Source: Shimia sp.
Lineage (GTDB): Bacteria > Pseudomonadota > Alphaproteobacteria > Rhodobacterales > Rhodobacteraceae
Assembly (NCBI GenBank): GCA_024224295.1
Contig: JAAENN010000145.1
Coordinates: 1 to 64,000 of the forward strand
Direction: 5' to 3'
DNA length: 64,000 nt
A program made the translations under genes and the position numbers. Positions 1 through 64,000 of this stretch are shown here, piece by piece (the stretch's first letter is position 1; the number at the start of each line of letters is the position of its first letter). The notes beneath the pieces were generated by a model. The model was not told the origin of the DNA. It ran no database searches and saw nothing but the letters and a program-made list of their open reading frames with translations.

Positions 1-83
1 CGCGCCATTCCTTGCCCGACAAGCACCTCAACCTGCCGTAACTTCGTGACAATTTCCTCGGGCTTGTGTCGCTTATTTCCCAT
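1..83 (-). CDS. IS3-family transposase OrfA, N-terminal fragment (partial)
   Basis: Reading from the ATG at 83-81 on the minus strand gives MGNKRHKPEEIVTKLRQVEV followed by LVGQGMAR, then the window edge. The stretch KRHKPEEIVxKLRQVEVL is the standard start of the helix-turn-helix OrfA of IS3-family elements of the IS407 type. OrfA binds the terminal repeats; a programmed frameshift normally joins it to the DDE-domain OrfB, which is outside the window. Only about 27 residues are seen, so whether the transposase is intact is unknown. Confidence 0.8.
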   Translation of the reverse strand, partial: MGNKRHKPEEIVTKLRQVEVLVGQGMA

Positions 84-139
84 CGTGAATCCTCCGTTTT
101 CTAAACATAGCGGCGGACCACTTCAGTGGGGGAGGATCA
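1..139 (-). mobile_element. End of an IS3-family (IS407-like) insertion sequence
   Basis: The first 139 bases are one end of an insertion sequence that continues outside the window. The minus strand starts with a TG dinucleotide at 139 and reads TGATCCTCCCCCACTGAAG, the kind of terminal repeat found on IS3-family elements. About 55 bases further in comes the start codon of a transposase OrfA. The element joins abruptly, at 139/140, to a coding sequence that has lost its 5' part. No second end is visible, so target duplication cannot be tested. Confidence 0.8.
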
Positions 140-408
140 TTTTTGAAACCCATCGCGACGTGGACTATTTCCCGTCTTACGAAATCATCACCGCGCCAGT
201 GACTGGCGGTGCCTTCTTTGAGGCAAACCAACGCAGCGTGACAGAGGCAGGTGTGAGCACCGCAATGCGCACCTTTCTGGCGCAACACGACCCGGACGGC
301 TCTCCCATTGCTCCAGCAAAAGAAGCCGTTGCCAAGCAGACTGACACTCCAACTCCCGAAGACGATCTGGCTTGCGAAGAGGCCTTTCTGGAGGCCTTTG
401 CCCCATGA
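140..408 (+). pseudogene. GSCFA-family protein, 3' fragment interrupted by the IS
   Basis: The frame runs open to a TGA at 406-408 and encodes the C-terminal about 89 residues of a GSCFA-domain protein. The run DYFPSYEIITAP followed by FFEANQRSVTEAGV is a family hallmark. GSCFA proteins are SGNH-hydrolase-like and of unclear function, usually around 300 residues or more. The 5' two-thirds are absent because the IS end at 139 abuts the coding frame. An ATG at 46 opens the same frame, but its first 31 codons are IS sequence, so a functional product is unlikely. The stop overlaps the start of the next gene (ATGA at 405-408), so the two were probably translationally coupled. Confidence 0.75.
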
Positions 409-1166
409 GCCGCAAAGTCTGTGTTCTCGGAAACTCTCATATCGCGGCTCTCAAAGGCGGCTGGGAAACCGCTTCCCCGGCTAAGCAACTTGATCCGGAT
501 TTCTTTGGTGCGCTGTCTAAAGGTATGGAGACCCTCGCTTTGATCGACGGCAAACTGCTTCCATCCGATCCCGAAGCCGCTGCATTCTTTTGCGACATCT
601 CCGGCAAAGGTATCGGCGCGCGCGCCGAAGACTACGAGGCTTTTGTGCTCTGCGGCATGGGCATGTTCCCCAATCCCGTTTTCAACAACTACGCCAGCTA
701 CGCCACGCCCAGCACGTGCAACACAAACGCCGCATATTATGTGAGTGACGCGTGTCTTGACGATCTACTCTGGGACCACATTGACCGCTCCATGATAATG
801 CATTGCGCCCGGCTCGTGCGCGGAGTGACCGATGCGCCGGTGCACCTTGTTTGGCAGGCTTTCTGGTCAGAGGCGCTCATTAATATTCAATGGCGCGCGG
901 ATCAAATGGCACCAATCGTTGCCAACGGCGATCAGGAGTACATTCATGCACGGATGCGCACCGTCGAGACCCGCCTAGCTAACGAAGGCTTCTCCGTCCT
1001 GACACAACCCGAAGACACGCTTACTCAAGGCGTTATGACCAAAAAAGAGTATTCCCGCGGCTCCGTGCTGTTTCGTGAAGGTCTCAACCAACCACACCGT
1101 GACAACGATGTGTTTCACATGAACAGCGACTATGGGGCAAAATGTTGGAACACTTGGAGCATTTGA
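405..1166 (+). CDS. Hypothetical protein, possible SGNH-like, coupled to GSCFA gene
   Basis: A 253-residue protein. The ATG at 405 is chosen because it overlaps the stop of the GSCFA fragment (ATGA), a typical coupling; an in-frame ATG at 372 would lie inside that gene. The N-terminus, KVCVLGNSHIAALKGGW, has the look of a nucleotide-binding-fold or SGNH start (GNSH with a Ser). The ending, HMNSDYGAKCW, is reminiscent of the Asp/His block of SGNH hydrolases. No transmembrane segment or signal peptide is seen. I do not recognise a named family. Pairing with GSCFA suggests a shared role, perhaps in surface polysaccharide modification, but this is inference. With its upstream partner broken, its transcription may now depend on the IS. 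Confidence 0.6.
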   Translation: MSRKVCVLGNSHIAALKGGWETASPAKQLDPDFFGALSKGMETLALIDGKLLPSDPEAAAFFCDISGKGIGARAEDYEAFVLCGMGMFPNPVFNNYASYATPSTCNTNAAYYVSDACLDDLLWDHIDRSMIMHCARLVRGVTDAPVHLVWQAFWSEALINIQWRADQMAPIVANGDQEYIHARMRTVETRLANEGFSVLTQPEDTLTQGVMTKKEYSRGSVLFREGLNQPHRDNDVFHMNSDYGAKCWNTWSI

Positions 1167-1380
1167 CCCAAGTTTGACTGTCAAAGATCAACACGAATGT
1201 CGGCTGAGCCAACGTCGTGATTGCGCAGCGATCACTGTGATTGAACAAGGAATCTCAGCAGCAAGTTCCTGGAGTTTTCTAGAATGCCTCACGGCAAATC
1301 TCCAATTTGAAAGCATGCCGCGAACGACGCCATTACAGTCCTTTATTTTGCTGGATCGTAAGAAAAGGGGTGTCAACACT

Positions 1381-1427
1381 AATCTACATATTGACCCCCA
1401 CCGACAAACACCCCCAATATAGTGTTG
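1381..1427 (+). promoter_or_regulatory. Pair of NrdR-box-like sites upstream of nrdHIEF
   Basis: Two 16-base sites match the NrdR consensus acaCwAtATaTwGtgt. They are AATCTACATATTGACC at 1381-1396 and CCCCAATATAGTGTTG at 1412-1427. Their starts are 31 bases apart, close to three helical turns, as is usual for the paired sites of the repressor NrdR. They lie just before the cobalamin riboswitch, so they probably overlap the operon promoter. A similar pair precedes nrdJ at 30051-30098, which supports both. Confidence 0.6.
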
Positions 1428-1600
1428 CTTCGGTTCTTTCGATTCTGGTCGAAGGCTAAGAGGGAAGTCGGTGAGAATCCGGCACTGCCCCCGCAACTGT
1501 AAGCGGTGAGCAAGGTTGATTGCGCCACTGAAAGTCCCGCTTTCGGGAAGGCCAGCCAAGCATGGATCCGCGAGTCAGGAGACCTGCCGTCAGCGCAACA
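1428..1600 (+). promoter_or_regulatory. Cobalamin (B12) riboswitch controlling nrdHIEF
   Basis: The leader carries the conserved parts of a cobalamin riboswitch in order. These are the GGTGAGAATCCGGCACTGCC block at about 1470-1489 with CCCGCAACTGTAA after it, then GCCACTG at 1524-1530, then GGGAAGGC, and the closing GAGTCAGGAGACCTGCC at about 1572-1588. Adenosylcobalamin binding normally turns such leaders off. The stretch 1600-1686 up to nrdH is presumably the expression platform; it has a G-rich run around 1617-1634 but no clear terminator, so ribosome-site masking is possible. Exact ends are approximate. Confidence 0.95.
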
Positions 1601-1686
1601 AAAAGACCACGAACGGAGGGTTCGGGGGCGTGCCATGGCTGTTGCCCGGCACTGCGTCCTCGACTTTGACAACAGAAAGAGGACAG

Positions 1687-1911
1687 ATGAGCATCATCGT
1701 ATATTCCAAACCAGCTTGCGTACAATGCACCGCGACGACCCGTGCGCTGGATGCCAAGGGCATCAGCTACGACGTAGTGGATTTGACTGAAGATAACTCT
1801 GCGCTGACCCGCGTGACTGAGCTCGGATATCGCCAGGCGCCAGTTGTGGAAGCCAACGGAGAACACTGGTCTGGCTTCCGCCCAGACATGATTGCCCGCC
1901 TGGCCTCCTAA
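1687..1911 (+). CDS. nrdH: Glutaredoxin-like protein NrdH
   Basis: A 74-residue redoxin that reduces the class Ib ribonucleotide reductase. The fold starts with a beta strand and the redox motif C-V-Q-C at residues 10-13 (in [20 protein letters not shown]). The conserved PVV (cis-Pro) and the SGFRPDM C-terminal motif typical of NrdH follow. The ATG at 1687 is preceded by an AGAAAGAGGA ribosome-binding stretch; longer in-frame starts at 1516 fall inside the riboswitch and are rejected. It is the first gene of nrdHIEF, one base from the GTG proposed for nrdI, and so is under both the NrdR sites and the riboswitch. Confidence 0.95.
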
Positions 1912-1912
1912 C

Positions 1913-2322
1913 GTGGCGGGCCGCGATCCCGCACTTGTCTATTTCTCGTCCGCTTCAGGTAACACGCACCGCTTTGTGACGCGGCTCGGTTGGGCTGCGA
2001 CGCGGATCGCGGTGGAGCCGGACGCGGCACTACCGATAGTGGATGCGCCATTTGTTTTGGTTTGCCCAACCTATGCGGACGGCCAGGGCCGAGGTGCGGT
2101 GCCCAAACAAGTGATCCGGTTTCTCAATGACCCGGCGCGGCGCAGGCACATTTGCGGTGTGATCGGCACAGGCAATCGAAACTTCGGTGCGACCTACGCG
2201 CTTGCGGGCCGCATCATCTCTGAAAAATGCAAAGTGCCACTGCTCTACACGTTGGAGCTTGCTGGCACTGACACGGATATCGCCCGCGTGACAGACGGGC
2301 TGCAAAAACTGGGGGACAACCT

Positions 2323-2341
<19 letters not shown>
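1913..2341 (+). CDS. nrdI: Flavodoxin-like protein NrdI
   Basis: A 142-residue FMN flavoprotein. NrdI supplies the oxidant for assembling the dimanganese-tyrosyl radical cofactor of NrdF. The phosphate-loop motif [13 protein letters not shown] lies near the N-terminus and the flavin loop [15 protein letters not shown] near residues 90-105, both diagnostic. I choose the GTG at 1913, one base after the nrdH stop; an ATG at 1892 in the same frame would overlap nrdH and add seven residues. It overlaps nrdE by 19 bases, suggesting coupled translation. Confidence 0.93.
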
Positions 2342-5430
<3,089 letters not shown>

Positions 5431-5431
<1 letters not shown>

Positions 5432-5817
5432 TGGCTAAAGACACGTTGTCAATTGTGCGCGATTGGCATGAGGCGTTTGACGTGCCCGTTGTGGACCAGC
5501 CGTCTATCCCTGCGCCCCGCGCGCAAATGCGCTTAGCGATCCTTGAAGAGGAGGTCGCAGAGCTGCGCGACGCAGTAGAGGCTGGCGACATGGTCGAAGT
5601 GCTCGATGCGCTTTGTGATATCCAGTACGTGCTGGATGGCACCTTTCTTGAATTTGGTCTGCATGGGGTCAAACAAGAGGCCATGGAAGAGGTTCACAGC
5701 TCCAATATGTCTAAACTCGGCACTGACGGCAGGCCCGTTTTGCGAGAAGATGGCAAGGTGTTGAAAGGGCCAGGGTTTCGACAACCAGACTTGCAACAGT
5801 TTTTGCAAAAAAGCTGA
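5431..5817 (+). CDS. MazG/PRA-PH-like nucleotide pyrophosphohydrolase
   Basis: A 128-residue all-alpha NTP pyrophosphohydrolase-like protein. The acidic metal-binding motifs appear as LEEEVAEL (EExxE) near residues 36-42 and EVLDALCDIQYVLDG (ExxD) near residues 52-66. The family (MazG, phosphoribosyl-ATP pyrophosphohydrolase) hydrolyses nucleoside triphosphates to monophosphates. Its start overlaps the nrdF stop (TGATG), so it is the last gene of the nrd operon and shares its B12 and NrdR control. A role in clearing damaged or excess dNTPs is inferred from that context. A hairpin terminator follows at once. Confidence 0.8.
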
Positions 5818-5822
5818 CGAAG

Positions 5823-5851
5823 AAAGGCCGACAAGCGTTTGTCGGCCTTTT
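5823..5851 (+). terminator. Intrinsic terminator of the nrd operon
   Basis: The inverted repeat AAAGGCCGACAA / TTGTCGGCCTTT encloses a short GCG loop and is followed by TTCAATTT. It begins six bases after the stop of the pyrophosphohydrolase gene. The A-rich upstream arm means it could work in both directions, but no gene converges here. Confidence 0.88.
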
Positions 5852-6215
5852 CAATTTCCCCATTTGGACTTCCTGCATCAGTGACGAAACCAAACCAAAG
5901 TGAAGGCTTTGCAACGACTACCATCAAAGGTGCGGGCCAGAGCTGAGACAGGAACTGGCTCTTTCGGTTTTCTTGACTTTGCGTTGGATTTAGGGAAATC
6001 ACGCGCCGCTCTTCTACATATGGCAAGCTTTGGCTTACCTCCCTGTTCACCCGGCACACAAAACTGGGGCTCTTCCGGTTGGCAACCAATTGCTCATCAT
6101 AAGATCACAATTGCCCCTTCCTTCCGTTTGCACTTCGCCTAAGTTATCACAATCAAAATTCGGTGGGTGACAGCAACGCGTCGCAGACTGCCCATTCTGT
6201 CGTAGAGGAATTGTT
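5852..6215 (+). other. Intergenic region upstream of the tonB operon
   Basis: 364 bases without a convincing gene. It should hold the promoter of the secreted-protein/exb/tonB operon. I looked for an iron-type operator (Irr or RirA style) and saw none that I would defend. Confidence 0.5.
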
Positions 6216-6647
6216 ATGCCCATTTTTACCCGCGTGCTTGCGCTTGCCATATTGCTCCCTCCTTCTGTGGCCCAAGCCCAGTCAGAAAACACAACCAAAC
6301 CTGGGGTGTCTCTTGAACTCAACGCAGTGCAAGATGTGGACGGGGCCTGCAGGTTTACGTTCGTAGCGGGCAATCACACTGGCACGGCTATTGATAAAGC
6401 AGTTTTTGAGACCGTTGTTTTTGACACGGACGGCGCAGTCGTGCGCTTGTCATTGTTTGATTTTCGCGCTCTGCCGGAAGGGCGGCCACGGGTGCGTCAA
6501 TTCGATGTGCCAGAGATGGCCTGCGATAACATTGGTCAGACTCTGATCAACGGATCCCACAGCTGTATCGTGAATGGTACAGAAAGTGGTGTGTGTAGCG
6601 ACGGATTGAGGCTCAACAGCCGTATCACGATGAAATTACTGGGATAA
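6216..6647 (+). CDS. Secreted hypothetical protein, first gene of tonB operon
   Basis: A 143-residue protein with a clear signal peptide (hydrophobic LALAILLPPSVAQAQ, cleavage probably after AQA near residue 22). The mature part is predicted mostly beta. It has four cysteines (in GACRF, EMACDN, HSCIV and GVCSD), probably forming two disulfides in the periplasm. It lies five bases before exbB and so is part of the same transcript. I recognise no named family; proteins of this kind precede exbB in other Rhodobacteraceae as far as I recall. A periplasmic accessory of TonB-dependent uptake is a guess. Confidence 0.7.
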   Translation: MPIFTRVLALAILLPPSVAQAQSENTTKPGVSLELNAVQDVDGACRFTFVAGNHTGTAIDKAVFETVVFDTDGAVVRLSLFDFRALPEGRPRVRQFDVPEMACDNIGQTLINGSHSCIVNGTESGVCSDGLRLNSRITMKLLG

Positions 6648-6652
6648 CAAAA

Positions 6653-7297
6653 ATGAACGGATTACGAGATGTGGTGGCCTTGGGCGGACCAGTGGTGGCC
6701 ATTCTTTTGGTGATGTCTGTTTTGACCGTTGCCGTCACTATCTACAAACTTTGGCAATTTGCCGCATCAGGCGTTGGACGGCACAAGGTTCTGTCCGAAG
6801 CTCTGGCAGCCTTGGACGTGGGCGACCCGAAACAAGCACAGGCGCGTCTGTCACACAGCCGCAGCTATCTGGCACCCTTTATTAAGGCCGCAATTCAAAC
6901 ACCGGCATCGCAAGCCCTTAGTGACCGGCTTGACGCTGAGGCTGGACTGGCGTTGGCTCGCCTGGAAAGGGGTTTTCGGTTGCTGGATACAATTGCGCAA
7001 CTTGCGCCACTTCTGGGCCTATTTGGGACCGTTCTGGGCATGATTGAAGCCTTTCAAAGCTTGCAAACAGCCGGATCTTCGGTAGACCCGTCTCTGCTTG
7101 CTGGCGGAATATGGGTCGCCTTGGTCACCACAGCAGTTGGCCTTGCAGTGGCGATGCCGACCTCCATGATTTTGTCATGGCTGGAAAGCCGCACTGCCCG
7201 CGAGCGTGTGTTTGCCGACAAAGCGCTGCGCACGGCGCTAATGGACCAGCATGCGGGAATAAATCAAACCGGCGAAGCGACAGCGGATCATGCGTAA
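6653..7297 (+). CDS. exbB: MotA/TolQ/ExbB proton channel family protein ExbB
   Basis: A 214-residue inner-membrane protein of the ExbB/TolQ family, with three transmembrane segments. The first is near residues 7-30. The last two contain the hallmark LLGLFGTVLGMIEAFQSL (about 119-136) and GIWVALVTTAVGLAVAMP (about 151-168), which line the proton path. ExbB forms a pentamer around an ExbD dimer and uses the proton gradient to energise TonB. It overlaps exbD by eight bases. The downstream tonB rather than tolA favours ExbB over TolQ. Confidence 0.9.
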   Translation: MNGLRDVVALGGPVVAILLVMSVLTVAVTIYKLWQFAASGVGRHKVLSEALAALDVGDPKQAQARLSHSRSYLAPFIKAAIQTPASQALSDRLDAEAGLALARLERGFRLLDTIAQLAPLLGLFGTVLGMIEAFQSLQTAGSSVDPSLLAGGIWVALVTTAVGLAVAMPTSMILSWLESRTARERVFADKALRTALMDQHAGINQTGEATADHA

Positions 7298-7655
7298 CCT
7301 CGCGCCCTTTGTCCGTCGACCACTTACGCTCACACCGTTAATCGATGTGATTTTTCTGTTGCTGTTGTTCTTTATGCTAACGTCGACTTTCTCAACATTT
7401 GGCGAGATCGAACTCAGCTCTGCACGAAAAGGCAGCGGCGAGCCGGTTGCCGATGTCGAGCGTTACTTTGTTCAGCTCGGCGCGGAACGCCTGACACTAA
7501 ACGGTCAGCCAACAACGCTGAAAGACATCGCGGCAACCATTGAAACGGGGCAAATTCTTGTCAGCCTCGATGCCGACACCACGGCGCAACGACTTGTAGA
7601 TTTTCTCCATCTGATGCGCCCGCGGGATGGGCTCGCCGTTTTGGTGTTGGAATGA
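7290..7655 (+). CDS. exbD: Biopolymer transport protein ExbD (first copy)
   Basis: A 121-residue protein with one N-terminal transmembrane helix and a periplasmic domain. The segment LTPLIDVIFLLLLFFMLTSTF holds the conserved Asp that carries protons in ExbD/TolR. It overlaps exbB and is followed four bases later by a second exbD-like gene. Two different ExbD paralogues in one operon are seen in some bacteria, and the second may make a mixed dimer. Confidence 0.88.
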   Translation: MRNLAPFVRRPLTLTPLIDVIFLLLLFFMLTSTFSTFGEIELSSARKGSGEPVADVERYFVQLGAERLTLNGQPTTLKDIAATIETGQILVSLDADTTAQRLVDFLHLMRPRDGLAVLVLE

Positions 7656-7659
7656 AGTC

Positions 7660-8037
7660 ATGATCCGTCACACCCCTCCTCGCAAAAGACGGGATTCGAC
7701 CATTCCGTTGATCAACGTTGTCTTTCTAATGCTGGTCTTTTTTCTGATCGCAGGCACCGTTGCGCCACCACTCGACCCCAATCTGAACTTGGTCCAGACC
7801 AATGACCTCGAAGGCCGTGAGCCGCCCGACGCCTTGGTGTTGCACGCAGATGGCCGCTTAAGTTTCAGGGGCCAGGCCGTCACGCCTGACACGCACCTCT
7901 TAGAAAACGACACAGCCCCAATCCGTATTATCCCTGACAGGGACGTCTCTGCGCAGCGCCTGATGGCAGTTACAAGCGCATTGCGACGCGCAGGCGCGCC
8001 CTCAGTTATCCTTGTCACCGAGCGGGCACTTCAGTGA
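7660..8037 (+). CDS. Biopolymer transport protein ExbD (second copy)
   Basis: A 125-residue ExbD/TolR-like protein. The ATG at 7660 is chosen over 7627, which would lie inside the first exbD. The N-terminal helix reads IPLINVVFLMLVFFLIAGTV: the usual Asp of the LxDVxFLLL motif is replaced by Asn (LINVVF). If the alignment is right, this copy lacks the protonatable residue. Its periplasmic domain is otherwise of normal size. It overlaps tonB by four bases. It may be a structural partner of the first ExbD rather than a proton carrier. Confidence 0.82.
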   Translation: MIRHTPPRKRRDSTIPLINVVFLMLVFFLIAGTVAPPLDPNLNLVQTNDLEGREPPDALVLHADGRLSFRGQAVTPDTHLLENDTAPIRIIPDRDVSAQRLMAVTSALRRAGAPSVILVTERALQ

Positions 8038-9158
8038 TCCGCCGCTCAGTCATTATTGCGTCTTTTGCGCTTTTGGTCTCGTTTGGCATTCATTTGCTAG
8101 GCCTTGGGTATGCCGTTCGCATTGAACGCACCTCCCCCGCGTCACAAGCGGCCGATGAGACAATTGCTATTAGCAATACCTTTGACGACTTTGCCGATGT
8201 GTTTGACGAACCGGAAGAACCGGAACCCGCCCCGGAGCCTGAGCCGCCGCAGCCAGTAGACCCTGTGCCGCCGACCAGTGACATTGATGTGCCTGACACC
8301 GAAGTTCTGGTAGCTTCAGACAACCCGCAAGACAGCTACGCACCTGATACAGGCACTGCCCAGATTGTTGCGCCAGTCCCACTTGCAGGCACGCAAAGCG
8401 ATTTTGTGTCGGAGCCAGATGTGACGGACCCAACATCCAATCAGGATTCAATCGACCCAGTGCCGCCACAAACAGATCAAGCCGCTCCGCTTGGCAGCGA
8501 AACGGACACGGTGGAAATCACAGAACCTGTCGCAGAACAGACATCTGCGGCGCCCATAGTTCAGGAAGTAACGCCCCCCACAGAAGCGGTGATCGCGGCG
8601 CTACCGGACGCCATAGTGCCCGTTGAACCCACAACACCGCTCTCAGACCCGGAAAGTGACCAGCAAACAGAGATCTCCCCAAACGAAAGTCAAGAAACGG
8701 ACCAGGCCGAAGACAGCGTTGAAAGCGATCCACAACCCCTGTTCCCCGGCCTGCGCAACGGCTTTGACGATCTGCGCAATCCGACCCAGGATCTGAAATC
8801 TCCTCTGGAAACTTTCCGACGTGAAGGGGCTCTTGCATCGGTTGGCGGGTTTGGCATCCAATCTGGCTCTGGAGCGAGCTCACGAGGCCCTGGCAACTCT
8901 GACACCACAAATTACGCGGGACGTGTGCTTGTACATCTCAACCGCACACGCCCTGTCCATGTTAATGCCAAAGGCTTTGCGCGCGTGTATTTTGAAATTT
9001 CACCGGATGGCTCCCTAAATTGGATCGAGATCATCGACAGTTCCGGCAGCGAGGCCGTCAATCGCGCCGCACGTACTCAAATCCAGAGCGCCGTGCCCTT
9101 TCCACTACCGCCAAATGGCAAACGCCGACAATTGTCGTTTACGTATCAGTCAAGATAG
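8034..9158 (+). CDS. tonB: TonB family energy transducer
   Basis: A 374-residue TonB-like protein. It starts at a GTG that overlaps the exbD2 stop. It has an N-terminal membrane anchor (about residues 6-24), then a long Pro/Glu/Asp-rich periplasmic spacer with repeated EPEP, PEPPQP and DPVPP runs (about residues 58-240). A C-terminal TonB domain follows (NRTRPVHVNAKGFARVYFEISPDG, IEIIDSSGSEAVNRAA, PFPLPP). The usual YP of TonB (YP..A) is replaced by RPVHV. At 374 residues it is longer than the E. coli protein (239) because of the spacer. No TonB-dependent receptor lies in the window. Confidence 0.88.
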   Translation: MIRRSVIIASFALLVSFGIHLLGLGYAVRIERTSPASQAADETIAISNTFDDFADVFDEPEEPEPAPEPEPPQPVDPVPPTSDIDVPDTEVLVASDNPQDSYAPDTGTAQIVAPVPLAGTQSDFVSEPDVTDPTSNQDSIDPVPPQTDQAAPLGSETDTVEITEPVAEQTSAAPIVQEVTPPTEAVIAALPDAIVPVEPTTPLSDPESDQQTEISPNESQETDQAEDSVESDPQPLFPGLRNGFDDLRNPTQDLKSPLETFRREGALASVGGFGIQSGSGASSRGPGNSDTTNYAGRVLVHLNRTRPVHVNAKGFARVYFEISPDGSLNWIEIIDSSGSEAVNRAARTQIQSAVPFPLPPNGKRRQLSFTYQSR

Positions 9159-9336
9159 CGCAGTTACGTGCCCTAAACCTTCAATTGCAAAGAAGTCACG
9201 TGACCTTTCAGGAGCGCGATTTGAGCTCTCCCTTCCGTGCGCCCTATGAGTTCAGATTCTCCTAAGCTTACTGGGCATCCCTCCCGACACGGGTGAAGAC
9301 CATAGCCGCGAACTCATGCTATTTCGAGGGAATGCT

Positions 9337-10257
9337 TCATGTCTCCCAAGGTGGGTTCCGGCCAATCTTTTCCAGAAGAAAGTCCATAAAGACCCGAACT
9401 TTTGCGGTAAGCACGTTCGATTTTGGGTAGATCAGCCAGAGGACCGACCGGTCGTCCACTTCATAGTCCGGCAGAACTCGTACGAGACGGCCATCCGCGA
9501 GCTCCTGGTGAACCAGCCATAGTGAGTTCATGGAGATCCCAGCGCCTGCGATCGTTGTGTTTTTTTGACTCAAACCATCATCGACAGCCAGCCTGCGTTT
9601 CGCATTCCGGGGATCAAAAGCTGCGGTTTCTCCGTCTGGTCCTATCAATGGCCGCGGTGCCAGCCCAATGAAGCTGACAATCCGGTGACTGGCCAGGTCC
9701 GACGGTGTTTGAGGGACCCCATTCTTGGCAAGGTAAGCGGGTGACGCACAAAGTATACGGGTGTCATTGGCCAGCTTACGCCCCTTAAGACTGGTGTCTT
9801 CCAGCTCGGAGTTGCGCAGCGCCAGATCGTAACTTCCCGCAATAAGATCAACTTGAGCGTCCGAAAAGCGCAGATCAAGCTCAACCTCCGGGTGGCTGTC
9901 CATGAACTCTGGCAGGATAGGCGCAATAAAGGCCTGTGCAAATGTGCTGGGCGCCGTGAAGCGCAGAGTGCCTTTTGCCTCAGCTTTGCCCTTGCCAAGT
10001 GCTGCAAAAGCAGCGGCCTCTTGTGCTAGGATCTCGCGTGCATAGGGAAGAAACTCCGCGCCTTCCAAGGACAAGGAAACTTTGCGGGTGGAGCGCTTGA
10101 GCAAGTCTGCTCCAACCAGTTTCTCGAGTTTGGCCAGACGCGTACTGGATGCGGCCGGCACCATGCCCAACTCGCGCCCGGCCGCACTGATGTTGAGTTT
10201 TTCGGCTGCTAAGACAAACAGCCGTAAAGAAAGCGTATCCACTGTATTATCACTCAT
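9337..10257 (-). CDS. LysR-family transcriptional regulator
   Basis: A 306-residue LysR regulator. The helix-turn-helix covers about residues 5-65 (LRLFVLAAEKLNISAAGRE, then ASSTRLAKLEKLVGADLLKRSTRKVSLS). The remainder is the substrate-binding effector domain, with the CrgA-type run GTLRFTAPSTFAQAFIAPILPEF. It is divergent from the LLM oxidoreductase and SDR genes, which are its likely targets, with a 507-base intergenic region between them. The inducer cannot be told from sequence. Confidence 0.9.
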   Translation of the reverse strand: MSDNTVDTLSLRLFVLAAEKLNISAAGRELGMVPAASSTRLAKLEKLVGADLLKRSTRKVSLSLEGAEFLPYAREILAQEAAAFAALGKGKAEAKGTLRFTAPSTFAQAFIAPILPEFMDSHPEVELDLRFSDAQVDLIAGSYDLALRNSELEDTSLKGRKLANDTRILCASPAYLAKNGVPQTPSDLASHRIVSFIGLAPRPLIGPDGETAAFDPRNAKRRLAVDDGLSQKNTTIAGAGISMNSLWLVHQELADGRLVRVLPDYEVDDRSVLWLIYPKSNVLTAKVRVFMDFLLEKIGRNPPWET

Positions 10258-10764
10258 TTACGAATTCTAAGATCAAAAATGGCCCCTTTATTCAGCTTCA
10301 GCAAGGTTTATTTTGTCTTGGAGGCCGCCACCCCATCGGGTTGCGCAGGCATGATCGGAGACCAATATGCGTTGCCAAAGCAAGATTAACCACCTTCAGA
10401 TGGAGACTGAAAGCGGCCTGACCCAAGTGGCGCGCGGATGTTCGATCATCCCATTCTCTTTTTGCAAAGCGCTTTGGGGCAATTCCTTCCGTCGCATTTC
10501 GCATAAAGGAATCTGCTCACAGTATAAGAGCTTGCAAGGACAACACCTGACACCAAGGTTGATTTTTCGTTTCGGCAGAAACCTGATGGTCCCAAAAGTC
10601 GATTTTCTAGCGAAGGTGATGACCAGGACCAACGAGGCAACCTCTGCGCCATGTTTGCCTCTCAATCGCGACCCGTGTCTCGATCCCATCGCAGATCGGA
10701 CAGCAGAAAATCCCTTAGCGCTGCAATCCCAATCGGTGACCAAAGCGTGTTGAAAGAACCTGAG
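10258..10764 (+). other. Divergent intergenic region, LysR / LLM oxidoreductase
   Basis: 507 bases between divergent genes. Several short frames are open on both strands, but none has a recognisable protein or a ribosome-binding site, and none is annotated. It should hold both promoters and the LysR operator. The length leaves room for a decayed gene, but I see no proof of one. Confidence 0.45.
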
Positions 10765-11733
10765 ATGTTGACCAAAGAAAAGATCACCTCCTTCCCAACA
10801 TTAAACCGGGCATACAACGAGACCTTCGCGCCGAAGAAGCTCACCCTTGGGTTGGTGGTGCCGCTAGAGGCTTACCCAAACAGTCCAGTGCCAGACATGG
10901 CGCGGCATCTTGAGCGCGTGCAGGTAGCTGAAGCGTTGGGTTTTTCGGCGGTCTGGTTACGGGATGTGCCATTCAACGTCCCGGGCTTTGGCGACGCTGG
11001 ACAGGTGTTTGACCCGTTTGTTTACCTTGGCCTCCTGGCGGGGCAAACAACCAACATCGCGCTTGGCGTAGCGTCCATTGTCTTGCCGCTCCGCCATCCG
11101 GCCCATGTGGCCAAAGCCGCAGCGAGCGTGGATGTGTTGTCCGGAGGGCGTTTGCTTTTAGGGATAGCGTCTGGTGATCGACCAGAAGAATTCCCTGCTA
11201 TGGACATTGGGTTTGCAGAGCGCGGCGCACGTTTCCGCGACAGCTATCACTACATTCGACACATGGCGCACTCCCGTCCTGCATTTGAGAACGGCTTTGG
11301 CGCGCCGCATGGCGGGATGGACATGCTGCCAAAGCCTTTTGCGGATCACCTGCCCCTTTTGATCACTGGCGGCAGCCAACAGACCCCGGATTGGGGAGCG
11401 GCACATGGCGATGGCTGGATGACATTCCCGCGTGGTACCTTGGCACAGGCGCGGATGATCGCGGAGTATCGCGCGCGCGTCGTGACCGTTGGCGAGCATG
11501 ATAAGCCTGTGATGCAACCGCTCTATGTGGATCTTGCACCGCACCCGGACACAGAGCCCAGCCCGATCCACCTCGGGTTCCGAAGTGGCTCCAACCACTT
11601 GCGACAGTACCTCAAGTCTATTGAAGAGATTGGGGTTAACCATGTGGCATTGAACCTTCGGTTCAACCAAGCCGACGTTGAAACAACTCTGAAACAGCTG
11701 GCGGATGAGGTTCTGCCGGACTTCACGTCATAA
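10765..11733 (+). CDS. LLM-class flavin-dependent oxidoreductase (BA3436-type)
   Basis: A 322-residue luciferase-like TIM-barrel protein that should use FMN or F420-type flavin. The ATG at 10765 (MLTKEKITSFP) is preferred over 10651, which adds 38 residues of unconserved basic sequence. Recognisable parts are the early barrel strand LTLGLVVPLEAYPNSPVPDM, LGFSAVWLRDVPFN, and VDVLSGGRLLLGIASGDRPEEF, the usual LSxGR...GxGxGxx site. The call to the BA3436-like subgroup rests on that general pattern. A SDR gene follows seven bases later and a LysR regulator is divergent, so a small inducible redox cassette is likely. The substrate is unknown. Confidence 0.82.
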   Translation: MLTKEKITSFPTLNRAYNETFAPKKLTLGLVVPLEAYPNSPVPDMARHLERVQVAEALGFSAVWLRDVPFNVPGFGDAGQVFDPFVYLGLLAGQTTNIALGVASIVLPLRHPAHVAKAAASVDVLSGGRLLLGIASGDRPEEFPAMDIGFAERGARFRDSYHYIRHMAHSRPAFENGFGAPHGGMDMLPKPFADHLPLLITGGSQQTPDWGAAHGDGWMTFPRGTLAQARMIAEYRARVVTVGEHDKPVMQPLYVDLAPHPDTEPSPIHLGFRSGSNHLRQYLKSIEEIGVNHVALNLRFNQADVETTLKQLADEVLPDFTS

Positions 11734-11740
11734 AGGAACA

Positions 11741-12547
11741 ATGACCATGAAGAAGATTTTGATCACCGGCGCCACAGATGGCATCGGCTTGGAAACCGCA
11801 AAAATGCTGGCGGCTGATGGACACCATTTGCTGCTGCACGGCCGTAGCGCGGCCAAACTTGAAACGGCGGCCAAGGACGTTAGGTCTGTGCCTGCGGCCG
11901 GGCCCATAGAGACTTTCCGCGCGGATCTTTCAGATTTGCAAGCTACAGCCACTCTGGCGCGTGATATTGCCGCCGAACATGATCACCTGGATATGGTGAT
12001 CAACAATGCGGGTGTGTTTGTTGTTCCAGATGCGGTCACCAAAGATGGGCTGGATGTGAGGTTCGTGGTCAACACCATAGCGCCATACCTGCTCACCACG
12101 CGACTGTTGCCGATCATCGCCAAAGACGGACGGGTTGTGAACCTCTCCTCGGCGGCTCAGGCCCCCGTGAGCATTGCCGCCCTGACCGGTCAATCCCATC
12201 TGGAAGCCAACGCGGCTTATGCACAAAGCAAGCTGGCCATCACAATGTGGACGCAAGTTTTGGCCGAAAGGCATCCGGACGGACCGGTGTTTGTTGCCGT
12301 GAACCCGGCTTCACTTTTGGGATCCAAAATGGTGAAAGAAGGCTATGGCATTGCCGGTGGTGATTTACGGGTCGGGGCAGACATTCTGATCCGCGCCTCT
12401 CTTTCTGACACCTTTGCGAACGCTACTGGCAAGTATTATGACAACGACGCGCACCATTTTGCAGCGCCCCATCCAGCGGCCGAAGATACCAAAACCACAC
12501 AACAACTTATGGAGACTCTGGACAGGATGGCGGCGGCCAACCGCTAG
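11741..12547 (+). CDS. Short-chain dehydrogenase/reductase
   Basis: A 268-residue SDR. The ATG at 11741 follows AAAGGAACA and is preferred over 11705, which overlaps the previous gene. The Rossmann motif TGATDGIG is at residues 9-16, followed by NNAG near residue 88, a catalytic Ser in VNLSSAAQAPVS and the YxxxK pair in AAYAQSKLA. The long insert and WTQVLAERHP stretch resemble retinol-dehydrogenase-like SDRs. It is co-transcribed with the LLM oxidoreductase. A convergent terminator follows. Confidence 0.88.
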   Translation: MTMKKILITGATDGIGLETAKMLAADGHHLLLHGRSAAKLETAAKDVRSVPAAGPIETFRADLSDLQATATLARDIAAEHDHLDMVINNAGVFVVPDAVTKDGLDVRFVVNTIAPYLLTTRLLPIIAKDGRVVNLSSAAQAPVSIAALTGQSHLEANAAYAQSKLAITMWTQVLAERHPDGPVFVAVNPASLLGSKMVKEGYGIAGGDLRVGADILIRASLSDTFANATGKYYDNDAHHFAAPHPAAEDTKTTQQLMETLDRMAAANR

Positions 12548-12568
12548 GCCTGCCCGCGTGTAGCACAG

Positions 12569-12598
12569 AAAACACCCCGTGCGGTATGGCGCGGGGTG
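12569..12598 (-). terminator. Hairpin terminator between SDR and phnM
   Basis: The inverted repeat CACCCCGTGC / GCGCGGGGTG has a six-base loop and one G-T pair. On the minus strand it is followed by TTTT (12572-12569), making an intrinsic terminator for phnM; it can also stop transcripts from the convergent SDR gene. Confidence 0.7.
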
Positions 12599-12663
12599 GT
12601 CTCCTGCACAAAATCAACTCAAAATAGCAGAAGCCTGCGCCAGTGTCGGCCAGCGCCACCACT

Positions 12664-13809
12664 CTAAGCCGCCCGCACCCCTTTGTGCCAAACGGCGCGC
12701 AACGCTGGCACGCCCTCGGTCAAACGGAAGCGAATTAAATCCGCCTGCAACCCAACTTGCAGCCGTCCACGATCCTCCAAATTGGCATATTGCGCCGGTG
12801 CACAAGTGACAGCGCGCATCCCCTTGGCCAGATCACCCCACTCTTCACCCAGCATCACCGCACCAAGAATCAGCGAAGAAGGCACATAATCTGAACTCAA
12901 GATGTCCAGCAAACCACGTTGGGCCAGATCAATGGCTGCAACATTACCGGAATGACTACCACCGCGCACAAGGTTCGGCCCGCCCATGATGTTGGCAATC
13001 CCATGCGCATGATTGGCCTTGGCTGCTTCCACCGTTGTCGGAAATTCCGCCAGATGGATGCCATAGTCGGCAGAGGTCGCGACCTGGTCGGCTGTTGTAT
13101 CATCATGGCTGGCCAGCACCGCACCAAACCGTTTCGCGGCCGCCACAGTCGCCTCCTCGTGAGTTTTGCCAAACTTGCCGTGCAGCCCATATAGAAATTG
13201 AACGTAGTCCTCAAATCCTTCTGCATCCATTGAGTTCTTGCCCCGCACATAGGCTTCAAATTTGGATATATCGGTAAACTGACGCTGGCCCGGAGTGTGA
13301 TCCATCAAACTAACGATGCCAATCCGATCCTCGGGTCCGAATTCGGCCAATTCTTCCACCAATGTCTCAGAGCAAGTTTCGGCTCTCAGATGAATGTGAT
13401 GGCTAATCCGCAATCCACCGCTGTCCCGCATAGACAGAATTTCATCAGCGACCGAACGCGCGTATTTCCCGTAGTTGCGCCTTTCATCCGAGAGGATTGA
13501 TCCAACCCGCAACGCATCAAACACCGTTGTGATGCCGACACTCGCCAGTTCGGCGTCATGCGCAACAATCGCTGCTTGATGGGGCCAATCAACCTTCGGA
13601 CGCGGTTTCATATGCCGCTCTAGGTTATCGGTGTGCAGTTCAATCAGTCCCGGCGAAACAAAGTCGCCTTCACAGTCTTCTGCGCCGGCAGGGACAGACT
13701 TGCCCTGTGCCATATCCGCAATTTTCCCGTCTCGCACCACGATCGAACCGGAAACGGTTTCCTCAGGCAACACGAGGGTGGCATTTGCAAGGATCATCTC
13801 TTGTGTCAT
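12664..13809 (-). CDS. phnM: Alpha-D-ribose 1-methylphosphonate 5-triphosphate diphosphatase PhnM
   Basis: A 381-residue amidohydrolase-fold enzyme of the C-P lyase pathway. It removes pyrophosphate from ribose 1-methylphosphonate 5-triphosphate to give the PhnJ substrate. The start at 13809 (MTQEMILANATLVLP) is chosen; two ATGs slightly upstream (13833, 13824) are possible. Visible family features are GLIELHTDNLERHMKPRP (metal-binding His-Asp), SLMDHTPGQRQF, LASHDDTTADQV and MGGPNLVRGGSHSGNV. It is transcribed alone, divergent from the DUF1045 gene with 52 bases between them. A second, frameshifted phnM lies at 21037, so this is probably the working copy. Confidence 0.95.
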   Translation of the reverse strand: MTQEMILANATLVLPEETVSGSIVVRDGKIADMAQGKSVPAGAEDCEGDFVSPGLIELHTDNLERHMKPRPKVDWPHQAAIVAHDAELASVGITTVFDALRVGSILSDERRNYGKYARSVADEILSMRDSGGLRISHHIHLRAETCSETLVEELAEFGPEDRIGIVSLMDHTPGQRQFTDISKFEAYVRGKNSMDAEGFEDYVQFLYGLHGKFGKTHEEATVAAAKRFGAVLASHDDTTADQVATSADYGIHLAEFPTTVEAAKANHAHGIANIMGGPNLVRGGSHSGNVAAIDLAQRGLLDILSSDYVPSSLILGAVMLGEEWGDLAKGMRAVTCAPAQYANLEDRGRLQVGLQADLIRFRLTEGVPALRAVWHKGVRAA

Positions 13810-13861
13810 GTGGGTGTCACGCATTGTTGGCATTCGCTGTCAAAAGGTTGGAAGAGGCACC

Positions 13862-14545
13862 ATGCAATTTCAAAGATACGGCGTATACTACACTCCGCCC
13901 CCTGGCGCATTGGCGGATTTTGGAAAGTCTTGGCTGGGTTGGGACCCCGTCGAAGGCGAAACTGTTACTCATCCCGAAATCGAAGGTTTGCCGCAGGCGG
14001 TCGCTGAGACTACGGCGACGCCTCGCAAATACGGGCTGCACGGTACCATCAAACCGCCTTTTTTTCTGGCGGAAGGAACAGATGCCACCGGGCTTTTGAC
14101 CCGCTTTGAACACCTGTGCGCAACTTTGGCGCCCATCACTTTGGACGGCCTTGTATTGGCCCGTCTGGGAGGCTTCATCGCGCTTAAGGTCGATGGGGAT
14201 CAAACCCCGCTTGCAAAACTGGCTGGTGCGGTGGTTCGAGAACTGGACGATTTTCGTGCCCCCCCCACTGATGCGGAATTGGCGCGGCGACGCAAAGCCA
14301 ACCTCTCGCCCGCGCAAGAGGCTTTGTTGGCGCAGTGGGGGTATCCTTACGTTATGGCAGAATTCCGTTTCCATATCACGCTGTCCGGCCGCCTTGGACG
14401 GGATGTCGAGGCCACCATGGAGGCCCTTGGTCCGCACTTTGCACCGATACTGCCGCGTCCGTTTGCAGTCGACAGTCTGACGCTCGTCGGTGAGGATGGC
14501 GATGGGATGTTTCATGAAATCCACCGTCAGGCCCTCACTGGCTGA
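13862..14545 (+). CDS. DUF1045 phosphonate-locus protein, 2H phosphoesterase-like
   Basis: A 227-residue protein of the DUF1045 family found in phosphonate operons. The ATG at 13862 follows GGAAGAGGCACC; an ATG at 13631 would run through phnM. Two HxT-type motifs are plain: HGTIK in RKYGLHGTIKPPFF (about residues 61-65) and HITL in FRFHITLSGRL (about residues 171-174). Paired HxT/S motifs are the active site of 2H phosphoesterases, which open cyclic phosphates. The C-P lyase product is a ribose 1,2-cyclic phosphate, normally opened by PhnP, and no phnP is seen here, so this protein may do that job (inference). It overlaps the phnN end by 19 bases, convergently. Confidence 0.88.
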   Translation: MQFQRYGVYYTPPPGALADFGKSWLGWDPVEGETVTHPEIEGLPQAVAETTATPRKYGLHGTIKPPFFLAEGTDATGLLTRFEHLCATLAPITLDGLVLARLGGFIALKVDGDQTPLAKLAGAVVRELDDFRAPPTDAELARRRKANLSPAQEALLAQWGYPYVMAEFRFHITLSGRLGRDVEATMEALGPHFAPILPRPFAVDSLTLVGEDGDGMFHEIHRQALTG

Positions 14546-15066
14546 AGCACGGACAAAGCACGTTGAACCGTCTCCCCTAGAGACCCATCGTTGGAGACTT
14601 CGAGCACGTCTGGACCTTGCGGGCGCATGCTGCCCGCGCGTTCCAAACGGGCGACAATCTCCGCCGACGTTTCCCGACCTCGCGCCGCCAGACGCGCGGC
14701 CAGCGTTTCGGTTTTGGCGGTGAGGGACAGAACTGCAAAGTCGTCAAACGCCTCTCGTGCCCGGTCCAAAACACCGCGCGACAAATTAACCAGCACAAAG
14801 GCTGTGCCGGGCGCATTTACCGTGGCGCGCGGCACACCATAGCGCAGCCCATGCGCAGACCACCACAACTGAAAATGGCCCTGTGCAATCATAGCATCGA
14901 ACTCATCCTCGGTGGCAGAGCGCGAATTTTCACCACCCGCTCCAGCAGGACGAGTGATTACCCGCTGTGCTAATTTTATATCCTGACGCAAGGCTGACAT
15001 GGCCTCCATCACGGAATCCTTGCCAACGCCTGATGGACCAACAACCCCAATCACCTTTGCCATCAC
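14527..15066 (-). CDS. phnN: Ribose 1,5-bisphosphate phosphokinase PhnN
   Basis: A 179-residue kinase that converts ribose 1,5-bisphosphate to PRPP, the last step that returns the C-P lyase ribose to metabolism. The P-loop GPSGVGKDS sits at residues 10-18 and the fold is guanylate-kinase-like (RVITRPAGAGGENS, then FQLWWSAHGLRYGVP). The start overlaps the phnL stop by four bases, so it is the last gene of the phnG-N operon. Its 3' end overlaps the convergent DUF1045 gene. Confidence 0.93.
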   Translation of the reverse strand: MMAKVIGVVGPSGVGKDSVMEAMSALRQDIKLAQRVITRPAGAGGENSRSATEDEFDAMIAQGHFQLWWSAHGLRYGVPRATVNAPGTAFVLVNLSRGVLDRAREAFDDFAVLSLTAKTETLAARLAARGRETSAEIVARLERAGSMRPQGPDVLEVSNDGSLGETVQRALSVLQPVRA

Positions 15067-15746
15067 GCGGCCATCCCAGGTGTGAAAACAGACACGTCAA
15101 TCTCACGATCACAAACCCGATCCCGCGCGGCTTCGTCGTGAAAAATCCCTATGATCGCAGCACCGCGCGCCTTGGCTTCTTCAATCAGGCCCAGCACGGT
15201 TTCGCGGTTGGCAGCGTCAAGGCTGGCTGTTGGCTCATCCAGCAACATTGCCGGATAGGTGTGCGCAAAACCGCGTGCGATATTCACACGCTGCTGTTCC
15301 CCACCGGAAAAAGACGTTGGCGACAAGGACCACAACCGTTCGGGAATATTAAGCCGCGCCAACAGGTCGCGGGCACGGTCCCGCGCCGCCTCTGTATCCG
15401 CCCCAACCGACAAAAGTGGCTCAGCCACCACATCCAACGTCGGGACGCGAGGCACGACGCGCAGAAATTGGCTTACATAGCCCAGCACCTCTCGGCGCAA
15501 CGCCAGGATGTCACGCGGCTCAGCAGTGACAACATCCACACCATCAACAACGATGGAACCGCCAGCGGCCAAATAGTTGCCGTAAATCATCCGCATTAGG
15601 GTGGACTTACCCGCCCCCGACGCCCCTGTCAGAGCCACGCATTCACCTTGTGCCACTGATAATTCAGCAGCTTCCATCACCGGAATAACAACGCTGCCCT
15701 GATTGTGCAGGGTGAAGGTCTTGCTCAGATCTTTGATCTCAATCAT
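15063..15746 (-). CDS. phnL: C-P lyase complex ATP-binding protein PhnL
   Basis: A 227-residue ABC-type ATPase associated with the C-P lyase core. The start at 15746 (MIEIKDLSKTFTLHNQG) is chosen; the longer frame to 15830 runs into phnK. The Walker A GASGAGKST, the signature SGGEQQRVNIARG and the Walker B LLDEPTASLD are all present. Recent structural work shows PhnK and PhnL binding the PhnGHIJ core rather than a membrane permease. Its end overlaps phnN by four bases; a 28-base gap separates it from phnK. Confidence 0.94.
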   Translation of the reverse strand: MIEIKDLSKTFTLHNQGSVVIPVMEAAELSVAQGECVALTGASGAGKSTLMRMIYGNYLAAGGSIVVDGVDVVTAEPRDILALRREVLGYVSQFLRVVPRVPTLDVVAEPLLSVGADTEAARDRARDLLARLNIPERLWSLSPTSFSGGEQQRVNIARGFAHTYPAMLLDEPTASLDAANRETVLGLIEEAKARGAAIIGIFHDEAARDRVCDREIDVSVFTPGMAA

Positions 15747-15774
15747 CTGTCTTTCTTTCTCAAAAATCCGTGGA

Positions 15775-16545
15775 TCACACTTGCAGAACCGAGCTGACAA
15801 GCAACTGTGTATAAGCATGTTGCGGATCATCCAGCACCTGATCAGTCAGGCCGGTTTCCACAACATGGCCGTCTTTCATCACCATCAAGCGATCAGCCAA
15901 AAGCCGCACCACTGCGAGATCATGCGTCACGATGATGGCGCTCAGCCCCATCTCGCGCACCAGACCGCGCAACAGGTCCAGAAGGCGCGCCTGGACGGAA
16001 ACATCCAGACCCCCTGTAGGCTCGTCCATGAACACCAACCGGGGGCCAGTCACCAGGTTTCGCGCGATTTGTAGGCGCTGCTGCATGCCGCCGGAAAACT
16101 GCGTCGGGCGGTCATCCACACGGGTTTCGCTGATCTCCACACGACCAAGCCAATCGATCGCCTCCTCACGGATGTTGCCGTAGTGACGCGCGCCAACGGC
16201 CATAAGCCGCTCGCCCACGTTGCCCCCAGCACTCACATTCATGCGTAACCCATCACGGGCGTGTTGATGTACAAATGCCCAATCAGTGCGGCTCAACATC
16301 CGGCGCTCCGGTTCACTCATCGTGACTGTGTCACGCATGGCACCATCACGCATTTCAAACAGAACCTCGCCGGTTTCTGGAGTTAGAAAACCGGCGAGGC
16401 AGTTGAGCAGAGTCGACTTGCCTGACCCACTCTCCCCAACAATCCCCATGACCTCTCCTGGATAGAGATCAAAATTCACATCTTTGCAGCCGATCCGACG
16501 GCCATAGAACTTGCTGATGTTTTCAACTTTCAGAAGCGGCGTCAT
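15775..16545 (-). CDS. phnK: C-P lyase complex ATP-binding protein PhnK
   Basis: A 256-residue ABC ATPase that binds PhnJ in the C-P lyase complex. Walker A GESGSGKST is near residues 36-44, the signature is SGGMQQRLQIARN and Walker B VFMDEPTGGLD. The insertion after Walker A (VLFEMRDGAMRDTVTMSEPERRML) and the HARDGLRMN stretch are typical of PhnK rather than PhnL. Its start overlaps the phnJ stop by four bases. Confidence 0.94.
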   Translation of the reverse strand: MTPLLKVENISKFYGRRIGCKDVNFDLYPGEVMGIVGESGSGKSTLLNCLAGFLTPETGEVLFEMRDGAMRDTVTMSEPERRMLSRTDWAFVHQHARDGLRMNVSAGGNVGERLMAVGARHYGNIREEAIDWLGRVEISETRVDDRPTQFSGGMQQRLQIARNLVTGPRLVFMDEPTGGLDVSVQARLLDLLRGLVREMGLSAIIVTHDLAVVRLLADRLMVMKDGHVVETGLTDQVLDDPQHAYTQLLVSSVLQV

Positions 16546-17423
16546 GCGGCTGTCTCCTTAAGCGCGGCACTTGCGGCGGCGGCTTGTGCGCCCATGTGGC
16601 CGGCCTTGCGGCGGCTGGCACAAAAATCGGTGTCGGAGCACACAAACATTCGGTTGCCTGCGTCATCCATGATGACCTCATCGAGGTAACTGTTGGTCGC
16701 CCCGCACATGTCACAGGCATGATCCGCTTTGCTGGCCTCAAACGGGTAGTCTTCAAAATCGAGGCTCACGACCTGACAATAAGGTGGCAACGCATAAATT
16801 CGCTGTTCGCGCCCCGCCCCAAAGAGCTGTATCGCGGCCATTTCCATCTTTGGATTGTCAAACTTTGGAATGGGCGACGGATCCATCACGTAGCGCCCCT
16901 CCACCTTCACCGGATAGGCATAGGAGGTGGCAATCGCGCCGTGTTTGGCAATGTCCTCATAGAGTTTCACATGCATCAGGCCATATTCCTCAAGACTGTG
17001 CATTTTGCGGGTCTCGACCTCTGAAGGCTCCAAAAAGCGCAGCGGCTCTGGGATCGGCACCTGATAAACAAGAATCTGGTCCTCGCGCAGGTCTTCTTCA
17101 GGAATACGGTGGCGGGTCTGAATGACACTTGCCTGCGCAGTTTCCTCGGTGGCCTGCACACCTGCGGTTTTTTCAAAGAACTTGCGGATCGAGACCGCGT
17201 TGGTGGTGTCGTCTGCCCCTTGGTCAATGACCCTAAGCGTGTCGTCCGGTGTCAATGTCGCCGCCGAAACCTGTACCCCGCCTGTACCCCAGCCATAAGG
17301 CATCGGCATTTCACGGCTGGCAAACGGCACCTGATAGCCTGGGATCGCCAGACCTTTCAGGATCGCACGTCGGATCATGCGCTTGGTCTGTTCATCCAGA
17401 TAGGCAAAATTATAGTCGCTCAT
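16542..17423 (-). CDS. phnJ: Carbon-phosphorus lyase PhnJ, radical SAM enzyme
   Basis: A 293-residue radical-SAM enzyme that cleaves the carbon-phosphorus bond of ribose 1-alkylphosphonate 5-phosphate, releasing an alkane. The start at 17423 (MSDYNFAYLDEQTKRM) overlaps the HAD stop by four bases; the longer frame is rejected. The cluster cysteines have the spacing Cys-x2-Cys-x21-Cys-x5-Cys (CDMCG..., VCSDTDFC), exactly the pattern of E. coli PhnJ. The glycine-rich MPYGWGTGGVQ carries the expected Gly region. This confirms a full C-P lyase and not only a transporter. Confidence 0.97.
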   Translation of the reverse strand: MSDYNFAYLDEQTKRMIRRAILKGLAIPGYQVPFASREMPMPYGWGTGGVQVSAATLTPDDTLRVIDQGADDTTNAVSIRKFFEKTAGVQATEETAQASVIQTRHRIPEEDLREDQILVYQVPIPEPLRFLEPSEVETRKMHSLEEYGLMHVKLYEDIAKHGAIATSYAYPVKVEGRYVMDPSPIPKFDNPKMEMAAIQLFGAGREQRIYALPPYCQVVSLDFEDYPFEASKADHACDMCGATNSYLDEVIMDDAGNRMFVCSDTDFCASRRKAGHMGAQAAAASAALKETAA

Positions 17424-18022
17424 AGCAAGCCCCTCTGCTCCAAAGCGACGCGCAAGGCCTCTGCTCCGGTGAATTGGATTGCGTCCCAACCGACGGCTTT
17501 AGCGCCGTCCACATTCGTGGGACTGTCGTCAATGAAAACACAGTCTGAGGGTGCCACACCGGCGCGCTCACACAGCAGCTCAAAAATCCGCGCTTCTGGC
17601 TTGATCACGCCTTCTTCCCCGGAAATGACCAAGGTGCCAAAGACCTCTCCAAGCCTTGGATGGCTCTTCAAACCCTCCGGCCAAGTCTCCACGGACCAAT
17701 TGGTAATCGCGTGCACCGGTACACCTTTGGCCTTCAGCGCGTCCAGCACCTCCCAAGTACCCTCAACCGCATTTTCAACGGTTTTGGCATAATTGGGCAC
17801 ATAAGCCGCCAGTCGGCGCTGATCCTCTGGGTCGTCCAGCTCTTCCGCCATTTCGGCAAAAAGCTCACCATTGTCGCCGCGCAGATTGCGCTCGGAAAAC
17901 CCGATACGTTCCATGAAGGCCTTAGTCTCTGCAACAGAGCCAAACTCCTCCGTCCAAGCCAGATGCGGCTGCCAGTCGACCAGCACGCCGCCAATGTCAA
18001 ACACCACCACCGAAGGCATCAT
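17420..18022 (-). CDS. HAD-superfamily hydrolase inserted between phnI and phnJ
   Basis: A 200-residue HAD-IA phosphatase-like protein. Motif I reads FDIGGVLVDW (residues 8-17): the nucleophile Asp is present but the usual second Asp is Gly, as in YihX-type alpha-hexose-1-phosphate phosphatases. Motif II is AITNWS, the Lys is in GVIKPEARIF and motif IV is CVFIDDSPTNV. It overlaps phnI and phnJ by four bases each, so it is tightly built into the C-P lyase operon although E. coli phn has no such gene. A phosphatase acting on a ribose phosphate of the pathway is a reasonable but unproven guess. Confidence 0.85.
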   Translation of the reverse strand: MMPSVVVFDIGGVLVDWQPHLAWTEEFGSVAETKAFMERIGFSERNLRGDNGELFAEMAEELDDPEDQRRLAAYVPNYAKTVENAVEGTWEVLDALKAKGVPVHAITNWSVETWPEGLKSHPRLGEVFGTLVISGEEGVIKPEARIFELLCERAGVAPSDCVFIDDSPTNVDGAKAVGWDAIQFTGAEALRVALEQRGLL

Positions 18023-19113
18023 TCTGCCGCCTCCTGTATTGGCGCAGTGCTTTCCATCGCCTCACGGCGCAGCTTGCGGATCAACTCAAGCTCGGATTGG
18101 AAATCCACGTAATGCGGCAACTTGATATGCTCAAGGAACCCCGTCGCCTGAATATTGTCAGCGTGATAGAGCACAAACTCTTCATCCTGCGCCGGTGCGC
18201 CAAGATTGTCCTCACCAAGCTCCTCCCAGCGCAGAGCGCGGTCCACCAGCGCCATGGAAATCGCTTTGCGTTCTGATTGTCCGAACACCAGTCCATAGCC
18301 GCGGGTGAACTGCGGAGGTTCAGTTTTGGATCCCTGAAACTGGTTGACTGTTTCACATTCGGTCAATTCAATCTCGCCAATGTCGATGGCAAATCCCAAC
18401 TCTGGGATGTCCATTTCCACCGGCACTTTGCCGATGCGCAACTCTCCCACAAAAGCATGGTTCCGCGCATACCCGCGCTGCGTGGAATAGGCCATCGACA
18501 GCACAAAACCCTCGTCTCCCCGCGTCAAAGCCTGGAGCCGCAGGGGACGATTGGCGGGCAACTCCAAAGGCTCCCGTGTCAGATCTCCCGGCACATCTTC
18601 AGCGGTCACCTCCGTCTGGATCAGGCCCTCTTTGTTAAGAAAGTCCGTGATATGTGGTGTCGTCTCCGTACGGGGCGCACTTGTAGCGACGTCAGGCACC
18701 TCACCTTCTGCTGCTAGAGCAAAGTCAAGCAGTCGATGGGTGTAATCAAACGTTGGCCCTAAAACCTGACCGCCCGGCGCGTCTTTGAAAGTGGCCGAAA
18801 CCCGTCTATCGCAGGCCATTATCTCTGTATCCACGGGCTCTGAGGCGCCAAAACGAGGCAAGGTTGTTCGGTACGCACGGATCAGAAAGATTGCCTCAAT
18901 CATGTCTCCCCGCGCCTGCTTGATCGCCAGCGCCGCGAGATCGGGATCATACAGCGAGCCTTCCGCCATCACGCGGTTCACGGCCAAAGCAAGCTGTTCG
19001 CGAATCTGCGCCACAGAGAGTTCTGCCACGCCCAAATCACCGCGCCGCTCTTCGGCCAGCCAGGCGTGCGCATTGTCAATCGCGCGTTCGCCACCTTTCA
19101 CAGCCACGTACAT
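18019..19113 (-). CDS. phnI: Alpha-D-ribose 1-methylphosphonate 5-triphosphate synthase subunit PhnI
   Basis: A 364-residue core subunit. PhnI with PhnG, PhnH and PhnL displaces adenine from ATP with a phosphonate. Typical PhnI features are MYVAVKGGERAIDNAHAWLAE at the N-terminus, the SEGSLYDP-like MAEGSLYDPDLAALAIKQARGD, FRLLRAYRTTLPR-like LIRAYRTTLPRF, and YGLVFGQSERKAISMALVDRAL near residues 272-294. The C-terminus ends about 45 residues after HADNIQATGFLEHIKLPHYVDF. It overlaps the HAD gene by four bases and phnH by one. Confidence 0.96.
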   Translation of the reverse strand: MYVAVKGGERAIDNAHAWLAEERRGDLGVAELSVAQIREQLALAVNRVMAEGSLYDPDLAALAIKQARGDMIEAIFLIRAYRTTLPRFGASEPVDTEIMACDRRVSATFKDAPGGQVLGPTFDYTHRLLDFALAAEGEVPDVATSAPRTETTPHITDFLNKEGLIQTEVTAEDVPGDLTREPLELPANRPLRLQALTRGDEGFVLSMAYSTQRGYARNHAFVGELRIGKVPVEMDIPELGFAIDIGEIELTECETVNQFQGSKTEPPQFTRGYGLVFGQSERKAISMALVDRALRWEELGEDNLGAPAQDEEFVLYHADNIQATGFLEHIKLPHYVDFQSELELIRKLRREAMESTAPIQEAAE

Positions 19114-19682
19114 CAGGCAGCCTCCACTTTGGTTGTTCGAGGAAGTGCGGCGAGCTGATCGCCACTTGTGAAAAAGAAATCGAGACCCAGAGGGAAGAGC
19201 ATGGCGTTCATCTGAAACGCTTTGGACTCAGGCAAGACCATGGTTGTGCTGTCCTTTATGCCTGGCCCGAACAGTGTCATGCCGCCCTGCTCCAACCTCT
19301 CGCGCTCAACAATCAATGTGGCCGAGCGGTCCGGATACTCCGCTGTGCCTATGGCGAAACGGCTCAGAGGCGCCAGTGCGTCCCATGTACCCAGCGCGAA
19401 CATGGCGTTTTCCGGCGCGACGATGCGGGCTCCAATGTGGAATGAAATCCATGCCCGCACGGCGTCGCAATCATAGTCGCCCGCCAAATGCAGCGGGGTA
19501 TCCGGATCACATAACGTCAACAGCAAAGTGCCCGCTGCAACACTGACCGGAGCCGGCGGTTGCGCGCCTTTCAAGGTCTCAACCGTTCCAGGGCGGGCCA
19601 TAGCGTTCATCGCCGCACGGAAAGCATAGGCTGCTTCCACTGGCGCATCACCAAAGCCGCCTCTCAAAGCTTCTGCGTTCAT
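19113..19682 (-). CDS. phnH: C-P lyase core subunit PhnH
   Basis: A 189-residue subunit of the PhnGHIJ core, of normal length. Recognisable features are the N-terminal FRAAMNAMARPGTVETL, LTLCDPDTPLHLAG, the FALGTWDAL stretch and the C-terminal FPLGLDFFFTSGDQLAALPRTTKVE, the last being a strong PhnH signature. The start overlaps the phnG stop by four bases. Confidence 0.95.
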   Translation of the reverse strand: MNAEALRGGFGDAPVEAAYAFRAAMNAMARPGTVETLKGAQPPAPVSVAAGTLLLTLCDPDTPLHLAGDYDCDAVRAWISFHIGARIVAPENAMFALGTWDALAPLSRFAIGTAEYPDRSATLIVERERLEQGGMTLFGPGIKDSTTMVLPESKAFQMNAMLFPLGLDFFFTSGDQLAALPRTTKVEAA

Positions 19683-20125
19683 TTGTCTTCTCCTCGCACC
19701 ATCGTGAAGAAATCAACTTTTGTTGCGGCGGCTTTCTCTGCACGCGCAGTCTTGGCGGCCGTCATTTCCGTCTCCAACGGTTTTAAAATGGCCGAAGCGA
19801 CCGCCTCAGCCTCAGGCCCTTGCATCAACGCATCCAACAGCGCCGCGATCTGCGCTTTGTCCTTATCGCGTCCTTGCACGTACCCATGCCCCACTTCACC
19901 ACCATCGAGTTGAAGCGCGCAGCGCGTCAGCGTCATTTCCCCAAGATTGAAAGGAGCGCCAGTGCCGCCAAGCCGCCCGCGCACCATGGTTGCGCCAATT
20001 TCGGGCGCGCGTAGCCAGTGGAATGTGGGAGCAGCGTCATAAGCTTGCCAAAGCGCCGTCAGCCGGTCTGCAGGCGCTTTGGCGAGCAGCGACATCCAAG
20101 CGCGTCTTTTATTTTCTGCGGTCAT
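19679..20125 (-). CDS. phnG: C-P lyase core subunit PhnG
   Basis: A 148-residue subunit and first gene of the phnGHI-HAD-JKLN operon. It shows RRAWMSLLAKAPADRLTALW at the N-terminus, LRAPEIGATMVRGRLGGTGAPFNLGEMTLTRC in the middle and GYVQGRDKDKAQIAALLDAL, all characteristic of PhnG. The start codon at 20125 lies immediately beside the first of three TAGACA-type half-sites, so a repressor bound there would block initiation. Confidence 0.95.
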   Translation of the reverse strand: MTAENKRRAWMSLLAKAPADRLTALWQAYDAAPTFHWLRAPEIGATMVRGRLGGTGAPFNLGEMTLTRCALQLDGGEVGHGYVQGRDKDKAQIAALLDALMQGPEAEAVASAILKPLETEMTAAKTARAEKAAATKVDFFTMVRGEDK

Positions 20126-20126
20126 C

Positions 20127-20172
20127 TAGACACCTTGTGAATTTGTCTACTTTCCTATACAACTAGACAAAT
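20127..20172 (-). promoter_or_regulatory. Candidate PhnF operator with three TAGACA half-sites
   Basis: Three copies of one hexamer lie between phnG and phnF. They are TAGACA at 20127-20132, its complement TGTCTA at 20144-20149 and TAGACA at 20164-20169. The last two extend to a perfect nine-base inverted repeat ATTTGTCTA / TAGACAAAT with a 14-base spacer. GntR/HutC repressors such as PhnF bind inverted repeats of this kind; the PhnF site known to me from mycobacteria (TGGTATAGACCA) shares the TAGAC core. The position over the phnG start suits repression. Confidence 0.55.
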
Positions 20173-20210
20173 CCTAGCCTCACTCAGCGAGTCGCGCAAT
20201 CCCACACCCC

Positions 20211-20228
20211 ATGAAGTTTTCATGACAC
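20211..20228 (-). promoter_or_regulatory. Possible Pho box in the phnG-phnF intergenic region
   Basis: On the minus strand GTGTCAT (20228-20222) and ACTTCAT (20217-20211) are arranged as direct repeats with a period of 11 bases. That is the spacing of PhoB half-sites (CTGTCAT-n4-CTGTCAT). The second repeat is a weak match. It lies about 90 bases before phnG and just before phnF. Confidence 0.35.
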
Positions 20229-20238
20229 GAAGCAAAAC

Positions 20239-20952
20239 ATGACCACCAAACGCACCCCAATCTGGCAATCCATTGCCTCCGCCCTGACAGAAGACATCAC
20301 CGAAGGCCGCTATGGGCCAGGCGACAAACTGCCCACCGAAGCGGAGCTTTCCGCACGGTTTGGCGTAAATCGCCACACGGTGCGACACGCCTTGAAATCT
20401 ATGTCGGAGACCGGTTTGGTACATGCGCGACGCGGAGCCGGTGTCTTCGTTGCGCAGGTACCTACGGACTACGCTATTGGACGACGTGTCCGTTATCACC
20501 GCAATCTCGAACAGGCGGGCCGCCTACCGGGAAAGGAAGTGCTACATCTGGAAACCCGTACGGCAGATGCCAAAGAAGTTGCCGCCCTGGGTCTTTCTGA
20601 TGGCGCGAAGGTTCATGTGTACGACGGCCTTTCGTTGGCCGACAACCAGCCAATCGCAGTGTTCCGCAGTGTTTTCCCCGCCGAGCGATTTCCCGATTTG
20701 ACGGCTCAACTTTCGGACTTAAGGTCAGTGACCGCTGCCTTAAAAGCCAACAATGTCCTGGATTATACACGTGCATGGACGCGGCTTACTGCAAAGCGCG
20801 CCACTTCAACCCAAGCGCTGCATCTACGCCTTACAGAAGGCGACCCGATTCTGCGCTCAGTTGCATTAAATGTGAACGCAGACCAAGCACCCGTAGAATT
20901 TGGCACCACATGGTTTGCGGGGGATAGGGTCACCCTGACTCTGTCGGAGTAA
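20239..20952 (+). CDS. phnF: GntR/HutC-family phosphonate regulator PhnF
   Basis: A 237-residue repressor, divergent from phnG. The winged helix-turn-helix spans about residues 10-75 (GDKLPTEAELSARFGVNRHTVRHALKSM, then GLVHARRGAGVFV). A UTRA effector domain follows (about 95-235), ending with GTTWFAGDRVTLTLSE. The context between C-P lyase genes identifies it as PhnF. It probably binds the TAGACA repeats 65-110 bases upstream and senses a phosphonate-derived ligand or phosphate. Confidence 0.93.
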   Translation: MTTKRTPIWQSIASALTEDITEGRYGPGDKLPTEAELSARFGVNRHTVRHALKSMSETGLVHARRGAGVFVAQVPTDYAIGRRVRYHRNLEQAGRLPGKEVLHLETRTADAKEVAALGLSDGAKVHVYDGLSLADNQPIAVFRSVFPAERFPDLTAQLSDLRSVTAALKANNVLDYTRAWTRLTAKRATSTQALHLRLTEGDPILRSVALNVNADQAPVEFGTTWFAGDRVTLTLSE

Positions 20953-21036
20953 GACCCTCCACTCGACACAGACAAGCGTCACGTAGGCGACATATAAACC
21001 TTGTAAGGATGGGCAAAAATCAAATTGAGCACATCC

Positions 21037-22216
21037 ATGACCAAACCGACTCTTTCCCTGCGCCTCACTGGAGCCAACGTTTTGCGCGATGGCCTTCTTC
21101 AGGAAGGCCCTCTAACGCTTGAGCACGGTGTGATCACCAATGGCTCTCAGCCTGAGGTTGAACTCTCCGGCTACCTACTTTTGCCCGGCATTATTGACAT
21201 GCACGGCGATGCCTTTGAGCGGCACCGCCCCACGCCCATCCGCGCCCTTCCCATTAGAAATGGGCCTACGCGCCACGGATCGCGACGCAGCGGCCAACGG
21301 CGTGACCACGGCATGGCTCGCTCAAAGCTGGAGCTGGGAAGGTGGGCACCGGGGGCCAGAAGCCGCCGAGGCTTTAATGTCCGCTTTGGATGGGTATCGC
21401 AATCATGCGATGACCGATTTGCGCATTCAGATCCGCTGTGAAACGCATACGGTCGACACGGGTGACAGGCTGCTACAGGCAGTCAAACGCCATAACATCG
21501 ATTATGTGGTTTTCAACAACCACCTCGAAGAGGCGCTCTTTCTGGCACGCGAGAATCCGGATCAAATCACCATCTGGGCACAAAAGGCCGGTCGCACCCC
21601 AGAGGAGCACATGCGCCTTGTACGTGCAGCCTTCAACCAAAGTCCTAAGGTGCCGCGCTACCTTTGCTCCCTGGCCGAAAATTTTGATGCCCTTGGCGTG
21701 CGCTACGGCAGTCACGATGATCCCGATGGAGACACCCGCGAACGCTATTCCGTTCTTGGCGCGCGTATCTGCGAATTCCCCACCGCGCGCGGCCCTGCAG
21801 CGGTGGCGAAAGCGGTTGGAGATCATGTTGTAATGGGTGCCCCCAACGTGGTGCGCGGCGGGAGCCAAGCTGGCAACATTCAGGCCACACGTCTCGTGAC
21901 GGATAATCTGTGTGACGTTCTGGTATCAGACTACCACTACCCGGCGCTTTCCAAGGCCGCCTTCCGAATGGTGGACGAGGGTCTGCTCGACCTGCCCAAA
22001 GCCTGGGCCATGATTTCAACCAATGCGGCACAAATCATCGGCCTGACAGACCGCGGCACGCTGTCTCTCGGCCAGCGTGCCGACATTGCGATTGTAAACG
22101 CGTCGACCCATGCAGTGGAGGGCACCATTTCCGGCGGGCGCATCACCCATCTGACCGGCGAAGCAGCGCACCGTTTCTTTGCAAATCAACCGACATCCCA
22201 CTTGGCGGCTGAATAA
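21037..22216 (+). pseudogene. phnM: Second phnM, broken by a single-base frameshift
   Basis: A second PhnM-like amidohydrolase, read in two frames. Frame one from the ATG at 21037 gives LRLTGANVLRDG and LPGIIDMHGDAFERH. The frame then shifts by one base near 21225-21232, in the run CACCGCCCC. The second frame continues as APRPSAPFPLEMGLRATDRD and goes to the stop at 22216. Removing one C restores a single frame of about 392 residues. The remainder is well conserved (RCETHTVDTG, FNNHLEEA, SHDDPDGDTRERY, MGAPNVVRGGSQAGNI, VSDYHYP). It is downstream of phnF on the same strand. Mutation or sequencing error cannot be told apart here. It differs clearly from phnM at 12664. Confidence 0.88.
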
Positions 22217-22224
22217 GCCGCCAA
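22202..22224. terminator. Hairpin between convergent phnM2 and the acetyltransferase gene
   Basis: TTGGCGGC and GCCGCCAA form a perfect eight-base stem around a seven-base loop that contains the phnM2 stop codon. The genes converge here with only 11 bases between them. There is no T-run, so this is a weak or bidirectional terminator. Confidence 0.5.
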
Positions 22225-22227
22225 ACG

Positions 22228-22869
22228 TCAGGCTTCGTATTTTTCTAGAAATGCTTCAGCCTTCAGCGCTCGGAAATCAGTGAGTGCGCCACGCAAACGC
22301 GCGTGGTCCCAATCCCACCAAGCCAAATCCATCAGCCTATCTGCGACACCCTCGCTGAAACGACGGCGCAATGGCGTCGCCGGTACGCCCGCAACAACCA
22401 TGTATGGCGGAACGTCTTTGGTCACCACAGCGCCACTAGCCACGACGCTACCGTGGCCCAAAGTCACCTCCGGTTTGACCATGGCACTATGCCCGATCCA
22501 AGTGTCATGCCCAATGGTGGCCACGCGACTTTGACGGTGTGCGAAGAATTCAGCGTCTGGCTCGACATCCTCGAAGTAATCGTCAGACCGATAAAGAAAG
22601 TGATGCAATGACGCATTCTCCATGGGATGATCCGTCGCCCCAATCCGACTAAAGGCAGCGATGTTGGAGAACTTGCCAATTTTGGCATTGGCCACTTCCG
22701 CCATCCGGTCACAGTACGAGTAGTCGTCAAAATGCGCAGAGATAATCCGACTTCCCTGCCCGATTTCAACATACCGCCCAAAGGTGGCGTCATGCAGAAT
22801 GCAGTTGTCGTGGATCAGAGGTAAGTCCGCTGAGAGTTTGGGCACGTTTGCCTCCAAAAGATTAGACAT
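22228..22869 (-). CDS. Phosphonate-locus hexapeptide-repeat acetyltransferase
   Basis: A 213-residue left-handed beta-helix transferase of the type encoded in phosphonate operons. The start at 22869 (MSNLLEANVPKLSADLP) is preferred to 22947, which overlaps phnE. Hexapeptide repeats appear in LHDATFGRYVEIGQGSRI, ANAKIGKFSNIAAFSRIG and IGHDTWIGHSAMVKPEVTLGHGSVVASGAVV. The C-terminal LAWWDWDHARLRGALTDFRAL is typical of the xenobiotic/chloramphenicol acetyltransferase group. Its acceptor is unknown; acetylation of an aminophosphonate is a fair guess. It is the last gene of the phnCDE1E2 operon, 74 bases after phnE2. Confidence 0.87.
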   Translation of the reverse strand: MSNLLEANVPKLSADLPLIHDNCILHDATFGRYVEIGQGSRIISAHFDDYSYCDRMAEVANAKIGKFSNIAAFSRIGATDHPMENASLHHFLYRSDDYFEDVEPDAEFFAHRQSRVATIGHDTWIGHSAMVKPEVTLGHGSVVASGAVVTKDVPPYMVVAGVPATPLRRRFSEGVADRLMDLAWWDWDHARLRGALTDFRALKAEAFLEKYEA

Positions 22870-22943
22870 GAAACTTGGGCGAGAAGGTCGCTTTACCTCA
22901 AAAATAGAGACGTCAGCATTCTCCTCGCTGCAAAGGAAAGCAG

Positions 22944-24269
22944 TCAATGACCGCTTTCATTACCTGAGATGAGTTTCCGACGCAGCCAGCCAGAGAACCA
23001 ATCCATCGCCATCACCATCAGAATGATGAGCACAATGTAATAGGTCACCTCTTCCCAATCTTTCTGGGTAATCATGGCCTGCGTGAGCATAAGCCCGATA
23101 CCACCGCCAGTGATCGCGCCAATAATAGTTGCGCTGCGGGTGTTCGATTCCAGATAATACAGGATTTGGCTGAGCAAGATCGGCGTGATCTGAGGGATAA
23201 CACCAAAGCGGTACCGCTGTATCGGCTTTGCACCAGTCGATTGGATCCCTTCAATCTGCTTCCCGTCCACGTTTTCCAATGCCTCGGAGAACATCTTGCC
23301 AAAGCTGCCAGTATCCGTGATCAGGATTGCCAGCGCGCCCGTAAGCGGACCCGGCCCAAACGCTCGGGACAATACAATTGTCCAGATCAGCGCATCCACA
23401 CCACGGAAGAAATCGAAGAACCGGCGCGTGACTTGCCTTACAACCATGAACGGAGAGAAATTCTTGGCGGCCAAAAAAGCAAGCGGCAGCGCCACAATCG
23501 CGGCTCCCATTGTACCCAGGAAAGCCATCAGGATGGTTTCAGAAATGGCCCAGGCGACGTCCTGATGACGCCACATCTTGTTGGTCCAGAAATCCTGCCA
23601 GATCGCGGCATGTTCTCCGCCCAACGCACGCGAAAACACCTCGCCGACGCTCAGGCCCGAATACGGGCTATCGAGCGTGAAGAAGAACAGCTCCCAACCG
23701 GTGAAATAGCGAAACACCTCGGTCCGGTTACGGGTAATCGTCAAACGCCCGGCATCGGTGGTGATTGTCATCCGATTTTTGGACGCATTGATCCACTCAG
23801 GGGTTTCATCAGTCGGTAATACTGCTTGCACCCCTTTCGCGCGGCTCGGTTGCGCTGTGATCAGCCCATAGCCCGGAACGTCATAGCTAACAAAGTTGTC
23901 GGCCCCAAAGGTCACAACATGCCCATCGTCCAGATCAATCACCGTTTCGGTGTCACCTAAAGTCACCCACTCCGGCGCAGTGCCGTTTGGATAGGTGCCC
24001 TTGCGCTCACCTTCGATGGCAGCGCGGATCTCACCCGTACGGTTGTCGCGCGCGATGTGAGTCTTGTAGCTGTAGCTGTCCGCCACCAGCGCACGTGCAT
24101 TGTCGACCTCAAACCGTTGGGTCAATCCCGCAATGTCAAAGGCGAAGAAAATGTAGGTCAGATAGGCGATCACAATGGCAGGCAGGCCAAAGCTTGTCAG
24201 CTTCTTGCGGCCAAACAAACGGTCGGCCTCGACCTTCAGCAGGTCGGTCTCATTGGCTAGGATGGTCAT
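22944..24269 (-). CDS. phnE: Phosphonate ABC transporter permease PhnE (second permease)
   Basis: A 441-residue membrane protein. The C-terminal half (about 220-435) is a normal PhnE permease, with the coupling region EALENVDGKQIEGIQSTGAKPIQRYRFGVIPQI and five or more transmembrane helices. The N-terminal part is unusual. After one helix at about 28-47 there is a soluble segment of about 150 residues (NRTGEIRAAIEGERKGTYPNG to NRMTITTDAGRLTITRNRTEV), so the protein is about 150 residues longer than the usual permease. The segment should face the periplasm. It overlaps the first permease gene by four bases. Confidence 0.92.
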   Translation of the reverse strand: MTILANETDLLKVEADRLFGRKKLTSFGLPAIVIAYLTYIFFAFDIAGLTQRFEVDNARALVADSYSYKTHIARDNRTGEIRAAIEGERKGTYPNGTAPEWVTLGDTETVIDLDDGHVVTFGADNFVSYDVPGYGLITAQPSRAKGVQAVLPTDETPEWINASKNRMTITTDAGRLTITRNRTEVFRYFTGWELFFFTLDSPYSGLSVGEVFSRALGGEHAAIWQDFWTNKMWRHQDVAWAISETILMAFLGTMGAAIVALPLAFLAAKNFSPFMVVRQVTRRFFDFFRGVDALIWTIVLSRAFGPGPLTGALAILITDTGSFGKMFSEALENVDGKQIEGIQSTGAKPIQRYRFGVIPQITPILLSQILYYLESNTRSATIIGAITGGGIGLMLTQAMITQKDWEEVTYYIVLIILMVMAMDWFSGWLRRKLISGNESGH

Positions 24270-25138
24270 GACGGCACCTTCTGAGTTTTGCCGTCGGTCA
24301 GGCGCTCACGCACGACTGAGGAGAGTTGGTCAACGGCGACAATGGTCAGGAAGAGCAAAAGGAAGATCGCCATAGCGTCATCATATTGACCTTTGCCCCA
24401 GCTCATGGCGTTGCGCAGTTCGTACCCAATGCCACCTGCACCAACGAAACCAAGAATGGCAGAGGCACGAATATTGATTTCGAACCGCAATAGCGCGTAG
24501 CTGAAATAGTTTGGCGCCACTTGCGGGATTACGCCAAGCCACATCCGTTGTGACCAGGAAGCCCCCACTGATTGCAACCCTTCAACCGGTTTAAGTGAGG
24601 CATTTTCATTGACCTCAGAGAACAGTTTGCCCAGCGCGCCGGCGGTGTGAAATGCAATCGCGATCATAGCCGGAACGGGGCCACCGCCCATAATGAAGAT
24701 CAGCACCAGCGCAATTACGATCTCCGGCATTGCGCGCATAATGTCCATCACACGGCGAAACAGCGGGATCAGCCGCGGCCATTTCGCCATGCCACGGGTG
24801 GACAGCAGCGAGAACATCATGCCCAGCATCGCACCAATCAATGTGGAGGCGGCCGCAATATTGATGGTCTCCATCAGCGATGGCAGAAATTTCAAAAGGT
24901 TGGCGGGAAGCTCGCCGATCTTTTCAATGGCTTCGCTCAATACCTCTTTGGGAAAGTCGAAGAAGCGGTGCAAGCCGTCCCAGAATCCCCCCGCATTGCG
25001 ATCGTCCGCGATGACGAAGCCTGTAACCATCAATGCGATGAACACCACGAGAATGATGCCATCCATCATCCGTTTGCGTCGGACCTGCGCCATATAATCG
25101 GCGCGGATGTCTCCAACACTTGAAACCTGATCTGTCAT
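24266..25138 (-). CDS. phnE: Phosphonate ABC transporter permease PhnE (first permease)
   Basis: A 290-residue permease. The start at 25138 (MTDQVSSVGDIRADYM) is chosen; the longer frame crosses the terminator hairpin upstream. It has a helix at about residues 27-47, then the transmembrane core and the EAA-like coupling loop ASLKPVEGLQSVGASWSQRMWLGVIPQV, and ends with a helix before DQLSSVVRERL. It heterodimerises with the second permease and works with PhnC and PhnD to import phosphonates. Confidence 0.93.
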   Translation of the reverse strand: MTDQVSSVGDIRADYMAQVRRKRMMDGIILVVFIALMVTGFVIADDRNAGGFWDGLHRFFDFPKEVLSEAIEKIGELPANLLKFLPSLMETINIAAASTLIGAMLGMMFSLLSTRGMAKWPRLIPLFRRVMDIMRAMPEIVIALVLIFIMGGGPVPAMIAIAFHTAGALGKLFSEVNENASLKPVEGLQSVGASWSQRMWLGVIPQVAPNYFSYALLRFEINIRASAILGFVGAGGIGYELRNAMSWGKGQYDDAMAIFLLLFLTIVAVDQLSSVVRERLTDGKTQKVPS

Positions 25139-25154
25139 GACCACCCTTTCGTTC

Positions 25155-25188
25155 AAAAAACAGGCCCCGCGAAAAGGCGGGGCCTGTT
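25155..25188 (-). terminator. Hairpin with T-run between phnD and phnE (attenuator)
   Basis: On the minus strand AACAGGCCCCGC / GCGGGGCCTGTT form a 12-base stem with a six-base loop, followed by TTTT. It stands 20 bases after the phnD stop and inside the operon. Such hairpins after a binding-protein gene commonly reduce read-through, so more binding protein than permease is made. Confidence 0.85.
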
Positions 25189-25207
25189 CATACATCTGTG
25201 GCGATGC

Positions 25208-26110
25208 TTAGTTGGATTTCAGCTTGCGTGCTTCGATGATCACTTCGTAGGCGTCATGGCCAATCGGCATTACGCCTTTCGCCTCGCCGGAGAGAACGCC
25301 ATACGCACAATCCGGGTCGATCGAAGGCATGGAGGCCATCATCGCCGTGAACTTAACCTTCACATCTTCCGGCAGCGCCTTGCGCAGAACAATCGGGCCT
25401 TCCGGGATCGGCTTGGACTGCCAGATCTTCACCAGTTCGTTCATGTCTACGAGACCGGCGTCCACCGCGCGACGCAGCGCGCCGGAATTGTAACCATCTT
25501 CCCATTCGCCGAGACCGTCGGCCCAGGTTACGCCACCATCAAAATCGCCATTGTTCACGCCAACAATGGTCTGCTCGTGGCCACCGGAGAATTTCACTTC
25601 GCCGAAGTAATCGCCGGAAGTCATGGTTGCGCCTGTGGCTTCCGGGATTTCGATAGATGGGATCAGGAAACCGGAAGTTGAGTTCGGATCACCAAAGCCG
25701 AAGGTCTTGCCCTTCATGTCTTCCAGCGTGGCAATACCGCTGTCTTTGCGGGCAAATCCGATGGAATAGTAGCCGTAACCACCATCAACGTTTACCTTCA
25801 CGAGGATCGGCTCAACCGCTTCTGGATCAGACAGGTATGTTTTCGCGTAGCCAGATGCACCCAACCAGGCCATATCGATGGTGCCACCAAGCAGGCCCTG
25901 GATCACGCCGTTGTAATCAGCAGGCGCGAAGAGTTTTGTTGGGACACCCAGAATTTCTTCGGTTTTGGCGCGCAGGCACTCGTTGTTGTTCAGACGGTCC
26001 TGAGCATTTTCACCACCCAGCAGACCGATACGGAACTCGGTGATTTCCTCCGCCATAACCGGTGCGGTCAGCGCTGTGGTTGCCAGTGCGGCAGCAAGCA
26101 AATGTTTCAT
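25208..26110 (-). CDS. phnD: Phosphonate ABC transporter substrate-binding protein PhnD
   Basis: A 300-residue periplasmic binding protein. The start at 26110 gives a signal peptide MKHLLAAALATTALTAPVMA with cleavage before EEITEF. The mature protein shows RIGLLGGENAQDRL, the LGGTIDMAWLGASGYA region, FGFGDPNSTSGFLIPS and VTWADGL, typical of PhnD and related phosphonate/phosphite binders. It delivers the ligand to the PhnE1-PhnE2 permeases. The spacing to phnC is 59 bases and contains a small hairpin (26134-26158). Confidence 0.94.
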   Translation of the reverse strand: MKHLLAAALATTALTAPVMAEEITEFRIGLLGGENAQDRLNNNECLRAKTEEILGVPTKLFAPADYNGVIQGLLGGTIDMAWLGASGYAKTYLSDPEAVEPILVKVNVDGGYGYYSIGFARKDSGIATLEDMKGKTFGFGDPNSTSGFLIPSIEIPEATGATMTSGDYFGEVKFSGGHEQTIVGVNNGDFDGGVTWADGLGEWEDGYNSGALRRAVDAGLVDMNELVKIWQSKPIPEGPIVLRKALPEDVKVKFTAMMASMPSIDPDCAYGVLSGEAKGVMPIGHDAYEVIIEARKLKSN

Positions 26111-26169
26111 CTTTTCTTCTCCAGTTGGTAAATCCCCACGCAGTTCGCTTGTGTGGGGCATGATGAAAG

Positions 26170-26988
26170 TCAGGCAAGTTCGAGAGCGGCGTGCTCTTTG
26201 GCGGTGCGGTCCAGAGTCTCGATTTCGGTCGAGGTGGCCGCTTCGCTAAAGGAGGCATCAGCGCCGTAAATGTCGCGCGCCACGCCGGTGGTAAGCTGAG
26301 CTGGCGTGCCGTCAAAGACGATCCGCCCGTCGCGCATACCGATCACCCGATCGCAATAGCGACGCGCTGTATCCAACGTGTGCAGGTTGGCTATGACCAT
26401 ACGGCCATCTTCTTCATGGATTTGACGCAGCGACTGCATCACCATCTGCGCGTTCATCGGGTCCAGAGAGGCAATCGGTTCATCCGCCAGAATGATCTTC
26501 GGGTCTTGCATCAAGGCGCGCGCAATGGCGACGCGCTGTTGTTGACCACCAGACAGTGCCTCCGCCCGCTTGACCGCATGTTCGGCTATACCAAGGCGAT
26601 CCAAAATATCGATCGCACGGTGAATGTCTTCATTTGGAAACAGGTTGAACATCGTTGCCAGCGTGCTGCGACGGTTCAATGTGCCATGCAGTACGTTGCT
26701 CACCACATCCATACGCGGCACGAGGTTGAACTGCTGAAAGATCATCGCGCATTCGCTCTGCCAGCCACGCTTTTCGCTGCCTTTGAGCGCGGTAATATCG
26801 CGTCCGTCAAACATGATCCGTCCCGAAGTGGCTTCGGTCAGGCAATTCAGCATCCGCAGCAGTGTAGACTTACCTGCACCCGATCGGCCTATGATACCAA
26901 TCATCGCAGGTTGCTCCACAGCAACAGTGGCCGCGTCCACCGCCACATTTGGCCCAAACGATTTTGTTAGTTCTTCAATAGTCAGCAC
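26170..26988 (-). CDS. phnC: Phosphonate ABC transporter ATP-binding protein PhnC
   Basis: A 272-residue ATPase energising phosphonate uptake. Walker [10 protein letters not shown] is near residues 34-42, the signature [14 protein letters not shown] and Walker [13 protein letters not shown] follow. [23 protein letters not shown] is typical of PhnC. It is the first gene of phnCDE1E2-acetyltransferase. A three-fold Pho-box-like repeat lies 50-82 bases before its start. Confidence 0.94.
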
Positions 26989-27037
26989 AACGCATCCCCA
27001 ACTTGCTTGAGCCGGGGATACGGCGACTGCTCAACGA

Positions 27038-27070
27038 AATCGTGTCAGTTTTTTGAAGGTTTTACGAAGG
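27038..27070 (-). promoter_or_regulatory. Candidate Pho box upstream of phnC
   Basis: Read on the minus strand, three consecutive 11-base units occur: CCTTCGTAAAA (27070-27060), CCTTCAAAAAA (27059-27049) and CTGACACGATT (27048-27038). The period of 11 and the A-rich spacers are those of PhoB sites (CTGTCAT plus four bases). Each unit matches the half-site at most conserved positions but none is perfect. The position suits phosphate-starvation control of phnC. Confidence 0.5.
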
Positions 27071-27541
27071 TGAGAGACTGCACCAGTGCAACATCAGCGC
27101 TGATATGGGTCAAGACCGGAAAGCTATACGGACAAAGCCTGAGGTTGCTAAGGTTTCAGCGAAAGACGGATGAATTGGGAATGATTGATTGAGGTGCTCA
27201 GAACTGGCCGACCCGTTTCTATGGATTTGTTGGTGCGCGGCTTGCCCCGGACATAACCGAAGGCACCACGGTCCCTTACGCTCCTGATGCGCCAAAGAAC
27301 GGGCCGAGGTTACTAACATTGCGCGCAACGACAGTGCCGAAGGCACTTAGATACCTCCGCAAGCGAACTTCTGCTGGCACTGGAAGCCACAAAGCCAGTA
27401 AAAAACCTGCTCTACTGGACGTCCCAAGGATCAAACATCCTAAACCGACAACCTAACACCGGTACATTTTGGCCATCTACTCGCAAGACAAGGGTGTGTC
27501 CAACATTTCGACGTAGTTTAAGCGCCGCATCGGAGCCCCAC
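27071..27541 (+). other. Intergenic region between phnC promoter and nrdJ terminator
   Basis: About 470 bases without a convincing gene. A 78-codon minus frame (27346-27110) has no recognisable protein and no ribosome-binding site. The region lies between the upstream end of phnC and the 3' end of nrdJ, so it needs to hold only the phnC promoter. It may be decayed sequence, but I recognise nothing. Confidence 0.45.
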
Positions 27542-27575
27542 AAAAAAACGCCACCGCCCCTTTTAGGACGGTGGC
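27542..27575 (-). terminator. Intrinsic terminator of nrdJ
   Basis: On the minus strand GCCACCGTCC / GGGCGGTGGC pair around an AAAAG-containing loop and are followed by GTTTTTTTG (seven T at 27548-27542). It is about 90 bases after the nrdJ stop. Confidence 0.85.
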
Positions 27576-27663
27576 AAAACTTTGATGGTCAAAGTTACAG
27601 TTTAAGCTGGTCTAATTGCAAACTGATGCGAGCTTTCACAACAGTGGCGCTCACCCAGCTTAT

Positions 27664-29946
27664 TTACCCACATTTGCTATAGCCACAGCTGTTGCAGGTC
27701 ATGCAGCCCTCAACCATCTGCAAACCATATTCGCCACAGCTTGGGCACGGCTTGCCGCGTGGCGCACCACCCACTGCCATCACCTCTGCCTGAGGGTCAG
27801 CCTTCAGCCCCATGCCTTCGCCTTCGATGAAGCCAATGGCAATCATGTGGCGTTCCAACACGCCACCAATCGCTGCCAGGATCGACGGAATGTATTTGCC
27901 TTCCATCCAGGCACCACCGCGCGGGTCAAACACCGCTTTCAGCTCTTCAACCACAAAAGAGACATCGCCACCGCGACGGAACACCGCCGAAATCATCCGG
28001 GTCAGCGCCAGCGTCCAGGCGTAGTGCTCCATGTTTTTGGAGTTGATAAACACCTCAAAAGGACGGCGATGGCCATTGATGATCACATCGTTCACGGTCA
28101 GGTAAATCGCATGCTCGCTGTCTGGCCACTTCAGCTTGTAGGTCGCACCCTCAAGGCTCTGCGGACGCTCCAGTGGTTCAGACATGTAAATCACCTCGCC
28201 GCTGTCGGCCACGTGATCCGCCGGCTGCTCACCAGGCGCCTGCTCACTGCTCTCAGACACGGTCAAAACCGAGCCGGTCACATCATTTGGACGGTAGGTC
28301 GTACAACCTTTACAGCCGGTGTCCCACGCCTGCATGTAAACATCTTTGAAGCTCTCAAAATCGATGTCTTCCGGGCAGTTGATGGTTTTGGAAATCGAGC
28401 TGTCGATCCATTTCTGCGCCGCCGCCTGCATGCGCACATGCGCCGCTGGTGCCAAGGTCTGCGCATTCACAAAATAGCTTGGCAGCTCTTTATCGCCAAA
28501 CTTATCACGCCACATTTGCACAGCGTAATCAACAACTTCTTCTTCCGTGCGCGAGCCGTCTTTCTGCAACACCTTCCGGGTGTAAGCGTAGGCAAACACC
28601 GGCTCGATGCCTGAGCTGACGTTGCCCGCATAGAGGCTGATGGTGCCGGTCGGCGCGATGGACGTCAGCAGCGCGTTGCGAATACCGTGCTCTGCAATCG
28701 CCGCCTTAACATCGTCGTCCAAGTCCTGGACCAGCCCGCCGTTGATGTATTTGTCTTTGTCAAAGAGCGGGAAAGCCCCCTTCTCTTTCGCCAGATCCAC
28801 CGAAGCCAGGTAAGATGCGCGCGCAATCGCTTTCATCCAGGCTTCGGTCTGCAAGGCCGCTTCTTCGGTGCCGTACTCCAGACCCAACATCAGCAGAGCA
28901 TCCGCAAGGCCAGTCACACCAAGACCAATCCGACGTTTGGCTTGTGCTTCTTGCGCCTGCGCCTCCAGCGGGAATTTGGACGCATCCACCACATTGTCCA
29001 TCATCCGCACCGCGGTGGCCACCAGATCGGTCAGCGCCTCTTCATTCAGCTCCGCCGCCTTTTCAAACGGATCAGTTACCAGTCGAGCGAGATTGATCGA
29101 CCCCAGCAAACATGCCCCATACGGCGGCAATGGCTGCTCCCCGCATGGGTTGGTCGCTGCAATCTGCTCAACATAGCTGAGGTTGTTGCGTTGGTTGATG
29201 CGGTCGATGAAAATCACGCCGGGCTCGGCATAATCATAAGTGCCCTGCATGATTTTGTTCCAAAGATCACGCGCATCGACGGTGTGATACACTTTACCGC
29301 CAAATTTCAGTTCCCACGGACCATCTGCTTTCACCGCTTCCATAAAGTCATCGGTCACCAGCACGGACATGTTAAACATGCGCAGCCGGGCCGGATCTGA
29401 TTTTGCGGTGATAAAATCTTCCACATCAGGGTGGTCACAACGCATGGTCGCCATCATAGCGCCCCGACGTGATCCCGCAGACATAATGGTGCGGCACATC
29501 GCATCCCACACATCCATAAACGACAGCGGACCAGAGGCATCCGCCGCCACACCCATCACATCCGCGCCGCGCGGACGAATGGTGGAGAAATCATAGCCAA
29601 TGCCGCCGCCCTGTTGCATGGTCAGCGCCGCTTCTTTCAGCATGTCAAAAATGCCGGACATGCTATCGGGCACTGTGCCCATCACAAAGCAGTTGAACAA
29701 AGTCACATTGCGGGCAGTACCTGCGCCAGCCGTGATCCGGCCAGCGGGCAGGTATTTAAAGTCTTCCAGCGCACCGTAAAATTTCTCTTCCCACTTGGCC
29801 GGGTCTTTTTCCACTTTGGCCAGGTCGCGCGCGATTCGGCGCCAGCTGTCTTCCACCGACAAATCAATCGGCGTCCCGTCCGCCTCTTTGAAACGGTATT
29901 TCATGTCCCAGATTTGTTCTGCGATGGGGGCTGCGAAACGACTCAT
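27664..29946 (-). CDS. nrdJ: Vitamin B12-dependent (class II) ribonucleotide reductase NrdJ
   Basis: A 760-residue adenosylcobalamin-dependent reductase of the NrdJ/NrdZ type. It carries FNCFVMGTVPDSMSGIFDML, QQGGGIGYDFSTIRPRGADV, TNPCGEQPLPPYGACLLGSINL with the active-site Cys, and LLTSIAPTGTISLYAGNVSSGIEP. The C-terminal extension ends in a zinc-ribbon-like CPSCG...CMTCNSCGYSKCG that supplies the redox cysteines. It works in air or without it but needs B12. The class Ib operon at 1687 is switched off by B12, so the two systems should alternate. It is preceded by two NrdR-like boxes. Confidence 0.97.
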   Translation of the reverse strand: MSRFAAPIAEQIWDMKYRFKEADGTPIDLSVEDSWRRIARDLAKVEKDPAKWEEKFYGALEDFKYLPAGRITAGAGTARNVTLFNCFVMGTVPDSMSGIFDMLKEAALTMQQGGGIGYDFSTIRPRGADVMGVAADASGPLSFMDVWDAMCRTIMSAGSRRGAMMATMRCDHPDVEDFITAKSDPARLRMFNMSVLVTDDFMEAVKADGPWELKFGGKVYHTVDARDLWNKIMQGTYDYAEPGVIFIDRINQRNNLSYVEQIAATNPCGEQPLPPYGACLLGSINLARLVTDPFEKAAELNEEALTDLVATAVRMMDNVVDASKFPLEAQAQEAQAKRRIGLGVTGLADALLMLGLEYGTEEAALQTEAWMKAIARASYLASVDLAKEKGAFPLFDKDKYINGGLVQDLDDDVKAAIAEHGIRNALLTSIAPTGTISLYAGNVSSGIEPVFAYAYTRKVLQKDGSRTEEEVVDYAVQMWRDKFGDKELPSYFVNAQTLAPAAHVRMQAAAQKWIDSSISKTINCPEDIDFESFKDVYMQAWDTGCKGCTTYRPNDVTGSVLTVSESSEQAPGEQPADHVADSGEVIYMSEPLERPQSLEGATYKLKWPDSEHAIYLTVNDVIINGHRRPFEVFINSKNMEHYAWTLALTRMISAVFRRGGDVSFVVEELKAVFDPRGGAWMEGKYIPSILAAIGGVLERHMIAIGFIEGEGMGLKADPQAEVMAVGGAPRGKPCPSCGEYGLQMVEGCMTCNSCGYSKCG

Positions 29947-30050
29947 CGTTGGCTTCCTTGCTTGTGCTGCGCGTTTGTTTAGGGTTTCTTAATCTATATC
30001 AAATCAGCGTGATCTGACAACGGCCAAATACGGAAATTTCCGCAAAGGAA

Positions 30051-30098
30051 CCACATTATTTTGGGGTTGAAGGTTAACGCACCCACTATATACTGTGA
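30051..30098 (-). promoter_or_regulatory. Pair of NrdR-box-like sites upstream of nrdJ
   Basis: CCACATTATTTTGGGG (30051-30066) and CCACTATATACTGTGA (30083-30098) both match the NrdR consensus acaCwAtATaTwGtgt at most core positions. The sites start 32 bases apart, as NrdR pairs usually do. They lie 105-152 bases before nrdJ and 29-76 bases before the divergent DUF1489 gene. Confidence 0.6.
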
Positions 30099-30126
30099 CT
30101 CCCGTGCATAATTCTGTGGAAAACCT

Positions 30127-30558
30127 GTGGGCAAAACCGTGCATCTTGTGAAACTTTCGGTCGGTTCAGAAAACCCCGAAACCCTCGCCGCCTGGCAAGA
30201 GGCCAATAAAGCGCGGTTCCCAGACGGCCTGCCGCGCCATGTCACCCGGATGTGGCCTAAACGTGAGGCAGAAATCCTCAATGAAGGCTCAATCTATTGG
30301 GTCATCAAGGGCAGCATCCAGTGCCGTCAGTGTATCCTACGTCTCGACGAGGTGATTGGATCAGACGGCATTCGCCGATGTGCCATTGTTTTGGACCCAG
30401 AAGTAATTCTGACACAAGCCGCGCTCAAACGTCCCTTTCAAGGCTGGCGTTATCTGAAGGTCGAGGACGCCCCGGCAGACCTGCCGGGCACCCGCGCCAA
30501 TGATGATGTTTTACCGGATGATCTGAACCGCGCTTTGGCCGAAATCGGCGTGCTGTGA
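30127..30558 (+). CDS. DUF1489 family protein
   Basis: A 143-residue soluble protein of the DUF1489 family, widespread in alphaproteobacteria and of unknown function. It begins at a GTG (VGKTVHLVKLSVGSE); family features are RMWPKREAEILNEGSIYWVIKG, QCRQCILRLDEVIG and PFQGWRYLKVEDAPADLP. The pair of cysteines in IQCRQC could bind metal. It is divergent from nrdJ and may share its regulatory region by chance. Confidence 0.85.
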   Translation: MGKTVHLVKLSVGSENPETLAAWQEANKARFPDGLPRHVTRMWPKREAEILNEGSIYWVIKGSIQCRQCILRLDEVIGSDGIRRCAIVLDPEVILTQAALKRPFQGWRYLKVEDAPADLPGTRANDDVLPDDLNRALAEIGVL

Positions 30559-30701
30559 CAACAGGCAACGTGCGCCCAGGTAACCGTTGCGCGCACCTTG
30601 GACGCGACAAAACGCACCTCTGCGAAATAGCCGCGATACTGACGCAATACCGACGTGACTTTTGCTGCTACTTGGTTGGTTAACACGGCGACACTCGCGC
30701 C

Positions 30702-31787
30702 TCACCTAGCGCCAATATCCTGCGGCGCGACCGACACCGATTTGATAACGGCATAGCAGATCACACCTTCTGACAGCCCCAGGGCCGTGGCTGACCGCCG
30801 CGTGATCCGCGCCAATATACGCCCCGCTTTGGTGTCCACCGCCACAATCGCCCCGGGCCCGCCTCCGGCCCGCACCGAGTGCACCTTACCCGCCACAATA
30901 TTGAGCGCAGACAATCCCTTAGGCGCCTCTCTTGAGAGGATCACATCATGTGCCGCAACCCGCACCCGCACCTGATCTCCGACGGCATGGGACAATTGCG
31001 GCAGCATCAATGCCACGCCGTTGGCGGACAATTCCGTCAACCCATCTTCATGATGTTTGACCACCTTGGCCTCCAATACCGCGCCCACAGCGCGCGGGCC
31101 CATCGGCGTAAAGCTTGGATCCGACAGCACCTCTGCCGCCGGCCCCACCCGATCCACCCGACCATCTTTGAGCGCAACCACAGTAGTCGCCAGCCGCGCC
31201 ACCTCTGCAATCGAATGGGTAACATACAGAACAGGCAGGGAAAATTCATCCCGAAGCCGCTCGAAATACGGCAGAATTTCAGCCTTGCGTGGCTCATCCA
31301 ACGCCGCCAACGGTTCGTCTGCCAAGATCAATTTTGGCCGCGCCAACAGCGCCCGTCCGATGGCCACGCGTTGCTTCTCTCCTCCGGACAATTCCGCTGG
31401 CCGCCGCTCCAACAGGTTGCCGATACCGAGGATTTCCACCACCTGATCAAGGGTCACCACAGCAGCACGCCCCTTGGCTAAGGCATTGCCATAAATAAGG
31501 TTTTTTCGCACATTCATATGAGGGAACAGCCGCCCCTCCTGAAACACATAGCCCAGACTGCGTTGATGAGGTGGCAGCCAATGTCCCACTGCGCTGTCAC
31601 TAAGGACCTCATCATTGATTACAATCCGGCTCTGCTCAGGTTTACTCAACCCTGCTACCGCATTGATCACGGTGGTTTTTCCAGAGCCAGAACTGCCAAA
31701 TAACACGGTCAAACCTGCGGGCGCTTGAAAGCTCACATCAAGGTCAAACCCCTGAAAGCCCTGGCTGATTTGCACCTCAACACTCAT
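30702..31787 (-). CDS. modC: Molybdenum ABC transporter ATP-binding protein ModC
   Basis: A 361-residue ATPase of the molybdate importer. Walker A FGSSGSGKTT is near residues 31-40, the signature LSGGEKQRVAIGRAL and Walker B LILADEPLAALD follow. The C-terminal third (about 235-361) is a TOBE/mop-like domain (LSALNIVAGKVHSVRAGGGPG, RITRRSATALGLSEG) that senses molybdate in ModC. It overlaps modB by four bases. Confidence 0.95.
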   Translation of the reverse strand: MSVEVQISQGFQGFDLDVSFQAPAGLTVLFGSSGSGKTTVINAVAGLSKPEQSRIVINDEVLSDSAVGHWLPPHQRSLGYVFQEGRLFPHMNVRKNLIYGNALAKGRAAVVTLDQVVEILGIGNLLERRPAELSGGEKQRVAIGRALLARPKLILADEPLAALDEPRKAEILPYFERLRDEFSLPVLYVTHSIAEVARLATTVVALKDGRVDRVGPAAEVLSDPSFTPMGPRAVGAVLEAKVVKHHEDGLTELSANGVALMLPQLSHAVGDQVRVRVAAHDVILSREAPKGLSALNIVAGKVHSVRAGGGPGAIVAVDTKAGRILARITRRSATALGLSEGVICYAVIKSVSVAPQDIGAR

Positions 31788-32479
31788 GCCTGTCCAACCT
31801 TCGCCGCTATTCGCCGCGCGAGCACTTCAGACAGTATTAATGCCCCTGCGGCCACGACGATGCTGACAACAACCAGTCTCATCGCTGCGGTTTCACCGCC
31901 CGGCACCTGCAAAAATGCGTAAATCGCACTCGGCAATGTACGCGTTTGACCAGGTATATTGCTGACAAACGTGATGGTTGCGCCGAATTCGCCCATCGCT
32001 TTGGCAAAGGCGAGCACCATTCCTGCCAAAAGCCCAGGCAACATCAGAGGCAGCGTGACCGTGAAGAAAACGCGCACAGGCGACGCCCCCAAAGTTGCCG
32101 CTGCTTGTTCCAACTTTGGGTTAATCGCTTCAAGTGAAAGACGGATCGAACGCACTAATAGAGGAAAGGCCATCACCGCCGCTGCCAACGCGGCCCCGGT
32201 CCAGCGAAAGGCAAACACCACGCCGATCTCTTTGAGCGCGCCACCAATCACGCCCTGGGTGCCAAATGTCACCAGCAGCAAGTACCCGGTTGCAACTGGT
32301 GGAAGAACAAGCGGCAAATGCACCAAAACATTAACAAATTGCTTTCCGAAAAAATCCCACCGCGCCAACGCATAGGCCACAAAAATTCCAGGTACTACGG
32401 CGCCCATCATTGCCCAGAAAGCCACTTGAAGTGATAGCGCTACAGCGCCCCATTCCTGCGGCCCAAGCCAGTCGCTCAT
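31784..32479 (-). CDS. modB: Molybdate ABC transporter permease ModB
   Basis: A 231-residue permease with five to six transmembrane helices. ModB features are LPLVLPPVATGYLLL and the EAA coupling loop EQAAATLGASPVRVFFTVTLPLMLPGLLAG, then FAKAMGEFGATITFVSNIPGQTRTLPSAIYAFLQVPGG. It overlaps modA and modC by four bases each, so modABC is one transcript. Confidence 0.95.
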   Translation of the reverse strand: MSDWLGPQEWGAVALSLQVAFWAMMGAVVPGIFVAYALARWDFFGKQFVNVLVHLPLVLPPVATGYLLLVTFGTQGVIGGALKEIGVVFAFRWTGAALAAAVMAFPLLVRSIRLSLEAINPKLEQAAATLGASPVRVFFTVTLPLMLPGLLAGMVLAFAKAMGEFGATITFVSNIPGQTRTLPSAIYAFLQVPGGETAAMRLVVVSIVVAAGALILSEVLARRIAAKVGQA

Positions 32480-33264
32480 TGGGCGTCATCCAATATCGAA
32501 AAACCATGTCTGACAAACGCCTTCTTCGCCACTTGGCTATCAAGAAACCCCAAAAATTCAACCACTTCAGGTCGATCCCGCCCATTGACTATCGCCGCCG
32601 GGTAAACAATTTGACTGTGGCTTTCCGGCGGAAATTGCGCAGCAATCCGAACTCGGTTTTCGACCTGGGCATCTGTTGTATAAACGATGCCCGCAGCAAC
32701 CTCCCCCAAAGCGACTAGCGCAAGTGCCACTCGCACATTGTCGGTTTCAACCACACCAGCTTTAACCCGGTCCCATACACCCAGAGACATTAATGCTTCT
32801 TTGCCATAAATGCCGGCGGGAACCGCTTCAACCAGTGCCATAGCGATCCGGTCCGCCTTTAAAATTTGCGACAATTCTGAAAAATCCTCTGACACAGAGG
32901 TAAGTTTGGAGTCCACTGGAACAACCAAGGATAAACCATTGCCGTACAAGCTTTTTACACTTCCGCTTTGAAGATAGCCTCTAGTTGATAGAAATTCGAT
33001 CCAATTGGCATTTGCCAACATTACCACATCGGCAGGTGCGCCATACTCTACTTGCCGCGCCACGACCGATGATCCAGCATAGGATGCGACGACACCATGT
33101 TTCGTTCCAGCTTCAAACTCTGTGATCACCTCCGCCATCACGTTCTGAAGGCTCGCCGCAGCAAAAACTGAAATCTGCTCGGCTCGCGCCGATAACGCTC
33201 CGCATTGCAGATAAGCAGTCGCAAGCGAAGCAATCGTTACAAAAATGCGGAGCGCGGATCTCAT
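32476..33264 (-). CDS. modA: Molybdate ABC transporter substrate-binding protein ModA
   Basis: A 262-residue periplasmic molybdate-binding protein. The signal peptide covers about 28 residues, with a hydrophobic ITIASLATAYLQ-like core and ARA cleavage. The mature protein starts EQISVFAAASLQNVMAEV, with the oxyanion-binding Ser in AAASL and AGSSVVARQVEYGAPADV, and has TDAQVENRVRI near the end. Molybdenum brought in would serve the molybdenum hydroxylase at 48058-50702. No ModE-type operator was recognised upstream. Confidence 0.93.
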   Translation of the reverse strand: MRSALRIFVTIASLATAYLQCGALSARAEQISVFAAASLQNVMAEVITEFEAGTKHGVVASYAGSSVVARQVEYGAPADVVMLANANWIEFLSTRGYLQSGSVKSLYGNGLSLVVPVDSKLTSVSEDFSELSQILKADRIAMALVEAVPAGIYGKEALMSLGVWDRVKAGVVETDNVRVALALVALGEVAAGIVYTTDAQVENRVRIAAQFPPESHSQIVYPAAIVNGRDRPEVVEFLGFLDSQVAKKAFVRHGFSILDDAQ

Positions 33265-33361
33265 AGGTAGAAGCCATCAAGTCATTGGTTTTTTAGGCGT
33301 AGCCAAAGTAGCGCCCCTTTTGCAAGCTGTTTGCACTTCCGGGGTTAGACTGGAAAGTAAC

Positions 33362-34813
33362 TCACCTTTTTCGTGGATCGTCACTTTGGTCTGGCAAAGC
33401 GTCAAGCAGCACCGGCATTCCCGCCGAAACAAAGTAACGTGACAAAAGTTGATACTCAGCCACGTTTGGCAATGACTCCGACATATCGGGAGGGCTTTCA
33501 ACATGTACCACCGCGGCAGCCATCTCTGCCTCCATCTCGGACAATATCTGATCCACAAGCGCATTTTCATACAACACACTTTGCGGGCTTGTTCCGGGGA
33601 CAACTTTCGGCTCAAATTCAAAAGAAACATCTTCGCCCTCGTCCTGAACGACCTGCGGCGCCGCTTGAAGGATCGATAGCGCGGTCTGAGCGTCATATCC
33701 GAGGTTCTTCACCAAAAAAGCAAGGCGACTTGCATCATTTGGCAGTTGGGTTTGCCCGGTCTCAACATAAAGTCGCTGTTCTGTGGGAAAGGCTGCGGCG
33801 TTTACCGGCGCCGCAAGAAACTCGCGTTCAACTTGGCTGGTAAGTGGCACCTCAACTCGCGTCGCTTGTAAACCCGCCACCTGAGATTGAAGCGCCTCCA
33901 GCGCGACCAATAGTCGTGTGATATCTTCAGATTTTTGGACGCGCTCGCCGTCATGGGGGCTATCCGGCCTCATTCCCTCTCGCATCCGCAAGTCCTGGGT
34001 CGTTAACGGACCACTGTCCGCTCCAAGCTGCTGATCTATGATAAGAGCCTTCAAGGCGTCCAATTCCTGCCGCAACACATCGACGTTCATCATACGTTCA
34101 ATCGCCCCGCCGTTGGGCAGCGACAGTGTCTGAGGTAATTCGAATTGACCAGAACCAGTTACCCCTCTCATCCCGGCGTTGTCGGTTGGTACAAGCGCTT
34201 GCGTTGGCGCCGTCAGCGGCGCGGCAGAGGTTGCCGGTGCAATACCATGTGTCAGGCCCGTTCCATAGCCAGGCGCAATAACCTGTGGCTGGGGCATGGG
34301 AGAATTCCACGATGCAGGTTGGGTGACGGATGTCGCAGCGGCTGCGTTTGGAACAGGCCACCCCCGCGGCAGGACAGCGTAATCTTGCCGCGCTGCAATC
34401 CAACGTAAGTAAGCCGTAACCGCGGAAAACCCCTTAAGCGAGGTCCGCGCGACTTCAGAGCCACCACGCCGTGTTACCAAGTCTCCGCCAGCGCCCAGAA
34501 GCAATTCCAACTGGACATCCAGTGGCTGCAAGATACGTTCCGGCACTTGAATTTCAGACACGCCCTCTGACACAAAAAACATATCGCCAGCAAGGGCTTC
34601 TTCGAGCCGGATTTGCAATTGCCGTCGGTCCGTAAGAAACACCTCCAACCCATCCTTGCGGGCGGCACAGGCGTGTGTGCGGGGCCGGCAAATGACCTCA
34701 AACACATCCACATCCAACCTCGGTGTCGGAGCAAACCTTGCATAACCATCAGGGTCAAATCGAAAGTAAACTCCCTCCACGAGCCCTTCTTGAAAGCTAG
34801 GGTCAGGACTCAT
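33362..34813 (-). CDS. Hypothetical protein, 5' end replaced by IS sequence
   Basis: A 483-residue protein of unknown function. The N-terminal domain (about 6-150: EGVYFRFDPDGYARFAPTPRLDVD, ICRPRTHACAARKDGLEVFLTD, RQDYAVLPRGWPVPN) looks folded. A Pro/Ala/Gln-rich linker follows (about 150-230), then a probable coiled coil (MMNVDVLRQELDALKALI, LLVALEALQSQVAGL) and an acidic C-terminus. The first five codons (ATGAGTCCTGACCCT) come from the IS terminal repeat: the ATG at 34813 overlaps the transposase stop. The natural start has been lost with probably only a few residues. Similar Roseobacter proteins exist as far as I recall, without a function. Confidence 0.6.
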   Translation of the reverse strand: MSPDPSFQEGLVEGVYFRFDPDGYARFAPTPRLDVDVFEVICRPRTHACAARKDGLEVFLTDRRQLQIRLEEALAGDMFFVSEGVSEIQVPERILQPLDVQLELLLGAGGDLVTRRGGSEVARTSLKGFSAVTAYLRWIAARQDYAVLPRGWPVPNAAAATSVTQPASWNSPMPQPQVIAPGYGTGLTHGIAPATSAAPLTAPTQALVPTDNAGMRGVTGSGQFELPQTLSLPNGGAIERMMNVDVLRQELDALKALIIDQQLGADSGPLTTQDLRMREGMRPDSPHDGERVQKSEDITRLLVALEALQSQVAGLQATRVEVPLTSQVEREFLAAPVNAAAFPTEQRLYVETGQTQLPNDASRLAFLVKNLGYDAQTALSILQAAPQVVQDEGEDVSFEFEPKVVPGTSPQSVLYENALVDQILSEMEAEMAAAVVHVESPPDMSESLPNVAEYQLLSRYFVSAGMPVLLDALPDQSDDPRKR

Positions 34814-35630
34814 AGCCAGTAAATAACGAGAGCTGCGAGGGCGATGGCGGACAGGAAGACCTTCGGGCATCTGTCGTATCGAGTTGCGACACGCCGCCAA
34901 TCCTTCAACCTGCCGAACATGATTTCGATCTGGTTGCGCCGTTTGTAGCGGCGCTTATCGTACTTTACAGTCTTTTTGCGCCGCTTTCGACCAGGGATGC
35001 AAGCGCGTATCCCTTTGTCTTTCAACGCTTCTCGGAACCAATCGGCGTCATAACCCCGATCTCCAAGCAGCCAGTCCACTTTGGGCAATCTGCTCACCAA
35101 TGCCCGCGCGCCGATGTAGTCGCTGACTTGCCCGGCTGTAACGAACAGGTTGAGAGGGCGTCCCCGGCTGTCGCAGATGGCGTGCAGCTTGGTATTCATA
35201 CCGCCCTTGGTTCGGCCAATCAGGCGTCCTCGCCCCCCTTTTTGACGCCCAAACTGGTCGCGGTTCGGTGAGCCTTGAGGTAGGTGGCGTCAATCATCAC
35301 AGTCCTCTCTTCACCGTGTTCGGCAGCCAGACCTACCATCATCTGCGCGAAGATACCTTTGTCGCTCCAACGCTTCCAACGGTTGTACAGCGTCTTGTGC
35401 GGCCCGTACACCGCAGGTGCATCGCGCCACCGCAACCCATTGCGATTAATAAAGATAATCCCGCTCAAGACACGTCGATCATCGACGCGTGGTTTGCCGT
35501 GGGATTTAGGAAAGAAGGGCTCAAGACGCGCCATCTGCGCGTCCGTCAACCAGAAAAGATCAGACATGTTCACCGCTCGTTTTCAAACCGTGAATCATGC
35601 CATTAGACGGAAATCAATGGGTCCTGACCC
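34800..35630 (-). mobile_element. IS5-family (IS427-like) insertion sequence, 831 bp, complete
   Basis: Both ends are visible. GGGTCAGGACTCATAG at 34800-34815 and the complement of GGGTCAGGACCCATTG at 35615-35630 are 16-base inverted repeats with two mismatches. TA flanks both ends (34798-34799 and 35631-35632), the usual two-base target of the IS427 group. The transposase is in two overlapping frames with a slippery AAAAAGGGGGG. The element separates stumps of two different genes (see findings). Confidence 0.93.
34810..35573 (-). CDS. IS427-like transposase made by programmed -1 frameshift
   Basis: Frame A (35573-35220) encodes 117 residues starting MNMSDLFWLTDAQMARLEPF, with NRNGLRWRDAPAVYGPHKTLYNRWKRW and the catalytic Asp in TVMIDATYLKAHRTA. 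Frame B (to the stop at 34810) encodes the remainder: KGGMNTKLHAICDSRGRP, LLGDRGYDADWF with the second Asp, and RRNQIEIMFGRLKDWRRVATRYDR with the Glu, completing the DDE triad. The frames join by a -1 shift at A5G6 (35231-35241), standard for this group. Product about 254 residues; it appears intact. Confidence 0.9.
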
Positions 35631-36007
35631 TAAGAAGGGCTTCTTTTAGGTTGTCCGGAGCTTTGTTTGGTATTGGAAAAACTAGAGGGGGCGGCTGTAT
35701 TGAATGTGGTTTAAGCGAGTTGGTTATGTCTGAGGCAAACTCGCCGAGCATGTCCATGTATTGATGCAAGTCATGCTCCCTACTGCCCGAAATGGACGCT
35801 AAGTCTGAGCAATCACTGCATTTGAGTAGTGCACAAAAACGCTCCTCTATCCATTCAACATCCCAGCCGTCTAAAGAGTGCGCTGTTTTTGAGGGGCCAG
35901 TCTCCAAGATGTTAAGGGTGTCATGGACCATTTGTAACGTGCCGGTTTGACAAGCAGAGCAGACCCACGCGGGCAGCCTTTCGAAACGTGTTTTAAAGTG
36001 TTTGCGG

Positions 36008-36018
<11 letters not shown>
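35631..36018 (-). pseudogene. DUF4145-like protein, 3' end lost at the IS
   Basis: The first about 129 residues of a protein with an N-terminal Cys pair (WVCSACQTGTL), a second pair (KCSDCSD) and the run PPPLVFPIPNKAPDNLKEALL, which matches the conserved PP-FPIP-KCPE-VKEAL stretch of DUF4145 proteins. That domain normally continues for about 60-90 residues with a helical region. Here the frame enters the IS and stops after RVRTH (TGA at 35614). The start at 36018 overlaps the uvrB 3' end by 11 bases. It is likely non-functional. Confidence 0.65.
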
Positions 36019-38203
<2,185 letters not shown>

Positions 38204-38738
38204 GGTGCCATCCCGTAGTTGAAAGAGTCGCAGTCGCGATTTTGGTCTCTTTTTGTTCTTATGCAAGGGCGAAAGCGCAGTTGTGATTGGGGATTTGGTC
38301 GTGGCGATGCTGCGGTGCGCGAAGAGATGCTTCGCGTGTGCAGAATTTCCTGACTTTATGGTCGAAGTGAAGGCCTGAGAATTGGAGGAAGTTACCCTTG
38401 GGAAAGGGCCGTTGAGCCGATTTCGGTAAGAAGTTGTGGGGTTTCTGGTAATTTTAGAACAAAATTCCATCTAATTTCGAAATTAAATATATGTTGCACT
38501 TGCCAAATGATTGGCTCTCTCGCTATGGTCTTCTCAGCAAGCAGCCCGCGGAGGTCGCCAGTCCAAACTGCACCTACACCCCTCGCTCCCCGCGGCTTGG
38601 TCCGGAACCTGGGCTGCTTGCAAGCTTAAACTCCCAAAAACTTCTGATACACATTGGCTTTGCGTCGGTTTGTCTATGATTGGCCTCTTGCCGGGACGGG
38701 GCGAATCCGAGATAAAGCTGCAAGCTAAGGAGATCCCA
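38204..38738 (+). other. Divergent intergenic region uvrB / NDUFS4-like gene
   Basis: 535 bases between divergent genes. It must contain both promoters. No SOS box that I would defend, no RNA gene and no further frame with recognisable coding were seen. Confidence 0.45.
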
Positions 38739-39050
38739 ATGATTGCGCGTATCTATCAGCCAGCCCGCACGGCGATGTCGTCTGGAGCCGCCAAAACCCA
38801 CCAATGGGTGTTGGAATATGGTCCGTCAGAAGCCAAGGATATTGATCCGCTGATGGGCTGGACCGGATCTGGTGATACGCAAAGCCAGGTGCGGTTGAAG
38901 TTTGACAGCAAAGAAGCAGCTGTGGCCTACGCACGGGAAAATGACATTGTGGCGCAGGTTTTGGAGCCTAATAAGCGCAAGGCCAACATCCGGCAGGGCG
39001 GCTATGGAGAGAATTTTGCCACCAACCGGCGTGGGGTCTGGACCCACTGA
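38739..39050 (+). CDS. NADH dehydrogenase accessory subunit, NDUFS4 (ETC complex I 21 kDa) family
   Basis: A 103-residue protein of the mitochondrial-type complex I subunit NDUFS4 family, found in alphaproteobacteria. The ATG at 38739 follows AAGGAGATCCCA; longer frames are rejected. Family motifs are MIARIYQPARTAMSSGAAKTHQWVLE, PLMGWTGSGDTQSQVRLKFDSKEAAVAYA and PNKRKANIRQGGYGENFATNRRGVWTH. It binds the peripheral arm of NADH:ubiquinone oxidoreductase. Free-standing location away from nuo genes is usual. Confidence 0.92.
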   Translation: MIARIYQPARTAMSSGAAKTHQWVLEYGPSEAKDIDPLMGWTGSGDTQSQVRLKFDSKEAAVAYARENDIVAQVLEPNKRKANIRQGGYGENFATNRRGVWTH

Positions 39051-39171
39051 GGGTGTGTAAATCGGAGTGAAGTTGTCGCGAAATCGGGGCAAAGATTTCG
39101 CGAAAGTTGGTAGCCGCCCCTATATTGCAAGAAAGCTTGGCTTGCCCACGGTATATTGATCTTTTGATGGG

Positions 39172-39196
39172 AGGCGCCTGAGGGCGCCTTTGTTTT
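39172..39196 (+). terminator. Hairpin terminator after NDUFS4-like gene
   Basis: AGGCGCC / GGCGCCT with a TGAG loop (39172-39189) is followed by TTGTTTTTGAG. It can end the NDUFS4-like transcript. A nearly identical hairpin with a GAGG loop stands at 47079-47096 in front of the alpha/beta hydrolase gene, and the sequences after both are also related. Confidence 0.7.
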
Positions 39197-39207
39197 TGAG
39201 GTTCGAA

Positions 39208-39294
39208 GTGTCTGAGAGTGAGTTTCTGATCGATGAGGGTGGCCCGCCTGCGATATGGCGGCGGGATGGACCAAGGCAAAGGGCTGAGCGCTAA
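39208..39294 (+). pseudogene. Remnant of a TEX30/KANL3-like alpha/beta hydrolase 5' end
   Basis: A 28-codon frame from GTG 39208 reads MSESEFLIDEGGPPA and then loses homology and stops. It matches the N-terminus of the intact hydrolase at 47117 (MAEIAFLMDEAGLTA): Met, Glu, Phe-Leu, Asp-Glu, Gly and Ala align without gaps. The upstream hairpins are also alike. It appears to be a decayed or truncated copy. The remaining sequence from 39051 to 39417 holds only this and the hairpin. Confidence 0.6.
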
Positions 39295-39417
39295 GCGTAG
39301 TCCATTGTTGGCGACTTCCGGCCCGGCCCCGCGGTTCACCAGGTCAAGACACGCCACATTGCAGTTGCACCGAGCGGACGTTCGCTACATTGGCGATATG
39401 AGCGCAATTGCGCAAAG

Positions 39418-40746
39418 TTATGGTGTCACAAAGCGCCCAACAATATCCCTAATTGGAAGTTGCGCCTTCAATCGATTGGCCAACAAGTACGTACCTCCAA
39501 GCTTTCGGTGCAAGTATAGGACATCCAGTGGAACGGGCGGCGGGACAAAGCCGTCCGACGCCAACGCGCGCCCAGCGGCATTCATTTTTTGAAGGAGAGC
39601 CGTATTTCCAAAATCAAACGTGTTATGCTCGCGGAACGCAGCAAACGCTGTCTCAATCATTTCGAGTAAGGCTTGTTGATGGTGAGGCGCCGTCTCTGGC
39701 GCAATAAAGCCGATTTCATGCGCTAAAGCCCTAAGCCCGTCAATGTCACCAGCTAAGCCGATCTGAAAGAGACGGCGATATTGATCCACAAATTTGCTTT
39801 GGAAGTGGCGTGTGGCCCCAAAGTCCAACAAAACAAGCCGATCTGTCTGAGGGTCAAACCGGTAGTTGGCGAAGTTTGGATCCGTTTGCATAAAGCGGAA
39901 ATCGAACAGTTCCCGAAGCAATAACGTCACCAGACTTTCCGCAATGCGGTTCCGTCGCGTCTGATCCAAGTCGACAGCGTCCTCAATAGGGCGCGAGCCA
40001 ATGTAGGACATCGCAAGCACATGTTTGGTTGTGAAATCTTCGTAAAACTCAGGAACGACGAAAGTATCATCGTCCTGAAGCCGCTGCCGAAAATCGCGAA
40101 GGCACTGGCCTTCGCGCTCATAGTCCGCTTCTTCACGCAACTGGCGGAGCGCTTCTTCCATGTAGGGTTTCAGCTCAAACCCTCTTGGGAGCAACCCAGA
40201 CACTTTGATCAGCGCAGCAACAGTGGCCACGTCGCTGTCGATGCTACGCGCGACGCCGGGATATTGGACCTTGATGGCCATGTCCCGCCCGTCTCGCGTC
40301 TTTGCGCGATGCACTTGACCAATCGAAGCGGCAGCCAGTGGCCTCACGTCAAAGCGCTCAAATTTTTGCAACCAACTGTTACCCCAATTCTTGTTCAACA
40401 CGACTTTGAGCTGTTTGGGCGGCATGTAATCCGCATCCGCCCGCAGCCGCGCCATGATTTGATTTAGCTCCGGTGGCAGAATGTCACCGGTGTCCATGGA
40501 GAGGAGTTGGCCAATTTTCATGGCCGCCCCCCGCATCCGCGCCAAATCATCGGCAATCCGTTGAATATTCGAAGGGGTCAGCAACAGATCCTTAACGCCC
40601 GGCCTGTTGCCACGCGCAGTCTCACGCAATCCGGTCACGGCCATGTTACCGGCAACACTTGTCGCCATAGAGCTCAAACGCGCCAGCCGAGATAATCGGC
40701 CCGAAGGCACGTTTAAAGCACGGGGAGGCGTTCTGGAACCGCTCAT
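39418..40746 (-). CDS. ABC1/AarF/UbiB-family atypical kinase
   Basis: A 442-residue ADCK/COQ8-like protein. Family marks are the KxGQ motif in MRGAAMKIGQLLSMD (about residues 73-87), LAAASIGQVHRA (the Ala-rich nucleotide loop), AIKVQYPGVARSIDSD, the ExD-type QLREEADYEREGQ, TDPNFANYRF and VLLDFGATR. The family supports ubiquinone synthesis or lipid homeostasis. The QTDPNFANYRF stretch is the DPHPGN region with substitutions, typical of the alphaproteobacterial ADCK branch. It is a single gene and convergent with the remnant upstream. Confidence 0.88.
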   Translation of the reverse strand: MSGSRTPPRALNVPSGRLSRLARLSSMATSVAGNMAVTGLRETARGNRPGVKDLLLTPSNIQRIADDLARMRGAAMKIGQLLSMDTGDILPPELNQIMARLRADADYMPPKQLKVVLNKNWGNSWLQKFERFDVRPLAAASIGQVHRAKTRDGRDMAIKVQYPGVARSIDSDVATVAALIKVSGLLPRGFELKPYMEEALRQLREEADYEREGQCLRDFRQRLQDDDTFVVPEFYEDFTTKHVLAMSYIGSRPIEDAVDLDQTRRNRIAESLVTLLLRELFDFRFMQTDPNFANYRFDPQTDRLVLLDFGATRHFQSKFVDQYRRLFQIGLAGDIDGLRALAHEIGFIAPETAPHHQQALLEMIETAFAAFREHNTFDFGNTALLQKMNAAGRALASDGFVPPPVPLDVLYLHRKLGGTYLLANRLKAQLPIRDIVGRFVTP

Positions 40747-41035
40747 ATTGCTCGTCCTGCTTAAGTCATTTCAATAGAGCGGCTCGTTGGGCGCTTTATC
40801 ACTTTGAACGTTTGTTGGGTTTCGGGCGCGACACTAGAAGTAATGCATGTGCCCTTTTGAACTGTATGCCCGCTACTATCAGCATACATACGTGGTGGTG
40901 CCCAATGATGGTTCACCAATAGACAAATTACCTCCTACGTTGGGGGAATAGAATTCATAAATGTCACGCCGAAGCTTGGCAGCAAAGACATCCAAATACG
41001 CTCCAGAGTCGTAAACAGCGCAATGGAGGAGCGAT

Positions 41036-41557
41036 ATGAAATTCCTGTTTGCATTGATTGGCACAGTGATAACGGCCGGTTCGGCGTGCGCGCTAGACCT
41101 ATCGGCCAAGTTTGACTCGATGGACGGCGGCACGCTTGCGGTTTCCGATTGGGTAGGCCAACCCGTGTTGGTGGTGAACACGGCCTCTCAATGTGCCTTC
41201 ACCAAGCAATACCGCGGGCTACAAGATCTTTATGACGCCTACCGCGACCAAGGACTGGTGGTGCTCGCTGTGCCCTCTGATGACTTCAAACAAGAACTAG
41301 GCTCAAATGCAGAGGTCAAAGAGTTTTGCGAGCTGCAATATGGCATCGACATGCCGATGACCGGCATCACCTCGGTGAAAGGCAAAACCGCCCATCCGCT
41401 CTTTGCGGCATTGCGTGACGAAGCCGGCTATGTGCCGCGCTGGAATTTTAGCAAGGTCTTGATTGGCCCGGATGGTGCGGTGGTCGCCAAGTTTTCTCCC
41501 AAAACCAAACCGATGTCCAATACCGTGACCTCGCAAATCGAAGCCCTTCTGAACTGA
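41036..41557 (+). CDS. Glutathione peroxidase-like protein, exported
   Basis: A 173-residue thiol peroxidase. A signal peptide (about residues 1-19, MKFLFALIGTVITAGSACA) should direct it to the periplasm. The peroxidatic Cys is residue 53 in NTASQCAFTKQY; FAVPSDDFKQE-like LAVPSDDFKQELGSNAEV and the late WNFSKVLIGPDG contain the usual Gln/Trp/Asn positions. Bacterial members often use thioredoxin rather than glutathione. It lies 16 bases before the Fe-S photolyase and probably shares its transcript, which suits a light or peroxide stress role. Confidence 0.88.
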   Translation: MKFLFALIGTVITAGSACALDLSAKFDSMDGGTLAVSDWVGQPVLVVNTASQCAFTKQYRGLQDLYDAYRDQGLVVLAVPSDDFKQELGSNAEVKEFCELQYGIDMPMTGITSVKGKTAHPLFAALRDEAGYVPRWNFSKVLIGPDGAVVAKFSPKTKPMSNTVTSQIEALLN

Positions 41558-41573
41558 ACGCTGGTTTTTACTT

Positions 41574-43124
41574 ATGACGAACCAACCACCCGCGCGCACG
41601 CCTGCGCGACTTATCCTTGTGTTGGGTGATCAACTGTCCTTGACGCTTTCCGCACTGCGCGACGCCGACAAAGACCGCGATGTGATCCTGATGGCGGAGG
41701 TGGCTGAAGAAGCCAGCTATGTGCCGCACCACAAAAAGAAAATCGCCTTTCTGTTTTCGGCCATGCGACACCACGCGGACCTGTTGCGGCGCAACGGATG
41801 GACTGTCCGCTATGTACTGCTGGACGACAACGACAACAAAGGCACACTGCCCAATCAGTTGAGACATGAGCTGGCCACCACAGACCTCTCGCAAGTGGTG
41901 ATGACGGAACCAGGAGAGTATCGCCTCAAACAAGGTTTGCGCGACTGGGCCGCGCAAAAGGGCGTCCCATTGGACATGCGGGAAGACACGCGATTTGTCT
42001 GCACCCACGCCGAATTTCGGACCTGGACACAGGGGCGCAAGCAGCTGCGTATGGAGTATTTCTACCGCGAGATGCGCCGCAAGACCGGCCTGCTGATGAA
42101 CGGTGACGCGCCAGAAGGCGGCAAGTGGAACTATGATGCGGAGAACCGAAAATCTGCCAAAGGCGACCTGTTTATGCCGCAGCCCCGGCATGTCTCACCC
42201 GACGGGATCACCAAAGACGTGTCCACGCTTGTTTCTGCCCGCTTCGCCAAAAACTTCGGATCGCTTGAGCCGTTCTGGCTGGCGGTGACGCGGGATGATG
42301 CACTTGCCGCGCTCGAGCACTTCGCGCAAACAGCCCTGCCACAATTTGGCGACTACCAGGACGCCATGCTGACCGACGAACCGTTTTTGTATCATTCGGT
42401 GCTGGCCCAATACCTGAATGCAGGATTGCTGGAACCATTGGAAATCTGCCGCCGAGTGGAGCGCGCGTACTACGATGGGGATGCGCCCCTCAACGCCGTG
42501 GAAGGCTATATCCGCCAGATCATCGGCTGGCGCGAGTATGTTCGCGGGATCTATTGGCTTAAAATGCCGGGCTACACGGACGAAAATTTCTTGGACGCGA
42601 CACGCTCGTTGCCGACTTTCTATTGGACCGCGCAGACAGACATGGCCTGTATGGCTGCCGCGATCAGCCAAACCCGTGATCACGCCTATGCGCACCACAT
42701 CCAACGGCTTATGGTCACCGGCAACTTTGCCATGCTGGCCGGAATCGATCCGCACGAAGTGCATGAATGGTACTTGGCCGTTTATGCCGACGCATATGAA
42801 TGGGTTGAAGCACCCAATGTGATCGGTATGAGCCAATTTGCCGATGGCGGCTTACTGGCCTCAAAGCCCTATGCGGCCAGCGGCAACTACATCAACAAGA
42901 TGTCCGATCATTGCCAAACCTGCCGCTATGACGTGAAGCAGAAAACCGGCCCGGACGCTTGCCCGTTCAATCCGCTCTACTGGGACTTCCTACTCCGAAA
43001 CGAAGACAAACTGCGTGGCAACCCACGCCTTGGACATGCCTACCGCACATGGGACCGCATGAGCGCAGAGAAGCAACACGCCTATCGCAGCAGTGCCGCT
43101 GTGGTGCTTGACGGGTTGTCTTAG
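41574..43124 (+). CDS. Iron-sulfur bacterial photolyase/cryptochrome (PhrB/CryB type)
   Basis: A 516-residue member of the FeS-BCP group, (6-4) photolyase-like enzymes with FAD, a lumazine antenna and a 4Fe-4S cluster. Cysteines occur at residues 359 (DMACMAAA), 447 and 450 (HCQTC) and 463 (DACPFN). Their spacing 88-3-13 equals that of Cys350, 438, 441 and 454 of Agrobacterium PhrB. FAD-domain signatures are GWREYVRGIYW and HHIQRLMVTGNFAML. In Rhodobacter the orthologue CryB is part of the light and singlet-oxygen response. It follows the peroxidase gene and converges with a DUF2256 gene. Confidence 0.95.
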   Translation: MTNQPPARTPARLILVLGDQLSLTLSALRDADKDRDVILMAEVAEEASYVPHHKKKIAFLFSAMRHHADLLRRNGWTVRYVLLDDNDNKGTLPNQLRHELATTDLSQVVMTEPGEYRLKQGLRDWAAQKGVPLDMREDTRFVCTHAEFRTWTQGRKQLRMEYFYREMRRKTGLLMNGDAPEGGKWNYDAENRKSAKGDLFMPQPRHVSPDGITKDVSTLVSARFAKNFGSLEPFWLAVTRDDALAALEHFAQTALPQFGDYQDAMLTDEPFLYHSVLAQYLNAGLLEPLEICRRVERAYYDGDAPLNAVEGYIRQIIGWREYVRGIYWLKMPGYTDENFLDATRSLPTFYWTAQTDMACMAAAISQTRDHAYAHHIQRLMVTGNFAMLAGIDPHEVHEWYLAVYADAYEWVEAPNVIGMSQFADGGLLASKPYAASGNYINKMSDHCQTCRYDVKQKTGPDACPFNPLYWDFLLRNEDKLRGNPRLGHAYRTWDRMSAEKQHAYRSSAAVVLDGLS

Positions 43125-43258
43125 CCCCCACGCCGACAGCGTTCAGAGCAATAGCGCACCTCGTCCCACACTTTGGCCCACTTCTTGCGCCAGCTAAATG
43201 GCCTCTGACACCGGGCGCAGACCTTGTTGGGCAGATCAGATTTCTTGCGCATCTTCAT
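43121..43258 (-). CDS. DUF2256 small zinc-ribbon protein
   Basis: A 45-residue protein: MKMRKKSDLPNKVCARCQRP, then FSWRKKWAKVWDEVRYCSERCRRGG. Four cysteines (C14, C17, C37, C41) should bind zinc, and the block C-x2-C-x2-PFxWRKKW is the DUF2256 signature. The start follows AGGAG-type sequence (43267-43262 on the minus strand). It lies 12 bases after the second photolyase on the same strand, so it is the tail of that operon; its stop overlaps the convergent photolyase stop. DUF2256 genes often accompany photolyases; function unknown. Confidence 0.9.
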   Translation of the reverse strand: MKMRKKSDLPNKVCARCQRPFSWRKKWAKVWDEVRYCSERCRRGG

Positions 43259-43270
43259 AGGAGGCTCCTG

Positions 43271-44770
43271 TCACAACGGCAGATCAAGTTGTTTGGAGGT
43301 GGCGCTTTTGCGCGACCGCCGCTGCGGGGTTTTCCGACTAGCATGCTTTGCCACAATCCCCCGCGCTTCTTGGCGAAACGCCTCTCCCTTGCGCACCGCC
43401 CAAATGCACTCCCGCGCGTCGCGCGCCGAGCTCAGGTGATCCACAATGGGCATGGGATAGGCCCGCCCCAACACTGCGCCGGCGTTCTCGGCTTTCCATG
43501 GCTCCTGCAAAAACCGATCCTCAATTTTGGCCAACTCAGGTACCCAACGCCGGGTGAACGCCCCTGTTGGGTCCTGATCCATGCCCTGCTTCACCGGATT
43601 GTAGATGCGCACCGTGTTGATGCCGGTGGTGCCTGATTGCATTTGTACCTGGCTCCAATGAATGCCTGGCTCGTAGTCTGTGAACAATCGGGCCAGCTCC
43701 AATCCCGGCGCGCGCCAATGCAACCATAGATGATAGCTCGCCACCGCCATCACCATGGCGCGCATCCGGAAGTTCAACCAGCCCGTCGCGCGCAACGACC
43801 GCATGCAGGCATCGACAAACGGCAACCCGGTTTCGCCCCGCGCCCAAGCCGCCAACCGCTCCGCATCAGGGGCGGAGGAGCGAATGTCATTGTAACCGCG
43901 ATGCAGGTTCTCAAACTCGATGCGCGGCGCGTCTTCTAGTTTTTGGATGAAGTGACAATGCCAATGCAACCGACCGGAAAAAGACGACAGCGCGCCACCC
44001 CAGCCATCTCGCGCACCGTGTGCTTTCACCTCCCGCTGCCTGGCCCAAGTGGCTTGTGTGGCTTCTCGCATGGACAAGCTTCCCCAGGCCAAATGCGGCG
44101 ACAAACGCGAGCACGCGCGCGCGCCGGATAAAGGGGACGACATTGCACGCCGATAGGTCTGCCCCCGCTCTTTCAGGAACGATGACAGCACTTTTTCCGC
44201 CGCATCCCGTCCACCTGTTTGTCGATCCCGCGCACCATCGGGTGCAAGGTTGAGGTCCCTTGCATCTGGAATAGGCCCTGGCTCTACGTCGGTCGGCTCG
44301 AAAGCTGGCGCATGGACAATTGGCTCCGCCATGAACCGATCCCACTGGGCCGCCCATCCGTTGCGCGAAGCCATACGCCTTTGCACCCCGTGTTGCGGAA
44401 CTTCCATCCAAGACACCGCATTGGAGCGACACCAATCGCCCACCCGGTTGTCTCGGGTGTAGGTCCAGCCGTTGCCGGTTTCCTCGTGTGACCAAAGGCC
44501 GTGGACACCAATGGTCTGGCGCAGGGTGTCCAACACCTCGACCACGTCACCAACCCGCACAATCAGTGGCTGACCCAATGCCGCCAGATCGCCGCGCAGT
44601 TCTGCCAGCGTCTCCGCAACGAAGGCCCAGTGCCGATGGGACACATCTTCTAGCCGCCAGTACTCAGGCTCAACCACGAACAAGGGCAAAACCTGCCCGT
44701 GTTGCGCCGCATTGGCCAGCGCGCGATGATCTTGAACGCGCAGGTCTCGTTTGAACCAGACGACTTGCAA
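43271..44770 (-). CDS. Cryptochrome/photolyase family protein (FAD-binding domain)
   Basis: A 499-residue flavoprotein with an N-terminal antenna-binding Rossmann domain (MQVVWFKRDLRVQDHRALA, the standard photolyase start) and a C-terminal FAD domain. Signatures are LSPHLAWGSLSMREA, SFSGRLHWHCHFIQKLED, GETGLPFVDACMRSLRATGWLNFRMRAM and FTDYEPGIHWSQVQMQSGTTGINTVRIYNPVKQ. The last is the strand binding flavin. It repairs UV damage using blue light or acts as a photoreceptor. It is on the opposite strand to the Fe-S photolyase, with DUF2256 downstream. Confidence 0.92.
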   Translation of the reverse strand: MQVVWFKRDLRVQDHRALANAAQHGQVLPLFVVEPEYWRLEDVSHRHWAFVAETLAELRGDLAALGQPLIVRVGDVVEVLDTLRQTIGVHGLWSHEETGNGWTYTRDNRVGDWCRSNAVSWMEVPQHGVQRRMASRNGWAAQWDRFMAEPIVHAPAFEPTDVEPGPIPDARDLNLAPDGARDRQTGGRDAAEKVLSSFLKERGQTYRRAMSSPLSGARACSRLSPHLAWGSLSMREATQATWARQREVKAHGARDGWGGALSSFSGRLHWHCHFIQKLEDAPRIEFENLHRGYNDIRSSAPDAERLAAWARGETGLPFVDACMRSLRATGWLNFRMRAMVMAVASYHLWLHWRAPGLELARLFTDYEPGIHWSQVQMQSGTTGINTVRIYNPVKQGMDQDPTGAFTRRWVPELAKIEDRFLQEPWKAENAGAVLGRAYPMPIVDHLSSARDARECIWAVRKGEAFRQEARGIVAKHASRKTPQRRSRKSATSKQLDLPL

Positions 44771-44900
44771 CTTACCCTCCTGCCTTCCTCTGCTTATTTA
44801 CGAGAGCGGACGGTGTTCGGACGACTTATGCACCGTCAAAATGATCTCGCACCGCTGAGGCGACGTATTCTGCAAAATAGAAAAACGGAAAGGGCCTAAC

Positions 44901-45410
44901 ATGTTTCCCAAGATAACTGTCGCCGCAGCCGCGCTTACGCTTCCCTTTACTGCTGCAACGGGGCAAGCAGACCTACACGTACGCTTTATCGAAGGTGCCC
45001 CCAAAGACCGTTTCGAAATCACCAACCACAGCGCGTGCACAATATCTTCAAGCACCATCACACTGGATCTCGCCTCGTCTCAAGGGGCGCTTATTTTTGA
45101 TGTCACCGGCAACGGCGCGGGTGTGGAGGTATTCCAACCCTTTGAAATCGTTTCGGGACGCGAGGCCCTTGCCACCCTTCCCACAATCCTGGACGGGCAA
45201 AATGCCGTCGACCTTCCCATTTCGACACTTGTTTCAGGCGCAAGCATCGCCTTCACCATTGACGTTGACGACACCCTCGGCGCGCGTGAAGCTACCGTGA
45301 CCGGCTCTGAAATCTCAGGTGCCACGGTTAAACTTGTCGGCTCAGATGCGCCCCAAAGAGCGCGGTTTGACACAGAGGCAAAGGCACAAGTGACAGGCCT
45401 CACGTGCTAA
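44901..45410 (+). CDS. Secreted hypothetical protein
   Basis: A 169-residue exported protein with a signal peptide (FPKITVAAAALTLPFTAATGQA, about 23 residues). The mature domain is predicted beta-rich, with NHSACTISSSTITLDLASSQGALIFDVT and GVEVFQPFEIVSGREAL, reminiscent of proteins labelled aggregation-factor core in Roseobacters. Cysteines in SAC and the C-terminal LTC could form a disulfide. It is 37 bases before tspO and probably in one operon with tspO and the CIA30 gene. Function unknown. Confidence 0.7.
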   Translation: MFPKITVAAAALTLPFTAATGQADLHVRFIEGAPKDRFEITNHSACTISSSTITLDLASSQGALIFDVTGNGAGVEVFQPFEIVSGREALATLPTILDGQNAVDLPISTLVSGASIAFTIDVDDTLGAREATVTGSEISGATVKLVGSDAPQRARFDTEAKAQVTGLTC

Positions 45411-45447
45411 GAAAACCTCAAGCGTACGACAGAGGAACAGATCGCCA

Positions 45448-45900
45448 GTGAACAAATGGACCATCCGCATTGCATTTCTGATACTGGTCATGGGAGGCGG
45501 TATTCTGATCGGCACCTTGACTGCGCCAGGGGCGTGGTACGCGGCTCTCAACAAGCCCGTTTTCAATCCGCCCAACTGGATTTTTGCGCCGGTTTGGACA
45601 ACTCTTTACGTATTGATCGCCATGACGGGGTGGCGCCAATTTGAAGCTCGAGACCACGGCTCTCTGATGAGCCTTTGGTGGGCGCAGCTGTTCTTGAACT
45701 TCCTCTGGTCTCCAGTCTTCTTCGTGCTGCAAATGCCTTGGGTCGCGCTTGTGGTAATCGCCGCGCTTTGGGGCACCATTGTCCTGTTCATTCGTGGCAC
45801 TTGGAGCTGGGATCGCCCTTCTGCGGTTGCGTTCATTGCCTATCTTGCTTGGGTGAGCTTCGCGATGCTCCTAAACCTGTCGATTGCTGTATTGAACTGA
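45448..45900 (+). CDS. tspO: TspO/MBR family tryptophan-rich sensory protein
   Basis: A 150-residue membrane protein with five transmembrane helices. It starts at a GTG. Family features are WYAALNKPVFNPPNWIFAPVWTTLYVLIAM, FLNFLWSPVFF and the many tryptophans. TspO binds porphyrins; in Rhodobacter it adjusts pigment gene expression to oxygen and light. Its place beside photolyases and CIA30 fits control of photo-oxidative stress. It is 14 bases before the next gene. Confidence 0.93.
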   Translation: MNKWTIRIAFLILVMGGGILIGTLTAPGAWYAALNKPVFNPPNWIFAPVWTTLYVLIAMTGWRQFEARDHGSLMSLWWAQLFLNFLWSPVFFVLQMPWVALVVIAALWGTIVLFIRGTWSWDRPSAVAFIAYLAWVSFAMLLNLSIAVLN

Positions 45901-45914
45901 GGGGGTGACACGCA

Positions 45915-46466
45915 ATGAAATGGCGTACTCTAATTGCAACAGGCTTGATCGCCGCGATTGGCACGGGAGCGGTTAAGGCAGAGGACATGTTTGAAACCTT
46001 CGAAACCAATCCATCAACGCGCTGGACGTACTTTGCCGACACCGTCATGGGGGGCGTCTCCACCGGCGACGCGACGTTTGACCGCGATGCCTCCGACAGC
46101 TTTGTTCGACTGACGGGCAATGTGAGCACCGACAATAACGGCGGCTTCATTCAAGTGCGCCGCCCGCTATCGGACCGGCTCCCTGCGGACACGAAAGGTG
46201 TGCGCCTAAACGTGCGTGGGAACGGCGGTGTCTATTTTATTCACCTGCGCACCAAAGGCACCCGTTTGCCATGGCAATACTATCAGGCGCCGTTCGCCAC
46301 CGCACCGGACTGGGCCGAGGTCCAACTGCCTTTTAGCGCATTCAAGCCTTCCGGTCAGTTCCTCAGAAAAATCCCGCGTGCCGAAACCGTCACCTCTATT
46401 GCCATTGTCGCTTTTGGCAGAGATCATACTGCCTTGGTCGATGTCAGTGAGATTGTGTGGTTTTAA
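45915..46466 (+). CDS. CIA30-family protein, exported
   Basis: A 183-residue protein with a signal peptide (about residues 1-22, ending VKA) and a CIA30 (complex I intermediate-associated 30) beta-sandwich domain. Typical runs are WTYFADTVMGGVSTGDATF, VRLTGNVSTDNNGGFIQVR, GVRLNVRGNGGVYFIHLRT and WAEVQLPFSAFKPSG. Periplasmic CIA30 proteins are common in Rhodobacteraceae near photo-oxidative stress genes; the exact role is unknown. Last gene of the tspO operon. Confidence 0.87.
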   Translation: MKWRTLIATGLIAAIGTGAVKAEDMFETFETNPSTRWTYFADTVMGGVSTGDATFDRDASDSFVRLTGNVSTDNNGGFIQVRRPLSDRLPADTKGVRLNVRGNGGVYFIHLRTKGTRLPWQYYQAPFATAPDWAEVQLPFSAFKPSGQFLRKIPRAETVTSIAIVAFGRDHTALVDVSEIVWF

Positions 46467-47116
46467 GCGCTACTTTTGCGATTAATGAGAAGTCTCAATC
46501 CATCATTGTGCCTCAGGCGTGGCCTTGCAACGTGCACTTTCTGCGCAGTTCTGACCTTGATGTTTAACCCAGCGAAAGAGGCGGTTGATCAGCCTTGTGA
46601 ATGGCTGCTTCGCTCAGCGCAATGGCCCAGGCGCACATTGTTGGTTGCTTAATCCGGCGGTCCTTGTCAGGCAAATCAAGCGTGAGCATTGATGTTGCTT
46701 GCATCCTATAGGCCGCAATTTTATTGCTCGATGTCCGCCATCTGGAAAACAATTGGCGCGCTTTCAGGCTGGGTCGAAACGGGTGTCCTCGAGCAAAATA
46801 CCCTGTGTATTTGCATCTGGAAAAGCGTTGGATCGGGGCGGTGTATGCTGAGGTTGCCTTTCTGATTGAGAGAGCGAAAACCCTCTAAAAAGCCCCCAAA
46901 TTCAACGTTTTATAAACCCGTTTTGGCGGGCTTTCTTTGTTGTCGTTTCAAAAATCTCGCGGGATCTCCACACCGGTGTTGAGAAATTTTTATTCCGATC
47001 TAAAATTCCCGAAAATAAGGTTTTGTATCTAAAAGATTATTTCCGCAGCTTGGGATAAACTTGCCCCAATCTACAGAAAGGCGCCGAGGGGCGCCTGTTG
47101 TGTTCTTGGAGAGACG
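46467..47116 (+). other. 650-base region with a possible gene remnant and a leader hairpin
   Basis: No full gene is supported. A frame at 46841-46888 reads MYAEVAFLIERAKTL, of which AEVAFLI resembles AEIAFLM at the start of the hydrolase at 47117. At the DNA level 20 of 23 bases match between 46847-46869 and 47120-47142, suggesting a decayed copy. A hairpin AGGCGCC / GGCGCCT with GAGG loop at 47079-47096 stands in front of the hydrolase and resembles the one at 39172. A T-rich stretch near 46912-46940 with CCCG/CGGG could be a weak terminator. Confidence 0.5.
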
Positions 47117-47758
47117 ATGGCTGAGATTGCATTTCTGATGGATGAGGCTGGCCTGACTGCGCCGACGTTTCTGTTTGCACATGGTGCTGGGGCCACAATG
47201 GAAGCTCCTTTCATGGAGTTTATTGCCACTGGATTGGCGCAACGCGGCGTTCGGGTGGCGCGGTTCGAATTTACCTATATGGCCGAGCGGCGGCGAGGTG
47301 GACCCAAGCGGCCGCCGCCAAAAGTTGAACTGTTGCAAGCAGAATTCAGGGAAGCGGTTGACGCGGTGTCCGGTGACTGCCCCCTCGTTATTGGCGGCAA
47401 GTCTATGGGCGGCCGTGTGGCCAGCCTTATCGCGGATGATTTAAGAACCAAGGGCGAAATATCCGGCCTCTTATGTCTCGGGTATCCGTTTCACCCTCAG
47501 GGAAAACCGGAGAGGTTGCGCACGGCACATCTTGAAAAGCTTCAGACGCCAACGCTGATCTGCCAGGGCACACGTGACCCATTTGGGACAAGTCTGGAAG
47601 TGGCTAGCTATAAGATCTCAGAGCAAATTGAACTCGCTTGGGTGGAAGATGGAGATCACGACCTAAAGCCACGGAAGCGGGTGACGGGTTTGAGCCATGA
47701 AGAACAGTTAGAGAGGGTTTGCGACGTCGCAGCCGCTTGGATTAGGTCACAGAGCTGA
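47117..47758 (+). CDS. Alpha/beta hydrolase, KANL3/TEX30 family
   Basis: A 213-residue serine-hydrolase-fold protein. The oxyanion region FLFAHGAGATMEAPFM (about residues 18-33), the nucleophile elbow GGKSMGGRVAS (Gly-x-Ser-x-Gly, Ser near residue 96), and the LICQGTRDPFGT Asp and DGDHDLKP His complete a catalytic triad. It matches the TEX30/KANL3-type bacterial hydrolases; substrate unknown. The start has GGAGAGACG upstream. Partial decayed copies of its 5' end occur at 39208 and perhaps 46841. Confidence 0.88.
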   Translation: MAEIAFLMDEAGLTAPTFLFAHGAGATMEAPFMEFIATGLAQRGVRVARFEFTYMAERRRGGPKRPPPKVELLQAEFREAVDAVSGDCPLVIGGKSMGGRVASLIADDLRTKGEISGLLCLGYPFHPQGKPERLRTAHLEKLQTPTLICQGTRDPFGTSLEVASYKISEQIELAWVEDGDHDLKPRKRVTGLSHEEQLERVCDVAAAWIRSQS

Positions 47759-48017
47759 GCACACAGGGTGGTTTGCTGGGGGGGCGTCCGGCTTGGTGCC
47801 AACTTTGATGTCAAGAAAGTCAAATGACCACTCTCAGACTCTCGGTAGGCGATCATGTAAGATGTTGTGAACGCGTAGTCCTAGCCTCAAACAGCCTCAG
47901 CTGGCTTGGCGCAAAACGCCGGCAGTGCAAGGCGCAACAAAAGCGCGTTCTCGTGAATCCTGGCGCAATCCAACGAGATGCACACAAAGGCCCTAACCCG
48001 TAAACTGGCCGTAATTT

Positions 48018-48053
48018 TTGACGCACCGCAGACACCCGTTTGCGGTGCGTCAA
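48018..48053. terminator. Bidirectional hairpin between hydrolase and iorB
   Basis: TTGACGCACCGCA / TGCGGTGCGTCAA form a perfect 13-base stem with a ten-base loop. It lies five bases after the end of the minus-strand molybdenum hydroxylase gene. A TTTTT run (48015-48019) borders the left arm. It probably ends both convergent transcripts. Confidence 0.65.
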
Positions 48054-48057
48054 TTGT

Positions 48058-50232
48058 TCAAGCGAAAGACACGCCGTTTTCGCTCATGGGCAGCTCCGCA
48101 ACCTGCACGTCCAACTGCGCAATTGCGTTGGCCAGAGCTGGTGCGGATGGTGGTGTGCCGGGTTCCCCAATGCCGGTTGGTGCCTCTGCTGACGGCATGA
48201 TATGGGTTTCGATCGCCTTGATGTCGGAAATGCGCAGAGGTTCATAGTCCGGGAAGTTGGATTGCTCCACTGCACCCCCGTCCAACGTGATCTGGTCGCG
48301 CATTGCGTGGCCGATCCCGTAGCCAATTGCACCTTCGGTTTGCGCCCGAATTACATCCGGATTTACCGCAATGCCGCAATCCACAGCTGCTGTGACCTTC
48401 TCAATCTGAATGCCATCCACAGGCGTTCCGGACACTTCCACGACCTCTGCCACGAAGGAGCCGAACGATTTGTGCACAGCAATGCCTTGCACATTGCCTG
48501 CCGCCGGTGCGCCCCAGTTGCCTTTTTCTGCTGCGAGTTTGAGTACAGCTGCTTTGCGGTCTGCGTCCTTGCTGCCGGTCAGGTAAGCCAACCGAAACGC
48601 TACGGGATCACGACCCGCCGCCTTGGCTGCCATATCCATCATGACCTCCATGACATAGGCGGTATGCGTGTGCCCAACCGAGCGCCACCACAGAACAGAT
48701 GTGGCTTTCTCTGTGTCCGTTAGACCCACAGCCATGTTTGGAATCGCATATGGGCTGTCCGCCAGACCTTCGACCGTTGAATGGTCCACGCCATCCTTAA
48801 CCGAGAACGCCTCAAAGGCGGTGCCTTTCATAATCGATTGCCCGGCCACCTGATGCTCCCAGGCCGTGATATTGCCGTCCGTATCCAGTCCGACGCGTAC
48901 TTTGTGGCCCGTTGCTGGGCGGTAGTAGCCACCACGAATGTCATCCTCACGATCCCACACCAGCTTCACTGGTCTCGTGCGATCCGTGTCGACAAAGGCC
49001 AGAGCAGCCTCTACCTGATAATCCGCATCTGGTGTGGCGCGACGCCCGAAAGACCCACCGGCCAACATGGTCTTGATGTGGATTTTCTCAGGAGGGAGCT
49101 GGAAGATCTGCTGATAGGCCATATGCGGCCCTGTCGGCATCTGGGCACCGTCATGCAGCACGATGTCGCCCTCAGCAGTCTGCTCAATGGTACAGTTCAT
49201 TGGTTCCATCGGCGCGTGGGCAAGCAGCGGGAAGTAGAAGGTTTTTTCCACGAGAGAAGCCGCGCTATCAACCGCCCCGGCAATGCCAGTCCGATCCGCC
49301 TGATTCACGTTGTAAACCGGTGCGGCCTCAAGCGCGGCCATGACTTCGTCGCGAATTTCCACAGAGGAGCGTGTCTCGGCGGCGGACATGTCCCACTCCA
49401 CGTCAATGGCATTGCGGGCCTGCATTGCCGCCCAGGTGTTGTCCGCATAGACCGCCACGCCGTGGTTGGTCGGCAGCGGCATCGCCATGATGTAGCCCTT
49501 TACGTCTTTGGCGGCGCTGTCATCAAAGCCCGCCACCAAACCGCCACGCTGCGGTGTGCGTTTTATCATCACCACCATTTGGTTGGGCAAATGTACGTCC
49601 ATGCCGAACTTGGCCTGCCCATTCACTTTGATTGGGCTGTCCAAACGGCGTGTGCTTTCGTTCCCAATGATCTTCCACTCGGACGCCTCGCGCAGGCGCG
49701 GTGTTTCAGATGGGGCGATTTGCGCAGCGGCCGCAACAAAGTCACCCAGCGGCGAGGATTTTCCGTTGCCGATGATCAGGCCTCCCTGAATGTCCAGCCC
49801 CGACGCATCTACCTCCCAGGCTTTGGCTGCAGCCTTGATCAACATCTCGCGCGCATTGGCGCCAGCGGTGCGATATTGCATCCATGAATTAGCCATGGCT
49901 GTAGAGCCGCCAGTCCCTTGGAAGGGGCCGAAAAACAGATTGTTGTAGACCTCTGGATTTGACGGCGCGAACTCATACCCGATCTGATCCATGGTGACGC
50001 CAAGCTCTTCTGCGATCAACGTGGACAACCCAGTAGCTGGTCCCTGTCCCTTTTCAAAATGTTTGATGATGGCAATGATCTGGCCGTTGCTGTCGATCTT
50101 TACAAACGGGTTGAGCATCGCCTCGCTACTGCTGGCCGCGGCGGCGCCATCAGGCGTGGCCCCGACATACAGCACGGCGGTAACTGCAGCGGCAGATTTC
50201 AAGAACCCGCGGCGGGAAAGATTGGTGGTCAT
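48058..50232 (-). CDS. Molybdopterin-binding subunit of xanthine-dehydrogenase-type hydroxylase (IorB-like)
   Basis: A 724-residue large subunit, resembling isoquinoline 1-oxidoreductase beta. The start at 50232 gives a Tat signal with twin arginine (SRRGFLKSAAAVTAVLYVG), so the enzyme is probably periplasmic. Molybdopterin-domain features are EMLNPFVKIDSNGQIIAIIKHFEKGQGPATGL, LLAHAPMEPMNCTIEQ, GGSFGRRATPDADYQVEAA, and WRSVGHTHTAYVMEVMMD; the late GIGEPGTPPSAPALANAIA carries the catalytic Glu. The small 2Fe-2S subunit follows upstream by five bases. Substrate unknown: aldehydes or N-heterocycles are usual. Depends on molybdenum from ModABC. Confidence 0.9.
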   Translation of the reverse strand: MTTNLSRRGFLKSAAAVTAVLYVGATPDGAAAASSSEAMLNPFVKIDSNGQIIAIIKHFEKGQGPATGLSTLIAEELGVTMDQIGYEFAPSNPEVYNNLFFGPFQGTGGSTAMANSWMQYRTAGANAREMLIKAAAKAWEVDASGLDIQGGLIIGNGKSSPLGDFVAAAAQIAPSETPRLREASEWKIIGNESTRRLDSPIKVNGQAKFGMDVHLPNQMVVMIKRTPQRGGLVAGFDDSAAKDVKGYIMAMPLPTNHGVAVYADNTWAAMQARNAIDVEWDMSAAETRSSVEIRDEVMAALEAAPVYNVNQADRTGIAGAVDSAASLVEKTFYFPLLAHAPMEPMNCTIEQTAEGDIVLHDGAQMPTGPHMAYQQIFQLPPEKIHIKTMLAGGSFGRRATPDADYQVEAALAFVDTDRTRPVKLVWDREDDIRGGYYRPATGHKVRVGLDTDGNITAWEHQVAGQSIMKGTAFEAFSVKDGVDHSTVEGLADSPYAIPNMAVGLTDTEKATSVLWWRSVGHTHTAYVMEVMMDMAAKAAGRDPVAFRLAYLTGSKDADRKAAVLKLAAEKGNWGAPAAGNVQGIAVHKSFGSFVAEVVEVSGTPVDGIQIEKVTAAVDCGIAVNPDVIRAQTEGAIGYGIGHAMRDQITLDGGAVEQSNFPDYEPLRISDIKAIETHIMPSAEAPTGIGEPGTPPSAPALANAIAQLDVQVAELPMSENGVSFA

Positions 50233-50237
50233 GTTTC

Positions 50238-50702
50238 TCAAGCCTCCAGAATTTCTGACGCGCGCAGCACGCCGGCGCGGATACGTTGGTAGGTGGCACA
50301 GCGGCAAGCGTTGCCATACATGTACTCATCCACCTCTTCTGCAGATGGCGTTGCGTTCTCACGCAACAGACCAACGGCGCTCATGATTTGTCCCGATTGG
50401 CAGTAACCGCACTGCACAACGTCTAGTTCACGCCACGCCTGTTGAACCGCTGCGCCAACTTTGTCCTCTTCCATTTTCTCGATGGTGGTGATTTCTGCGC
50501 CCTCAACGTCTTCGATAAAAGTCTGACAGGAGCGCACAGGTTCTCCATCCATATGAACGGTGCAAGCGCCGCAGGACGCGACCCCGCACCCAAACTTTGT
50601 GCCCGTGAGTTTCAATTCGTCCCGGATTACCCACAACAGTGGCGTGCCGGGTTCGGCGTCGACCGAGTGGGTCTCACCGTTCAGTTTCAGTGAAATTGCC
50701 AT
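50238..50702 (-). CDS. (2Fe-2S)-binding subunit of molybdenum hydroxylase (IorA-like)
   Basis: A 154-residue protein with the two ferredoxin-type clusters of xanthine-oxidase-family enzymes. The first cluster motif is GCGVASCGACTVHMDG with a later Cys (RSCQTF). The second is QCGYCQSGQIMSA with GNACRCATYQRIRAGVL. It passes electrons from the molybdenum site of the large subunit. It is the first gene of the pair. No cytochrome or FAD subunit follows, so the electron acceptor is not evident. Confidence 0.93.
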   Translation of the reverse strand: MAISLKLNGETHSVDAEPGTPLLWVIRDELKLTGTKFGCGVASCGACTVHMDGEPVRSCQTFIEDVEGAEITTIEKMEEDKVGAAVQQAWRELDVVQCGYCQSGQIMSAVGLLRENATPSAEEVDEYMYGNACRCATYQRIRAGVLRASEILEA

Positions 50703-50892
50703 GGCTTAAGGTCTCCCTGTTAGCTAACGGAGGTTGGTTTTCTTTGGCGTCAGCCCTGAGGAAGGGCTGCGCTCTATGTTTGTTGCCACGTGCTCAAAGC
50801 GGAACGTCGAGCTCGTTTCCATAATGCGATCCTATGGATCGATTACGATGGGGAGCCACCTTTGGACCAAAGCCGGGCGCCCAGTTGGCTGA

Positions 50893-51708
50893 CTAAAGAC
50901 CGAGTTGGGCCTTCAATCCACCAATAAATGTCGCGTCGTCCAGCGCCTTACGATTGTTCAAAAGCTCTACGGCATCCGCGCCCGCGCGATACCGCAAGGT
51001 GCCGGACCCATCTGTCACGGCCTCCCAGATCACGTCGGCGACGACACTTGGCTGAGATGCGCGGGATGTCACGTCATCGCTGCCCCAGACGCCAAACAAC
51101 GCTTTTACCACCGGTTGATACTCGGTCATTTTTTCGTCATTCACAAAGTCAAACGACCGACCGCCAAAGTCGGTCGCGATCATTCCTGGCTCGACAATTT
51201 TCACTTTAATCCCTGCTGCCTCCAACTCATAGTGCAGCGCCTCGGAAATGCCCTCGACCGCGAATTTTGTACCGTGGTACAGCGCGCCGAGCGGGAAGGT
51301 CATTTGCCCGCCGATGGAAGACACGTTGACGATTGTGCCTTCCCCTTTGGCGCGCATATGGGGCAATACCTCCTTGGTGGTTTCAATCAACCCGATCACG
51401 TTGGTGTCAAACTGACGGCGAATGCGATCCATCGGGAAGGCTTCCAGGGGGCCATAAGCGCCATATCCCGCGTTGTTCAGCAGAACGTCGATCTGCCCAA
51501 ACGTCTCGATCCCGAGCGAAACCGCGGCTGCAATCGAGGCCGCGTCAGTAACATCAAGCCGTGTCACAAGCACGTTGGCTAGGTCGGCCAGTTCGGTTTC
51601 TGGCGTGCGCATCGTCGCGATAACGTTCCAATCGCGCGCGGCAAAGAGTTTCGCTGTTTCTTTGCCAATTCCGGAAGAGGCACCCGTGATGAGAATTGTC
51701 GGAGGCAT
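50893..51708 (-). CDS. Short-chain dehydrogenase/reductase
   Basis: A 271-residue SDR. The start at 51708 (MPPTILITGASSGIGKET) is chosen over 51792. TGASSGIG, NNAGYGAYGPLEAF, the catalytic Ser in VNVSSIGGQM and YHGTKFAVEG (YxxxK) are present; GYGAYGP is typical of the classical SDR group with an oxidoreductase function on small carbonyls. It is divergent from an AraC regulator, a common arrangement in which the regulator controls the SDR. Confidence 0.88.
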   Translation of the reverse strand: MPPTILITGASSGIGKETAKLFAARDWNVIATMRTPETELADLANVLVTRLDVTDAASIAAAVSLGIETFGQIDVLLNNAGYGAYGPLEAFPMDRIRRQFDTNVIGLIETTKEVLPHMRAKGEGTIVNVSSIGGQMTFPLGALYHGTKFAVEGISEALHYELEAAGIKVKIVEPGMIATDFGGRSFDFVNDEKMTEYQPVVKALFGVWGSDDVTSRASQPSVVADVIWEAVTDGSGTLRYRAGADAVELLNNRKALDDATFIGGLKAQLGL

Positions 51709-51868
51709 TGGACGGACTCCCTTTCTGTCTTGCTTAAAGATAACCCGCTCAGGTGAAACCTCCTTGCCTGATCCTCCAAATGATCTGCCCAATTCTCCAG
51801 AGCTACAACTTTGTGAGTTTCGTAAAATCAGGGATCCATTATGTTCTAAAGGGAATGGAGGCAGCCGT

Positions 51869-52783
51869 ATGGTACCGGAAAATCTAATCAGAGATGTGTT
51901 TCAGCTTGTCGAGGAAACGGACAGTTTTGGCATCGGCTGCGCGACAGGAGTCGACAATCTGTTTGCCTTTGCAAACGCCCAAACCACAGAATGTTCGGCG
52001 TCATTTTATGAGCCGATCATGTGCCTTGTTCTGCAAGGTGCCAAGGAAGCCTATTTGAACGGGCGTGTTGTCCGTTACAGGGCGGGCGACACGCTTATTG
52101 TCAGTCATGCCATTCCGGTGGACGCCGCAGTGATTCAAGCCAGTCGCGAGACCCCATACGCCGCTCTCGCTTTGCGCCTAGATCTCGGGCTCGCCCGTAG
52201 CATGTGTGATGAAATCGGCGATCTGGACGAGAGCGTTGACGCGCATTCGCTGGATGCAGGAGCATCGGACGTAGCTTTGATCGACGCCGTTCACCGTCTC
52301 TTCAACCTGTCCAAGGACCCTGTTGAGGCACGGACATTGGCTCCGCTGGTAATGCGTGAGATCCATTTCCGGCTTCTGCGCGCCCGCCATGGCGGCATGC
52401 TACGACAACTTCTCAACCATGACAGCCCGGCCAGCCGAATTACTCAGGTCATCGCCACCATGCGAGCCAATTTCAAGACCAACATTCCCGTGGCGGAACT
52501 CGCCTCTGAATGCGGCATGAGCCTTTCCGCATTTCATGAGCACTTTCGCTCTGTGACGGCCACAACGCCTCTGCAATATCAAAAAGAACTCCGGTTGCTG
52601 GAGGCGCGCAGGCTTTTGGTTTCGGAAAACTTATCTGTCGCTTCCGCCGCCTATGAAGTTGGATATGAAAGCCCAACACAATTCAGCCGGGAGTTTTCCC
52701 GCAAATTTGGCATCGCGCCAAGCATGCAGAAGCCAGGGGGCCTTCCTACTGTCGTGCGCCAGTCCGATAGTCGGGTCATCTAA
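51869..52783 (+). CDS. AraC-family transcriptional regulator
   Basis: A 304-residue regulator with an N-terminal AraC_N-type cupin domain (about residues 35-160, FYEPIMCLVLQGAKEAYLNGRVVRYRAGDTLIVSHAIP). Two helix-turn-helix motifs follow at the C-terminus (VAELASECGMSLSAFHEHFRSVT and VASAAYEVGYESPTQFSREFSRKFG). The start at 51869 follows GGAATGGAGGCAGCC. The 160-base gap to the divergent SDR should hold both promoters. It probably activates the SDR; the quinone-oxidoreductase-like gene at 53098 may be a further target. Confidence 0.9.
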   Translation: MVPENLIRDVFQLVEETDSFGIGCATGVDNLFAFANAQTTECSASFYEPIMCLVLQGAKEAYLNGRVVRYRAGDTLIVSHAIPVDAAVIQASRETPYAALALRLDLGLARSMCDEIGDLDESVDAHSLDAGASDVALIDAVHRLFNLSKDPVEARTLAPLVMREIHFRLLRARHGGMLRQLLNHDSPASRITQVIATMRANFKTNIPVAELASECGMSLSAFHEHFRSVTATTPLQYQKELRLLEARRLLVSENLSVASAAYEVGYESPTQFSREFSRKFGIAPSMQKPGGLPTVVRQSDSRVI

Positions 52784-53097
52784 GACCCTCTCGTTTGCCT
52801 GCTGAATGTTTCACATCCAGTTTTATTGGATTTGAAAGCTGAAGACATCGATATTGATCGGCGCGCCTCCTTGAGCATTCTTGAATAATGCGCAGACCCT
52901 GTTGACCGCCTTGTCACATCCAAAGATATGAATCCTCGCAAAATAGGGCCGACAACCGTCAGTTTACATATGACACTGGCCAACACGCTGATTTCCATTG
53001 TTCGCGATTTGTGAATACTAAATACTTTTTGATGGCATTTATTTGCGAAATTGGATGGGTATGTTTCGCGCCAAGAACAAAATCTTGGAGATACGCG
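52784..53097 (+). other. Intergenic region upstream of MDR gene
   Basis: 314 bases with no gene that I can support. It must contain the promoter of the gene at 53098. No clear operator was recognised. Confidence 0.4.
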
Positions 53098-54087
53098 ATG
53101 AAAGCCCTCACACTTGTACAATACGGTGAAGCCGCTCGTTTCGAAATGGCAGATATGCCCAAGCCTGAGGTGGCCGCTGGTCAGGTGTTGGTCAAAGTGG
53201 CCGCGTCAAGCGTCAACACTGTCGACACAATGATCCGTGTAATGGGGCAGGAAAACTTGCCATTTGCACCCGATCTGCCGGCTGTCCTCGGCATGGATTT
53301 TGCTGGGACCGTTGAGGCGGTTGGCGAAGGGGTCACTGCCTATGTAGTGGGCGACGAAGTTTATGTATGCGCCGGAGGTCTGGCTGACTTGCAAGGCGCC
53401 TTGGCAGAATTCATGCCAGTAGATGCGCGCCTGATTGCGCATAAGCCCAAGTCGCTCTCAATGCGCGAAGCCGCGGCTTTGCCCCTGGTGGCAATCACCG
53501 CCTACGAAGGCCTGACCCGCGCCGGTATAAAATCCGGCCAAAAGGTGCTCGTGCAAGGTGGCGCAGGAGGCGTTGGACATGTGGCAATCCAGCTCGCTAA
53601 GCATTTTGGCGCGGAGGTCTATGCCACCGGCACCGGCGATGTCCAGATGACCGCGATTTCGGGTCATGGCGCAACGCCAATCGACTTCAGGACCGAGAGC
53701 GTCGCGGACTATGTCGCTCAATACACCGATGGAGCGGGGTTCGAGGTGATCTTTGACTCTGTTGGCGGCGCCAATATGAGTAACTCGTTTGAAGCGGCCG
53801 CACTGAATGCCAATATTGCTTCAACCGTCGCTCTGCTGGAGCTTGATTTGTCTCCGGCACACTTCAAGGGGCTGTCGTTGCATGTGGTCTTTATGCTGCT
53901 GCCGATGCTGCAAAATAAGGGCCGGGAGGTGCACGGAGACATCTTGGTCAAGCTGGCCGAGATTGCCGACACTGGCGGGCTCAAGCCTATGCTGGATAGC
54001 GAAAGCTTTGCGCTTGAGCAGGCAGGTGCGGCTTATGATCGTCTGACCAGCGGTCAGGCAATTGGTAAAGTTGTTGTGGACGTTTGA
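53098..54087 (+). CDS. Zinc-independent MDR oxidoreductase, quinone-reductase-like
   Basis: A 329-residue medium-chain dehydrogenase/reductase. The start at 53098 (MKALTLVQYGEAARFEMADMP) follows TTGGAGATACGCG; the longer frame is rejected. GMDFAGTVEAVGEGVTAY, QGGAGGVGHVAIQLAKHFGAEVYATG (NADPH-binding AGGVG motif) and GLKPMLDSESFALEQAGAAYDRL are present, and no zinc-binding GHE motif appears. Members reduce quinones or enones. It is near the AraC/SDR pair and could be part of the same response. Confidence 0.87.
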   Translation: MKALTLVQYGEAARFEMADMPKPEVAAGQVLVKVAASSVNTVDTMIRVMGQENLPFAPDLPAVLGMDFAGTVEAVGEGVTAYVVGDEVYVCAGGLADLQGALAEFMPVDARLIAHKPKSLSMREAAALPLVAITAYEGLTRAGIKSGQKVLVQGGAGGVGHVAIQLAKHFGAEVYATGTGDVQMTAISGHGATPIDFRTESVADYVAQYTDGAGFEVIFDSVGGANMSNSFEAAALNANIASTVALLELDLSPAHFKGLSLHVVFMLLPMLQNKGREVHGDILVKLAEIADTGGLKPMLDSESFALEQAGAAYDRLTSGQAIGKVVVDV

Positions 54088-54186
54088 AAGAGCGCCGCAA
54101 ATGGGAAGTGCCTGTAAGCTAACGGTTCTCTCTAGTTTGCAGCCAGTGCCTTTGGGCAAGCGGTAGACGCTGGGGCTTTGGTCGGT

Positions 54187-55506
54187 TTATCTGTCCACCT
54201 TCAATCCGCTTGGAACCCGATCGGGAATCCGGCTGCTTTGCGATTTCGCGGCTGCCCCTGTGAGGCTTTCGAGGAACGCGACCAAAGCTGTAATTTCTGT
54301 GTCTGTGCGCGGGGGAATGAAAATGTCTCGTTGGCCCGCGTGCCGCGCCATTTCGATACGGTCCTGCTGAATCACAAAATCAATGCGACTTAACCATGGT
54401 ACATCGGGTAATGTCAGATCAGCTGCTTTCCATTTGGCGCGCGCACCTGGCGGATCGAGGTGATGTTGGATCATGCGCTCCAGTGTGGGATAGGCGCCAT
54501 TGTGTCCGTAAGGCGCTGTGAGCGCGACGTTTCTGAGCATGGGCGTCCGGAAGCGATAGGCATCCGCAAGGTCATCGGTCTCCCCCATTCGGCCAACGTC
54601 CCGCGCATAGGGGTCAAATCGGCGCGTACGTCCCGGCCCAAACGCAGGCAATCCCAAGGCATGAAACTGTTGATCTGAAAACAAACTTCCCGAATGGCAG
54701 TTGCTACACCCTGCATTGCCAAAAAACAGTTCCATTCCTTGGGTTTGCTCCGCTGACAAGGCCTGATCGTCACCTGCCAAATAGGCATCAAATGGACTGT
54801 CAAAGGACGTGAAGTCCTGCACCATAAAATGCGCCAAGGCGTCCGCAATTTGGACAATCGTCACCTCTTCGGCCGTGCCTATTTCGCTGAATGCGGAGAC
54901 AAAACGGGCACCATAGTCGGGGCGCGTTCTGACCCGTTTCGCAATAATTGGCCACGCGGCATCAATCCGGTCGCGCGTGGCCCCCACAACCTCGTTTTCG
55001 CCAACATTTCCGGCCATCTCAAAACCGGATGTCATTGGGAAAAGTGCCTGTGCGGCCAAAACCGACTCTACTCCATCTGGAAGCCACTCTTCTGCAGGCG
55101 TGTTGAAGCCATTGCCAAAAATCGGGTCCACACTGACACGGCCATCATGCATCAGCGTTTTGATGGAGTGTGCGCCAAGGTTCCATAGCGCAGGCGCATT
55201 GCGCGGAATACGTTTTTGGACCTTGTTTGCGCCCAGTTCGGAGACCCGATCCGGTCCAAGACCATGTCCGCCTTCGCCCAATCCAAGCGACAATCCATCT
55301 GACGTTCCAAATCGCGGATGATGGCAGGTTCCACAGCTGATATTTCTGTTCCCAGACAGGATCTTGTCGTAAAATAGTAGACGTCCCAATTCGGCCTTTG
55401 CGGCGTCCACACCCATGAAGTCACGGACGTTCAGTGGTGTTGGCAACTCAGGCAATTCGGCGAAGGATGGGGCGGCAAACAGGATCACGGAGAGCGTATG
55501 CGACAC
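54187..55506 (-). CDS. Di-haem cytochrome c peroxidase family protein
   Basis: A 439-residue periplasmic peroxidase. I choose the GTG at 55506 (MSHTLSVILFAAPSFA), which gives a short signal peptide; the frame stays open upstream to 56031 but overlaps the opposite gene and lacks conservation. Two c-type haem motifs, CGTCH in NISCGTCHHPRFG and CSNCH in AGCSNCHSGSLF, identify the family, with HDGRVS and APYGHNGAYPTLERM giving distal ligands. It reduces hydrogen peroxide with electrons from cytochrome c. Its 5' end overlaps the divergent SEL1 gene by nine bases. Confidence 0.88.
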   Translation of the reverse strand: MSHTLSVILFAAPSFAELPELPTPLNVRDFMGVDAAKAELGRLLFYDKILSGNRNISCGTCHHPRFGTSDGLSLGLGEGGHGLGPDRVSELGANKVQKRIPRNAPALWNLGAHSIKTLMHDGRVSVDPIFGNGFNTPAEEWLPDGVESVLAAQALFPMTSGFEMAGNVGENEVVGATRDRIDAAWPIIAKRVRTRPDYGARFVSAFSEIGTAEEVTIVQIADALAHFMVQDFTSFDSPFDAYLAGDDQALSAEQTQGMELFFGNAGCSNCHSGSLFSDQQFHALGLPAFGPGRTRRFDPYARDVGRMGETDDLADAYRFRTPMLRNVALTAPYGHNGAYPTLERMIQHHLDPPGARAKWKAADLTLPDVPWLSRIDFVIQQDRIEMARHAGQRDIFIPPRTDTEITALVAFLESLTGAAAKSQSSRIPDRVPSGLKVDR

Positions 55507-55989
55507 CCCACAAAAAAGCTTCTTCTGGCGGCCGCGTTGGTCGTGGGAACGACCCAACTTGGCCTCGCCGAAATTGAAGCCGCGCGCGATCTTATGGAGG
55601 CCGGGGACTTTGAAGCCGCCCGTGAAGCGATGTGGCCCGCGGCCCGTTCCGGCAATGCCGACGCCGAGGAATTGATCGGCGTGATGTATGCGATGGGGCT
55701 CGGTGTCGAGCGTGACGATCAGCGCGCGTTTGAATGGTATCTGCGCAGCGCCATGAAAGGTCACCCCGGCGCGCAATCCGGAATTGGTTGGTACTATGAG
55801 GTCGGGCGCGGCATGCCTTCGCCGGATTTGGTCCGGGCCTATATGTGGTACACTTTGTCGGCGATCGGTGGAGACCCCGACGCGGCGATCAGCCTTGAAG
55901 AGGTTGTGAAGAAAATGACCAAGGATGAAATTGAGAAAGCGCATATTCTGGTCGAGGACTACCGCGTTTGGATGTATCCGTTCCGGTAA
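55498..55989 (+). CDS. Secreted SEL1-repeat (TPR-like) protein
   Basis: A 163-residue exported protein with a signal peptide (MRHPTKKLLLAAALVVGTTQ, about 24 residues). Two SEL1 repeats follow: AARSGNADAEELIGVMYAMGLGVERDDQRAFEWYLRSA and KGHPGAQSGIGWYYEVGRGMPSPDLVRAYMWYTLS. They form a short alpha-solenoid for protein binding. It starts head-to-head with the peroxidase gene, and a terminator follows. It may assist the peroxidase or be unrelated. Confidence 0.85.
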   Translation: MRHPTKKLLLAAALVVGTTQLGLAEIEAARDLMEAGDFEAAREAMWPAARSGNADAEELIGVMYAMGLGVERDDQRAFEWYLRSAMKGHPGAQSGIGWYYEVGRGMPSPDLVRAYMWYTLSAIGGDPDAAISLEEVVKKMTKDEIEKAHILVEDYRVWMYPFR

Positions 55990-55999
55990 CTGCCGGAAG

Positions 56000-56029
56000 A
56001 AAAACGGCGCGAGGGTCTGCCCCCGCGCC
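56000..56029 (-). terminator. Intrinsic terminator of the TRAP operon
   Basis: GGCGCGAGGG / CCCCGCGCC pair around a short loop (56006-56029). On the minus strand the hairpin is followed by GTTTTTC (56004-56000), so it ends the dctP transcript; it also stands after the convergent SEL1 gene. Confidence 0.8.
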
Positions 56030-56037
56030 ATCTGGGC

Positions 56038-57096
56038 TTAGTTCAGGTCCGCATCGCGTGCGCCATTCACGTCAGCTTCCGCCGCACCAACGGCGTCGGT
56101 CAACGCGGTGAACACCTCATCGCCACGGGTCACGTTGGACTTGAACCAGTCATAAACCGGCGCAGCGGCCTGTTTGAAAGCGTCCTTTTCCGCTGGAGTC
56201 GGAACATAAAGGTCACCGCCACCTGCAACGAAGTCTTCATAGGCCTGGATCGACTTGCGCTTAGGTGACGCAAAGGTGGCCTGTTGCAGGGCATAGAACC
56301 CATCCACCACAACACGGCGCATGTCTTCTGGCATGTCCATGAACGTCTGGTTTGACATCCACCACAGCGCACCCATGTAGGCGTGGCCATCCAAAGTGAC
56401 ATACTGCAGGCCTGCATCTGGGAACTTCATACCCATGATATCGGTGATGCCGTTTTTGGAGCCTTCAACAACGCCGGTCTGGAAGCTGGTGAACAGTTCC
56501 GGCCATGGGATCGGGGTCGGCGACGCGCCAAGCGCTTTCACAAGCTCTTGCGGCAGGTCGGCCACAACAGTCCGGATCTTCAGACCTTCCATATCGGCAG
56601 GCGCCGCAACACGACGTTTGGTGTTGGCAAAGTTGCGCCAGCCGCCGGTGTTACCGATGGTCATGAGGCGAATTGCATCGCCACTGTCCTCAAGCGCCAT
56701 AGCGCGCATTTTGCGGGTGAAGTCACCTGAGAGCACATGTTCCGCAATGCGGTCATCCGCCATAAGATAGGGCAGATCGAGAACCTGCACATAGGGGAAC
56801 AGACCGGACGCGCCACCAGAGGTCGAGATGTAGACGTCAATAGATCCATCCGCCACGCCTTGCAGGCATTCGGCCCCGTTGGAGCACAGCTGCGTGCCAA
56901 TAAACAACTCCACCTCGATGGCGCCGTTGGATGCGGCCTCGACATAGTTTTTGAAGACAACAAGACCGTCATAGTCCTCGTCGTTTTCATTAGAGTTTGC
57001 TGTTGCACGGATCGTGTAATCGGCCGCACTCGCCGTCAGCGCGGTGCCAGCCATTAAGGCCGACAGTGCCACCGTTTTTGCCAGTTTCATAAACAT
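56038..57096 (-). CDS. TRAP transporter substrate-binding protein DctP
   Basis: A 352-residue periplasmic solute-binding protein. The start at 57096 (MFMKLAKTVALSALM) follows AGGAGGAAACACGC, an excellent ribosome-binding site. A signal peptide of about 25 residues ends ASA. DctP features are GTQLCSNGAECLQGVADGSIDVYIS, DLPYLM, the conserved Arg in MEGLKIRTVVADL, and GASPTPIPWPELFTSFQTGVVEGSKN. It delivers an organic anion to the DctQM permease. The neighbouring SsuD-like monooxygenase suggests a sulfonate or similar acid. It is the last gene of the operon starting at 61817. Confidence 0.9.
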   Translation of the reverse strand: MFMKLAKTVALSALMAGTALTASAADYTIRATANSNENDEDYDGLVVFKNYVEAASNGAIEVELFIGTQLCSNGAECLQGVADGSIDVYISTSGGASGLFPYVQVLDLPYLMADDRIAEHVLSGDFTRKMRAMALEDSGDAIRLMTIGNTGGWRNFANTKRRVAAPADMEGLKIRTVVADLPQELVKALGASPTPIPWPELFTSFQTGVVEGSKNGITDIMGMKFPDAGLQYVTLDGHAYMGALWWMSNQTFMDMPEDMRRVVVDGFYALQQATFASPKRKSIQAYEDFVAGGGDLYVPTPAEKDAFKQAAAPVYDWFKSNVTRGDEVFTALTDAVGAAEADVNGARDADLN

Positions 57097-57131
57097 GCGT
57101 GTTTCCTCCTGTTGCACGTCGTTTTTTGGTA

Positions 57132-58604
57132 TCAGTTCAAGAACCCCGTTAGTTTCGGAATGGTCAGAGAGATTTCGGGTACAAAGGTGATCAGGAAGAT
57201 CACCGCGACCTCAATCGCCAGGAATGGCAAAATGGCTTTTGCGATGGTCGTAACCCGTTCGTTCGACACAGAGGCTGCGACAAACAGCACAAGTCCCATT
57301 GGGGGTGTTGCCAAGCCTACGGTCAGGTTCACGCACATGATGATGGCGAAGTGTACAGACTCAACCCCAAGGCCCTCAAAGACAGGTGCCAAAATGGGGC
57401 CAAGGATGATGATTGCCGGACCTGCGTCCAGAAACATGCCCACCACGAAGAGCAGCAGGTTGATCAGGAACAGCAAGATCAGAGGGTTTTCCGACAGGGT
57501 CAGAATGAACTCGGCCAAAATTTCCGGTGCGTGGCTGAGGCTGACCACCGTTTTGAACGACATGGCCGCACCAACCAACAGCAGTACCACAGCGGACGTG
57601 ATGCCGGCACGGGTGAAAACCTCCGGCAGGTCTTTCAATTTCATGGTCCGCAACACCAAGAACCCGACCAATAGCGCATAGGCAACCGCGACGGCGGCGG
57701 CCTCGGTTGGCGTGAACACACCGGCCAGAATGCCGCCCAGGATCAGGATCGGCGTCTGCAACGGCACCACGGCACGCTTACAGACAATGCGGAATTCCGG
57801 GCTGACCACGCGACGCATCCCCAACATCAGCCCATGCGCCAGCAGCACCGCGCCTAGGAAAGTCAGCCATTTGGACAGCGTAGTGTCAGAAGTAGGTGCA
57901 AATTGCGCCAGCAAAAGACCCAGGTTCAGGCGCACCAACACAAAGGACACCCAGCTTTCCAAACCACCGATTTCTATGTTTTCAAACGTCACACGGCGCG
58001 CGGCGGGCAGGTCGTATTTATCCGCCATAACGCGGACCATAACCATAAGGCCGATGCCAACCAGAACGCCCGGAACGATGCCCGCAAGAAACAACGCGGC
58101 GACGCTTTCACCCATCACATAGGCGTAGATGATCATAATGCCCGATGGTGGAATGATCGGCCCGATGACAGAACTCGCGGCGGTCACGGCTGCAGCAAAT
58201 TTTCGGGTGTAGCCTTCACGCTCCATTGCCGGGATCAACATAGAGCCAAGCGCAGAGGTGTCCGCCACCGCCGAACCAGACAGCCCGGCAAACAGGATTG
58301 ACGACAGGATGTTCACCTGAGCAAGCCCGCCTCGCAAATGGCCCATCAAAGCTTGTGAGAACTCGACCAGACGCACGGTGATCCCACCCCGGTTCATCAG
58401 CTCGCCTGCCAGCATGAAAAACGGGATGGCCATCAAGGGAAAGCTGTCCATGCCATTATAAAGGTTCCGGTACAGCAATGTGATGTCGCGTTCTTGTCCG
58501 TTTAACCACAGCAACGCGCCGGGCGCAGCCAAGAGGCAGAAAAAGACCGGCAGACCAACCAGAAGCAGAAACAGAAACAGCGGAAGGAACCAAATCAGCA
58601 TCAC
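57132..58604 (-). CDS. TRAP transporter large permease DctM
   Basis: A 490-residue membrane protein with about 12 transmembrane helices. It shows PLMAIPFFMLAGELMNRGGITVRLVEFSQALMGHLRGGLAQVNILSS and SAVADTSALGSMLIPAMEREGYTRKFAAAVTAASSVIGPIIPPSG, the hallmark of the large TRAP subunit. The middle (about residues 190-290) has an extra segment with two helices (LLLAQFAPTSDTTLSKWLTFLGAVLL), making it longer than the usual 425-450. It overlaps the DctQ gene by four bases. It couples uptake to the sodium gradient. Confidence 0.92.
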   Translation of the reverse strand: MMLIWFLPLFLFLLLVGLPVFFCLLAAPGALLWLNGQERDITLLYRNLYNGMDSFPLMAIPFFMLAGELMNRGGITVRLVEFSQALMGHLRGGLAQVNILSSILFAGLSGSAVADTSALGSMLIPAMEREGYTRKFAAAVTAASSVIGPIIPPSGIMIIYAYVMGESVAALFLAGIVPGVLVGIGLMVMVRVMADKYDLPAARRVTFENIEIGGLESWVSFVLVRLNLGLLLAQFAPTSDTTLSKWLTFLGAVLLAHGLMLGMRRVVSPEFRIVCKRAVVPLQTPILILGGILAGVFTPTEAAAVAVAYALLVGFLVLRTMKLKDLPEVFTRAGITSAVVLLLVGAAMSFKTVVSLSHAPEILAEFILTLSENPLILLFLINLLLFVVGMFLDAGPAIIILGPILAPVFEGLGVESVHFAIIMCVNLTVGLATPPMGLVLFVAASVSNERVTTIAKAILPFLAIEVAVIFLITFVPEISLTIPKLTGFLN

Positions 58605-59191
58605 TCAGACCCTCCAGCAACCAGGCCAGGACGCGCAGGAAGGCGGTCGCCCCTGCCCATAAGGCGCACAAAACGTTCCAGCAACAGCTCGACGTTCACC
58701 AAGATCAACAGCGCGATACCCACCAGAAGGGACAACATCATCCAACTGCGCGGGATCCGGTACCATTCGTCAAACGTCAGCGAGGTGGGCAGGTACAATG
58801 ACGCGGTGGCGAAACGCCCCCCTAAGCCCGTGACCTCCTTGTAGCCAATCTGCACCCCAACGATCAGCACGGTCAGGCTGATCAACAGCAAGACAAACTG
58901 CAAGAGATGCATCAACTTGCCTTTGATCACCGCATCAATGAAGTCGATCGCCACAAAGCCGCCATTGCGGAACGCTGTGGGCGCCATCAAGCCTGTCATC
59001 CACAACATGAAGAAGCGCGCGGCCTCGTCTGGCCAGGGCAACGCGCTGCCCAGAACATAGCGAAAAAACACTTGGATCAGGATCGCCGCGACCATCACGC
59101 CAATGGCGAATACGCCCAGCCAACGCCCGACTGCCAGCAGTCCGGAGTTAAGTGGACGCAACAGATTCAAGACAGCAAAGACTGCCTTCAT
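58601..59191 (-). CDS. TRAP transporter small permease DctQ
   Basis: A 196-residue small subunit with four transmembrane helices. LPWPDEAARFFMLWMTGLMAPTAFRNGGFVAIDF is the DctQ signature and RIPRSWMMLSLLVGIALLILVNVELLLERF the last helix. It pairs with DctM. It follows the flavin reductase gene by 57 bases on the same strand. Confidence 0.91.
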   Translation of the reverse strand: MKAVFAVLNLLRPLNSGLLAVGRWLGVFAIGVMVAAILIQVFFRYVLGSALPWPDEAARFFMLWMTGLMAPTAFRNGGFVAIDFIDAVIKGKLMHLLQFVLLLISLTVLIVGVQIGYKEVTGLGGRFATASLYLPTSLTFDEWYRIPRSWMMLSLLVGIALLILVNVELLLERFVRLMGRGDRLPARPGLVAGGSE

Positions 59192-59248
59192 CGTGTCTTA
59201 CTCCTCCCATTGCGCATCCTGTCCTCATCAGAATGCAGGCCGCCGCTC

Positions 59249-59776
59249 TTATTGTTTTACGGCAGCAATCTGGCCCATTTGGCCCTTGTAGAAAGTCAAT
59301 GCATCACCGTCTTCGCGCATAGTCGCGCGGTCGACGTGTCCAAGAACAATCGCGTGATCGCCCCCTTCGTAAATCGCGGACCGGGTGCACTCGAAACGTG
59401 CAAGGCAATTGTCCAAAATGGGCACACCCCAGTCGTTCACTTGATGATCCACATTCGCCAGACCAAACGCGTCCTTGGCCACCGTCCAGCACAGATCATC
59501 CTGTTCGGCTGAAAGTACGTGGATCGCATAGTGAGCGGCACGTTCGAAATGCGGAAACCGGCGCGAGTTTTTATCAGGTGACCACAACACCAACGGCGGG
59601 GTCAACGAGACTGAAGAAAAACTATTGGCGGTGATGGCTACGGGACCGTTTTCTGAAGCCGCTGTGACAATTGTCACACCGGTGGCAAACCGGCCAAAAG
59701 CGTCACGCAACAGCCGCGTGTTGTTCGGGTCGGGCACAAAGCTGAGCTTTCCCCCGACAGTGTGGGCAGACATCAT
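59249..59776 (-). CDS. Flavin reductase family protein (RutF/SmoA-like)
   Basis: A 175-residue FMN-binding split-barrel protein of the flavin reductase family. Family marks are LRDAFGRFATGVTIVTAASENGPVAITANSFSSVSLTPPLVLWS, HFERAAHYAIHVLSAEQ and GDHAIVLGHVDRA. It reduces FMN with NAD(P)H for a partner monooxygenase. It overlaps the aldo/keto reductase gene by four bases; the LLM monooxygenase lies one gene further upstream. So the three form the reductase, carbonyl reductase and monooxygenase set of the sulfo-SMO type. Confidence 0.9.
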   Translation of the reverse strand: MMSAHTVGGKLSFVPDPNNTRLLRDAFGRFATGVTIVTAASENGPVAITANSFSSVSLTPPLVLWSPDKNSRRFPHFERAAHYAIHVLSAEQDDLCWTVAKDAFGLANVDHQVNDWGVPILDNCLARFECTRSAIYEGGDHAIVLGHVDRATMREDGDALTFYKGQMGQIAAVKQ

Positions 59777-60663
59777 GGGACCTCCTTGCCGAGTGCGGCT
59801 TCGTAAAGCGAGAACCAGGTTTCGCGATCCAGTTTGACGTTCTCAGCGTCCGAAATCGCCTTGATGCGATCAAGGTTGTTGGTGCCAAGTACCGGCAGAA
59901 TACACGCGGGGTGACGCAGCAGAAACGCAACGGCCACGGCAGCACGATCCACTCCTTGGTCTGCCGCGATCCGGTCCAATCGGTCCGCCACATCCCCTGA
60001 TCCGGTCATCAGACTGCCGCCACCAAGCGGCGACCATGCCATGACCGGATGGTCATGCTGTTGATGAAAGGCCAAATCCCCATTTGTGAAGGGGGACAGT
60101 TCCGCCATCGAAATTTCGATTTGGTTGGTGGCCAAGGGTGTCTTCATAGCCGACTGCAGAAGCTGCCAGTCCCAAGGGCGAAAGTTCGACACGCCCACGG
60201 CTCGCACCTTGCCTGACGCCACCAAATCGTCCAGCGTCGCCGCCGTTTCGTTGTGATCCATCAGAGGGTCAGGACGGTGAATCAACAGAAGGTCTACATG
60301 ATCGACGTTCATCTCTTTCAGAGACCGGTTCACAGAGGCCTCGATATGGGCGCGCGACGTGTCATAGTATTTGACCGGCTTGTCCGAATAGATTCCAATG
60401 GGTGCGACGATATCACATTTCGTCACAATCTCGATCTTATTGCGCAACGCCGGATTTGCTTTTAGCGCGCCACCAAGCACAGCCTCGGCGCCGTAGTCAC
60501 CATAGATATCTGCCTGATCAATGGTGGTGATCCCCTGATCCAGACAGGCTTGAATTTTTGCCTCAACAAAGGCGGGGGACGTATCCGTATCATCGGCCAC
60601 GCGCCACATGCCATACACTAGGCGACTGAAGCTCAGCCCATTTGCGATCTCGACACGATTCAT
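59773..60663 (-). CDS. Aldo/keto reductase (SmoB-like)
   Basis: A 296-residue NADPH-dependent aldo/keto reductase. The tetrad can be placed as Asp and Tyr in TIDQADIYGDYGAE, Lys in VTKCDIVAP and His in LLIHRPDPLMDHNETA; GVSNFRPWDWQLL, MAWSPLGGGSL and VLGTNNLDRI are typical. In the sulfo-SMO pathway of Agrobacterium the AKR SmoB reduces the 6-aldehyde left after SmoC removes sulfite. The overlap of one base with the SsuD-like monooxygenase and four with the flavin reductase supports that reading. Direct substrate is not proven. Confidence 0.88.
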   Translation of the reverse strand: MNRVEIANGLSFSRLVYGMWRVADDTDTSPAFVEAKIQACLDQGITTIDQADIYGDYGAEAVLGGALKANPALRNKIEIVTKCDIVAPIGIYSDKPVKYYDTSRAHIEASVNRSLKEMNVDHVDLLLIHRPDPLMDHNETAATLDDLVASGKVRAVGVSNFRPWDWQLLQSAMKTPLATNQIEISMAELSPFTNGDLAFHQQHDHPVMAWSPLGGGSLMTGSGDVADRLDRIAADQGVDRAAVAVAFLLRHPACILPVLGTNNLDRIKAISDAENVKLDRETWFSLYEAALGKEVP

Positions 60664-61817
60664 CAGCGGCGTTCTCCGATACCAAGGGGGGTAGGGGGCG
60701 TGGATGCTGGCACGCGCCCATAGGCATGTGGCAGCGAGACAGTGTTCAGGTGCGGCATCACGCGGGCACCGAAATGCTTGGCCTCGTCCACATGCGGATA
60801 TCCCGACAAGACAAAAGCCCGCATCCCCATCTTTTGATAGGCTTCAAGCTTAGACAGAACCTGATCTGTTGACCCAACCAGCGCCGCACCACAGCCAGAT
60901 CGTGCCCGGCCCACACCGGTCCACAGATGTGGTTCGATAAAGCCATCGTTGTCGGCCACATCACGGTTCTTTGCCTGATGCGACACACCTAAGGACTTAG
61001 CGTCCAGTGCGCGCTCTCGTATTGCGCGGCCCTGGTCGTCGTCGAGCTTTGACACGATGTAGTCGGCGTATTCACGCGCCTCGGCCTCGGTGTCGCGTAC
61101 AATCACATGCACGCGCAGCCCATAGTCCAACGTGCGACCGTAACGTTCGGCCACCGCGTTCACTGCTTTCATGCGCCCCGCCAGTTCGTCCATCTTCTCC
61201 GGCCACATTAAGTAAACATCGCAATGCTGCCCGCAGAGCTCCAGTGCATCCGGCGAGTAGCCGCCAAAGTACAACAGAGGTCCACCCGTCTGATACGGAA
61301 CCACAGGATCAGTCGTCAGGCCTTGGAAATTGTAGACCTCACCCTTGTGGTTGATCTCGCCTTTGGTCCAAGCCTGCTTCAGAATTTCGACAACTTCACG
61401 CGAGCGCTGGTATCGATAGCCGCTGTCGGCCTTTTCTCCGGGAAAGTCAGACGAGATGATGTTCACCGTCAACCGACCTTCCAACATGTGATCCAAGGTC
61501 GCCAACGTGCGGGCCAGCATAATCGGCTGCATCTCGCCACAGCGCACAGCGGCCAACATGTTGATCTTGTCGGTAATTGGCGCACAGCCCGCCACGAAGC
61601 TTAGTGTATCCTGCCCAACCTGATAAGAAGATGGACACAGGATATTGCGAAATCCCTGCGCTTCGGCCTCTTTCACGATGTTCGAGCAATGCGCCCAAGA
61701 CGACCTCAGATCGCCATCTGGCAAGCCAAGGAACTGGTAATCGTCTGAACACAGCGCGGCAAACCACGAGACTTCTACAGCGTCCAGATCGGCAGATGTC
61801 ACCGGCACGACGGTCAT
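60663..61817 (-). CDS. LLM-class flavin monooxygenase, SsuD/SmoC-like alkanesulfonate monooxygenase
   Basis: A 384-residue FMNH2-dependent monooxygenase of the SsuD family. SsuD active-site positions are conserved: the Arg-x-His pair in GLRVHVIVRDT, the Arg in LWTGVGRARSGCGAALVGS and the Tyr-x-His pair in VLSGYPHVDEAKHFG. The LLM family cleaves the C-S bond of sulfonates to an aldehyde and sulfite. The early Cys of SsuD is seen in ILCPSSYQVG. It is the first gene of the operon and starts 91 bases from a divergent GntR regulator. The combination suggests sulfoquinovose or another sulfonate. Confidence 0.87.
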   Translation of the reverse strand: MTVVPVTSADLDAVEVSWFAALCSDDYQFLGLPDGDLRSSWAHCSNIVKEAEAQGFRNILCPSSYQVGQDTLSFVAGCAPITDKINMLAAVRCGEMQPIMLARTLATLDHMLEGRLTVNIISSDFPGEKADSGYRYQRSREVVEILKQAWTKGEINHKGEVYNFQGLTTDPVVPYQTGGPLLYFGGYSPDALELCGQHCDVYLMWPEKMDELAGRMKAVNAVAERYGRTLDYGLRVHVIVRDTEAEAREYADYIVSKLDDDQGRAIRERALDAKSLGVSHQAKNRDVADNDGFIEPHLWTGVGRARSGCGAALVGSTDQVLSKLEAYQKMGMRAFVLSGYPHVDEAKHFGARVMPHLNTVSLPHAYGRVPASTPPTPLGIGERR

Positions 61818-61867
61818 CGAGTTCCTCCCAAAATCTCGTTTTCCTTACCTCTTGAATAAACTGCGAT

Positions 61868-61881
61868 TTGATGTAGATCAA
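61868..61881. promoter_or_regulatory. Candidate GntR operator
   Basis: TTGATGTAGATCAA is an inverted repeat (TTGAT-n4-ATCAA) in the 91-base divergent region, and a partial copy (TATCAA) follows nine bases later. GntR/HutC proteins bind short palindromes of this kind. Placement between both start codons suits control of both directions. Confidence 0.45.
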
Positions 61882-61908
61882 TGGTGTATCAATTTTGCAG
61901 GTTGACCT

Positions 61909-62619
61909 ATGTCAAATCCAGACCTTTCTAGCTCCGCTTTGCCTCTGTACCTGCAGATCAGCGAAACTCTGATCCGAGAAATCGCAGCTGGCCGTCTGGT
62001 GGACGGCGAGCGCTTGCCGCCCGAGCGAGAACTGGCCAAGCAATACGGAACCACCGTACGTACATTGCGCAAATCCCTCGCAGAGCTTGAGACGCAAGGC
62101 ATGTTGGAACGCGTGCAGGGATCTGGCAACTATGTGCGAGCGACGCAAAGCGGACGCAGCGTCTACTCGATGTTCCGACTGGAGTTACCTGACGGTGGCG
62201 GACTGCCAACTGCAGACATCCTGTCGGTGCATGACATGGAGAAACCGTTCGACCTTCCCGACTTTGGGAGCTCGAATCACGGCACAAGGATTCGCCGACT
62301 GCGCTATCTGGACGAAGTTGTTATCGCGGTCGAAGAGATTTGGCTGGACCGTGACGCTGGCCGGGTGGACCCTGCGAAATTGTCAGAGTCGCTCTATCAC
62401 TACTATCAAAAACAGCTCGGGTTCTGGATCCGCCGTGCCGAAGACCGTGTGTCTGTCGGACGTGTTCCCGACTGGTCCCCCAGCGCCTTTGGACAGGCTT
62501 CCGGTTCAGTTTCCGGCTACATCGAACGCCTGAGCTGGTCGCAAGCCTCCACACCGGTTGAGTTTTCCCGCACGTGGTTTGACCCAGAGAAATCCATCTA
62601 CATCCAACGCCTGACCTAG
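61909..62619 (+). CDS. GntR/HutC-family transcriptional regulator
   Basis: A 236-residue regulator with a winged helix-turn-helix (LPPERELAKQYGTTVRTLRKSLAELETQGMLERVQGSGNYV, about residues 36-78) and a UTRA effector domain (about 85-232, VGRVPDWSPSAFGQASGSVSGYIER, ending FSRTWFDPEKSIYIQ). It is divergent from the monooxygenase operon and upstream of the Gfo/Idh gene, so it likely controls both. UTRA ligands are often sugars, sugar acids or phosphates, compatible with sulfosugar sensing. Confidence 0.9.
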   Translation: MSNPDLSSSALPLYLQISETLIREIAAGRLVDGERLPPERELAKQYGTTVRTLRKSLAELETQGMLERVQGSGNYVRATQSGRSVYSMFRLELPDGGGLPTADILSVHDMEKPFDLPDFGSSNHGTRIRRLRYLDEVVIAVEEIWLDRDAGRVDPAKLSESLYHYYQKQLGFWIRRAEDRVSVGRVPDWSPSAFGQASGSVSGYIERLSWSQASTPVEFSRTWFDPEKSIYIQRLT

Positions 62620-62627
62620 GAGATACT

Positions 62628-63734
62628 ATGACCAAACCCACCACCTATGGGATCATCGGCTGCGGCATGATGGGGCAAGAGCACCTGCGCAACATTGCGC
62701 TTCTGCCGAACACAGTAGTTGCGGCTATCTTTGAACCCAACACTCAGATGCGCACTGAGAGCGCCCGCTTTGCGCCCGATGCGCAGTTTGTCGACAGTCT
62801 TGAAGAGCTGTTGGCCGTGGACGCGTTGGATTGCCTGCTGATCGCCAGCCCGAATTTCTGCCATGTACAGCAACTACAACAGATCGCCGATATCCGCCCG
62901 CTGCCTATTCTTGTTGAAAAGCCACTGTACACAGACCCACAGGACCTGGCCCAAATCAACGAATTCATCGCCAGCTATCCCGCTCCGGCCTGGGTTGCGA
63001 TGGAATACCGCTATATGCCGCCGGTCGCGGCGTTCCTGGAAAACGCAGCAGATGTCACCGGCGGCATTCAGATGCTGACCATCCGCGAACACCGCTTTCC
63101 CTTTCTGGAAAAGGTCGACGACTGGAACCGTTTCAACGTCAAATCCGGCGGGACTTTTGTGGAAAAATGCTGCCACTTCTTTGATCTCATGCGGCTGACG
63201 CTCGGATCAGAGCCGGTCCGCGTGATGGCTTCTGGTGGACAGGACGCCAACCATCTAGACGAAAGTTATGACGGGCAAGTTCCGGATATTCTCGACAATG
63301 GTTATGTTATCGTCGATTTCGAAAACGGCGCCCGTGCGATGCTTGAACTGTGCATGTTCGCAGAAGGCGCTGAATATCAGGAAGAAATCGCCGCTGTCGG
63401 TACCAAAGGCAAAATAGAGGCGCTGGTTCCAGGACCGGGCCGGTTCTGGCCTGAGCATCTCGGGGCCGCCCCAACTCCAAAGCTTATTCTGTCACCGCGC
63501 GTACCCAAAGGTCCGATCGAGAAAGAAATTCCGGTGGACCCTGACATCTTGGAAGCGGGCGACCACAACGGCTCGACCTTTTACCAACACAAGTATTTCC
63601 TGGAACTTGTGCGTGGCCAACGTTCTGGGCCTGAGGTTAGCTTGTCCGACGGAAAGATGGCCGTTCTGATGGGCATCGCTGCACAGGTATCTATACGAGA
63701 TAAGCGTTCAGTGGAAATTTCGGAGCTCAGTTAG
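62628..63734 (+). CDS. Gfo/Idh/MocA-family oxidoreductase
   Basis: A 368-residue NAD(P)-binding protein. The Rossmann motif GIIGCGMMGQEH is at residues 8-19, followed by LIASPNFCH, VEKPLYT (the conserved EKP) and the catalytic-type EKCCHFFDLMRLTL near residue 180, where a His lies in the active site. It is eight bases after the GntR gene. Gfo/Idh/MocA enzymes oxidise sugars or inositols; some use NAD transiently to hydrolyse glycosides (families GH109 and GH188). If the linked operon handles sulfoquinovose, this could be the NAD-dependent sulfoquinovosidase that feeds it. That is inference. Confidence 0.9.
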   Translation: MTKPTTYGIIGCGMMGQEHLRNIALLPNTVVAAIFEPNTQMRTESARFAPDAQFVDSLEELLAVDALDCLLIASPNFCHVQQLQQIADIRPLPILVEKPLYTDPQDLAQINEFIASYPAPAWVAMEYRYMPPVAAFLENAADVTGGIQMLTIREHRFPFLEKVDDWNRFNVKSGGTFVEKCCHFFDLMRLTLGSEPVRVMASGGQDANHLDESYDGQVPDILDNGYVIVDFENGARAMLELCMFAEGAEYQEEIAAVGTKGKIEALVPGPGRFWPEHLGAAPTPKLILSPRVPKGPIEKEIPVDPDILEAGDHNGSTFYQHKYFLELVRGQRSGPEVSLSDGKMAVLMGIAAQVSIRDKRSVEISELS

Positions 63735-63806
63735 GAAGATTTGCCAACGCGTCCAAGCGCTGTGGCGCTATATCGGCCAAAAAGGTCAGCATAGAGCCAT
63801 CTATTT

Positions 63807-63853
63807 CGCTTTGCGCAATCCATTTTGCGCAAAGCGATCTGCGGCGCAGATCG
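63807..63853. repeat. Two adjacent perfect palindromes
   Basis: CGCTTTGCGCAA, a TCCATT loop and TTGCGCAAAGCG form a perfect 12-base hairpin (63807-63836). It is followed with a two-base overlap by a second perfect hairpin, CGATCTGCG / CGCAGATCG with a one-base loop (63835-63853). No T-run follows, so it is not a clear terminator. It lies between the Gfo/Idh gene and the convergent partial gene and may be a small interspersed repeat. Confidence 0.7.
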
Positions 63854-63894
63854 CCGTGAAAGAGCTTTCCCACCTCAATGTCCTGATGGCCTGC

Positions 63895-64000
63895 TCAGCC
63901 ATCGACGTGAAATTTACGCACCACAGCTTGGATCTCTGCGTCTGAAAGCACATTGGGCTGCGCTCCTTTGAGCAACACGGCCAGCTTCGCCGTTTCTTCG
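63895..64000 (-). CDS. Unidentified protein, C-terminal 34 residues (partial)
   Basis: A minus-strand frame enters from the right edge and ends at TGA (63897-63895). It reads EETAKLAVLLKGAQPNVLSD, then AEIQAVVRKFHVDG. The composition is coding-like and it is convergent with the Gfo/Idh gene. The fragment is too short for a family call. Confidence 0.5.
   Translation of the reverse strand, partial: EETAKLAVLLKGAQPNVLSDAEIQAVVRKFHVDG

Follow-up and report, generated by a model that had tools for sequence, protein, structure and literature searches.

The sulfo-SMO pathway of Agrobacterium, with its enzymes SmoABC, was reportedly described by Sharma in 2022, and it works together with an ABC importer and a GH31 sulfoquinovosidase (SQase). 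The locus described here differs from it in carrying a TRAP transporter and a GH188 enzyme, SqgA. Both have an LLM monooxygenase and an aldo/keto reductase (AKR) of the same groups along with a flavin reductase, the products in Agrobacterium being glucose and sulfite (PMC12890257; this and the other papers are cited from the parts of their text that were available). The same enzymes and the same glycosidase are found in the sulfo-SMO clusters of the Roseobacter clade, of which our locus is a member and in which GH188 SqgA is near-universal (Kaur 2023, PMC10755693). The available main text of that paper leaves the importer, the regulator, the repeat protein and the peroxidase without discussion, and its figures may show them. 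Besides, it places the SqgA of Arthrobacter in a sulfo-EMP cluster and gives the output of sulfoquinovose (SQ) as about ten billion tons a year. SQ itself is a sulfur-containing sugar found in the membranes of plants and algae. The Roseobacter clade is listed among SQ degraders (PMC13372026); in the available literature text, we found no statement on the route by which its members take up SQ. Regarding TRAP transporters, the isethionate receptor IseP has been called the first sulfonate-specific TRAP receptor (PMC11668362).

We analyzed a 64,000-nucleotide stretch of DNA from the marine bacterium Shimia sp. (hereafter, the window), in which one locus is probably a sulfolytic SQ cluster of the sulfo-SMO type with a TRAP transporter importing SQ or SQ glycosides. 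We give this joint reading of enzymes and cargo a probability of roughly 80%. What the data show directly is the gene content, the homology, the active-site and sulfonate-contacting residues kept in SqgA, the conservation of an operator, and a TRAP common to clusters of the sulfo-SMO and sulfo-EMP types. The enzymes themselves had been described before, and the importer recurs in a second, chemically different SQ pathway.

Gene content of the locus

The minus strand codes, from 61817 to 56038, for a SmoC-type monooxygenase, a SmoB-type reductase, a flavin reductase and the TRAP proteins DctQMP, while a GntR gene and a Gfo/Idh/MocA gene are divergent from this smoC operon (Table 1). The eight genes belong to the Pfam families Bac_luciferase, Aldo_ket_red, Flavin_Reduct, DctQ, DctM, DctP, GntR with UTRA, and GFO_IDH_MocA. 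Both the coordinates and the families given in a preliminary description of this DNA were borne out by ORF positions and Pfam, as was its claim that the first three genes overlap in one operon: smoC and smoB share 1 base, and smoB and smoA share 4. Further along, a gap of 57 bases separates smoA from dctQ, dctQ and dctM overlap by 4, and dctM is followed by dctP after 35. The most likely start of DctP is the ATG at 57096, which lies behind AGGAGG, and not the GTG at 57117.

Table 1. Genes and sites of the SQ locus and its flank in the window
Feature	Position	Strand	Basis
SmoC-type FMNH2-dependent SQ monooxygenase, 384 aa	60663..61817	-	PDB bit scores
SmoB-type aldo/keto reductase, 296 aa, proposed 6-dehydroglucose reductase	59773..60663	-	PDB bit scores
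SmoA-type flavin reductase, 175 aa	59249..59776	-	PF01613 and presence at SmoC loci
DctQ, TRAP small permease	58601..59191	-	PF04290
DctM, TRAP large permease	57132..58604	-	PF06808; TIGR00786 over cut-off
DctP, TRAP solute-binding protein, 352 aa, proposed SQ/SQ-glycoside receptor	56038..57096	-	PF03480
GntR/UTRA regulator	61909..62619	+	PF00392 and PF07702
SqgA, predicted GH188 NAD+-dependent sulfoquinovosidase, 368 aa	62628..63734	+	PDB scores and kept residues
Predicted GntR operator ATTGATACACCATTGAT, upstream of smoC	61877..61893	-	Core conservation
Sel1/TPR-type repeat protein, signal-like N-terminus (labels by eye)	55498..55989	+	Adjoins DctP, conserved
Di-haem cytochrome c peroxidase / MauG-like protein, start approximate	54187..55500	-	Two CXXCH

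Enzymes and proposed pathway

By comparison with PDB sequences, the monooxygenase scored 682 and 672 bits with 7olf and 7oh2, which we take to be SmoC (PDB title: sulfonatase/alkanesulfonate monooxygenase), versus 176–183 bits with SsuD-type structures. For the aldo/keto reductase, 7bby and 7bbz, presumably SmoB (PDB title: aryl-alcohol dehydrogenase), gave 410 bits, the second-best PDB match being 217. The flavin reductase matches an NCBIfam FerA-like model below its cut-off (192 bits, cut-off 260), and we label it SmoA from its family, PF01613, and its presence at the locus. The same three activities as SmoC, SmoB and SmoA are predicted, the first two by PDB scores and the third by family. 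In one paper, a sulfo-SMO pathway is called when SmoB and SmoC are both present (PMC13372026, available text); here they lie side by side, together with the flavin reductase.

Regarding the Gfo/Idh/MocA protein, only three PDB sequences passed 1e-100. It is nearer to 8zn9 (530 bits) than to the SqgAs of Flavobacterium (8QC2, 372 bits) or Arthrobacter (8QC3, 359 bits), whereas any other solved Gfo/Idh protein gave at most 61 bits. The earlier proposals that the monooxygenase sides with SmoC and not with SsuD, and that the Gfo/Idh protein is GH188-like, both held in checks run by scores and not by trees with named references. In the available text on ArSqgA, the SQ-contacting residues are K107, Y136, E189, H193 and H321, and the sulfonate triad is R166, L170 and K172 (PMC10755693). 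All eight are kept in the window SqgA (K98, Y127, E179, H183 and H313; triad R156, L160 and K162), a set that leaves out ArSqgA E163, whose mapping is uncertain. The eight are likewise common to the Arthrobacter and Flavobacterium enzymes, and they are complete in the 127/127 SMO-linked and 24/24 EMP-linked SqgAs extracted.

Since SmoC, SmoB and the Gfo/Idh protein each match their SQ counterpart best and the GH188 residues are kept, homology makes the locus a sulfo-SMO cluster whose glycosidase is an SqgA of GH188. The ‘variant route’ of the preliminary description could not be upheld: the enzymes are those already established for sulfo-SMO, and the occurrence of GH188 in such clusters of Roseobacters has been published (PMC10755693, available text). 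One could also argue for an SsuD-like assimilation of alkanesulfonates for sulfur, with the Gfo/Idh protein as a sugar or inositol dehydrogenase. SmoC and SsuD are indeed of one family (235 bits to the NCBIfam SsuD model TIGR03565) and inositol dehydrogenases do occur among Gfo/Idh proteins (TIGR04380, 97 bits), but these values are far below the cut-offs of 518 and 355, the scores with the SmoC and SqgA structures exceed them by several hundred bits, and the GH188 sulfonate triad is present. We ruled out both readings by bit scores and consider them almost certainly wrong.

For the sulfo-SMO reading, we infer each catalytic step in this organism as follows. DctPQM would take in SQ as well as its glycosides, among them sulfoquinovosyl glycerol (SQGro). 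SqgA, in which we saw no signal peptide by eye, would hydrolyze the glycosides in the cytoplasm in an NAD+-dependent manner, and since it looks cytoplasmic, the importer should take the glycoside as well as SQ. Glycoside import bears on the use of SQGro, and not of free SQ alone, by these bacteria. SmoA would provide the FMNH2, SmoC would release sulfite by splitting the C-S bond, and the 6-dehydroglucose left behind would be reduced to glucose by SmoB. The GntR protein would act as the cluster's own repressor, responding to a putative ligand.

Sulfite would be handled outside the cluster, elsewhere in the genome. In agreement with the preliminary description, the window holds no sulfite exporter: TauE-type proteins are absent from the contig, and the eight matches in the genome are all on other contigs. 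A candidate place is contig C255, where one locus contains a SoeABC-like complex, a PF03601 protein and a TauE protein. We also looked for a SorA-type sulfite dehydrogenase through PF00174; of the three matches in the genome, one is MsrP (C137) and two are short.

SmoC loci across the family

In 295 genomes of the family, we collected 124 SmoC loci, the window's own counted and some of them ending at contig ends. Greedy longest-ORF calling did badly on this set, with just 108 SmoC called, and the counts given here come from tblastn with named queries. SmoC was accompanied by GntR at 121 loci, SmoB at 120, SqgA at 115, SmoA at 108 and DctP at 72, a synteny that places the gene arrangement far from chance. 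The TRAP, which stands here in place of an ABC importer, is no oddity: it is the commonest importer found at the family's SmoC loci (72/124). The window's own cluster has no ABC importer (sugar-binding protein, two permeases and MalK-type ATPase). Among the 52 SmoC loci lacking this TRAP, a MalK-type ABC set, one of two types, is complete in 14, and 38, including seven cut short, are without a complete set of either type.

The degenerate core of the predicted operator ATTGATACACCATTGAT was present upstream of SmoC with up to 2 mismatches in 117 of the 124 loci, and exactly in 61, the core being derived from the same loci in which it was counted. It was found in 1 of 24 EMP loci. The 17-base operator is its own sole match in the genome at up to 2 mismatches, with no further site outside the locus, and being single it suggests a dedicated GntR regulator.

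The TRAP transporter and its probable cargo

The TRAP is complete, with DctQ, DctM and DctP all encoded and an R/R/N anion site in the receptor: R154, R175 and N215, kept in 161/161 orthologues extracted, correspond in the alignment to the anion-site residues of 4P47. DctP is only a distant relative of any solved binding protein (139.6 bits to 4P47), and its ligand is not readable by homology. An AlphaFold2 model based on 22 orthologues was of low quality (mean pLDDT 61.7; below 50 over residues 151–241). The conserved arginines would suit any anionic ligand, carboxylate or sulfonate alike. IseP has the same R/R/N site and a sulfonate cargo, as proposed for the window DctP, but it reaches 114 bits with the DctP profile and binds a C2 sulfonate, while our proposal is a C6 sulfosugar or its glycoside (PMC11668362, available text).

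DctP of at least 68% identity was detected in 100 of the 295 family genomes. SmoC is also present in 76 of them, and in 72 of these 76 DctP lies inside the fetched SmoC locus. Plasmid records with DctP of at least 69% identity had SmoC in 10 out of 10 cases. Among the 24 SmoC-less DctP genomes, we fetched the locus in 20 (all but G014, G048, G126 and G201) and found EMP-type genes in 17, one of them in the window's genus. These 17 loci carry SF kinase- and SQ isomerase-type genes, and 16 of them an aldolase-type gene, beside DctQMP and SqgA; the remaining three (L184, L187 and L188) have remnants only. The EMP reading is by family matches, the SQ isomerase scoring 252 bits, below the NCBIfam cut-off of 700. 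At E 1e-20, none of the 124 SmoC loci, the window's included, had a match to SF kinase, SQ isomerase or SFP aldolase. We found no prior description of DctP at 72/124 SmoC loci or of EMP-type genes at 17/20 SmoC-less loci in the literature searched, as far as its text was available. Because the TRAP is common to sulfo-SMO and sulfo-EMP-type clusters, its cargo would most likely be SQ or SQ glycosides. If so, DctP would recognize a sulfosugar as a TRAP receptor, and SQ uptake could be traced by its sequence across two pathways.

We also examined 80 DctP loci from named genomes, which overlap with the family-genome loci, as contigs of identical length (for example, 185078 and 124959) show, so that the counts are not additive. 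They comprise 62 SMO, 7 EMP (called with at least two of the three genes; all three in 3/7) and 11 unassigned loci. A sulfo-EMP cluster is carried, for instance, by Shimia sp. R9_2 (L269). Nine of the latter are on short contigs or near contig ends, with the SmoC end visible in L231 and L260. In the full-length L220 and L243, DctP is accompanied by the repeat protein and the peroxidase, but nothing there matched the SQ queries, and a Pfam scan of 10 of their ORFs revealed no SQ enzyme.

These two loci favor another view, in which the sulfo-SMO assignment of the enzymes holds, yet the cargo of the TRAP is some other anion: a uronate, a dicarboxylate, or a C2–C4 sulfonate (isethionate or DHPS, for example). 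The TRAP would then be a neighbor through a common habitat and not through its function. TRAP binding proteins for uronates exist, and the 52 TRAP-less SmoC loci manage without this importer. Moreover, the anion site of DctP is the general one of TRAP receptors (residues named in PMC11668362, available text). On the other hand, the TRAP adjoins SqgA in 17/17 EMP-type loci, where the desulfonation route is different, and DctP hardly leaves the SmoC locus in genomes having both (72/76). Also, around a more distant DctP (48% identity) on a Pacificitalea plasmid, the 19 kb shown contain no gene annotated for SQ, which argues that the SQ link is particular to the window's DctP clade. We thus consider a different cargo decidedly unlikely.

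Exchange or common descent

In order to build the DctP tree, we removed near-identical rows (161 to 118) and took the first 110; in the other trees, rows were left out when they covered less than 85% (SqgA), 70% (MauG) or 70% (DctM) of the query. The best DctP tree gives 13 SMO/EMP changes, of which the starred branches force 3, and it is weakly resolved. SqgA tracks the pathway in these trees, and DctP does not clearly do so. The sharing of the TRAP could also come from common descent with one pathway replacement instead of repeated exchange, which is compatible with SQ as cargo. DctP is highly conserved, a single EMP clade is borderline in the AU test (p 0.0455), and the EMP changes are only 1 for SqgA and 2 for the peroxidase. 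Against it are the 13 changes of the best tree and the presence of both SMO and EMP clusters within one genus, in Hyphomicrobiales-titled records and in gammaproteobacterial MAGs (Granulosicoccaceae, presumably gammaproteobacteria). We hold common descent to be possible, though the less probable account. As a check on whether the EMP cluster of the second genome of the genus sits at the same chromosomal position, we searched for the quinone oxidoreductase flanking the window's locus; it had no match at E 1e-40 in that genome or in G075, which lends no support to a shared position.

A broader idea is that DctPQM, the repeat protein and the peroxidase form a portable sulfosugar gateway, behind which SMO and EMP cassettes and regulators are swapped, the secreted pair acting periplasmically, in an undescribed step, on SQ glycosides before uptake. 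This is speculative and we regard it as unlikely.

Repeat protein and di-haem peroxidase

The repeat protein and the di-haem peroxidase often accompany DctP. The former has only weak NCBIfam matches (MerG and the AlgK TPR model), and its orthologue in Ruegeria TM1040, which has the same cluster on its megaplasmid, is annotated as a tetratricopeptide repeat protein. It was present in 43 of the 72 SMO TRAP loci and in 71 of the 80 named DctP loci (SMO 54/62, EMP 7/7, unassigned 10/11). Regarding the peroxidase, which has two CXXCH motifs, its 29 PDB matches are all di-haem peroxidases or MauG-type enzymes. Its co-travel with the TRAP offers a lead to an unrecognised step. With a cut at 52% identity or more, chosen after seeing the match list, 80 of the 295 genomes of the family have an orthologue, and DctP is present in 77 of these 80.

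Gene content and enzymes of the cluster

Every gene and family of the cluster proposed in the preliminary description was confirmed, coordinates included. The minus-strand genes overlap or are tightly packed, with gaps of 57 bases ahead of dctQ and 35 ahead of dctP. The assembly measures 4.56 Mb and the contig runs to 64753.

Genes of the sulfoquinovose (SQ) cluster and its flank
Feature	Position	Strand	Remark
Luciferase-like monooxygenase (SmoC-type)	61817-60663	minus	
Aldo/keto reductase (SmoB-type)	60663-59773	minus	
Flavin reductase (SmoA-type)	59776-59249	minus	
DctQ	59191-58601	minus	
DctM	58604-57132	minus	
DctP	57096-56038	minus	
GntR/UTRA regulator	61909-62619	plus	
Gfo/Idh/MocA protein (SqgA)	62628-63734	plus	
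Sel1/TPR-type repeat protein	55498-55989	plus	signal-like start; labelled by eye, NCBIfam matches all weak
Di-haem MauG/cytochrome c peroxidase-like protein	end 54187	minus	two CXXCH; past DctP

By comparison with PDB sequences, the monooxygenase is SmoC-type and not SsuD, as its parallel with SmoC had suggested: it gave 682 and 672 bits to 7olf and 7oh2 over its full length, against 183, 176 and 176 bits to SsuD-type structures. The aldo/keto reductase reached 410 bits to 7bby/7bbz, with the runner-up at 217. Under generic PDB names, 7olf and 7oh2 are SmoC structures and 7bby and 7bbz SmoB structures. The Gfo/Idh protein gave 530 bits to 8zn9, 372 to 8QC2 (FlSqgA) and 359 to 8QC3 (ArSqgA; identities from the consulted part of PMC10755693). 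The same part of that paper names K107, Y136, E189, H193 and H321 as SQ contacts and R166, L170 (backbone) and K172 as the sulfonate triad. The equivalents by alignment are K98, Y127, E179, H183 and H313, and R156, L160 and K162, and all eight are kept in the window protein and in the 127/127 SMO-linked and 24/24 EMP-linked SqgAs extracted. These scores and residues place the protein with GH188, which had been raised as a possibility. We regard the enzymes as almost certainly a genuine sulfo-SMO/GH188 set. SqgA opens straight away with its Rossmann motif and no signal peptide was seen in it by eye; on this reading of the sequence, SQ glycosides should need to cross the inner membrane before cleavage.

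The idea of a variant route did not hold for the enzymes, which are of a published kind in Roseobacters: in the parts consulted, GH188 is near-universal in sulfo-SMO clusters, marine Roseobacters (PMC10755693), and sulfo-SMO is described as widespread among rhizobia and Roseobacter-clade bacteria (PMC13372026). The portions consulted describe SQ uptake via ABC systems (PMC12421959) and term IseP the first sulfonate-specific TRAP receptor (PMC11668362), and among the titles and text passages listed none paired a TRAP importer with SQ. These TRAP genes have likely already appeared in published gene-neighbourhood figures.

Importers of SmoC loci

Using a cut-off of E<=1e-100, we found SmoC in 124 of the 295 family genomes. 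Among the 124 loci examined, the window's own included, the partners were GntR (121), SmoB (120), SqgA (115), SmoA (108) and DctP (72). DctP was missing from 52 loci: 14 of these encode one of two MalK-type ABC systems in full, and the other 38 show neither TRAP nor a complete ABC set (7/38 with <5.5 kb downstream), so TRAP, at 72 against 14, is the commonest importer found there. The closest DctPs in the named collection are those of Rhodobacteraceae bacterium Alg238-R152 (99%), a Rhodobacteraceae MAG (98%) and Aliiroseovarius sp. F20344 (96%); judged by this single gene, the source organism would probably be Aliiroseovarius or a near relative.

Four sulfo-SMO clusters with an ABC importer (L039, L048, L073 and L124) also contain an alpha-amylase-family gene, by PF00128 in L039 and by tblastn matches in the others. 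SmoC-like genes (51-54% identity) lie on plasmids NC_018745.1, NZ_CP089541.1 and NZ_CP089539.1 of Emticicia and Spirosoma, which are Bacteroidota.

The same TRAP system beside sulfo-EMP-type genes

DctP at >=68% identity occurs in 100/295 family genomes, 24 of them without SmoC; two more matches fall at 49-50%. In 17 of the 20 SmoC-less loci examined, the same DctQMP stands beside sulfo-EMP-type genes; the other three (L188, L187 and L184) hold only remnants of the SMO cluster, being without smoC or the whole of smoCBA and retaining TRAP, with SqgA retained in 2/3. The clearest EMP case is G210, the window's only congener among the sampled genomes, whose DctP is 86% identical. Its locus encodes a DeoR regulator, a PfkB kinase, a LacD-type aldolase, an SQ-isomerase-type protein (NF048012, 252 bits, below the cut-off of 700), an SqgA-like protein (52% identical), an aldose epimerase, an aldehyde dehydrogenase, a 2-hydroxyacid dehydrogenase and sulfopyruvate decarboxylase alpha (TIGR03845, above cut-off). 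None of the 124 SmoC loci matched the EMP kinase, aldolase or isomerase (E 1e-20).

The 80 named DctP loci, which take in Roseibium, Maritalea and gammaproteobacterial MAGs, comprise 62 SMO, 7 EMP (defined by two or more of these three genes; all three in 3/7) and 11 unassigned, counts not to be summed with those of the 295 genomes since the two sets overlap, as shown by contigs of equal length such as 185078 and 124959. Nine of the 11 unassigned loci are on short or truncated stretches. The two full-length ones (L220 and L243) keep a TRAP of the SQ type together with the repeat protein and the peroxidase, with no SQ query match nearby and no SQ enzyme among ten ORFs compared with Pfam; they may be orphan gateways or part of a different pathway. 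Among plasmids, 10/11 records matching DctP have SmoC; around the eleventh, whose DctP is only 48% identical, no SQ gene is annotated within 9 kb.

Receptor phylogeny and probable cargo

On the DctP tree (110 rows: 22 EMP, 85 SMO and 3 partial) the EMP label requires 13 changes, of which starred branches force only 3, and constraining EMP to one clade was rejected at the borderline (p-AU 0.0455). On the SqgA tree of the same loci (102 rows, L193 being one long row), a single branch with support 100 splits off EMP, and the peroxidase tree (75 rows) needs 2 changes. Glycosidase and peroxidase thus track the pathway, whereas the receptor has moved from one pathway to the other or, at the least, does not split cleanly along them. 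Of the evidence at hand, this speaks most strongly for a cargo common to SMO and EMP, SQ or its glycosides.

TRAP receptors for uronates exist and SQ resembles a 6-sulfo uronic acid, so by analogy TRAP uptake of SQ would be chemically plausible. R154, R175 and N215 of DctP are present in 161/161 rows and align with the carboxylate-holding residues of 4P47-type receptors; in IseP, the residues aligning with them hold the sulfonate (PMC11668362, part consulted). Marked by its co-occurrence with sulfo-EMP, DctQMP is very probably an importer of SQ or an SQ glycoside. For both parts together, sulfo-SMO/GH188 enzymes and this cargo, we estimate a probability of roughly 0.8.

Genes accompanying the importer

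The repeat protein and peroxidase (54187-55989) accompany the SQ-linked TRAP in SMO and EMP clusters across orders. In the family sample, the peroxidase is in 42/72 and the repeat protein in 43/72 SMO TRAP loci; in the named loci, the figures are 52/62 and 54/62 for SMO, 7/7 each for EMP and 10/11 each for unassigned. DctP occurs in 77 of the 80 family genomes with the peroxidase at >=52% identity, a cut chosen post hoc from the listed matches in related, non-independent genomes. Against a strict tie to TRAP stand the 30/72 TRAP loci without peroxidase in the examined stretch and the 4/52 non-TRAP SmoC loci that have one (51-53% identity). Conceivable functions are protection from peroxide or a periplasmic reaction on the substrate.

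Predicted operator

The smoC-gntR intergenic consensus is aaAATTGATACActATTGAT.tAcatcaa. Its 17-base core 5' of smoC is exact in 61/124 loci and within 2 mismatches in 117/124 (TRAP 69/72, other 48/52), although, the core being derived from these same SmoC loci, the independent counts are only those for EMP loci (1/24 within 2 mismatches) and the whole genome, where the site at 61877-61893 is single at up to 2 mismatches. The window has one site against 0.11 expected when as many as 3 mismatches are allowed. A conserved core that is single in the genome fits a predicted operator serving a dedicated GntR regulator of both arms.

Sulfite fate and other genes of the window

As previously remarked, the window shows no sulfite exporter, and contig C145 as a whole has no TauE gene. 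On another contig of this genome (C255, about 47.6-54.0 kb; L275, L281 and L167), genes for molybdopterin, iron-sulfur and DmsC-type subunits, PF03601 and TauE stand in a row. The molybdopterin and iron-sulfur subunits fall under every NCBIfam cut-off, so 'SoeABC-like' for this molybdenum complex is a reading of gene arrangement; the locus may serve to oxidise and export sulfite. A PF03601-type gene (putative sulfate exporter) lies in the SQ locus in 6/72 TRAP and 3/52 other SmoC loci, and also in the SQ clusters of Ruegeria TM1040 and Rhizobium SL42.

Elsewhere in the window, two different large-subunit ribonucleotide reductases are encoded at 2323-4443 and 27667-29946, with about 23 kb between them, and genes of a phosphonate-type ABC transporter (PF12974 for the binding protein, PF00528 for the permease) lie at 22947-26161.
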